DNA of 35,745 nt from Gammaproteobacteria bacterium RIFCSPLOWO2_12_47_11 (GCA_001801885.1 MGYU01000110.1:581-36325), one strand, 5' to 3'. Shown: positions 1 to 35,745, counted from the first letter of the stretch. A program made the numbers and translations. Notes: generated by a model not told the origin, from the sequence alone.

Positions 1-127
1 GATTGGATTCGATGCCTACGCCGAACGCAAGGACATGCCCGATCCGATCCAGAATGCGCTGGATAGCATACTGGATCATCTGCATCACGTAGATGAAGAA
101 CTGGAAGACCTTAAAAAGAAAAAATGA
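1..127 (+). CDS. C-terminal fragment of an unrecognised protein
   Basis: An open frame enters from the left edge and ends at TGA 125-127. The 41 visible residues are acidic and helical in character (DSILDHLHHVDEELEDLKKK) and end in a run of lysines. I do not recognise the family from this tail. No start codon or domain is visible. The gene points toward the minus-strand glycosyltransferase that follows, so the two are convergent, with about 166 bp between them in which I see no clear terminator. Confidence 0.5.
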   Translation, partial: IGFDAYAERKDMPDPIQNALDSILDHLHHVDEELEDLKKKK

Positions 128-293
128 CTTGGTGTTTCAAATATCAGTTTACGCATCCCGGGAAGTCAAGATGATCATACTGCAATAAGCATACTTTTTG
201 TATTACCACTCTTACCAGGTTACCGCAAGCAGTATTCCGGCCAAGCTGACAGCAAAATTGCCCATGCATATAAACACTGATGATCAGCATTTA

Positions 294-1469
294 TTAATTA
301 TGTATTAATTTCAACATTGACTGCAGTTGTGATTGTGCCGAATTATAACTGAATTTATTTACTGCCCTGTTGCGGGCCTTGTTTCCCATTTCAATGCGTA
401 ATTCAGGCTGGGAACACAGCGACATTATTGCCGCTGACAGTGCTTTGACATCTCCAGGTGGCACCGAAAGACCTATACCTTCCACCAGATTCTTCATATC
501 ACAAACATCCGATGTAATTACCGGCAGACCCATGGCCATGGCTTCAAACAGTTTGGTGGGTACCTGGCCTACTGTATTGGAAGACAGTTCCGAGGGGATG
601 CAGGCAATGTCCGCTGCGGCCAGGTATCCGGGAAGTTTCAATCTGTCATATTGTTTAATATAACGGAATCTTGTATTTCCAAGTTTTTCTGTAGACAGGC
701 TAATCAATTCATCAATCCCTTCCTGTGAGATGCCTCCGCCGCAAACCAGCAATCCTGGTGCGCCCTGCCCCTGTATTTCCCCCAGGGCCAGAATAATATT
801 TTTTACCCCTTTATGCAGACGTGGCGTGCCTGCGAATACGATCCATGGCCGGTCGTCCATTCCCAGTTCAGCACGGCTTTTCTTCCTGTCATATTTTGCG
901 GGATCGAACCTGTCAGAATCACGCACATCGTAGATTAATTCCCCGCCGAACCGGTTTTGCAGCCAGCGATTGTTAACGATTCGGTGTGGAAATTTCCTGA
1001 TCCTTGATTCAAAAAACAGCGTGAGTAAAGGTGAGTTCGGGCTGACCGGATTTTTTGCAAGGTCCAGATAATTGAAATGACCATCTGCCCGTCCCGATTC
1101 CAGCGCCAGACCCAGTTCCCAGTCATTTATATCCAGCACCACCTGTTCAGGATCACATCCGGCAAATAATGCGAGGCCCATGCTCATTAATCTTGGTTTG
1201 CATATGATTAATCTTGAGTGCCTGATCAGGCTGGATATTTCCTTGCGGGCCTTGTGCCAATTGTTTAGCCACCCGAATTCGAGGGCTTTAACATCGATTG
1301 CGGTAGTTGTTGCCGGTGGCCATATATTCCGGCCATCTCTCGAGAAGCCGATAATCTGTACGTCATTATCCCTTGATATTATTTCCGCCAGAGTAATTGC
1401 CCGGCTGAGGCAATTGTTGCTGACATCAGCACACAGAATTACAACTTTATCTTCATTGGTATTCGGCAT
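294..1469 (-). CDS. GT4-family glycosyltransferase
   Basis: This is a retaining GT-B glycosyltransferase expected to move a sugar from a nucleotide donor onto a lipid or polysaccharide acceptor at the cytoplasmic membrane face. The C-terminal half has the family pattern: a domain opener PWIVFAGTPRLHKGVKNII, then VPTKLFEAMAMGLPVITSD containing the donor-binding acidic residues, then a terminal helix. Length (about 391 aa) is normal. I chose ATG 1469; an in-frame TTG at 1487 adds six residues and has a slightly better purine-rich upstream stretch. It is the last gene of a minus-strand set behind the GT92-like and LicD-like genes, with a gap of under 70 bp to the former. Donor and acceptor cannot be read from sequence. 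Confidence 0.85.
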   Translation of the reverse strand: MPNTNEDKVVILCADVSNNCLSRAITLAEIISRDNDVQIIGFSRDGRNIWPPATTTAIDVKALEFGWLNNWHKARKEISSLIRHSRLIICKPRLMSMGLALFAGCDPEQVVLDINDWELGLALESGRADGHFNYLDLAKNPVSPNSPLLTLFFESRIRKFPHRIVNNRWLQNRFGGELIYDVRDSDRFDPAKYDRKKSRAELGMDDRPWIVFAGTPRLHKGVKNIILALGEIQGQGAPGLLVCGGGISQEGIDELISLSTEKLGNTRFRYIKQYDRLKLPGYLAAADIACIPSELSSNTVGQVPTKLFEAMAMGLPVITSDVCDMKNLVEGIGLSVPPGDVKALSAAIMSLCSQPELRIEMGNKARNRAVNKFSYNSAQSQLQSMLKLIHN

Positions 1470-1532
1470 TATCTGGTATGGAAGCAAACCCTGTCCGGAC
1501 TGGTCAACAATCGCTTTTATATTTCTTGCGCT

Positions 1533-2345
1533 TCAAGATGAATAAGTTTTCAGCATATCTTTTATCGCCGGGACAAATCGCAACATGCCTTTATCTTCAA
1601 CTTCATTACACCCTTTGTTTCTTTCCACAAACTGGGCTTCATCGCGTTTCCGGCCACGTGAAACATTCTGGCGATTTTTATATTCTTCCAGCGATTTCGT
1701 GTAGTAATGATTTATTCTCAGGCCATCAGCAGCATCCAGCTTGATCATCTTTCCGGGTTTCAGCAGGCGATAGTGCCACCAGTGCGCGCTGGTACAGAAG
1801 CGGTTGCCGGAAAGAAACTGGCAATTCGCCAAATCCTTGTGATTCGATAGTTGGGCTTCACGGCGTAAATATGATTCCAGCACCAAACCCGCCGGTTTTG
1901 ATTTGTGATCATTATCTCCGAAATTGAACCGGCCAATTTGCAGTCCTTTGACATTCTCATAATCAAGGGATTGCAGGTAGGGTAAAAGGCTGTCTTCTCC
2001 TTTGGGAGGATAAAGAAATTCATCTACGTCGATTTTCATCATCCAGGCAGAATTGGAACGGTAATTTCTGGCGCAGTGGCCAAATGCCAGGTGGTTCTTG
2101 TTAATCTGAAAACTCCGCGTGGGCCCGTCATAGCGAGTACCGTCATAGTGGGTCCATGCATGACGGGTTACCAAACCGGCTTTTTCATAGGGCTCAAGAA
2201 TTTTCCTGGCTTCTTCACCACCGTCCTGATCATATAAATAAAAATGATCCACACCGGCAATGATATGGTAGTTCAGCCATTCCGCGAGATAACTGTTTTC
2301 GTTTTTGAAATTGGTCGCAAAAACCAGATAATGTTTCTTTTGCAT
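1533..2345 (-). CDS. GT92/DUF23-like glycosyltransferase
   Basis: The 270-residue protein matches the GT-A fold family typed as GT92-like or Glyco_tranf_2_4. It opens with HYLVFATNFKNENSYLAEWLNYH, a 'friendly contact' N-terminus typical of this family, followed by GVDHFYLYDQDGG. The metal-binding DxD-type motif is in MMKIDVDEFLYP at about residues 105-115. A conserved HW...H and a C-terminal INHYYTKSLEEY follow, as in relatives that act on surface glycans. No signal peptide or membrane helix is seen, so it should be cytoplasmic. It lies between the LicD-like gene (28 bp upstream) and the GT4 gene, probably one transcript. The sugar is unknown. Confidence 0.8.
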   Translation of the reverse strand: MQKKHYLVFATNFKNENSYLAEWLNYHIIAGVDHFYLYDQDGGEEARKILEPYEKAGLVTRHAWTHYDGTRYDGPTRSFQINKNHLAFGHCARNYRSNSAWMMKIDVDEFLYPPKGEDSLLPYLQSLDYENVKGLQIGRFNFGDNDHKSKPAGLVLESYLRREAQLSNHKDLANCQFLSGNRFCTSAHWWHYRLLKPGKMIKLDAADGLRINHYYTKSLEEYKNRQNVSRGRKRDEAQFVERNKGCNEVEDKGMLRFVPAIKDMLKTYSS

Positions 2346-2373
2346 TCGGTGAATTATTCTATTGGTTAAAAAA

Positions 2374-3162
2374 TTATCCCTTGTGCAGGCCGAGCCTGAA
2401 CATTATGTTGTCATAATAGTGGTTCATCAGCCATGGAATTGATTTGATACTGTATGCATATGGAATGCCGCCCCTGCTTCCGGCAGCATCCAGACAATCA
2501 TTGCCATATATGCGCTGCAATAATTTTATATGCTGATTGGGAACGCTGACTTCGAAATCCTCAAATTTCCTTTTGACCAGCGGATAAACATCACTTTCTG
2601 CAAAACACTCATTAGGCCATTGATTCCCGACCTCATAGGTGCATTGTCCATTTTCATCAAGAGGATAGCATAAACGGAATACGCCATTATCATTATTCAC
2701 CATGACGATATCGACAAAGGGATATAGCGGGAAAATGTTATAGCCAAATTTGTATCCACCTCTGGCTTTACACAGCAGGTATTCATCATTTTCGTGTTTC
2801 TCCAGGACGTCAACCAGCTGATTGACATATCCAAGTTCTATATTGATATCGATATCATCGTCCCATGGAATAAAACCCTGGTGCCTGGCACATCCCAGCA
2901 AGGTGCCACAGGTAATCCAGTAAGGTATATTGTTATCAGCCAGTATTTTGTGCAAATGGGCTAGCAAATGGCCCATTTTGCATAAAACGTCCTCTTTGAG
3001 GTAGAAAACAGGCCGATGAATTTTGATTTCAGGAATTGTATGTAGTGTATTCCCAACTTTATAATTGTCCCCGGGCCTGACACGCCGGAATGTCACCGGA
3101 GTTGTGACAATCAGGAATAAAAAAATAATTAAAAAAGAAACCAGCAATATATACATAATCAT
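2374..3162 (-). CDS. LicD-family phosphotransferase
   Basis: LicD/fukutin-type enzymes transfer a phosphorylated group (phosphocholine in Haemophilus and pneumococcus, ribitol phosphate in fukutin relatives) from a CDP-activated donor to a glycan. The diagnostic block TLLGCARHQGFIPWDDDIDI sits at about residues 86-105 and contains the metal-binding DDDID. The first 20 or so residues form a single hydrophobic helix, so the enzyme is probably membrane-tethered. Length, 262 aa, is usual. No choline uptake or activation genes are in the window, so phosphocholine should not be assumed. It is the first gene of the minus-strand set and divergent, with a 37-bp gap, from the Frag1-like gene at 3200. 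Confidence 0.88.
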   Translation of the reverse strand: MIMYILLVSFLIIFLFLIVTTPVTFRRVRPGDNYKVGNTLHTIPEIKIHRPVFYLKEDVLCKMGHLLAHLHKILADNNIPYWITCGTLLGCARHQGFIPWDDDIDINIELGYVNQLVDVLEKHENDEYLLCKARGGYKFGYNIFPLYPFVDIVMVNNDNGVFRLCYPLDENGQCTYEVGNQWPNECFAESDVYPLVKRKFEDFEVSVPNQHIKLLQRIYGNDCLDAAGSRGGIPYAYSIKSIPWLMNHYYDNIMFRLGLHKG

Positions 3163-3199
3163 TAATTAACAGACAGGGCTACTGACCGCTTTAAAAATT

Positions 3200-4003
3200 A
3201 TGGTGGACAAAATAACAGTTGGTAAATTTTCGAAGGGCATAATGAGTCCGGGGGCCTGGGCTTATTCACTACTGGTTGTTTTTATACTTGGTGTAAGCAC
3301 TGTTGTCGTTACAAGAATACTACTATATGTGCATCACCCAAAATACTTTCTGCATACCATCCCTTCAATCAGCAAGACAGCGGCGTTTGCGCCGGGAAGC
3401 TATATATTTACAGTGGGAATGACTGTTGTTTCTGCATGCATAGTTATTACATGGGTGCTTATTTTTAAACTGAACAACCACAGGATAAATCTTGCTTTAC
3501 TAGACCATGCATGGATTATGCTATGCAGGATTTTAAATTTCTCCGCCTGTGTTTGCGGTATTACTGCCGGTGTGTACCTTGCATTATTAAGCAATATTTC
3601 ACTGGAAGCCAATTCGGATTTCCATATCAATTATTCAAAATATTTCTTCTTTTTACAAACATTGTCATTCATTATAGATACTGTCTGCGTATCAATCACC
3701 AGACGTGCTTCGCCCGGGAAATATGTCTATGATTATGCTTTCCATACGAGAGCATTTATATGCATTATTGTTTTTCTGGATGCACTCTTTTTTCTATATC
3801 TTTTTGAAAACAGGGACAGCGGAATATTCAGGAGTTGGTACTTTGCCCAGCAACTATATATCATTGCCGAACATACTATTGCATTCCTTTCTTTCTCATA
3901 TTCTGCCGCCTATTTCCCGGAGGTATACAAATATTTTAATTCTTCCATAATATTCAGACATCACCATGAAATTAAAGATATCTCTTCCCGGCACCTGCAA
4001 TGA
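3200..4003 (+). CDS. Six-helix membrane protein, Frag1/PGAP2/DRAM-like
   Basis: The 267-residue protein has six predicted membrane helices at about residues 20-43, 64-90, 104-130, 147-167, 184-203 and 217-240. The first loop (LHTIPSISKTAAFAPGSYIF) resembles the P-x-I-S ... P-x-x-x-I-F loop of the Frag1/DRAM/Sfk1 family (PF10277), and the last helix carries the family's glutamate followed by an aromatic/acidic exit (AAYFPEVYK). In eukaryotes PGAP2 and Cwh43 of this family act in lipid remodelling of inositol-lipid (GPI) anchors. Its stop overlaps the start of the CDP-alcohol phosphatidyltransferase (ATGA at 4000), arguing for a shared role in lipid synthesis; that role is inference. An alternative start at ATG 3242 has a GAAGGG purine stretch before it. 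Confidence 0.6.
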   Translation: MVDKITVGKFSKGIMSPGAWAYSLLVVFILGVSTVVVTRILLYVHHPKYFLHTIPSISKTAAFAPGSYIFTVGMTVVSACIVITWVLIFKLNNHRINLALLDHAWIMLCRILNFSACVCGITAGVYLALLSNISLEANSDFHINYSKYFFFLQTLSFIIDTVCVSITRRASPGKYVYDYAFHTRAFICIIVFLDALFFLYLFENRDSGIFRSWYFAQQLYIIAEHTIAFLSFSYSAAYFPEVYKYFNSSIIFRHHHEIKDISSRHLQ

Positions 4004-4740
4004 GTAGCCGTTTTTTTCATACGATTTCCGAAACAAGGCGCCTGTACGTTGCCCATAAACTACAGGACGAATTATCCGGGGAGTGGGGAGCGATTGTTTT
4101 TTACCGATGGATTTCGTTTGTTATTAGCGCGATATTTTTGCAATGGGGTGTTACGGCCAATATGGTCACCTGGTCATCTATATTTCTTTGTTTGCTGCTT
4201 CCATTTGCCCTGCTGTTTAATCCGGAAGTTGCTTATATTTATCTGGCGATTGGCGCAATAATTATTGCGATTCTTGATTGCGTCGATGGTAATATTGCAA
4301 GAGTCACCAATACCACAAGTGCAAAAGGTCAATATATTGACTTTATCGCTGATATTTTCTACCGCACATCTCTTTACGCAACTCTGGGATTTATCGTTCA
4401 GGCCGCTTACAGCAACGATTTCTTCATGATCAGATTTGCAGGTTTTTTCTGTCTAATGGCTGCAATACTTGCTGTCACAGCCAGACTGTGCCGTATTTAT
4501 GTGGAAAAAAGATTTCCGGATGTCCGGCCTGCAGGATCAGGTAATTATCAAGGCAGTCCTGCCCATAATATAAAGTCATATATATTCTCGTTTGTCAGCG
4601 GGCTTGATCATTTACTGCCAATATTTATTCTGATTGCCGGAATATACGGATTGTTATTCTGGGTCATGATATGGATATTGTTCTACTCGCTGCTTGATTT
4701 TATATATACACAGTGGAACATAGTTCGGCGTCTTGCATGA
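4000..4740 (+). CDS. CDP-alcohol phosphatidyltransferase
   Basis: This integral membrane enzyme condenses a CDP-activated lipid or polyol with an alcohol, releasing CMP. The full family signature D-x2-D-G-x2-A-R-x8-G-x3-D-x3-D is present from D93 (DCVDGNIAR ... GQYIDFIAD). Hydrophobic helices fill the rest of the 246 residues. A long polar N-terminus of about 30 residues and the loop VEKRFPDVRPAGSGNYQGSP distinguish it from the shorter paralogue at 10004. It overlaps by 4 bp with both the Frag1-like gene upstream and the PimA-like glycosyltransferase downstream, so the three are probably translationally coupled. The alcohol substrate is unknown; inositol phosphate or another polyol phosphate fits the neighbourhood. 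Confidence 0.9.
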   Translation: MSSRFFHTISETRRLYVAHKLQDELSGEWGAIVFYRWISFVISAIFLQWGVTANMVTWSSIFLCLLLPFALLFNPEVAYIYLAIGAIIIAILDCVDGNIARVTNTTSAKGQYIDFIADIFYRTSLYATLGFIVQAAYSNDFFMIRFAGFFCLMAAILAVTARLCRIYVEKRFPDVRPAGSGNYQGSPAHNIKSYIFSFVSGLDHLLPIFILIAGIYGLLFWVMIWILFYSLLDFIYTQWNIVRRLA

Positions 4741-5867
4741 GGATCGCCATAGTCTGTCCTTATGATCTTGATACACCAGGTGGCGTACAAACGCATATAC
4801 TGGATTTGTCAAAAGAACTAAAAAATACCGGGCATCAGGTAAAAATAATCGCGCCACGATGTAATGAGGTTCAGGAAGACAATGAAGATGTCATTTTCCT
4901 GGGCAAAAGCAGGAAGATTGAATTTAACAAAACCATATTTGATATCAGCCTGGTTTATGGAAAGGACAGAAAAAAACTGTCTGCTGTACTCAGGGAAGGC
5001 AATTTTGACATCATTCATTACCACACGATATGGACACCATTTCTGCCAATGCAAATCCTGCTTGCTTCAAATGCAGCGAATGTAGCCACGTTTCATGATA
5101 CACCCCCTGACAATATCACCGGCATACTGACAAAAATTGTTTTCCGGATTCTGGGATTTTTTTTATTGAGACACCTTGATTCTGCCATTGCTGTTTCTGA
5201 AGCTCCGGCCGAACACTTGGTGAAAAAACCGGGCCACAAAATTCACATCCTGCCCCCATGTACTGATTTGACTGCATTCTCGCCGGATATCAAACCTCTC
5301 ATTGCCAGAAGTGACCAGGTTGTAACTATCCTGTTCCTTGGCCGATTTGAACATCGTAAAGGGATCGACATACTCATACAGGCATTTGGTAAACTGATGG
5401 ACCGGCAACATAATGTGCGTTTGCTGTTAGCCGGAAGTGGAAACGAGGCTCTTAATATTGACAAGAGTATAAAATCCATGGGCCTGTCCGGGGTCATCAC
5501 CCTGGGCCAAATTGAAGAAGCAGACAAGCCCGCATGTTATACAAGTTGTGACATTTTCTGCTCACCGGCGCTCTATGGTGAAAGTTTCGGGATTGTTCTG
5601 GTAGAAGCAATGGCCAGCGGCCGGCCGGTCGTTGCAGCTGCCAACAAAGGTTACAGTAGTCTGCTGCAATCAAAGGCAGATTTATGCCTGGCAAAACCAG
5701 GTAATGCAGAAGACCTGTATCAAAAACTCAGTAGCCTGGTGGTAAACAGGAATTTACGTGAAGAACTCGGGCAATGGGGTGTTGAGGAAGCAAAAAAATA
5801 CCAATGCAATAACCTAATCAATCAATATATTGATATTTACCAGGGCGCACTAGATTTCAAAAGATGA
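4737..5867 (+). CDS. GT4 glycosyltransferase, PimA-like
   Basis: A GT-B enzyme of 376 residues. Its N-terminus, MRIAIVCPYDLDTPGGVQTH, closely follows the pattern of mycobacterial PimA, which puts the first mannose on phosphatidyl-myo-inositol. Also shared are VATFH in the N-domain, the FLGRFEHRKGIDIL domain opener, and GESFGIVLVEAMASGRPVV at about residues 281-299, which carries the donor-site glutamates. I chose ATG 4737 because it overlaps the preceding stop (ATGA) and gives the family N-terminus; a longer frame from 4713 adds eight unlikely residues. Context (CDP-alcohol phosphatidyltransferases, inositol-phosphate synthase) makes an inositol phospholipid acceptor plausible, but GT4 acceptor specificity cannot be read from sequence. 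Confidence 0.83.
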   Translation: MRIAIVCPYDLDTPGGVQTHILDLSKELKNTGHQVKIIAPRCNEVQEDNEDVIFLGKSRKIEFNKTIFDISLVYGKDRKKLSAVLREGNFDIIHYHTIWTPFLPMQILLASNAANVATFHDTPPDNITGILTKIVFRILGFFLLRHLDSAIAVSEAPAEHLVKKPGHKIHILPPCTDLTAFSPDIKPLIARSDQVVTILFLGRFEHRKGIDILIQAFGKLMDRQHNVRLLLAGSGNEALNIDKSIKSMGLSGVITLGQIEEADKPACYTSCDIFCSPALYGESFGIVLVEAMASGRPVVAAANKGYSSLLQSKADLCLAKPGNAEDLYQKLSSLVVNRNLREELGQWGVEEAKKYQCNNLINQYIDIYQGALDFKR

Positions 5868-6809
5868 TTTTACCGGGTAATAATCATCAAGAAATTTCCT
5901 GGTCATATTCACTACATGCACATCCGGATTATTCCCAAAATTATCATTCAAACAATAAATTTTTGGCTGCATCAGTTTTATGATTGCCAGGCCGGTGGCT
6001 ATTAACAACCGGTTATTTTCAAGCCCGAGATAAAATGTCTTTTTATACGTACTGTGTAGTCCTTTCAACTTGCCCCTTCCCGTATATAACATGAAATACG
6101 GATATAAATATTCCGGGGCAATATTGAATTTTGATCTGAACCGGCTTTGCCTTGTGACTTCAAATGAATCGGGCCATTTTTCAATCATGTCACCCCAATT
6201 TTTCTTCTCCACCATCAACGGTACATGGTTAACCGAGGCCCTGTTTCGCCATCCATAGGATATATTTAGCAGGTGATTACAATACCCCAGCGCCATGTCC
6301 CAAGGCCCCTGTTTACTGTCATTTCTTTTTTCTGCCTTTGTTGTTTTTCTGATCCTAGGATAGATCAGCACCTTATTGTCAGTTGACGAAATAAAATCAT
6401 CTATTCCCGTGTGGTTGCCAAAAAGCATGTCATCCTCAATATACAGAAAATAATCTGACAGCCCCTTTATCTGGTGGACATATGACGCGATACAGAATGA
6501 ATTAAAGGTAGGTAATAATTCACTGTGTATAATTTCATCATGATGAATGACTTTTATCCTGTTGTTTCTATAACTGAACCATTCCGGGACCTGCGGTCTG
6601 CTGGTGAATATATATATATTACGAATCCACGGGACATACATTTCAACAGACCGCAAACTGTATTTCAGCAAATCAAGATTGTCCCTGGTCCTGTTAGGGT
6701 TGGTATCATGTTTACTATCGGCATATTGCTGCAGTTGGTTTCTATAACCTGGTAACTGATCATCGACCCATGTATAGACTATATCTATCGGGATACTGTC
6801 GACTTTCAT
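5850..6809 (-). CDS. Stealth-family sugar-phosphate transferase
   Basis: Stealth proteins transfer hexose-1-phosphate units to build phosphodiester-linked capsules and include the human GlcNAc-1-phosphotransferase. Conserved region 1 is visible as IDIVYTWVDD near the N-terminus; region 2 as RDNLDLLKYSLRSVEMYVPW...IYIFTSRPQVPEWF, then HHDEIIHSELLPTFNSFCI and YFLYIEDDMLFGN; and later regions toward the C-terminus (SVNHVPLMVEKKNW). I chose ATG 6809: AGAAGGGA lies 6-13 bases upstream of it, inside the extra six codons of the alternative ATG 6827. Its 3' end overlaps the convergent PimA-like gene by 18 bp. It is transcribed alone, divergent from the FGGY kinase. Target sugar unknown. Confidence 0.88.
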   Translation of the reverse strand: MKVDSIPIDIVYTWVDDQLPGYRNQLQQYADSKHDTNPNRTRDNLDLLKYSLRSVEMYVPWIRNIYIFTSRPQVPEWFSYRNNRIKVIHHDEIIHSELLPTFNSFCIASYVHQIKGLSDYFLYIEDDMLFGNHTGIDDFISSTDNKVLIYPRIRKTTKAEKRNDSKQGPWDMALGYCNHLLNISYGWRNRASVNHVPLMVEKKNWGDMIEKWPDSFEVTRQSRFRSKFNIAPEYLYPYFMLYTGRGKLKGLHSTYKKTFYLGLENNRLLIATGLAIIKLMQPKIYCLNDNFGNNPDVHVVNMTRKFLDDYYPVKSSFEI

Positions 6810-7017
6810 AGGATTTCCCTTCTGCATAATTTATACTACCCCCTGATAAATAAAATACGGAAATTCAGCATTAATCATCTCCAACATGCCTTGAATGCAG
6901 ATCATCAGGACATTATAAATAATATCCAGAACAAGTTGCCCCGTAATTTTGTCACTGACCTGAACATGCCCCGAATGATGAGCAATTATTTTCAATTCGT
7001 AAATTCCGGTACTTGTT

Positions 7018-8538
7018 ATGATAATTAGCTACGACTTTGGAACCTCGTCGGTCAAGGCGGCATTGTTTGATACTGCGGGGAATCTAGTCTCAAGCGCAAG
7101 CCAGAAATACCCTGTTCTTACCCCGAAACCGGGCTGGGTTGAACAGAACCCTGATGACTGGTGGAAAGCCATGTGCAGCATAACTGCATTTCTCGTCAGC
7201 TCGTCAGATACAAAGACTTCATCGATTTCCGCCCTTAATATATGTGCCCAAATGTGCGGCACATTGCCGGTAGATATTCATGGCAGACCGCTTACCAATT
7301 GTTTAACCTGGCTGGATACCCGGTCTGAAGACATTGCGGGCCGTATTACAAAAGGTACCATACGCGTGGGTGGTTATGGCTTGATCCCGCTGCTCCGCTG
7401 GTTATGGATTACCCATGGTGCACCTAATCTGTCAGGCAGGGATCCGACTTCAAAAATACTCTGGTTACGTGAACAGTTACCCGGCATATGGAAACAAATC
7501 CATAAAATTCTGGATGTTAAGGATTATCTGCTTTACCGTTGCTGCGGGCGCTTTACAACAACCCCTGACAGTGCCCACCTCACCTGGCTTATGAACAGTC
7601 AACCAGGTAGAAAATGCTGGTCGGCAACCTTGCTTTCACGGCTCGGTATTAATCCTGAACTGTTACCCGAGATTTGCAAGTCGACCGATATCATCGGTGA
7701 GTTACAGGCGAACGCAGCCGCTGAACTTGGCCTGAAAAAGGGCATTATTGTGATGGCAGGGGCCGGTGATGTCACAGCAAGTGCACTGGGTGCCGGTTCA
7801 GTCAAGATTTCCGACCTGCATTTGCACATCGGCACCAGTTCCTGGTCAGGTGCACACGTCAAGCGGCAGACAGTAGATGTGTACAATAATATCGGGTCGA
7901 TATGCTCCGCTGATCCGGACAATTATCTGCTGATCGCTGCACAACAATCAGGCGGATTATGTCTGGACTGGGCAAGCCGTCAACTGGGCCTGATGGATTC
8001 CGGCACACCGGACTATGTGGCAATCAATAGTATGGTGGAACATTCTCGAACCTGTGCCAGTAGTCCACTGTTTCTGCCCTGGTTGATGGGCGAGTGTGTG
8101 CCCAGGAAGATACCGGTTAACCGGGCAGGTTTTGTTAACCTTGGTCATCACCATAACAAACAGGATATATTCAGGGCCATACTGGAAGGTGTAGCCCTGA
8201 ATATACGCTGGGCATATATAAAAATGAATAAATTACTGGATAACCGGGGAGAAAATATCCGTTTTCTTGGTGGTGGCGCAAACAGTCAGGCATGGTGCCA
8301 GATTCTGGCTGATATTCTTCAAACACCTGTATTGCAGATGGATATGCCGCAACTGGGTGGCGCCAGAGGGGGGGCAATGCTGGCATCGGTCGCATTAGGC
8401 TGGCACAACAGTCTTGAAGAAGCCGTAAAAACAGCAAAAATCAGACAAACCTTCTATCCTGATCAGAACACAACAGACTATTACGATGAACGTTTTATGC
8501 GGTTCCTCATTCATTACCGGTTAAACAAGGGAGCGTAG
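7018..8538 (+). CDS. FGGY-family carbohydrate kinase, xylulokinase-like
   Basis: FGGY kinases use ATP to phosphorylate sugars or polyols in the cytoplasm. The N-terminal ATPase segment SYDFGTSSVKAALFD is at residues 4-18, followed by the WVEQNPDDWW motif and a xylulokinase-like CLTWLDTRS segment. The C-terminal signature GGGANSQAWCQILADIL is at about residues 418-434, and GGARGGAMLA follows. Length, 506 aa, fits the family. The closest functional type by eye is xylulokinase, but no pentose catabolic genes are nearby. It lies 159 bp before the inositol-3-phosphate synthase gene, on the same strand, so it may phosphorylate a polyol for the lipid or glycan made here. The substrate is unknown. 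Confidence 0.85.
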   Translation: MIISYDFGTSSVKAALFDTAGNLVSSASQKYPVLTPKPGWVEQNPDDWWKAMCSITAFLVSSSDTKTSSISALNICAQMCGTLPVDIHGRPLTNCLTWLDTRSEDIAGRITKGTIRVGGYGLIPLLRWLWITHGAPNLSGRDPTSKILWLREQLPGIWKQIHKILDVKDYLLYRCCGRFTTTPDSAHLTWLMNSQPGRKCWSATLLSRLGINPELLPEICKSTDIIGELQANAAAELGLKKGIIVMAGAGDVTASALGAGSVKISDLHLHIGTSSWSGAHVKRQTVDVYNNIGSICSADPDNYLLIAAQQSGGLCLDWASRQLGLMDSGTPDYVAINSMVEHSRTCASSPLFLPWLMGECVPRKIPVNRAGFVNLGHHHNKQDIFRAILEGVALNIRWAYIKMNKLLDNRGENIRFLGGGANSQAWCQILADILQTPVLQMDMPQLGGARGGAMLASVALGWHNSLEEAVKTAKIRQTFYPDQNTTDYYDERFMRFLIHYRLNKGA

Positions 8539-8697
8539 AAAACACCGGGGCATACCAGCAATACGTTTCAATATATTATGCCGGGTGAGCGATTATATTA
8601 AAATAATCCTTAATAGGCCTGATAATCAAAATACCTGTTTGATTCAATTATGTTATATCATACATTCCAAAATCCCTGACCCCATTATTAACCACCC

Positions 8698-10011
8698 ATG
8701 AACAAGCCTATACCCATTGATGATTATTCAACTGGCAACAGCAGACTTGCTGTTTTTATGCCCGGCATGGGTGCCGTATCAAGCACGTTGATAGCCGGCG
8801 TTGAAGCCGTAAAACGTGGTCTGGCCCTGCCTGTAGGTTCGTATTCGCAGATGGGCAAACTGAAAGTCCATAATTCTGTATCACAGGCCGTACAGGACAT
8901 TTTTCCACTGGCAAAACTTGACCATCTGGTATTTGCAAGCTGGGATATTTTTCCCGACAACTGTTATGAAAGCGCCACCAAAAACCATGTTCTTGACGCG
9001 CATCTGCTTGACCAGTTGCAGGAACCTCTTGGTTCAATCAGCCCGATGCCTGCAGTTTTTGATCAAAAATTCGTTCCTAGACTTCACCCCCTCATAATGA
9101 AAAAAGCCAGAACAAAAATGGAGTATGCTGAGTTACTTAGAGAGGATATCCGCAATTTCATGAATAAAAAAAATTGTACTCGTGGCGTGATGATTTGGTG
9201 TGCGTCAACGGAAATCTATAATCCGCTTATGGATGTGCATAAGGACAGGCAGGCTTTTGAACTGGGATTGAAAAACAATGATGCATCAATCTCGCCAACA
9301 CAAATTTATGCTTACGCTGCACTTTGTGAAAATATACCTTTCATCAATGGCTCACCCAATATCTCTATTGAAACGCCTGTCATTCAGCAAATGGCCAATG
9401 AAGCCGGGATCCCTGTCGCCGGTTCAGATTTTAAAACAGGACAAACCCTTATCAAGACCATACTTGCACCCGGCTTGCGTAAACGGCTGTTGGGTGTATC
9501 CGGCTGGTACAGTTCGAATATACTCGGGAATCGTGACGGTGAAGTACTGGATGATCCTGATGCATTTCGATCCAAGGAAATCACCAAAACCAGCGTCTTG
9601 AACAATATATTTTCCCCGGATGAATATCCTGATCTGTACCGGGACCTGCATCACATGGTAAAAATCCATTACTATCCTCCACGGGGTGATAACAAGGAAA
9701 GCTGGGATAATATTGATATATTCGGATGGCTGGGTTATCCGATGCAAATCAAGATTAATTTTCTGGCCAGGGATTCAATACTCGCAGCACCTGTTGCACT
9801 TGACCTGATATTATTTATGGATCTTGCTGCACGTATTAATTATTCAGGCATTCAGGACTGGCTGGGATTTTATTTCAAGTCTCCTCTTCCAAACAATGGT
9901 GGGAATTTCGAACATGATCTGAACGTCCAGTTCGAAAATCTTGAATCAACCCTGAAAAAAATTTATACAAGTATAAACCTTAAGGCCGGGAAAAAGCTGG
10001 TCAATGATTGA
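8698..10011 (+). CDS. Inositol-3-phosphate synthase (MIPS)
   Basis: Converts glucose 6-phosphate to 1L-myo-inositol 3-phosphate with bound NAD, the committed step to inositol lipids. The 437-residue protein has an NAD-binding glycine motif PGMGAVSSTLIAG at about residues 22-34, then VFASWDIFPDNCYE, the core KTGQTLIKTILAP, GNRDGEVLDDPD at about 278-289, and DSILAAPVALDL at about 359-370, all characteristic of MIPS. By eye it looks closer to Bacteroidetes and actinobacterial forms than to yeast Ino1, as I recall them. No ribosome binding site is evident before ATG 8698. The next gene overlaps by 8 bp, linking inositol phosphate directly to a phosphatidyltransferase. Confidence 0.92.
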   Translation: MNKPIPIDDYSTGNSRLAVFMPGMGAVSSTLIAGVEAVKRGLALPVGSYSQMGKLKVHNSVSQAVQDIFPLAKLDHLVFASWDIFPDNCYESATKNHVLDAHLLDQLQEPLGSISPMPAVFDQKFVPRLHPLIMKKARTKMEYAELLREDIRNFMNKKNCTRGVMIWCASTEIYNPLMDVHKDRQAFELGLKNNDASISPTQIYAYAALCENIPFINGSPNISIETPVIQQMANEAGIPVAGSDFKTGQTLIKTILAPGLRKRLLGVSGWYSSNILGNRDGEVLDDPDAFRSKEITKTSVLNNIFSPDEYPDLYRDLHHMVKIHYYPPRGDNKESWDNIDIFGWLGYPMQIKINFLARDSILAAPVALDLILFMDLAARINYSGIQDWLGFYFKSPLPNNGGNFEHDLNVQFENLESTLKKIYTSINLKAGKKLVND

Positions 10012-10618
10012 TGGTCATTTCAAGAGCAAGATAAATATATTCTGGGACAGTCTCGCGTCCTGTCTTGTTGCAGCAAAATTATCTCCAAACACGATTACCT
10101 GGCTTGGCCTGATTCTGGTTATTACCAGTTGTTTATTTTACCTGTTACATCATAACAGCCTTTTGTTCGGCCTGTTCCTTGTAATCAGCTTTTCATTTGA
10201 TGCCCTGGATGGCGCGGTTGCACGGATAACTAACAGTTCAAGCAAGTATGGAGGATATCTTGATGCAGTTGCTGATCGCTATCAGGAAGTGGCCATATAC
10301 CTGACGCTCGCATATGTCCATCAATACTGGATAGTTTGTTTTATTGCTATTACCGGCTCCCTCCTGGTCAGTTATAATAAAGCCAGGGTGGCAATAGAAA
10401 TAACAATTAATAATGAGAAATGGCCTGACCTCACAGAACGGTTTGAAAGAATTTTCCTGATCTGCACTGGCCTGATTCTCACCCCTTTTATCCACCTGCC
10501 AGACAGTTTGAATCAATCGTTTCTTTATTATGTTATATTAATAACCGGTGTCCTCAGCCATTTTACTGCCATTCAGAGATTCATTCGTGCGAGAGGAGTT
10601 TTGCTGGGAAAAAAATAA
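10004..10618 (+). CDS. CDP-alcohol phosphatidyltransferase, phosphatidylinositol-phosphate-synthase-like
   Basis: A 204-residue membrane enzyme with the signature D-x2-D-G-x2-A-R-x8-G-x3-D-x3-D from D66 to D91 (DALDGAVAR...GGYLDAVAD). Downstream, DLTERFERIFL recalls the R-x-E-R motif found in phosphatidylinositol-phosphate and archaetidylinositol-phosphate synthases, which couple CDP-diacylglycerol (or its ether analogue) to inositol 1-phosphate. The start overlaps the end of the inositol-3-phosphate synthase gene by 8 bp, so enzyme and substrate source are translationally linked. No obvious phosphatase is present for the second step (PI phosphate to PI). Assignment to the inositol branch is strong by context, though the lipid partner could be diacylglycerol or ceramide-type. 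Confidence 0.87.
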   Translation: MIDGHFKSKINIFWDSLASCLVAAKLSPNTITWLGLILVITSCLFYLLHHNSLLFGLFLVISFSFDALDGAVARITNSSSKYGGYLDAVADRYQEVAIYLTLAYVHQYWIVCFIAITGSLLVSYNKARVAIEITINNEKWPDLTERFERIFLICTGLILTPFIHLPDSLNQSFLYYVILITGVLSHFTAIQRFIRARGVLLGKK

Positions 10619-10645
10619 ATATTGCTTTTGATTCAGTGACCAGTC

Positions 10646-12307
10646 ATGACCCAGATACCATTTGATATCGTAAAATTTATATATAAAGAAGCCGAGGGTT
10701 CAAAGCTTGCCCTGTTTGGCATGTCGATGACATCAGGGATGACGCGTGGAATGTTATTGGCCACCATCAACGCATCTGCTGCAAGCACATTGTCCCAGAA
10801 CTCCGGACAGTTATATATTGTCCATTTTATTTTATTTTTGTGTCTCTACGTCGTCTCTAGTTATTATGTTAAAGTCAATTCTTCTTCCTTGATAGAAAAG
10901 GCCAGGCAGGATTTGACGAACAGATTATGTAATAAATTACTCCTGACTGAATTAAATTTCATTGAAAATTATGGAAGGAGTGAACTTTTTCAGAAACTAA
11001 GACTTGATGTGAACATGGTCTGTAACGTTGCAACCAGTATTTTGACTTCTACACAGTCTGCAGTATTGCTGTTCTTCTGCCTTGTATACATAGCATGGCT
11101 GGTACCCATCGCCCTGTTTTTCACGTTAACAGGGATTTGTCTCGGTTTTGCGATTTACCTTTTGCAAAACAGAAAAATTCTTGAAACAGTGAGACAAGCA
11201 CGAAAGGCAGCTGTTGAGTTTGGAGAACAACTGAGAGACCTTGTAAATGGTTTCAAGGAACTTAAAGTAAATAACTCAAAGCGCTCTGACTTTAACGATA
11301 GCCTCTTCATGGTCACTGGTAAATACAAAAAACTGAATACAACTGTTGCCAGACTGGAAACGATCAGCTTTCTTACAACACAGATTTTTATCTATTTGTT
11401 GATTGCAATTGTGGTGTTTCTGTTGCCAGTTTTCATCAGCCTGGATCAAACAATAATTTTCCAGTTTTTTGCTTCTATATTGTTTCTTATCGGGCCGCTT
11501 GAATCACTTATATCTTCTTACCAGAATATATCAAAGGCCAGTATATCCCTGGAGAATATTTATGGACTGGAAAGCGATATTGATAAATCATTATCTGAAC
11601 TGGTGGATGACAGCCACGTTAATGAAAGGATTACTTTTGACGACTTAAAACTCGAAAATATCTCGTTCAGGTATCATAACAACAATGATAAATTCATCAT
11701 TGGCCCGATCAATTTGACTGTTAAACGTGGTGAATTGTTATTCATTGCTGGTGGTAATGGCACAGGTAAAACGACATTATTAAAGATAATAACAGGCCTC
11801 TATCTTCCTTCCGAAGGTAAAATCCTGATAAATGGAAATATATTAAATCTTGAAAACTACCAATCGTACCGTGAAATGTTTTCCACTATCTTCACTGATT
11901 TCCATGTTTTCAATAAACTTTATGGCGTTACGGATTTAAATCAAAATAAACTCTCTGCCATGATGAGTGATCTCAAGCTGGATAATAAAACAAGTATTAA
12001 GGATGGCTCATTTAATTCATCAAATCTTTCCAGGGGACAGAAAAAACGGTTTGCATACATTATTTCATATCTGGACAACCGCCAGATATATGTTTTTGAT
12101 GAATTTGCAGCTGACCAGGACCCGGCATTCAAGAAATATTTCTATTACACTATCCTTCCATCCCTGAAAGCAGAGGGTAAAACTGTCATTGCTGTAACTC
12201 ATGACGATAATTATTTTGATGCCTGTGACCGCCTGATAAAAATGGATTACGGGAAGATTATTGAATGTGACGAATTTGATGAACCGGTTAGTTGTATTAA
12301 AAAGTAG
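10646..12307 (+). CDS. ABC exporter, SyrD/PvdE (cyclic peptide transporter) type
   Basis: A half-size exporter with a membrane domain fused to an ATPase. Residues 1-320 hold about six hydrophobic helices. The nucleotide-binding domain has Walker A GGNGTGKTT at about 369-377, signature LSRGQKKR at about 461, Walker B IYVFDEF at about 482, and the H-loop as AVTHDD. The family (SyrD, PvdE, YojI) includes peptide and siderophore exporters. No peptide synthetase or precursor peptide is nearby, and the gene follows the inositol-phosphate synthase and phosphatidyltransferase with a 27-bp gap, so lipid or glycolipid transfer across the inner membrane is a reasonable alternative. Its last 61 bp overlap the convergent CdsA-like gene. 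Confidence 0.85.
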   Translation: MTQIPFDIVKFIYKEAEGSKLALFGMSMTSGMTRGMLLATINASAASTLSQNSGQLYIVHFILFLCLYVVSSYYVKVNSSSLIEKARQDLTNRLCNKLLLTELNFIENYGRSELFQKLRLDVNMVCNVATSILTSTQSAVLLFFCLVYIAWLVPIALFFTLTGICLGFAIYLLQNRKILETVRQARKAAVEFGEQLRDLVNGFKELKVNNSKRSDFNDSLFMVTGKYKKLNTTVARLETISFLTTQIFIYLLIAIVVFLLPVFISLDQTIIFQFFASILFLIGPLESLISSYQNISKASISLENIYGLESDIDKSLSELVDDSHVNERITFDDLKLENISFRYHNNNDKFIIGPINLTVKRGELLFIAGGNGTGKTTLLKIITGLYLPSEGKILINGNILNLENYQSYREMFSTIFTDFHVFNKLYGVTDLNQNKLSAMMSDLKLDNKTSIKDGSFNSSNLSRGQKKRFAYIISYLDNRQIYVFDEFAADQDPAFKKYFYYTILPSLKAEGKTVIAVTHDDNYFDACDRLIKMDYGKIIECDEFDEPVSCIKK

Positions 12308-13182
12308 AAAGTAATGCTTGAAATCAGCAATGAATCGTAAATATCTATTATGCCTCCATGTCCTTTTATCAGTGTCATGAAATCCTTGGTTTCATAAATA
12401 CGCTTGTATGCAGAAAATACAAGGTCTCCCAGAATTGCGCTTATAATAATCAGGCCAATAATCATACTGGCTTCTGAAACCGTATAATTTAACACAAGAT
12501 GATTGTATACCAGCCCTGCCAGCATGGCTGTCATTACGCCCGCTATCATTCCTTCCCATGTTTTTTTTGGACTGATCCTGGGGAATAAACCGGTTTTTCC
12601 AACAAGTCTTCCAAAAATCATCGCAAAAGCATCGTTTGTTTCTGTTACGAGATAAAGAAATATGATTAACAGGAATCCATCATGCATCATGTTAATTTGC
12701 AGCAGGCTGGAAATGGACAATGCAATTATAAGCATCGGAAACAACGCGGCTAAAAATGTCTGGCATTTCTTCATAACCAGAATGAATAAAACCAGACTTA
12801 TAAAAAGAACGATGGATGACAGTAAATAACTAATTGCCTGTTCAGCCGTGGACAAATAAAATACTGTGATAATCAGCACTGAACTCAATAAAATACCTGT
12901 CGCTATAATATTAGTTCTATGCCTGTAGCCATGTATATGGGCTATTTCCACATGGGCACGAAGATTGAATAATAAAAGCACTATCATTAAAATTACTCCG
13001 CCATAATAAGCAGGAATTAATACCGCGGTCACAATAAGTATTTCCACACCATATAATCTCCATAACTCCGGCAATGTGTCCGGGTTGATATTTTTGATGT
13101 GTCTCGCTGAAAAAATAACCAGTGCGCCCACGATAAATAGCGACAGGATGAGAAAAACAGTTATTACGAGTTCGGGATACAA
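12247..13182 (-). CDS. Phosphatidate cytidylyltransferase (CdsA-like)
   Basis: Makes CDP-diacylglycerol from phosphatidate and CTP, the lipid donor for the CDP-alcohol phosphatidyltransferases encoded nearby. The protein is 311 residues, nearly all membrane helices. Near the end it shows SPKKTWEG and then the CdsA signature SAYKRIYETKDF...GHGGIIDIYDS. In the usual signature, HGG-x-x-D is followed by Arg; here it is Ile, and the Pro before GHGG is Lys, so the site deviates from the norm. The start appears to be TTG 13182, just inside an in-frame stop; no clear ribosome site is visible. Probably a specialised paralogue of the housekeeping cdsA, which usually lies in another locus. Confidence 0.82.
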   Translation of the reverse strand: MYPELVITVFLILSLFIVGALVIFSARHIKNINPDTLPELWRLYGVEILIVTAVLIPAYYGGVILMIVLLLFNLRAHVEIAHIHGYRHRTNIIATGILLSSVLIITVFYLSTAEQAISYLLSSIVLFISLVLFILVMKKCQTFLAALFPMLIIALSISSLLQINMMHDGFLLIIFLYLVTETNDAFAMIFGRLVGKTGLFPRISPKKTWEGMIAGVMTAMLAGLVYNHLVLNYTVSEASMIIGLIIISAILGDLVFSAYKRIYETKDFMTLIKGHGGIIDIYDSLLISSITFYFLIQLTGSSNSSHSIIFP

Positions 13183-13297
13183 GATATTGATATTTTTCTG
13201 GTGTTAAATGATTCTGTATTTATGTTATACAATAACTCCCGGAAATCATTGCCTTGCGCGGGCCCAATCAAATAAATCCGGGAAACATTGACACTGA

Positions 13298-14569
13298 TTG
13301 AACAACTTTCTTCTTATATCACCCAAATTCCCGCCGAGTAACGCTATCGGTTCAAAGCGTGCATTGAATATTGTACGTCATTTGCCTCGATATGGCTGGT
13401 ATCCGGTTGTACTTGCAGCGCCGGTATCACAGCAGGAATGTGATAAAAGTGTTATGAAATTATTACCCGAAAAAACTAATGTATCCTATCGATTTACTTC
13501 CGTATTTCAAAAACCACCTGGTGTAAAAAACAGGGAAAATAATAAAACTTCATTATTAAAAAAAATGGCCGCCAATGGACCATATTATACACCTTTTGAT
13601 CAATATCTCTCACAGGTCCCTGCAGCCATACGCGCCGGCAAACAACTGATAAGACAGTACAAGCCAAGGCTTATTCTGGTAAATGCCGATCCATGGTCTG
13701 GTTTCATAGTTGGAAACAGACTGTCCAAATGGGCGGACATCCCCTGGATTGCCGACCTGCGCGACCCATGGAGCATGCATGCTTTCAAAATGTCACTGCG
13801 GCCATGGATAATCAGGTTTCTTATCAATCATTTTGAGTCAGTATTCTTTCATAATGCCGCAAAGGTAATTCTGAATACCAGAATGTGTAGTATTGCATAC
13901 CAGGAAAAATACGGAGCAACCCTGGATAATGAACATTTTATATATATCAGAAATGCATTTGATCCGGAATGTTATGATGCACCTGATGATATTGGTGAAA
14001 AGAATAAATTCTCTCTCCATTATTTTGGCTCATTCCGCAATTACCAGGGCCCCGGCCATTTATTTGAATTATTCAGACAATTTATACAAAAATACAATTT
14101 AAACCCGGATGAGGCAGAGCTTGTATTGTACGGTGAACAACGTGAAGAAGATTTGCAGCATATACAAAACATGAATATCTCGACATATATCAGACTTCAT
14201 GAAGCTGTCAGCCTGAGAGATACGCTGTACTGTCTGCGCAATGCCTCAGTGCTGGTTCTGATCGAGGGGCCCTACAAAAGGTTGCAACTTCCGGCAAAAC
14301 TCTATGATTACCTGGCTGCCAGGCGGCCTATACTGGCATTATCAGACAATAATGAACTTACAGAAATTATTTATAAAACAGGATCTGGACTGGTGGCAAA
14401 TTATCATGATCTTGCTGATGCAATGAGGCAACTTGAAAAATTATATCTTGATAGAAAAAAGCCATGGCAATTTAATGAAACCGGGATTACAAACTATTCT
14501 GTGGATAAGCAGGCCGAGAAATTTTCTGAGTTATTCAATGCGGTTGTTTTAAACAGCCATAGTAAATAA
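13298..14569 (+). CDS. GT4-like glycosyltransferase
   Basis: A 423-residue protein with the N-terminal pattern of a GT4 subgroup: LLISPKFPPSNAIGSKRALN, then RHLPRYGWYPVVLAAP, then ADIPWIADLRDPW. The C-terminal half carries LQLPAKLYDYLAARRPILAL with the donor-site residues. The only plausible start is TTG 13298, since an in-frame TGA lies immediately before it. It is divergent from the CdsA-like gene with a 115-bp gap and convergent with the SDR gene. It could extend the head group of the inositol lipid or act on the surface polymer; sugar and acceptor are unknown. Confidence 0.82.
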   Translation: MNNFLLISPKFPPSNAIGSKRALNIVRHLPRYGWYPVVLAAPVSQQECDKSVMKLLPEKTNVSYRFTSVFQKPPGVKNRENNKTSLLKKMAANGPYYTPFDQYLSQVPAAIRAGKQLIRQYKPRLILVNADPWSGFIVGNRLSKWADIPWIADLRDPWSMHAFKMSLRPWIIRFLINHFESVFFHNAAKVILNTRMCSIAYQEKYGATLDNEHFIYIRNAFDPECYDAPDDIGEKNKFSLHYFGSFRNYQGPGHLFELFRQFIQKYNLNPDEAELVLYGEQREEDLQHIQNMNISTYIRLHEAVSLRDTLYCLRNASVLVLIEGPYKRLQLPAKLYDYLAARRPILALSDNNELTEIIYKTGSGLVANYHDLADAMRQLEKLYLDRKKPWQFNETGITNYSVDKQAEKFSELFNAVVLNSHSK

Positions 14570-14597
14570 CAATTTTCTTCATTATCCGGCCAGCCTG

Positions 14598-15413
14598 CTA
14601 CTTGACCGTTTTTGCAGATCTCTTTATCTGAAATTTAAACCAGGAGTTAAGCAACGGTCTTATAAGACTATGCAACCATCCCAACACAGTCATGGAATAT
14701 CCCGGTGTAATAATAAATTTATTCCGGCTGATACCCATGATGATGATTTTGGCAACATCATCAGCTGACATAACACCGCCGCTTTTTGTGATCAGTGTTG
14801 TTTCATGAGGTTTAAGCCTGCGTTCTTCAACAAGTTGCGGGGTTTCTGTATCCGGAGGGAAAACAACTGAAATCCTGATTCCATACGGTTCAGATTCGGC
14901 CTGCAATACTTCTGCAAAACCACGGACGGCAAATTTTGAAGGGCTATAACCCGAATAACCATAAATACCGATTAAACCGGCGCCGGAGGATATCATAACA
15001 ATATGGCCATTACCCTTGCTCCTCATCATGGGTTCTATTGCTTTAACAGCATATACTGTACCCAGATAATTTACGGCAATCATTTTCTCAAACATTTCCA
15101 CTGGCAGTGAATGAAAATATCCTGGAATAACTGTGCCGGCGCTGGTCACCAGTATCTGCGGGATATCCAATAAGTTTACTGATTGTTCGATTGCATTTTC
15201 TATTTGAAAACGGGAGGAAACATCAGCCGTAAACGTCTCTATTCTTTGTGACGGATCAGTGCTTTGCTTCAGGAGATACTGTTTTGCCCCAGCCAGACGG
15301 TCTTTGTTACGGGCAATGATGGATAGGTTCCAGCCCGCCTTGACATAATGCCTTGCTATTGCCAGGCCTATACCGCTTGAACCCCCTGTGATAATCACAT
15401 GACCACGGTTCAT
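14598..15413 (-). CDS. Short-chain dehydrogenase, 3-ketosphinganine-reductase-like (KDSR type)
   Basis: A 271-residue SDR with nucleotide motif TGGSSGIG at residues 9-16 and catalytic Tyr156/Lys160 (YSPSK), preceded by the serine in ISSG. The segment FPPDTETP at 185-192, followed by KPHET at 201-205, closely matches the pattern conserved in eukaryotic 3-ketodihydrosphingosine reductases (yeast Tsc10, human KDSR). A hydrophobic C-terminal stretch, TVLGWLHSLIRPLL, could bind membrane as in KDSR. It follows the serine-palmitoyltransferase-like gene by 11 bp on the same strand, so the pair would carry out the first two steps of sphingoid base synthesis. A generic fatty-acid ketoreductase role is the main alternative. 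Confidence 0.78.
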   Translation of the reverse strand: MNRGHVIITGGSSGIGLAIARHYVKAGWNLSIIARNKDRLAGAKQYLLKQSTDPSQRIETFTADVSSRFQIENAIEQSVNLLDIPQILVTSAGTVIPGYFHSLPVEMFEKMIAVNYLGTVYAVKAIEPMMRSKGNGHIVMISSGAGLIGIYGYSGYSPSKFAVRGFAEVLQAESEPYGIRISVVFPPDTETPQLVEERRLKPHETTLITKSGGVMSADDVAKIIIMGISRNKFIITPGYSMTVLGWLHSLIRPLLNSWFKFQIKRSAKTVK

Positions 15414-15424
15414 TTCAAGTCAAT

Positions 15425-16708
15425 TTAACCGAGCTCTGATAATTCCCTGGCAAGATTGGTTACAGTAAATTGAATTTCTTCTTTAGAGTGCTGTAAGGTT
15501 ATAAAAAAACGTAACTTCGCATCGTTATGCTTTACAGCAGGATAGATGACGGGCTGCACATGTATTCCCTGATCAAACAGGCGTTTGGACAATTGCATAC
15601 ACAATAAGTCATCGCCCACGAAAATCGGTATTATTGGTGCGCCATTATTCATTCCGGTATCAAGCCCGGCCTCATGTGCCAGTGACAGAAAAAACTCTGT
15701 ATTACTTCTCAGTTTTGAGACCCGCTCCGGTTCATTTTGAAGCACCTGAAATGCTGCCATTGCTGCTGCCGTATCAGGTGGGGACAAACCAACGCTGAAA
15801 ATGAAGCCAGGTGCAGAAAATTTCAGATATTCTATCAAGGGCCTGCTGCCGGCAATGAACCCGCCACAACTGGCAAATGATTTACTCAGGGATCCCATCC
15901 AAATATCAACATCATTGCGATCAATGGAAAAATACTCACCGATACCACGACCGTATTCGCCAATCACCCCTAATGAATGTGCTTCATCAACCATCAATAA
16001 TGTATTAAAGCGTTTCTTGATTTCGACCACTTTTCTTAGATCCGGAATATTGCCATCCATGCTGTAAGTACCTTCGATAACTATAATCACTCTTTGATAT
16101 TTTCCCCGGTGCCTGGACAGAAGCTGCTGAAGTTTGTCCCAGTCATTACGGGGGTAGGTCATGTGTTTGGCATTTGTCAGATTACAACCGGTAAGGATAC
16201 TGTTATGTGCCATATCATCATGAATGACCAGATCCTTGCGGCCAAACAGATGTCCCAGAGTAGTGACGTTTGTGTTATAGCCACTTACAAACACCAGGCA
16301 GTCTTCCACCCCCAGAAAATCGGCAATGACTTTTTCCAGTTCGACATGTAAGGAGATTTGCCCCGATACTATCCGGCTGGCCGAAACAGATGTGCCAAAT
16401 TTATCAATGGCTGCCTTGGCAGCACTAGTTACCTGTGGATGTCCTGACAAACCCAGATAATTATAACCTGAAAAATTGATATATTGACGGCCATTAATAA
16501 CAGCATTGTTTGAATTTGCTGCGTCGTTCGTCAGAAAGAAGGGTATGGAAATATTTCTCTTGAGCGCCTCTGCCTTCCTTCTTTGCAGGATAAGATAACC
16601 GGGATGGTTCTCAAATGAAGTGTAATCAGCAGTGGTAGGTTTTGCATCCGGCCATGACTTTTTTTCATGTGGTGAATTATGTAACTCTTCAGCACTATCG
16701 GCATCCAT
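15425..16708 (-). CDS. Alpha-oxoamine synthase, serine-palmitoyltransferase-like
   Basis: A PLP enzyme that condenses an acyl thioester with an amino acid, losing CO2. Visible are NFSGYNYLGLSGHPQV, SRIVSGQISLHVELE, the HDDMAHNSI segment, MVDEAHSLGVIGEYGRG, and the PLP lysine in GSLSKSFASCGG at about residue 275. The family includes serine palmitoyltransferase, BioF, Kbl, HemA and the CqsA/LqsA autoinducer synthases; the adjacent KDSR-like reductase favours sphingoid base synthesis. I chose ATG 16708 because AAGGGA precedes it; TTG 16759 would add 17 residues. The N-terminal 30-40 residues are polar and unlike BioF. CqsA/LqsA-type signal synthesis is the chief alternative. Confidence 0.78.
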   Translation of the reverse strand: MDADSAEELHNSPHEKKSWPDAKPTTADYTSFENHPGYLILQRRKAEALKRNISIPFFLTNDAANSNNAVINGRQYINFSGYNYLGLSGHPQVTSAAKAAIDKFGTSVSASRIVSGQISLHVELEKVIADFLGVEDCLVFVSGYNTNVTTLGHLFGRKDLVIHDDMAHNSILTGCNLTNAKHMTYPRNDWDKLQQLLSRHRGKYQRVIIVIEGTYSMDGNIPDLRKVVEIKKRFNTLLMVDEAHSLGVIGEYGRGIGEYFSIDRNDVDIWMGSLSKSFASCGGFIAGSRPLIEYLKFSAPGFIFSVGLSPPDTAAAMAAFQVLQNEPERVSKLRSNTEFFLSLAHEAGLDTGMNNGAPIIPIFVGDDLLCMQLSKRLFDQGIHVQPVIYPAVKHNDAKLRFFITLQHSKEEIQFTVTNLARELSELG

Positions 16709-17106
16709 ATCAGATATTCCCTTATAAAGAGTAAATTTTCGCGCGAGTTCTTCAGACAATGGTTGTCACCAAGTTATGGTTCCGGGCTAATTAATAGCGC
16801 CTGTAGTTAAAATTAAATTAATGTTTGATGGAAATTGTCAGTTGCGACAGCAATCAGTGTAATCATTTCCTGCTGACCCCCCATCTGCGAACTCAACGTG
16901 AAGCAAGTGCGGATACCGGTCAAATCTCCTTAATGTTATCCCGGTTTAGCCTGTTTTATTTATTTTGAGTCACCTGACCTAAACCAAAGTCTGAACATTA
17001 TATTTTTCTTGCAGCTGGAAAGGAAATTAATAATTTCCAAGTACAAAATATTATTACCGCCCCGTTCTCCGGTTTATAAATAATACAGATTGAACTTAAC
17101 TAATTA

Positions 17107-17131
17107 ATACCTTACTAATTCAATAAGTTAA
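17107..17131 (+). promoter_or_regulatory. IscR type-1-like binding site 1
   Basis: Matches the 25-bp type-1 IscR consensus ATASYYGACTRWWWYAGTCRRSTAT at 20 of 25 positions by hand alignment, starting ATACCTTACTAATTCA. It abuts a second site with no gap. IscR carrying [2Fe-2S] represses through such sites in E. coli, and an IscR with all cluster ligands is encoded just downstream. Confidence 0.55.
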
Positions 17132-17156
17132 ATACTTGACTATTTTAATATGTTAT
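17132..17156 (+). promoter_or_regulatory. IscR type-1-like binding site 2
   Basis: The first 16 positions (ATACTTGACTATTTTA) match the type-1 IscR consensus perfectly, and 20 of 25 match overall. The site contains a -35-like TTGACT and reaches into an extended -10-like TGTTATATA at 17151-17159, so bound IscR would occlude the promoter, as in E. coli iscR autoregulation. Confidence 0.62.
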
Positions 17157-17159
17157 ATA
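17136..17159 (+). promoter_or_regulatory. Candidate iscR promoter under IscR control
   Basis: TTGACT at 17136-17141 and an extended -10-like TGTTATATA at 17151-17159. The spacing is short for a standard sigma-70 promoter, so the extended -10 would have to dominate. It overlaps IscR site 2. Confidence 0.35.
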
Positions 17160-17239
17160 AACTGTATATATCTGCTTTGGTGCTTTTACTAAAATGGCTC
17201 TGTGATTAACTGTAAATTAATCAAATAGTTAGTGAGTTA

Positions 17240-17267
17240 TTGATTGACAACACAGTACTTATATAAA
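17240..17267 (+). promoter_or_regulatory. Candidate proximal iscR promoter
   Basis: TTGATT at 17240-17245, a 16-bp spacer and TATAAA at 17262-17267. Transcription would begin near 17274, leaving a leader of about 30 nt with AGGAAA at 17292-17297 ahead of ATG 17303. Confidence 0.45.
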
Positions 17268-17302
17268 CATTTTTACCAAGTTCAACAAGACAGGAAATCG
17301 CT

Positions 17303-17794
17303 ATGAAACTGACCACCAAGGGACGTTATGCCGTGAACGCCATGCTGGATCTGGCTCTCCATGATACCAACAGCCCGGTTACTCTGGCTGATATTGCCAA
17401 AAGACAGGAGATTTCGCTGGCTTATTTGGAACAATTGTTCGCCAAACTAAAGAAGGACGGCCTGGTGAGCAGCGCCCGTGGTCCGGGCGGGGGTTATCGC
17501 TTGAAAAGACCTGCTTTGGTTATCACCGTAGCAGACGTGATCAACGCTGTGGACGAACCGGTAGACACCACCCGTTGTGGTGGCCAGCAGAACTGCCAGA
17601 GTGATCTACGTTGCCTGACCCATGACCTGTGGACAGACCTGAACAATCAGATATCAACATTCCTGAGCGGTGTCACATTGGGAGAGCTGGTGCAACGTAA
17701 TAATGTAAAAGTGGTTTCCGCCAGACAGGATGTCGATTCTTCCTGCACTTTCAAACTGATGAAGAGGCTAGATAAACATGCCAGCGTTCATTAA
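17303..17794 (+). CDS. iscR: Rrf2-family iron-sulfur regulator IscR
   Basis: A [2Fe-2S]-sensing transcription factor that controls cluster assembly genes. The 163 residues begin with the Rrf2 winged helix ([19 protein letters not shown]) and include the recognition and wing segments [18 protein letters not shown] and [10 protein letters not shown]. The ligand set C-x5-C-x5-C-x2-H is complete in [16 protein letters not shown] followed by DLW, as in E. coli IscR. The last 17 bp overlap the A-type carrier gene. Tandem IscR-like sites upstream suggest autoregulation. It heads a nine-gene operon. Confidence 0.95.
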
Positions 17795-18122
17795 TTTGAC
17801 CGAACGGGCCGCTGCACACGTGAAGGGTTTTCTTGCCAAACAGGGTAAGGGCATCGGACTGCGGGTCGCTGTCAAACCGACCGGTTGTTCCGGTTACCAG
17901 TACGTGATCGAAACCGTCGAGACGATTAACGATCAGGACCAGGTGTTTGAATCCAACGGGGTCAAGGTCGTAACTGATCAAATCAGCCTGCGTTATCTTG
18001 CCGGTACCGAACTCGACTATGTCCATAAGGGACTCAATGCCGGTTTCAGGTTCAACAATCCCAATGTGGAGGAAACCTGTGGCTGTGGTGAAAGTTTCAA
18101 CGTAAAGGAGGCCGTGGAATAG
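17778..18122 (+). CDS. A-type iron-sulfur carrier (IscA/SufA family)
   Basis: Accepts and delivers Fe-S clusters to apo-proteins. The 114-residue protein has the three family cysteines: one in PTGCSGYQY (about residue 37) and the pair in the terminal CGCGESF. Its start lies inside the end of iscR and its stop (TAG 18120-18122) directly abuts the sufB start, so expression is coupled on both sides. Whether to call it SufA, IscA or ErpA cannot be settled by eye; operon position favours SufA. Confidence 0.93.
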
Positions 18123-19571
18123 ATGGCAACCAAATCTCAAGACGTCGAAACACTCGTCAAAAAAGAATACGCGCACGGTTTCGTTACCGAGATCGATGCG
18201 GACACCGTGGCGCCCGGCCTGAATGAAGACGTTATCCGGCTCATCTCACATAAGAAGAATGAGCCCGAATGGTTGCTGGAATGGCGGCTGAAGGCCTACC
18301 GGCACTGGTTAACAATGGAAGAACCCAAATGGGCACATGTCCATTACAACCCGATCGATTTTCAGGAGATTTCCTACTATTCAGCACCGAAGTCAACAAA
18401 TGATGCGCCCAAAAGCCTGGATGAAGTCGATCCCAAACTGCTGGAGACCTACGAGAAACTCGGCATACCTCTGCACGAACAGAAAATGCTGGCGGGCGTT
18501 GCAGTAGATGCGGTTTTCGACAGTGTCTCTGTTGCTACGACTTTCAAGAAAAAACTGGCCGAGGCCGGTGTCATCTTTTGCCCGTTCTCAGAGGCGGTGC
18601 AGGAGCATCCCGAACTCGTGAAAAAATACCTGGGCTCGGTTGTTCCTGCCGCCGATAATTTTTATGCGGCGTTGAACTCCGCTGTGTTTACAGATGGATC
18701 TTTTTGCTATATCCCGAAAAACACACGGTGTCCGATGGAGCTTTCTACCTATTTCCGTATCAATGCCTCCAAAACCGGGCAATTCGAACGGACCCTGATC
18801 GTTGCTGATGAAGGCAGCCATGTCAGTTACCTTGAAGGCTGCACTGCACCGATGCGTGATGAAAACCAGCTGCACGCCGCTGTAGTTGAACTGATCGCCC
18901 TGGACAATGCAACGATCAAGTATTCCACGGTCCAGAACTGGTATCCGGGTGATGAAAACGGTAAAGGCGGTATTTATAACTTTGTCACCAAGCGTGGTGA
19001 CTGCCGCGGTGTTAACTCGCACATCTCCTGGACCCAGGTGGAAACGGGTTCAGCTATCACCTGGAAATATCCAAGTTGTCTGTTGAAGGGTGACAATTCT
19101 GTCGGTGAGTTTTATTCAGTTGCTGTCACCAACAATTACCAGCAGGCCGATACCGGCACCAAGATGATCCATCTTGGAAAAAACACACGCAGCACGATTA
19201 TCTCCAAGGGGATCTCGGCCGGACACGGACAGAATGCGTATCGCGGTCTGGTAAAGATCAGCAAGAACGCAGCCAATGCACGCAATTATACACAGTGTGA
19301 CTCATTATTGATGGGCGACCGTTGCGGTGCACATACCTTCCCTTATATCGAGGCCAGGAATGCCAGCGCACAGGTGGAACATGAGGCCACAACTTCAAAG
19401 ATTGGTGATGATCAGTTGTTTTACTGCATGCAGCGCGGGATCGCCGAAGAAGATGCTGTGCACATGATTGTCAACGGCTTCTGTAAAGAGGTATTCAAGG
19501 AATTGCCAATGGAATTTGCGGTAGAGGCACAGAAGTTGTTGAGTGTAACTCTGGAAGGCGCAGTGGGATGA
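18123..19571 (+). CDS. sufB: Fe-S cluster scaffold subunit SufB
   Basis: Subunit of the SufBC2D scaffold on which clusters are built. The 482 residues match SufB throughout, including [29 protein letters not shown], and the C-terminal stretch [14 protein letters not shown] with its conserved cysteine, followed by [19 protein letters not shown] at 18104-18111, inside the end of the carrier gene, may serve as the ribosome site. Followed by sufC after a 41-bp gap, the largest inside the operon. Confidence 0.96.
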
Positions 19572-19612
19572 ATACAGTCACGAATACAGGAAATTAATCA
19601 GGACAAGCCTTT

Positions 19613-20368
19613 ATGCTTGAAATAAAAAATCTACACGTCACGATTGACGGGAAAATGATCCTCAAGGGCCTGGACCTCAAGGTCAACGCCGGAGAAGTGC
19701 ATGCCATTATGGGACCTAATGGCTCCGGTAAGAGTACACTCGCCAATGTCCTCGCCGGGCGTGATGGTTATGTCGTCACTGATGGGACGATTACCTACCA
19801 GGGCAAAAACCTTGTCGAGATGGCGCCCGAAGTGCGCGCCTGTGAAGGTATTTTCCTGGCCTTTCAATATCCGGTCGAGATCCCCGGCGTCAATAACATC
19901 TACATGTTGAAGGCCGCGATGAACGCCATCCGTGCCTACCGTGGAGAACCACCACTCGATGCAGTTGAATTCCTGAACCTGATCAAGGAAAAAGTGAAGC
20001 TGGTCAATTTGAAAGAGGAACTGTTGAACCGTTCTGTCAACGAGGGGTTTTCCGGCGGTGAGAAAAAACGCAACGAGATTTTCCAGATGGCCGTACTGGA
20101 GCCGAAACTTGCCATACTGGATGAAACCGATTCAGGACTGGATATCGATGCATTGAAGACAGTGGCAGAAGGGGTCAACAGTCTGCGTCATCATGATCGG
20201 GCAATTATCATCGTCACCCATTATCAACGCCTGCTGAATTACATCGTCCCGGATCAGGTGCACGTCTTGTCCGATGGCAAGATTATCAAATCCGGTCACC
20301 GTGAACTTGCGCTGCAACTGGAAGAAAAAGGCTACGAATGGGTCAAGCAGGAGGCCGCTGCCGCATGA
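19613..20368 (+). CDS. sufC: SUF ATPase SufC
   Basis: Cytosolic ABC-type ATPase that drives shape changes in the SufBC2D complex. Walker A GPNGSGKST is at about residues 34-42, the signature FSGGEKKRNE is the SufC variant, and Walker B LAILDETDSGLD plus VTHYQRLL complete the site. Length, 251 aa, is normal. Its TGA overlaps the ATG of sufD. Confidence 0.97.
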   Translation: MLEIKNLHVTIDGKMILKGLDLKVNAGEVHAIMGPNGSGKSTLANVLAGRDGYVVTDGTITYQGKNLVEMAPEVRACEGIFLAFQYPVEIPGVNNIYMLKAAMNAIRAYRGEPPLDAVEFLNLIKEKVKLVNLKEELLNRSVNEGFSGGEKKRNEIFQMAVLEPKLAILDETDSGLDIDALKTVAEGVNSLRHHDRAIIIVTHYQRLLNYIVPDQVHVLSDGKIIKSGHRELALQLEEKGYEWVKQEAAAA

Positions 20369-21696
20369 ACTCCACAGTCATCAAACATTATGTTGATCAA
20401 TTTCAACATCTGCAAAAAGAACTGATAAGCGATCAGTTACAGGCACACCGTCAGTCTGCAATTGAATTGTTGCAGGAGACTGGCTTCCCGACCATGCGCC
20501 AGGAAAACTGGAAATATACGGATGTGCGGCCGATTACAGGCAAGTTGTTCAACACAACGACAGTTGACCCTGAAAAAATTTCAACAGAAACCTTTGACAA
20601 TTTACGTCTGCATGAGCTCGATTGTCATGAGCTGGTCTTTATCAACGGCCGTTATTCCGCCGGACATTCCATTCTCAAGGCACTGCCTGAAGGTGTGGTG
20701 ATAAAAGACCTTGCCAGTGCATTAAAAGATCATCCACAACTGATTGCAGAACATCTATCCGGATTTTCAGCTGCGGAACACAATGGTTTTTCGGCATTAA
20801 ATACTGCCTTCATCAGGGATGGTGCTCTCATCTGTCTGCCTCCAAACGCTGTCATTGAAAAACCAATCAACCTGCTCTACCTGTCAGGCTTGAACGATCA
20901 GCCTTTTGCAAGTCACCCACGTAATCTGATCATTCTGTCTGAAAATTCACAGGTAACTGTCATAGAAAGCTATATCGGTCTGAATGACAGTGACTATTTC
21001 ACCAACACCGTCACGGAAGTGTGTATGAAGCAAAATGCACACCTGCAACATTACAAGATACAGCAGGAGAGCATGCAGGCTTACCACATAGGTAGTCTCA
21101 AAATAACTCAGGCAAAAGACAGCCAGGTTGAGTCACACTCGATTTCACTGGGTGGTGCGCTGGTGCGCAACGATATACACAGCCTTCTGGAGGCGGAAGG
21201 TGCCGGGATCAGGATGAATGGTCTGTACATGGCTACCGGCAAACAACATGTAGACAACCATACCCGCGTTGACCACATGCGGCCACACACAAGCAGCCAT
21301 GAAATCTACCGCGGCGTACTGAACGATCACGCTCGCGGTGTATTCAATGGCAAGGTCGTCGTGCACAAGGATGCACAGAAAACTGATGCCGTGCAATCCA
21401 ATGCAAATTTGCTGTTGTCAGACAATGCCGAAGTGGATACCAAACCGGAACTGGAGATCTACGCCGATGATGTGAAATGTGCACATGGTGCAACCGTCGG
21501 CCAACTGGACCAGGACATGCTGTTTTATCTGCGTTCACGATCCATAGACGAAAACACCGCAAAGAGCCTGCTCACATTTGCCTTTGCCGATGAAGTGATC
21601 CGCCGGATCAATCTTGACCCCATCCGGAAACGTCTGGAATACCAGGTTATCGGCCGTTTACCTGAGGCTGATCTGATACGGGAATTCGCTGCATGA
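20365..21696 (+). CDS. sufD: Fe-S cluster assembly subunit SufD
   Basis: Partner of SufB in the scaffold, involved in iron entry. The 443-residue protein carries the conserved C-terminal CAHGATVGQLDQDMLFYL segment, with the histidine used for nascent cluster binding in E. coli SufD. The N-terminal half (PTMRQENWKYTDVRPI) is typical. I chose ATG 20365, which overlaps the sufC stop (ATGA); an upstream in-frame start at 20338 lies inside sufC. The stop overlaps the sufS start (ATGA). Confidence 0.96.
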   Translation: MNSTVIKHYVDQFQHLQKELISDQLQAHRQSAIELLQETGFPTMRQENWKYTDVRPITGKLFNTTTVDPEKISTETFDNLRLHELDCHELVFINGRYSAGHSILKALPEGVVIKDLASALKDHPQLIAEHLSGFSAAEHNGFSALNTAFIRDGALICLPPNAVIEKPINLLYLSGLNDQPFASHPRNLIILSENSQVTVIESYIGLNDSDYFTNTVTEVCMKQNAHLQHYKIQQESMQAYHIGSLKITQAKDSQVESHSISLGGALVRNDIHSLLEAEGAGIRMNGLYMATGKQHVDNHTRVDHMRPHTSSHEIYRGVLNDHARGVFNGKVVVHKDAQKTDAVQSNANLLLSDNAEVDTKPELEIYADDVKCAHGATVGQLDQDMLFYLRSRSIDENTAKSLLTFAFADEVIRRINLDPIRKRLEYQVIGRLPEADLIREFAA

Positions 21697-22952
21697 ACAC
21701 GAATATAGCGCAAACATTGTCCGCAGGTCAGAGTACATTTTCTGTTGACACTATCCGTGCAGATTTCCCGATCCTGCAACAGGAGGTACATGGCAAACAG
21801 CTGGTGTATCTGGACAATGCCGCGACGACACAGAAACCTTTATCAGTGATCACTACGCTGGATGACTATTACCGCCACTACAATTCAAATATTCATCGCG
21901 GCGTACATAGCCTTAGCGAAAAAGCAACTGCGGCGTATGAAGCATCCAGAAAAAAAACAAAAGACTTCATTAATGCTGCATCAACAAAGGAAATAATCTT
22001 TGTCCGGGGCACAACAGAGGCAATTAACCTGGTTGCCCAGAGTTACGGCCGTTCCACACTGAAGCCCGGTGATGAGATTATCATCTCCGAGATGGAACAT
22101 CATTCCAATATTGTTCCCTGGCAACTGCTCTGTGAACAGACCAGTGCCGTGCTCAGGATTATTCCTATCAATGATGATGGTGAACTCATCATGGAAGAAT
22201 ACAGAAAATTATTAAATGAAAAGACAAAGATCGTTGCTATTGTTCATATATCGAATGCACTTGGCACCATTAATCCGGTGAAAAAGATCATCGATATGGC
22301 ACATGCAGTAAATGCTGTTGTACTCGTAGATGGCGCACAGGCAGTTGCTCATACTGGCGTGGATGTACAGGCACTGGAATGTGATTTCTATGTTTTCTCC
22401 GGTCACAAGCTGTTTGGCCCGACCGGAACCGGTGTTCTTTATGGCAAACAGGAATTGCTTGAACGTATGCCGCCTTATCAGGGTGGCGGCGACATGATTA
22501 AAATGGTCACTCTGAAAAAAACGCTGTTTAACGATCTGCCCTATAAATTTGAAGCGGGGACTCCACATATCGCCGGAGTGATCGGCCTGGGTGCTGCAAT
22601 TGATTACGTCACGAAAACCGGCCTGGCCAACATCAGCGCCTGGGAGACGGCCCTGATTCAATATGCCACAGCAGAATCTGCGAAGATTAACGGACTGAGG
22701 CCGATTGGTACAGCGAAAGAAAAAATCAGCATCCTGTCATTTACCCTGGACAAGATACACCCGCACGATATCGGTACAATCCTGGATCATGAAGGTATTG
22801 CCATACGTACCGGTCATCATTGTGCCATGCCGGTGATGGAACACTTCCATGTGCCTGCTACGGCACGTGCATCATTTGCCTTCTATAACACTCATGCAGA
22901 AGTGGATCGACTGTTGCAAGGTCTCAAAAAATGTCTGGAGATATTCGGCTGA
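21693..22952 (+). CDS. sufS: Cysteine desulfurase SufS
   Basis: Group II PLP-dependent desulfurase that supplies persulfide sulfur from cysteine. In the 419 residues, LDNAATTQKP near the N-terminus, the PLP lysine in SGHKLFGPTG, and the sulfur-relay cysteine in RTGHHCAMP are all present. Overlaps sufD by 4 bp and the sufU start by one base (TGATG). No sufE is in the operon; the adjacent SufU is the likely sulfur acceptor. Confidence 0.97.
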   Translation: MNTNIAQTLSAGQSTFSVDTIRADFPILQQEVHGKQLVYLDNAATTQKPLSVITTLDDYYRHYNSNIHRGVHSLSEKATAAYEASRKKTKDFINAASTKEIIFVRGTTEAINLVAQSYGRSTLKPGDEIIISEMEHHSNIVPWQLLCEQTSAVLRIIPINDDGELIMEEYRKLLNEKTKIVAIVHISNALGTINPVKKIIDMAHAVNAVVLVDGAQAVAHTGVDVQALECDFYVFSGHKLFGPTGTGVLYGKQELLERMPPYQGGGDMIKMVTLKKTLFNDLPYKFEAGTPHIAGVIGLGAAIDYVTKTGLANISAWETALIQYATAESAKINGLRPIGTAKEKISILSFTLDKIHPHDIGTILDHEGIAIRTGHHCAMPVMEHFHVPATARASFAFYNTHAEVDRLLQGLKKCLEIFG

Positions 22953-23407
22953 TGTTCGATCTGAAAGACCTTTATCAGGAATTGATAGTTGATCATAACC
23001 GCAACCCGCGAAACTTCAGAAAGATGCAGGATGCCGACCGGGTAGTCGAAGGGTTTAATCCATTATGCGGTGATCACCTTAACCTCTATCTTAAACTCAA
23101 TCAGGATCAGATCGCCGATTTGAGTTTTGATGGCAGCGGATGCGCCATCTCAGTTGCGTCTGCTTCACTGATGACAGATGCATTGAAAGGGAAAAAAGTG
23201 GCAGATGCAGAATCTGTATTCAATGTATTCCATAATATGATCACAGACAACAAACTACACGATGCTGAAGAAATTGAACATCTGGGCAAGCTTGCTGCCC
23301 TGTTAGGAGTTAAAGACTATCCGGCACGGGTGAAGTGCGCTACTTTATGCTGGCATACCCTGCACACTGCACTTGAAGGCAAGGAAAAAACCGTAACAAC
23401 AGAGTAG
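22952..23407 (+). CDS. sufU: Sulfur acceptor/scaffold SufU
   Basis: Takes persulfide sulfur from SufS and delivers it to SufBCD. Conserved cysteines lie in NPLCGDH, GSGCAIS and RVKCATLCW. The C-terminal pattern (PARVKCATLCWHTL) is SufU type; the IscU chaperone motif LPPVK is absent, consistent with no hscA/hscB here. I chose ATG 22952, at the sufS stop; a longer frame from 22931 adds seven residues inside sufS. 151 residues. Confidence 0.94.
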   Translation: MFDLKDLYQELIVDHNRNPRNFRKMQDADRVVEGFNPLCGDHLNLYLKLNQDQIADLSFDGSGCAISVASASLMTDALKGKKVADAESVFNVFHNMITDNKLHDAEEIEHLGKLAALLGVKDYPARVKCATLCWHTLHTALEGKEKTVTTE

Positions 23408-23414
23408 GCAAACG

Positions 23415-23978
23415 ATGAGCAGCAAACACGAACATGAACCAATCACGCTGATGCGCGATTGCGAGGCAATCCTGATTCCCTCCGGCGCACCGCTCGAATT
23501 GCCGGCGGGCAGTGTAGTATTTATCACCCAGGCGCTGGGCGGTTCCTATACGGTTAATATCAATGGCAACCTTGCGCGTATTGCAGCCAGGGATGCGGAT
23601 GCGCTGGGTTTTGATATCGACACAGAGACCAGTCACCCGAAAGGTCATCGTATCGATGGCGGTACAGTAGATGAAGACATGATCTGGGACCAGATGCGCT
23701 CCTGTTATGACCCCGAGATACCAATTAATATTGTTGATCTGGGACTTATTTACAATTGTGATATCAATCCCATTGAAGACGGGGGGAACAAGGTAGATAT
23801 CCTCATGACACTGACAGCACCTGGTTGCGGGATGGGACAGTTCCTGGCCGAGGATGTCCGCAGCAAGATCATGGCTGTCCCCAATGTCACTGAAGTGAAT
23901 GTTGAACTTACTTTTGACCCCCCTTGGAACCAGAGCATGATGTCAGAGGCAGCAAGACTGGAAACCGGGCTTTATTAG
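23415..23978 (+). CDS. sufT: Fe-S assembly factor SufT (MIP18/DUF59 family)
   Basis: Helps mature iron-sulfur proteins; its precise role is not settled. The 187 residues contain an N-terminal extension of about 80 residues, then the DUF59 domain: MRSCYDPEIPINIVDLGLIY, VDILMTLTAPGCGMG with the conserved cysteine, and VELTFDPPWNQSMMSEAAR. A 7-bp gap follows sufU and an 8-bp gap precedes the Rieske gene. Confidence 0.92.
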   Translation: MSSKHEHEPITLMRDCEAILIPSGAPLELPAGSVVFITQALGGSYTVNINGNLARIAARDADALGFDIDTETSHPKGHRIDGGTVDEDMIWDQMRSCYDPEIPINIVDLGLIYNCDINPIEDGGNKVDILMTLTAPGCGMGQFLAEDVRSKIMAVPNVTEVNVELTFDPPWNQSMMSEAARLETGLY

Positions 23979-23986
23979 GGTACAGC

Positions 23987-24325
23987 ATGTCAGTCTGGAC
24001 TGATGTAGCACCGGCAGTGGAAATCGGACCCGGCCAGTCGAGACTTATTAATATTGAGGATGTCGATATCGCTGTATTCAATCTGGATGGCCGATATTAT
24101 GCTATTGAAGATATGTGCAGCCATGATGGCTCAGCCATGCTCGGGTGTGGTCTGGAAGCGGCAAAGGTTATTGAAGGTGACCAGATCATATGCCCCCGCC
24201 ATGGGGCGCGTTTTTGCATCAGAACCGGTGCAGCCCTTAACCCGCCGGCCTACGAACCCGTAACCTGCTTCCCGGTCCGTGTTGAAAACGGCATGGTCCA
24301 GACCCGTGATAACCGTTGGGATTAG
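23987..24325 (+). CDS. Rieske [2Fe-2S] ferredoxin-like protein of the SUF operon
   Basis: Small soluble Rieske protein, probably an electron carrier serving cluster assembly. Ligands are complete: C-x-H in MCSHDGSAM and C-x2-H in ICPRHGARF. I chose ATG 23987 (112 aa), which lies just after the sufT stop; a longer frame from 23924 sits within sufT. Similar non-heme Rieske genes close several SUF operons. It is the last gene of the operon, 76 bp before ndk. Confidence 0.92.
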   Translation: MSVWTDVAPAVEIGPGQSRLINIEDVDIAVFNLDGRYYAIEDMCSHDGSAMLGCGLEAAKVIEGDQIICPRHGARFCIRTGAALNPPAYEPVTCFPVRVENGMVQTRDNRWD

Positions 24326-24326
24326 C

Positions 24327-24354
24327 TTTACGGGATTGGCCAAGCACGTATAAT
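24327..24354 (+). promoter_or_regulatory. Candidate ndk promoter
   Basis: TTTACG at 24327-24332, a 16-bp spacer and a perfect TATAAT at 24349-24354, directly after the Rieske gene. Start of transcription would be near 24361. Confidence 0.6.
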
Positions 24355-24355
24355 C

Positions 24356-24390
24356 CCGCGTTTAATTATTTCAGTAATTACTTAACGCGG
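24356..24390 (+). promoter_or_regulatory. Interrupted dyad covering the ndk ribosome-binding site
   Basis: Arms CCGCGTT (24356-24362) and AACGCGG (24384-24390) enclose inner arms TAATTA (24363-24368 and 24375-24380), with a three-base bulge. The right arm runs into GGAG at 24389-24392, nine bases before ATG 24402. Only read-through transcripts from the SUF operon would contain both outer arms. Confidence 0.45.
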
Positions 24391-24401
24391 AGAATCTGTA
24401 A

Positions 24402-24851
24402 ATGGCAATTGAACAAACATTGTCGATTATCAAACCTGACGCCGTAGCGAAAAATCTGATAGGTGAAATCTATTCCAGGTATGAAAAAAACGGTTTGCGT
24501 ATAGTTGCCGCCAAAATGCTACATCTCAGCAGACAACAGGCAGAAGATTTTTATGCCGTACATAAAGCACGGCCTTTCTATAAACAACTGGTTGAATTCA
24601 TGATTTCTGGCCCGGTGATAGTACAGGTACTTGAAGGTGATAATGCCATAACGCGCCACCGCCAGTTGATAGGCGCCACCATACCGAAATTTGCCGCCCC
24701 CGGTACGATTCGTTATGACCTTGCTTATCACAACAGGAGCAATCCTGAAGCCCATGAAAATGCCGCGCATGGTTCGGACAGTCATGACAACGCACGTGCT
24801 GAAATCGATTTTTTCTTCAAACCGGAAGAGATTTGCCGTAGAACGCGGTGA
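24402..24851 (+). CDS. ndk: Nucleoside diphosphate kinase
   Basis: Transfers the gamma phosphate between nucleoside triphosphates and diphosphates through a phosphohistidine. Present are [10 protein letters not shown] at the N-terminus, [15 protein letters not shown], and the catalytic histidine in NAAHGSDS (residue 123). Length is 149 residues against about 143 in E. coli; the excess is a six-residue insertion (within [10 protein letters not shown]) just before the catalytic histidine. GATIP replaces the usual GATNP. It precedes rlmN by 8 bp. Confidence 0.95.
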
Positions 24852-24859
24852 TCTAATTT

Positions 24860-25951
24860 ATGAGCGGAAAAATCAATCTGCTTGATCTGGATCGCGATGC
24901 CATGATGGCCTTTTTCACCGGCATCGGTGAAAAACCCTTCCGCGCCAGCCAGATCTTGAAGTGGATTTACCAGCAGGGAATACTGGATTTCGCGCAAATG
25001 ACCAACCTGAGCAAGACGATGCGGGAAAAGCTGGCACAGATTGCCTGCATTAAATTCCCGGAAGTCGTCACCGAACAGGTCTCCAGTGATGGTACACGCA
25101 AATGGCTGCTGCGCGTGGATGCACAAAATTGCATAGAGACCGTATTCATACCTGAGAAAGACCGCGGTACCTTGTGCGTCTCCTCCCAGGTCGGTTGTGC
25201 GCTGGATTGCAGTTTCTGCTCTACCGGCAAACAGGGATTTAACCGTAATCTTTCTGTTGGCGAGATCATCGGCCAGGTCTGGATTGCGAATAAAGCTCTG
25301 GCGTATTACCAGCACCGGGACAGGATCATCTCCAATATTGTAATGATGGGTATGGGTGAACCGCTGCTGAATTTCGATAATGTACTGAAAGCCATGAACC
25401 TGATGATGGATGACCTGGCTTTCGGGTTGTCTCACCGGCGGGTAACACTCAGCACCTCCGGGATCATCCCGGGTATCGACAAACTTGCAGAAATCAGCAA
25501 TGTCAGCCTGGCCATATCCCTGCACGCAGCCAATAATCCGTTGCGCGATATCCTGGTACCGATAAACAAAAAGTATCCCGTTGAAGCTCTGATCGACGCC
25601 AGCAGGCGCTATTCACAATCGCAGGATGGTGAACCCATCACCTTTGAATATGTCATGCTGGATGGAGTAAATGACACTGAAACCGACGCTATTGGTTTGA
25701 GCAGATTGCTGCGCGGCCTGCCCGCAAAGGTCAACCTGATCCCCTTTAATCCCTTTCCCGGGGCCGAATATAATCGTTCCAAAGCAGATACAATTAATCG
25801 TTTTAGGGAAATTTTAATGAATGCTGGCATAATAACTCTCACGCGCAAAACCCGGGGTGAAGATATAGACGCTGCCTGTGGTCAACTGGTGGGACAGGTA
25901 CTTTCCCGTGCCAGGCGGCATCAAATGCAACACGTCGAAAAAAGCATATGA
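24860..25951 (+). CDS. rlmN: Dual-specificity 23S rRNA/tRNA methyltransferase RlmN
   Basis: Radical-SAM enzyme that methylates C2 of A2503 in 23S rRNA and A37 in some tRNAs. The 4Fe-4S motif C-x3-C-x2-C is visible as CALDCSFC, and the C-terminal catalytic cysteine as DIDAACGQL. Other landmarks are [30 protein letters not shown] and [13 protein letters not shown]. 363 residues. The stop overlaps the pilF start (ATGA at 25948). Confidence 0.97.
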
Positions 25952-26718
25952 AAATAATCCAACTGATTTTTCTGGTATTGCTGATCCCCGGTCTCAGCAG
26001 TTGCGCGCAGATCATGGGGCCAGGCGGAACCCTGAGTGCATCCGATCGCAGTAATGAAGTGGCGGAAGCGAATCTCAATCTGGGAGTTGCCTATATGCAG
26101 CGTGGAGATTACGAAAAAGCACTGGATAAACTGAATAAGGCACTGGCCGCCGACACGCGCCATACACCGACTTACAATGCACTGGGCCTGCTCTATCAAA
26201 AGCTGGGCAAACCTGAACAGGCGGAACAGTATTTCAAACAGGCCTTGTCTATCAACCAGAATGATGCACACACGCTCAATAACTATGGCCAGTTCCTCTG
26301 TGACGAAGGCCGTTATGACCAGGCGCAGGAAGCCTTTCTCAAGGCGGCGTCAAATCCGCTTTATGAAGTACCGGAGATTCCAATCACCAATGCTGGCACC
26401 TGCGCACTGGAAAATAATCAACCGGATATGGCGGAACAACACTTCAGAAATGCATTGGATAAAAATCCAAAAGTACCCGTCGCGTTGATACAAATGAGCC
26501 AGTTGTCCTATGATCAGGGTAATTATCTGTCTGCCCGGGGTTACCTGCAGCGTTATCTTGAAGTTGCCAAACACACCGCCCACAGCCTGTGGCTGGGCAT
26601 CCAGATAGAACAAAACCTCGGTGATAAGAATACCTTGTCCAGTTATGCGTTATTACTTAAAAATAATTTTCCAAATTCAAGAGAAGCAGGGCTGCTCCTG
26701 GAATCCGGCTTTAAATAA
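25948..26718 (+). CDS. pilF: Type IV pilus biogenesis/stability lipoprotein PilF (PilW)
   Basis: Outer-membrane lipoprotein pilotin for the PilQ secretin. A signal peptide with lipobox ends at Cys19 (PGLSSC). Four to six tetratricopeptide repeats follow, for example [41 protein letters not shown] and [21 protein letters not shown]. 256 residues. Position between rlmN and rodZ is the conserved one. Confidence 0.92.
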
Positions 26719-26720
26719 CC

Positions 26721-27686
26721 ATGACCGATAAATCACAACATCCAGGTAATGAATTACCGCAACAGACGCCCGGCCAGATATTAAGGCAAGCGAGGGAAAG
26801 GCTGGGGCTGGAACAAAAAGACATTTCATCAAAATTAAACCTGCAAGTTGATACCATAGATGCTGTGGAGAATGACGCCGCTGAAAAACTGCCTGCCCCA
26901 ACCTATGTACGTGGGTATATACGCAGTTACGCACGCATGGTACAGCTTAACGGAGACGAACTCATCAAACTCTATGAAAATGATGCTGCCGGCCCCCCTG
27001 AAATCATTCCCGATATCAGGCAACATCACCAGATAAGCAGTAACGACAAACCGGTCAAGGCAGTAACTTACCTGATCACATTTGGCCTGGCCCTGTTATT
27101 AATTGCCTGGTTGCAGAGCCATTATGTCGTTGAAAAAACCGCCCACATCAACGATACAGTTGCTGATGAAACAACCAGTGACAATCGTCAAATGCATTCC
27201 CAGACAACTGAACTTCCAGCTTATGATCTCCCTGCTACCGAGTTGCCGCCATTGACTTCTTCCGGTTTGTCCATGGGTATAACAGAACAGGAAACCGAGA
27301 CACTGATTAAAGAAATTTTGATAAACAAGCCTGGCATGACAGATACGCCCACTATAGATACAGCTATCGAACTTGCCACCGGAGCTGCCGGCACCGAGAT
27401 TACCGGAACGAACGTAACACCCGAAGATCAAATCACATTCACAATCAGCAAAGCGTCGTGGATCGAAGTCTATGATTCAGGAAAAAACAAATTATACCTG
27501 GGAATGGGAAAACCCGGCGAAGAGATCAATATAACTGGCATCGCCCCTTTCAATGTCCTGCTGGGCTATTCGTCCGGTGTTGTGGTTAACTTTAACGGGA
27601 ATAAATTCGATACAGAGCCTTTTACCAAGGGCAGCATTGCCAGATTTACGCTCAGTAAACAAGAACCTCAGGATATTAGTGAATAA
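26721..27686 (+). CDS. rodZ: Cytoskeleton protein RodZ
   Basis: Links MreB to the cell-elongation machinery. The N-terminal HTH_25 domain (GQILRQARERLGLEQKDISSKLN ... LPAPTYVRGYIRSYARM) is followed by one membrane helix at about residues 113-135 and a periplasmic region. The terminal DUF4115-like domain includes SKASWIEVYDSGKNKLYLG and FNVLLGYSSGVVVNFNG. 321 residues. It starts 2 bp after the pilF stop. The gene normally found next, ispG, is absent. Confidence 0.93.
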   Translation: MTDKSQHPGNELPQQTPGQILRQARERLGLEQKDISSKLNLQVDTIDAVENDAAEKLPAPTYVRGYIRSYARMVQLNGDELIKLYENDAAGPPEIIPDIRQHHQISSNDKPVKAVTYLITFGLALLLIAWLQSHYVVEKTAHINDTVADETTSDNRQMHSQTTELPAYDLPATELPPLTSSGLSMGITEQETETLIKEILINKPGMTDTPTIDTAIELATGAAGTEITGTNVTPEDQITFTISKASWIEVYDSGKNKLYLGMGKPGEEINITGIAPFNVLLGYSSGVVVNFNGNKFDTEPFTKGSIARFTLSKQEPQDISE

Positions 27687-27752
27687 CAGGCCCGGTGTCT
27701 GGTCACCATCAGGTTTGTTAAAATACCACTTCCATCACTTCAGGAGATAACC

Positions 27753-29048
27753 TTGTCCGGCAAGATTCAGGCCATACGGGGGATGCATGACATCCTGCCC
27801 GATCAGGCACATGCATGGCGCCATATAGAGAACACCATCATCGCGGTCATCAATAGTTACTGCTACCAGGAAATACGTATCCCGGTTGTTGAAAAAACAG
27901 AACTGTTTGCCCGTTCTATAGGTGAACTCTCCGATATAGTTACCAAGGAGATGTATACATTCACGGATCGAAACGATGAGTCCCTGACCTTACGGCCTGA
28001 AGGTACAGCCGGATGCGTCAGGGCCGGTCTGGAGCATGGATTGTTTCATAACCAGATCCAGAAACTCTGGTATATCGGACCGATGTTCCGGCATGAGCGT
28101 CCACAAAAAGGAAGGCAACGGCAATTTCACCAGATCGGACTGGAGGCTTTCGGCTTGTCCGGTCCGGATATTGATGCCGAACTTATCATACTGTGTGCCC
28201 GCATCTGGCAAACTCTGAAACTGGACAGTATCACGCTGCAATTAAATACACTGGGCACGGCCACAACCCGCAATCATTACAAAGAATTACTCATTGAGTA
28301 TTTTTCCGGTTACAAGGAACAACTGGATAAAGACAGTCAGCACCGGTTATATAACAATCCTCTGCGCATACTGGACAGCAAAAACCCGGACATGCAAAGT
28401 ATCATCTCGGGTGCGCCCAGCATCCATGATCATCTGGATGCAGAATCATCAGACCACTTTGCAGGTCTCCGGGCGATTCTGGATGAAACTGCCATTGCTT
28501 ACACTATCAACCCCTACCTGGTCCGTGGCCTGGATTATTATGGCAAAACAGTATTTGAATGGACGACTGATCTGCTCGGTGCGCAGGGTACAGTTTGCGC
28601 CGGTGGCAGATATGATGGTCTGGTAGAGCACTTCGGTGGCAAACCTGCCCCGGCCATTGGCTGTGCCATGGGACTTGAGCGACTGATTGATCTGGTGCAA
28701 CTAGACAATACGATGGATGACTCAACCGGCATACCCCAGATTTACCTGATACTGGCGGATGAAGCCATCCAGACCGGTTTGAAACTGGCCGAAGATCTGC
28801 GCAAGATGGTACCAGGCTTGCGACTGATGAGTCATTGTGGCGGTGGCAGTTTCAAGTCCCAGTTCAAAAAAGCTGATAAATCCGGGGCCCAGCTTGCCAT
28901 TATCCTGGGTCAGGAAGAACTGATAAATCAGACTGTTAGAGTTAAATCACTACGTGATGGCTCTGCGCAAAACACCATGCCATGTGTCAATCTTGCAGAA
29001 TATGTAAAACAGTATTTGGCGGTAGTGGGCTACTTTGAAAATGCTTGA
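27753..29048 (+). CDS. hisS: Histidyl-tRNA synthetase, 3' end altered by an IS insertion
   Basis: Class II synthetase charging tRNA-His. Visible motifs: IRGMHDILPDQ at the start, motif 2 FRHERPQKGRQRQFHQIG, histidine-binding RGLDYYGKTVFEW, AGGRYDGLVEHFGG, motif 3 GCAMGLERL, and a C-terminal anticodon domain. It starts at TTG 27753 with AGGAG at 27742-27746. The final eight residues, VVGYFENA, are encoded by the terminal repeat of an inserted element; removing the element restores GCC-TGA, ending the protein at QYLA. All catalytic motifs are upstream, so function should persist. 431 residues. Confidence 0.96.
   Translation: MSGKIQAIRGMHDILPDQAHAWRHIENTIIAVINSYCYQEIRIPVVEKTELFARSIGELSDIVTKEMYTFTDRNDESLTLRPEGTAGCVRAGLEHGLFHNQIQKLWYIGPMFRHERPQKGRQRQFHQIGLEAFGLSGPDIDAELIILCARIWQTLKLDSITLQLNTLGTATTRNHYKELLIEYFSGYKEQLDKDSQHRLYNNPLRILDSKNPDMQSIISGAPSIHDHLDAESSDHFAGLRAILDETAIAYTINPYLVRGLDYYGKTVFEWTTDLLGAQGTVCAGGRYDGLVEHFGGKPAPAIGCAMGLERLIDLVQLDNTMDDSTGIPQIYLILADEAIQTGLKLAEDLRKMVPGLRLMSHCGGGSFKSQFKKADKSGAQLAIILGQEELINQTVRVKSLRDGSAQNTMPCVNLAEYVKQYLAVVGYFENA
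29013..29020. repeat. Target-site duplication, left copy
   Basis: TATTTGGC, directly abutting the left inverted repeat. The identical octamer abuts the right repeat at 31410-31417. Eight bp fits IS1 and IS1595 relatives. Confidence 0.93.
29021..29038 (+). repeat. Left terminal inverted repeat
   Basis: GGTAGTGGGCTACTTTGA, the exact reverse complement of 31392-31409. It encodes most of the added tail of HisS and provides the first bases of a -35 element. Confidence 0.95.
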
Positions 29049-29064
29049 TCTGTTCAAGTACTAT
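29035..29064 (+). promoter_or_regulatory. Left-end promoter of the insertion element
   Basis: TTGAAA at 29035-29040, an 18-bp spacer and TACTAT at 29059-29064, aimed at the cargo genes. The spacer is almost entirely the palindromic operator described next. A CATAAT at 29074-29079 is an alternative -10 but lacks a good partner. Confidence 0.5.
29042..29060. promoter_or_regulatory. Palindromic operator, left copy
   Basis: TGCTTGATCTGTTCAAGTA: half-sites TGCTTG and CAAGTA around a 7-bp centre. It differs at three positions from the copy at 30501-30519 and occupies the same place relative to its promoter. Confidence 0.6.
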
Positions 29065-29084
29065 GGTTTGTGCCATAATGAGGT

Positions 29085-29336
29085 ATGGCTAAGCTCAAGC
29101 GCCCATCCGACCCCATCCAATTGGCGAAGCTCGTTGGTGATATTGCCACAGAACAAGTTAAGGATGAAGCTGTCAAACCACCTACTAGCGATGAAATACG
29201 GCGAGTTATGTCCGCGCTGGGGAAGATCGGCGGCCCGAAAGGCGGTAAAGCTAGAGCAAAGAATCTCTCAGCAAGAAAACGCTCCGAGATCGCCTGCAAG
29301 GCTGCTGCGGCTAGATGGAAAAAGAACGAGAAATAA
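29085..29336 (+). CDS. Small basic protein with GGK-repeat motif (IS cargo)
   Basis: An 83-residue protein whose second half, GGPKGGKARAKNLSARKR followed by SEIACKAAAARW, has the GGK-A-R-A...LSA-x-x-R...AAAARW pattern that I recall from small basic proteins of plasmids and mobile elements. No enzymatic motif. It is the first gene of the element, followed by the protease gene with a 2-bp gap, so both are probably co-transcribed from the left-end promoter. Its basic character would allow nucleic-acid binding, and it is one candidate for the regulator acting on the two operators; this is inference. Confidence 0.68.
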   Translation: MAKLKRPSDPIQLAKLVGDIATEQVKDEAVKPPTSDEIRRVMSALGKIGGPKGGKARAKNLSARKRSEIACKAAAARWKKNEK

Positions 29337-29338
29337 TT

Positions 29339-30220
29339 ATGGGGCAACCAGTCTTCGCAAAAGTATGGGGTGAAACTCAGCAACTACATCCTACACGGAA
29401 AGAATTGTTTTTGAAATTGGAAAGTTTGTTACAGTTGCCCGTGATTACTTATTTTACAAGTTTTAGATATCCAGTGTCTGTGTCAGATGATGATATGGAT
29501 ATGCTTATGGCTATCCTACAAGAAACTGACCTTTCAAGGGGTCTGGCGCTTTTAATTAGTTCTCCAGGAGGAGACGGATTGGCGGCAGAGCGCATACTGA
29601 ACGCATGTCGCACATGTTCTAATACTGGGGATTACATTGCTATAGTGGCTGGAAAGGCTAAATCCGCTGCCACAATGATCTGTTTCGGCGCAAGTAAGAT
29701 CATGATGGGGCCATCTTCAGAACTAGGCCCAGTTGATCCGCAGATAATTCGATCAGAAGATGGTAATACAAAACGCTTCTCTGTTTTCAATTACATTAAT
29801 AGCTACGAAAAGCTATTTAATCGAGCCGTCAAGGTAAAAGGAAACTTAGAACCATTTCTTCAGCAATTAGCACGCTATGATGAACGGGAAATAGAGGAAT
29901 TGCGTTCAGCGGCGTCCTTGTCGGAAGACATTTCTGTGAGGGCACTTATGACAGGCATGCTTAAGGGAAAAACAAAGACCAAGATTAAGAAAAATATTGA
30001 GGTTTTTTTGAACCCTTCAGCCGGGACTAAGTCTCATGGACGTCCGATTTATTTCGATGAAGCATCAAAATGTGGATTGAAAATTGAGAAAATGGATGTA
30101 AAATCAGAAATATGGAATGTTGCATATGAACTATATGTACGCACAGATCAATATGTTTCTACTAAAGTAACGAAATGTATAGAAAGTAAGGAACATTCTT
30201 TTTCCGCCGCAATCACATAA
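29339..30220 (+). CDS. SDH-family Clp-fold serine protease (IS cargo)
   Basis: A 293-residue ClpP/SppA-fold protein. Counting from ATG 29339, the oxyanion-type segment SSPGGDG is at 74-80, the nucleophile Ser109 in GKAKSAATMI, the aspartate D133 in SELGPVDPQ, and a histidine H233 in KSHGRPI. This Ser-Asp-His set is the hallmark of the SDH_sah-type family (PF01972). No signal peptide is seen, so it is likely cytosolic. I chose ATG 29339, 2 bp after the previous stop; an earlier start at 29315 overlaps that gene. Substrate unknown. A protease as IS cargo is unexpected. Confidence 0.8.
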   Translation: MGQPVFAKVWGETQQLHPTRKELFLKLESLLQLPVITYFTSFRYPVSVSDDDMDMLMAILQETDLSRGLALLISSPGGDGLAAERILNACRTCSNTGDYIAIVAGKAKSAATMICFGASKIMMGPSSELGPVDPQIIRSEDGNTKRFSVFNYINSYEKLFNRAVKVKGNLEPFLQQLARYDEREIEELRSAASLSEDISVRALMTGMLKGKTKTKIKKNIEVFLNPSAGTKSHGRPIYFDEASKCGLKIEKMDVKSEIWNVAYELYVRTDQYVSTKVTKCIESKEHSFSAAIT

Positions 30221-30231
30221 GCAAAGCCATC

Positions 30232-30423
30232 ATGACTTTCATAAAATCATCCACAAAGCGCCTAGCGGTCGCCAAAAAGTCTTTCCAAAAGAAATTAGAT
30301 GAGTTAGCTCCATTCATTCGGCCAGCCGTAATCGAGGAATATGAGTCTAGGGGGAGATGGATTGGTAACACTACCCCAGAACCAACTTTAGGCACGCCTG
30401 ACCACTTAATAAAAGCTGAATAA
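30232..30423 (+). CDS. Hypothetical 63-residue protein (IS cargo)
   Basis: Starts 11 bp after the protease stop and ends just before a terminator, so it would be the last gene of the cargo transcript. It is basic and helical at the N-terminus (STKRLAVAKKSFQKKLDEL) with a polar, proline-containing tail. I do not recognise the family. Real-gene evidence is only position and spacing. Confidence 0.5.
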   Translation: MTFIKSSTKRLAVAKKSFQKKLDELAPFIRPAVIEEYESRGRWIGNTTPEPTLGTPDHLIKAE

Positions 30424-30439
30424 ACAGGCTTCTGTTTTC

Positions 30440-30478
30440 ACATACCATGACCCCGCTAACTGCGGGGTTATGTTTTTA
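30440..30478 (+). terminator. Intrinsic terminator after the IS cargo genes
   Basis: Stem CCCCGC (30451-30456), loop TAACT, stem GCGGGG (30462-30467), extendable by A-T pairs and an outer ACATA/TATGT pairing, then TTTTT at 30473-30477. It separates the cargo transcript from the transposase promoter. Confidence 0.72.
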
Positions 30479-30494
30479 TGCTAGCGTTAGGGAC

Positions 30495-30523
30495 TTGACA
30501 TGCTTGTACTGTTCAAGCATAAT
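30495..30523 (+). promoter_or_regulatory. Transposase promoter
   Basis: Consensus TTGACA at 30495-30500, a 17-bp spacer and CATAAT at 30518-30523. AGGAGG at 30532-30537 and ATG 30546 follow at good spacing. The spacer is the operator copy at 30501-30519. Confidence 0.8.
30501..30519. promoter_or_regulatory. Palindromic operator, transposase copy
   Basis: TGCTTGTACTGTTCAAGCA: perfect half-sites TGCTTG and CAAGCA around a 7-bp centre, filling the spacer between -35 and -10. A bound protein here would block RNA polymerase. Confidence 0.65.
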
Positions 30524-30545
30524 AGGTTCATAGGAGGTAATTACT

Positions 30546-31391
30546 ATGAACCGTCTAAGTATTCAAGAACGAGCCAAGATATTAGGGTGTCTCGTTGAGG
30601 GCATGTCTGTACGTGCGAGCTGCCGTATAACCGGCGCTGCCAAAAAAACCGTCCTCCGTCTAATTGGTGAGTTTGGCGCAGCATGTGCCGAATATCACGA
30701 TAAGCATGTTCGCAATATCAGCAGCCAGCGCATCCAGTGCGATGAAATATGGTCGTTCTGTTATGCAAAGAAAAAGAATGTCCCGCAGGAATTACAGGGG
30801 GTGTATGGCTATGGAGATGTTTATACATGGACGGCCTTGGATGCTGATACCAAGCTAATGGTTAGCTGGTTGGTCGCCAACCGGAACGTCAAGGCCGCAA
30901 ATAAGTTTATTCATGACTTGCGAGATCGTCTGGTAGGCCGAATCCAGCTCACGACGGACGGTTATAAAATATATCTAAATGCCATAGAGAATGTGTTTGC
31001 TGGCGATATTGATTACGCACAGTTAGTTAAGGTTTATGGTGATGGTGAGGCAGCCACGGAGAAGAAATACAGTCCTAGCGAGTTTGTTTGTGCCGACAAG
31101 ACAAAAGTTACCGGCAATCCTGATCCGGCCCATATATCTACCAGTTTTGTAGAGCGTAGCAATCTCAGTATGCGCATGTCCATGCGACGGTTTACGCGGC
31201 TAACCAATGCCTTTTCCAAGAAAATCGCCAATCATGAACACGCGATCGCGATCTATTTCATGTATTATAACTTTGGCCGTATTCATCAAACATTGCGCGT
31301 TACACCTGCAATGGAAGCCGGTATAACTGACCATGTATGGAGTCTTGAAGAGATTGTAGGGCTGGCAGAACCAGTTAAAATGGCTGCTTAG
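30546..31391 (+). CDS. IS1-like DDE transposase
   Basis: A single-frame 281-residue transposase. An N-terminal helix-turn-helix lies at about residues 8-42 (ERAKILGCLVEGMSVRASCR). The catalytic residues read as D66 in IQCDEIWSF, D138 in LTTDGYKIY and E203 in FVERSNLSMRMS; the last block, followed by RRFTRLTNAFSKK, resembles the C-terminal block of IS1 InsB. No frameshift is needed, unlike classical IS1 insAB. The stop TAG abuts the right inverted repeat. The frame is intact, so it may be active. IS1595 is the alternative family. Confidence 0.9.
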   Translation: MNRLSIQERAKILGCLVEGMSVRASCRITGAAKKTVLRLIGEFGAACAEYHDKHVRNISSQRIQCDEIWSFCYAKKKNVPQELQGVYGYGDVYTWTALDADTKLMVSWLVANRNVKAANKFIHDLRDRLVGRIQLTTDGYKIYLNAIENVFAGDIDYAQLVKVYGDGEAATEKKYSPSEFVCADKTKVTGNPDPAHISTSFVERSNLSMRMSMRRFTRLTNAFSKKIANHEHAIAIYFMYYNFGRIHQTLRVTPAMEAGITDHVWSLEEIVGLAEPVKMAA

Positions 31392-31409
31392 TCAAAGTAG
31401 CCCACTACC
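31392..31409 (-). repeat. Right terminal inverted repeat
   Basis: TCAAAGTAGCCCACTACC, the exact reverse complement of the left end, directly after the transposase stop codon. Confidence 0.95.
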
Positions 31410-31417
31410 TATTTGGC
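31410..31417. repeat. Target-site duplication, right copy
   Basis: TATTTGGC, identical to 29013-29020. It continues into CTGA, which supplies the ancestral hisS ending GCC-TGA (stop at 31419-31421). Confidence 0.93.
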
Positions 31418-31424
31418 CTGAAAT

Positions 31425-31453
31425 TTGAACTTAGGCTGATGCATCATTATGAT
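31425..31453 (+). promoter_or_regulatory. Candidate promoter for yfgM-bamB
   Basis: TTGAAC at 31425-31430, a 17-bp spacer and TATGAT at 31448-31453, starting 4 bp after the ancestral hisS stop. It lies outside the insertion, so it can serve the downstream genes independently. Confidence 0.6.
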
Positions 31454-31523
31454 CGCACGCTTTATCACATAATATTGAACCTGTCCCCAGACGGGAATCC
31501 CATAAACAAACCAGGAGATGGAC

Positions 31524-32162
31524 TTGGACGTAACCAGAACAGAAGAAGAACAGCTTGAGGCCATTAAAAAATGGTGGGCCGAGAATGGCTGGTCCGTTGT
31601 CGGCGGGATAGTGATAGGTCTGGGCGCAATCTTTGGCTGGCGCAGTTGGGAGGCATACCAGCTGGCCCGGGCCGAAGCAGCCTCCAATGTCTATGCCGAT
31701 TTGATCGTTGAAGTGCGCCAAAACAGAAATGATAAGGCAAGCGAACTGGCGCATAAATTACTGGGTGATTATTCAGCCACCAGTTATGCCATCTTTGCAT
31801 CCCTGATACTGGCCAGACTGGACGTGGAAGCCGGTGACCCGGCCTCGGCAATCCGGCACTTGCAATGGGTCATGGACGAGACAGGGCAGAATGAATTCAA
31901 ACATCTGGCCCGTTTGCGCATGGCTCGTGTATTACTGGATGACAATAAAGCGGACCAGGCCCTAGCCCTTGTATTGAGCGTCAGCGATCAGGAAGCATTT
32001 TCCGCCAGCTACGAGGAACTCAAGGGCGATATCTATACCCGGCAAGGTGATATTGATAAGGCAAAAATCGCATATCAACAGGCCTTGTCCGGTATGCAGG
32101 ATGAACTGAAAGATAATTCATTTTTGCAGATGAAAATCGATGATATCGGACGCCTGTATTAA
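31524..32162 (+). CDS. yfgM: YfgM-like TPR membrane protein
   Basis: Inner-membrane protein associated with SecYEG and periplasmic chaperones. A short cytoplasmic segment (EEEQLEAIKKWWAENGW) precedes one membrane helix at about residues 24-41, then a TPR-like periplasmic domain of about 165 residues. I chose TTG 31524 because AGGAG at 31513-31517 is 6 bp upstream; ATG 31518 directly abuts that sequence and cannot use it. The alternative adds two residues. 212 aa. Position between hisS and bamB is conserved. Confidence 0.9.
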   Translation: MDVTRTEEEQLEAIKKWWAENGWSVVGGIVIGLGAIFGWRSWEAYQLARAEAASNVYADLIVEVRQNRNDKASELAHKLLGDYSATSYAIFASLILARLDVEAGDPASAIRHLQWVMDETGQNEFKHLARLRMARVLLDDNKADQALALVLSVSDQEAFSASYEELKGDIYTRQGDIDKAKIAYQQALSGMQDELKDNSFLQMKIDDIGRLY

Positions 32163-32164
32163 TA

Positions 32165-33616
32165 ATGAAATTCATTGCCCTATGTACTTTCTTTATTGTG
32201 ATCCTTTGCTCCGGTTGCAGCGGGTTTAAGGACAGCTATACATCATTTATGGGCGGGGAAGATAACACTGAACCCCCGACCCCTCTCGTGGACGTAGATC
32301 AAAAGATCACCATCAGCGAACTCTGGAAAAAAGATGTTGGTGATGGTTACGATAAACAATATCTGAAACTTATCCCGGTTTATGCAAATGAAAAAATATT
32401 TGTTGCCGAAAATAGCGGTGAAATACTGGCAATTGACCGGATAACTGGCAAACAGGTATGGAGTCAGAATACCAAAACCCGCATCACCGGAGGGCCCGGT
32501 GCGGGACATAACCTGGTCACAGTAGGTACCGGCAAGGCCGAGGTCATCACCCTGGCCGCAGACAGTGGTGAAATTCTCTGGACAGCCAGAGTCACCAGTG
32601 AAGTCCTCGCCGCACCCCAGATCGCAGGCAATATCATTCTGGCAAGGACGATAGATGGCAAAATCTTCGGCCTGAATGCAGAGGACGGCAAACGGCTCTG
32701 GGTATATGAACGTAGCGTGCCAGCCCTGACCCTGCGTGGTTCAAGCGCGCCAGTTGTCTCTGGTGATTATATCATTGCCGGTTTTGATGATGGCCGTCTG
32801 GCCGCAATCGAACTGCAAACCGGCAAACCGGTCTGGGAGACCCGGATAGCTCTTGGTTCCGGACGCTCTGAACTGGAACGCATGGTGGATATCAATGCCG
32901 AACCTGTGATCATGGATGATGTAATATATGCAGCATCCTTTCAGGGACGTGTCGCTGCCCTGAATCTGCGTAGCGGCCGTATTCTCTGGACACGCGAAGT
33001 TTCTTCCTATGCCGGCCTTTGTGTCGACAGCAATGCTGTCTATATCACGGATGACGACAGCGCAGTATGGGCACTTGACAGGAAGACGGGTGTTTCTATC
33101 TGGAAACAGGAGAGTCTGCTGGCGCGTGCGGTAACGGCCCCGGCAACAATCGGCCAAATGGTTGTCGTCGGAGATCTGGAAGGTTACCTGCACTGGATGG
33201 ATAAAAGCACGGGTGAATTCATTGCGCGGAACAAGATTTCCAGCAAGAAAATCATTGCACCACCCATCTCGGTTGATAATGTTTTATATTCCTATGCGAG
33301 TGATGGGACTCTGGCGGCCTACGTCACTGATCAGGTCTCAGGCATTGCCGTCAAACCACCTGTAAAGGAAACTGAACCAGAAACTGCGGACACTGATCCC
33401 GCTGCTGAACAGACAGAAGTCAGCCGGGCAATGGAAACCATGGAAAAATCAGAACTGCAAAACGGGGACCCAAATCCGATTGCAGAACAGGATGATGCGG
33501 CAGAACAGACAGAAACTGTTGAAGGAAATGAAGCGGAGAAGGAAGAAAAAGGCTTTTTCGGGCGGCTCATGGATCGCGTGATCCCGGGTAAACACGAAAA
33601 TTCAAATCCGCCCTGA
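32165..33616 (+). CDS. bamB: Outer-membrane assembly lipoprotein BamB with acidic C-terminal extension
   Basis: Component of the BAM complex that inserts outer-membrane proteins. A signal peptide ends in lipobox LCSGC at Cys18. PQQ-type beta-propeller blades follow, such as ILAIDRITGKQVW, VITLAADSGEILW, IFGLNAEDGKRLW, LAAIELQTGKPVW and VAALNLRSGRILW. The propeller ends at about residue 389; another 94 residues rich in Glu, Thr, Ala and Asp follow, ending in an amphipathic-looking GFFGRLMDRVIPG. E. coli BamB is about 392 aa. It starts 2 bp after yfgM. Confidence 0.94.
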   Translation: MKFIALCTFFIVILCSGCSGFKDSYTSFMGGEDNTEPPTPLVDVDQKITISELWKKDVGDGYDKQYLKLIPVYANEKIFVAENSGEILAIDRITGKQVWSQNTKTRITGGPGAGHNLVTVGTGKAEVITLAADSGEILWTARVTSEVLAAPQIAGNIILARTIDGKIFGLNAEDGKRLWVYERSVPALTLRGSSAPVVSGDYIIAGFDDGRLAAIELQTGKPVWETRIALGSGRSELERMVDINAEPVIMDDVIYAASFQGRVAALNLRSGRILWTREVSSYAGLCVDSNAVYITDDDSAVWALDRKTGVSIWKQESLLARAVTAPATIGQMVVVGDLEGYLHWMDKSTGEFIARNKISSKKIIAPPISVDNVLYSYASDGTLAAYVTDQVSGIAVKPPVKETEPETADTDPAAEQTEVSRAMETMEKSELQNGDPNPIAEQDDAAEQTETVEGNEAEKEEKGFFGRLMDRVIPGKHENSNPP

Positions 33617-33727
33617 TTACTTACCAGTTTCAATTGTATAAATATATTTCCAACTCCGGTTTATTCCAGTTGAGCCTGTTTTTAACGTAGTATCAGCAAG
33701 CACAGCATTTTGAATTAGATTCCAGTC

Positions 33728-35122
33728 ATGAAACCCATCATTGCCATAGTAGGCCGCCCCAATGTCGGCAAATCTACCCTGTTCAACCGGCTTACCAACA
33801 GCCGCATAGCCCTCGTTGCGGACGAACCCGGCGTAACCCGTGATCGTCAGTATGGTAATGCCTGCTTCAATGATCATTCATTTATTCTTATTGACACTGG
33901 CGGTCTGGAAAAAAGCGATGCTGAAACCGGAGAAATTGCAGACCTGATCACCCGGCAATCCCTGCACGCTGCCCGTGAGGCAGATGCTGTCATCTGGCTG
34001 GTGGATGGCCGTGATGGACTTACTATTGCGGATGAAAAACTGGCCAGGCAATTACGCATTGTTTGTAGACGCCTGTTTCTGACTGTAAACAAGACTGAAG
34101 GGATGGACGAAGCGGTAATCACGGCAGAATTTCATATCCTGGGGCTCGGCCAACCCTACGCCATATCCGCCCAACGTGGCAGCGGTTTGCCTTTACTGAT
34201 GGATGAAATTTTCAAATGCATGCCAAAACCGGAAACACGGGCGGAAACAGAACAACCGGGACTACGATTAACCGTGATCGGGCGGCCCAATGTCGGCAAA
34301 TCCACACTGGTCAATCGCATACTGGGTGAAGAACGGGTGCTGACATTTGGTCAACCGGGTACAACCCGCGACAGTATTGCCATTCCATTCGACCACGATG
34401 GTAAAACCTATGTCCTGATTGATACTGCCGGGGTCAGGCGCCGTGCACGTATTAATGATCATATTGAAAAAATCAGTGTCATCAAAACGCTGCAAGCCAT
34501 TGATGAGGCCGAGATAGTGATCCTGGTTATTGATGCACACGACAGTGTTACAGAACAGGACGCCAGCCTGCTGGGTCTGGCAACCCAGAGCGGCAAGGCA
34601 TTGATGATTGCTGTAAACAAATGGGATGGTCTGAAAAATACAGAGCGCAGCCGCATACGTAATTTGCTGGATCGCAAACTTGGATTTGTGGATTACGCCT
34701 GCATACACTACATATCGGCCCTGCATGGCAGCGGTGTAGGCAAAATGTTCGATTCAATCAACAAGATCGGCAAATCAATTGCATTATCACCGGCAACATC
34801 ACGGCTGAATTCGATATTGCAGGAATCTGTTGTACAACATGCGCCACCATTGGTACATGGACGGCGGATAAAACTGCGTTATGCCCATCTGGGAGGTCAT
34901 AATCCGATACGGATTATTATTCATGGCAATCAGACAGAACATGTCCCGGATGCCTACCGCCGTTATCTTGCCAATCATTTTCGCAAGGCACTGAAACTGA
35001 CCGGCACACCGGTCATGATTGAATTCAAACAGGGAGAAAACCCGTTCAAGGGCAAAAAAAATATTTTAACTACACGGCAGAAAACAAAACGAAAACGTCT
35101 GTTCAAACATGCAAATAGTTAG
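33728..35122 (+). CDS. der: Ribosome-assembly GTPase Der (EngA)
   Basis: Double GTPase required for 50S maturation. Two G1 loops read GRPNVGKST (about residues 8-16 and 186-194), with DTGG and DTAG G3 motifs and NKTE and NKWD G4 motifs. A KH-like C-terminal domain (VVQHAPPLVHGRRIKLRYA ... PVMIEFKQGENPFKGKK) and a basic tail complete the 464 residues. It follows bamB with a 111-bp gap and converges on the BamC-like gene, 17 bp away. Confidence 0.97.
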   Translation: MKPIIAIVGRPNVGKSTLFNRLTNSRIALVADEPGVTRDRQYGNACFNDHSFILIDTGGLEKSDAETGEIADLITRQSLHAAREADAVIWLVDGRDGLTIADEKLARQLRIVCRRLFLTVNKTEGMDEAVITAEFHILGLGQPYAISAQRGSGLPLLMDEIFKCMPKPETRAETEQPGLRLTVIGRPNVGKSTLVNRILGEERVLTFGQPGTTRDSIAIPFDHDGKTYVLIDTAGVRRRARINDHIEKISVIKTLQAIDEAEIVILVIDAHDSVTEQDASLLGLATQSGKALMIAVNKWDGLKNTERSRIRNLLDRKLGFVDYACIHYISALHGSGVGKMFDSINKIGKSIALSPATSRLNSILQESVVQHAPPLVHGRRIKLRYAHLGGHNPIRIIIHGNQTEHVPDAYRRYLANHFRKALKLTGTPVMIEFKQGENPFKGKKNILTTRQKTKRKRLFKHANS

Positions 35123-35139
35123 AAAATCCGGAAAGACAG

Positions 35140-35745
35140 CTACCTGATAGCGTTATTATATTGCACCTGGATGTAAGTAAGGATTTTTGATGCCTCCTGC
35201 TTGTCTGCCCAGTCACCCTTGCTGTCCAGCACGACCAGTTCTGTTTTATCACCGACACCGGTCAGACTGAGCTGGTATTCCAGCCCAACCGGTTCATCAT
35301 CTTTCCAGAATTTCAGTTTGGATAACATGCCCTCTTCTTCCTGGTTCTGATCATAATAAAGCACATAGTAAATGCCCTTGTTGCGATCATTTTTCTCGAT
35401 TAACATGCCCGTCTTCAGTATGGCATCTTCAGTTAACGTCCAGGCCCGGGTGAAATCATGGGGCAGTGACAAATAAATCTTGTCGTCAGCAAGATTCAGC
35501 ATCTCTGCCCGGGGCCTGCTGGCAGCGGATCCTGTGCCGGCTGTTGCCGTCAGACTTGAAGCACCGGCCGGGGCATCACTGCCATAAAAAAACAGATTTA
35601 ATTCACTGACCATCTGCTTTTCCAGTTCTACGCTATCTTCAATTGTTGTCCACTGTTCATCGTTTCCACCTGTAGCGATCTTTTCCTGTCTCTCGCCATT
35701 TATGAATATGATGGTTGTGTCCGGAACTTTACCTGATTCAGTAAA
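35140..35745 (-). CDS. BamC/NlpB-like lipoprotein, 5' part outside the window
   Basis: The frame stays open from its stop at 35140 to the right edge, so the N-terminus with any lipobox is missing. About 201 residues are visible. ELEKQMVSELNLFFYG and then DDKIYLSLPHDFTRAWTLTEDAILKTGMLI and KNKGIYYVLYYD-like segments fit the two helix-grip domains of BamC, a BAM complex accessory lipoprotein; WKDDEPVGLEYQLSL continues the second. The first in-frame ATG (35613) is internal and should not be taken as the start. Assignment is by pattern and is moderately sure. Confidence 0.7.
   Translation of the reverse strand, partial: FTESGKVPDTTIIFINGERQEKIATGGNDEQWTTIEDSVELEKQMVSELNLFFYGSDAPAGASSLTATAGTGSAASRPRAEMLNLADDKIYLSLPHDFTRAWTLTEDAILKTGMLIEKNDRNKGIYYVLYYDQNQEEEGMLSKLKFWKDDEPVGLEYQLSLTGVGDKTELVVLDSKGDWADKQEASKILTYIQVQYNNAIR

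Follow-up and report, generated by a model that had tools for sequence, protein, structure and literature searches.

A candidate gene island for a phosphatidylinositol-based glycolipid in a gammaproteobacterium

Inositol lipids and sphingoid bases in bacteria

Inositol lipids occur in few bacteria; phosphatidylinositol mannosides (PIM) belong to the textbook lipids of actinobacteria. To our knowledge, mycobacteria, archaea and Bacteroidetes, and not gammaproteobacteria, are the groups in which the route to phosphatidylinositol (PI) glycolipids is known. Along this route phosphatidylinositol phosphate (PIP) must be dephosphorylated to PI. Formation of an inositol-phosphate ceramide calls for an IPC synthase, of which the AUR1-like enzymes belong to the PAP2_3 family, and for an N-acyltransferase. 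The Frag1/DRAM/Sfk1 family includes PGAP2 and Cwh43-N; an enzymatic function of PGAP2 itself is not known to be proven.

Four described systems come closest to the locus studied here. The first is the PIM pathway of mycobacteria and other actinobacteria (with PgsA1 as PIP synthase, PatA, and PimA as phosphatidylinositol mannosyltransferase), and the residues that line the inositol-phosphate pocket of MtPIPS, the PIP synthase of M. tuberculosis, have been described (PMC4634129, PMC6506517). The second is the BT_1522-1526 cluster of B. thetaiotaomicron, for which the structure of the BT_1526 myo-inositol-3-phosphate synthase (MIPS) was reported, PIP being dephosphorylated in Bacteroides by a PgpA-family protein (PMC9246714). 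The third is SgaA-SgaB-SgaC, a sphinganine cluster of Pseudomonas fluorescens MYb115 linked to a polyketide synthase (PKS, SgaA), where work on PfSgaAB demonstrated that SgaB condenses L-serine with acyl-CoA (PMC12134224). Finally, the Caulobacter-type ceramide genes aasR-cerR-acpR-spt-cerS are also present in some gammaproteobacteria (PMC11324152).

The island and its probable inositol-lipid genes

The window, i.e., the whole stretch of 35,745 nucleotides analysed here (G000:C110:581-36325), belongs to a 2.35 Mb draft genome in 115 contigs that is 91.8% complete. The island extends over about 294-16759 (approximately 16 kb), beginning left of 3200, with cysE on one side and iscR on the other. 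By its translation, judged by eye, cysE occupies positions 24-707 of the contig, at the contig's left end and outside the window, and it contains a short run of N; iscR is located at 17303 and is followed by suf genes. Outside the island, the window carries gammaproteobacterial housekeeping genes (ndk, rlmN, pilW, rodZ, hisS, bamB, der). The GC content between 3200 and 16759 is 41.6%, against 47-49% in most other stretches read of the same genome, which also has low-GC stretches around pgpA (44.9%) and around a second cdsA (41.3%). Tight gene overlaps across 3200-5867 and across 8698-10618 suggest operons; promoter-like sites were no more frequent than expected by chance. All the enzymes named in the original prediction were recovered, each Pfam family exceeding its curated cut-off with E-values from 1e-10 to 1e-80, which excludes chance matches and establishes family membership. 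That prediction did not mention the FGGY kinase, the ABC protein, the GT4 gene at 13298-14569, or the LicD, Stealth, GT92 and GT4 genes.

The MIPS gene (8698..10011, plus strand) encodes the NAD_binding_5 (PF07994) and Inos-1-P_synth (PF01658) domains. Its best PDB match is 7nwr, presumably the B. thetaiotaomicron BT_1526 enzyme, with 491 bits over residues 13-422, the runner-up, also a MIPS, scoring 174. The protein shares 51% identity with the MIPS of B. finegoldii and is assigned as a myo-inositol-3-phosphate synthase of the BT_1526 type, a type shared with Bacteroides and unlike that of mycobacteria.

The MIPS gene overlaps by 8 bp with a gene for a 204-residue CDP-OH_P_transf protein (10004..10618, plus strand), so that MIPS and a PIP-synthase-type CDP-alcohol transferase stand together as in BT_1522-1526. 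The catalytic signature DxxDGxxAR...GxxxDxxxD is present in this protein (DALDGAVARITNSSSKYGGYLDAVAD). Alignment to the Tsukamurella and Nonomuraea PIP synthases, with the MtPIPS numbering carried across by eye, revealed that all seven inositol-phosphate pocket residues are kept (R94, S132, K135, R137, R152, R155 and R195), hence the same acceptor pocket as in the PIM pathway. Among NCBIfam models, the protein reached 137.8 bits for archaetidylinositol-phosphate synthase (cut-off 180), 88.1 for PIP synthase (cut-off 170) and 78.9 for BT1523 (cut-off 350), the last being a clear departure from the Bacteroides system; the phosphatidylglycerophosphate and phosphatidylserine models gave only about 31 bits, far under the archaetidylinositol and PIP scores. 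By its residues, the 204-residue protein would work like a PIP synthase, yet it falls outside curated equivalog membership, all scores being below the cut-offs.

A second CDP-alcohol phosphotransferase (PF01066; 4000..4740, plus strand) overlaps both neighbouring genes. Its catalytic signature is intact in the alignment, but none of the inositol-phosphate pocket residues is kept, which rules it out as the PIP synthase. Its best PDB match, CEPT1, is weak, a search of 369 class genomes at E 1e-12 gave no relatives, and single-sequence structure prediction gave a poor model (pLDDT 60.5). This gene immediately precedes that of a PimA-like glycosyltransferase, GT4b (4713..5867, plus strand). The arrangement recalls that of actinobacteria, where the PIP synthase gene comes shortly before a PimA-like glycosyltransferase gene, except that the neighbouring CDP-alcohol transferase of the island is not the PIP synthase.

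GT4b matched PimA (PDB 4n9w/2gej) with 163.7 bits over residues 7-351, the next kind of structure scoring 51.7; the margin over any other kind of solved structure is thus 112 bits. The PimA blocks VATFH, FLGR, RKG and GESFGIVLVEA are retained in the alignment, as are H118, R196, K202 and E274, which we take to be catalytic positions of PimA. Besides, the two best matches of GT4b among 72,556 records of a plasmid collection, which includes some mis-filed chromosomes, adjoin PIP-synthase genes in the actinobacteria Tsukamurella and Nonomuraea. In Tsukamurella the order is PIP synthase, PIM acyltransferase and glycosyltransferase, the match lying two places after the PIP synthase, and in Nonomuraea the match lies about 1 kb from the PIP synthase. 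GT4b and PimA share only about 30% identity, and drift of specificity is easy among GT4 enzymes. GT4b is nevertheless predicted to be a phosphatidylinositol mannosyl- or hexosyltransferase, probably adding a hexose to PI. No PatA-like acyltransferase was recognised in the island, in which it differs from the PIM pathway, while the PimA-like glycosyltransferase distinguishes it from BT_1522-1526.

The island further encodes a CdsA-family protein (CTP_transf_1, PF01148, E 1e-42; 12247..13182, minus strand). It was correctly described as a CdsA paralogue, since the genome holds three CdsA-family genes, one of them in the housekeeping order uppS-cdsA-dxr-rseP, as judged by eye; hence the supply of CDP-diacylglycerol is secure. 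A conserved motif reads HGGIIDIYD in the island copy versus HGGVLDR in the two others, and because of this departure the island protein may be no plain CdsA. No clear PIP phosphatase was found among the island genes. This is in line with the original statement that the window holds neither a ceramide synthase nor a PIP phosphatase: the single pgpA of the genome lies elsewhere, outside the island cluster, unlike in BT_1522-1526, although a PgpA-family phosphatase is present in both genomes. By analogy, the PgpA of this genome, or other phosphatases, could convert PIP to PI.

Because of the BT_1526-type MIPS, the full PIP-synthase pocket, the PimA match and the PgpA in the genome, a phosphatidylinositol-based glycolipid, i.e., a glycosylated diacyl phosphatidylinositol, is the best reading of the island and a likely one. 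The earlier proposal of a glycosylated inositol phospholipid is therefore well supported at the sequence level. The shortfall against the NCBIfam PIP-synthase cut-offs, the missing phosphatase and the low identity to PimA were counted against it.

Polysaccharide-type genes are numerous in the island, and with them a capsule role for inositol is conceivable. At its left end are a GT4 glycosyltransferase (PF00534; 294..1487, minus strand), with cysE beyond it on the contig, a GT92-type glycosyltransferase (PF01697, E 2e-28; 1533..2345, minus strand) and a LicD-family protein, a possible phospho-group transferase on a surface glycan (PF04991, E 6e-23; 2374..3162, minus strand). A Stealth-type phosphotransferase (Pfam Stealth CR2, CR3 and CR4; 5850..6827, minus strand), an FGGY-family sugar kinase, xylulokinase-like but under the xylulokinase equivalog cut-off (7018..8538, plus strand), and a divergent GT4 glycosyltransferase (PF13692; 13298..14569, plus strand) are found farther along. 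An ABC exporter with fused permease and ATPase (10646..12307, plus strand) belongs to a cyclic-peptide export family (TIGR01194, 345 bits, cut-off 286) and is a possible lipid exporter. With the inositol genes surrounded by LicD, Stealth, GT92 and several GT4 genes, inositol phosphate might instead serve to decorate a surface polysaccharide or LPS, the PI-type enzymes acting on capsule precursors only, and loss of MIPS in B. thetaiotaomicron indeed alters capsule expression (PMC9246714). Against this, both the acceptor pocket of the PIP synthase and the PimA-type glycosyltransferase indicate a lipid, and we regard this alternative as quite unlikely.

Putative sphingoid-base genes and the lipid backbone

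An alpha-oxoamine synthase (AOS) with the aminotransferase I/II fold is encoded at the right end of the island (15425..16759, minus strand). Its best PDB match is the Sphingobacterium serine palmitoyltransferase (253 bits), in agreement with the original description of a serine-palmitoyltransferase-like enzyme, and the PLP lysine and DEAHS motif are kept in the alignment. Identities to PKS-associated and related homologues range from 45 to 63%. In six genomes of the family, a large gene of up to 2,558 aa stands next to AOS; the one that is annotated encodes a type I PKS comprising KS, AT, DH, ER, KR and ACP domains. The best AOS matches in the plasmid collection, from Pseudomonas, Paraburkholderia, Shinella and Planktothrix, are likewise parts or neighbours of PKS genes. 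This adjacency is the gene arrangement of PfSgaAB, and the enzyme is assigned to the SgaB group of PKS-associated serine palmitoyltransferases.

Next to AOS lies an SDR gene (14598..15413, minus strand) whose product is a predicted 3-ketosphinganine reductase of SgaC/KDSR-like kind. Its best PDB match, TSC10, leads by a thin margin (85.8 versus 77.2 bits), and its best NCBIfam score is 148, under the cut-off of 215. The genes on a Shinella plasmid run PKS-AOS-SDR, and of the SDR proteins compared the one from this plasmid comes closest to the island SDR (38%, the next being 28%). As in SgaA-SgaB-SgaC, an AOS nearest to PKS-associated enzymes is paired with an SDR of putative KDSR kind, but no PKS stands beside it: no SgaA partner was found in the window and no PKS was seen in the 91.8% complete genome. 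Ketosynthase matches in the genome number three. One is FabF, within a fab cluster where a contig ends; the second, of FabB type, adjoins a FabA-type gene; and the third match is short and weak (39 residues). The first two, on reading, are of housekeeping type, and no PKS partner of AOS was recognised among the three. Since the recognised ketosynthases are of housekeeping type, the acyl donor of the AOS/SDR pair, if the pair works, is probably ordinary acyl-ACP or acyl-CoA. AOS and SDR would then probably use serine and an acyl thioester drawn from ordinary fatty acid synthesis to make a base of the sphinganine type. The Caulobacter-type genes likewise comprise a serine-palmitoyltransferase-like enzyme and a reductase; unlike there, the island AOS has no adjoining ACP, acyl-ACP ligase or N-acyltransferase, and the reductase is a predicted KDSR-type SDR. 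As regards the sphingoid half of the original prediction, the two enzymes are present, but they read better as an SgaB/SgaC-type pair lacking its PKS than as the Bacteroidetes-type sphingolipid set.

The only hint of backbone remodelling in the island is, by analogy, a Frag1/DRAM/Sfk1-family membrane protein (PF10277, 54.7 bits, cut-off 30.3; 3200..4003, plus strand). The family exceeds the cut-off in 7 of the 369 class genomes, no CDP-alcohol transferase motif was found in the 3.6 kb around its other genes in the class, and single-sequence structure prediction of the island protein gave a poor model (pLDDT 49.4). Together, AOS, SDR, Frag1 and the PI genes within a single island would fit an inositol-phosphate ceramide or a GPI-like lipid. 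In such a scheme, AOS/SDR sphinganine would become ceramide through an unassigned N-acyltransferase, and Frag1 or the CDP-alcohol transferase at 4000..4740 would transfer phosphoinositol, or its glycoside, to ceramide, much as Cwh43 is required in yeast for exchanging the diacylglycerol of GPI for ceramide. Yeast Cwh43, whose N-terminal part is the counterpart of PGAP2, is necessary for GPI to acquire ceramide (PMC7125958), and Bacteroides is known to have PI-ceramide (PMC9246714). Nevertheless, PAP2_3 (AUR1/BT_1522-like IPC synthase) had no match in the 91.8% complete genome, although the same search was positive in 11 of 14 control genomes, and this separates the genome from that of B. thetaiotaomicron. 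Nor was a homologue found in the genome for the GNAT of a related AOS-GNAT-SDR locus (L066), used as a stand-in putative N-acyltransferase whose role is a guess. On these results, known enzymes lend the suggested ceramide backbone no support. The term GPI-like had the Frag1 protein as its sole basis; this protein is a loose family match, and enzymatic activity of PGAP2 is not proven. Relatives of AOS are found beside PKS genes rather than inositol genes. We consider an inositol-phosphate ceramide or a GPI-like lipid an unlikely product. A composite product, in which a glycosyl-phosphatidylinositol made by genes of different origin has its diacylglycerol swapped for a sphingoid base or ceramide by the Frag1 protein, is decorated by LicD and Stealth and is exported to the surface, appears very improbable.

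Origin of the island and proposed pathway

A close MIPS of the BT_1526 type was found in 3 of the 369 genomes of the class and in none of 36 family relatives; the two other class genomes belong to a different family and have no CDP-alcohol transferase motif nearby. Among named genomes, close MIPS occur in Dadabacteria, Myxococcota and other delta lineages, Acidobacteriota and Acidimicrobiia. Around the 28 named MIPS relatives, a PIP-synthase-like gene was found nearby in five loci and weak SDR matches in two, and no other gene of the window; the same cluster was not found among the class genomes and named relatives compared. In the tree, the window MIPS sits on a long branch, apart from other gammaproteobacterial MIPS. 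This position and the patchy distribution make lateral acquisition likely.

These data also bear on whether the two halves of the island share a product at all. AOS is 63-64% identical to that of another genus of the same family (others 45-52%), where it also adjoins iscR (IscR 71%). An old AOS locus next to iscR, with an inositol-glycan island acquired separately and no joint product, would account for this conserved adjacency and for the absence of close MIPS from the family relatives. The contig of the other genus stops immediately beyond AOS, however, so that the comparison of gene order extends only as far as AOS, and we hold the chances of this scenario to be evenly balanced. It is compatible with a glycosylated diacyl phosphatidylinositol as the product of the inositol half. 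An assembly chimera is an unlikely source of the island, since iscR and AOS are neighbours in the other genus too, and a single contig carries the island together with cysE and iscR on either side.

For the preferred reading, a glycosylated diacyl phosphatidylinositol, we infer the reactions from these assignments, and likewise the sugar, the phosphatase, the decoration, the export and any sphingoid-base link. MIPS would convert glucose-6-phosphate to inositol-3-phosphate, and from this and CDP-diacylglycerol the 204-residue CDP-alcohol transferase would form PIP. Dephosphorylation by a phosphatase, perhaps the PgpA of this genome, would yield PI, and GT4b would place the first hexose, probably mannose, onto its inositol. 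Further extension or decoration of the head group may fall to LicD, Stealth and the remaining glycosyltransferases, and the ABC protein is a possible exporter of the glycolipid.

The enzyme classes are each known, and their combination is new for a gammaproteobacterial host, a Gram-negative one unlike the hosts of the PIM pathway, in that it was not found in the literature searched. If this reading is true, a polyketide-linked kind of sphingoid-base enzyme pair would function here without a polyketide synthase. Besides, the inositol-glycolipid class would extend to a new group of bacteria, by way of a MIPS, a PIP synthase and a PimA-like enzyme that were apparently acquired laterally.

Gene order in and beside the window, and a second CDP-alcohol transferase cluster

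The cysE gene (contig positions 24-707, left of the window) is interrupted internally by a run of N, and the left end of the contig therefore contains a scaffold gap. Within the window, the hisS-yfgM-bamB-der order is broken up by genes for a ClpP-like SDH-type protease (29315-30220) and a DDE transposase-like protein (30546-31391; IS240/IS1-type Pfam matches). Outside the window, a second cluster of the same genome (contig C108, L106:8298-10536) encodes a CDP-alcohol transferase, a CdsA and a PlsC-type acyltransferase, an arrangement resembling ynbABC of enterobacteria.

PIP-synthase-like proteins at other MIPS loci

Myxococcal and delta-proteobacterial MIPS loci (L020, L022, L023 and L037) also encode a PIP-synthase-like protein. 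When those of L020, L022 and L037 were aligned, the pocket residues K135 and R137 were found to be substituted in all three.

Alpha-oxoamine synthase loci in other bacteria

Another gammaproteobacterium carries an alpha-oxoamine synthase (AOS) of the window's type in the order GT2-AOS-GNAT-SDR-LptF/G (L066:6576-11904), possibly a compact locus for sphingolipid synthesis and transport. On plasmid pII of Paraburkholderia dioscoreae, genes for a PKS, a deacetylase annotated as LpxC, an AOS and a GNAT follow one another (L079:4908-7902) and may constitute a plasmid-borne, PKS-derived pathway to N-acylated sphingoids.
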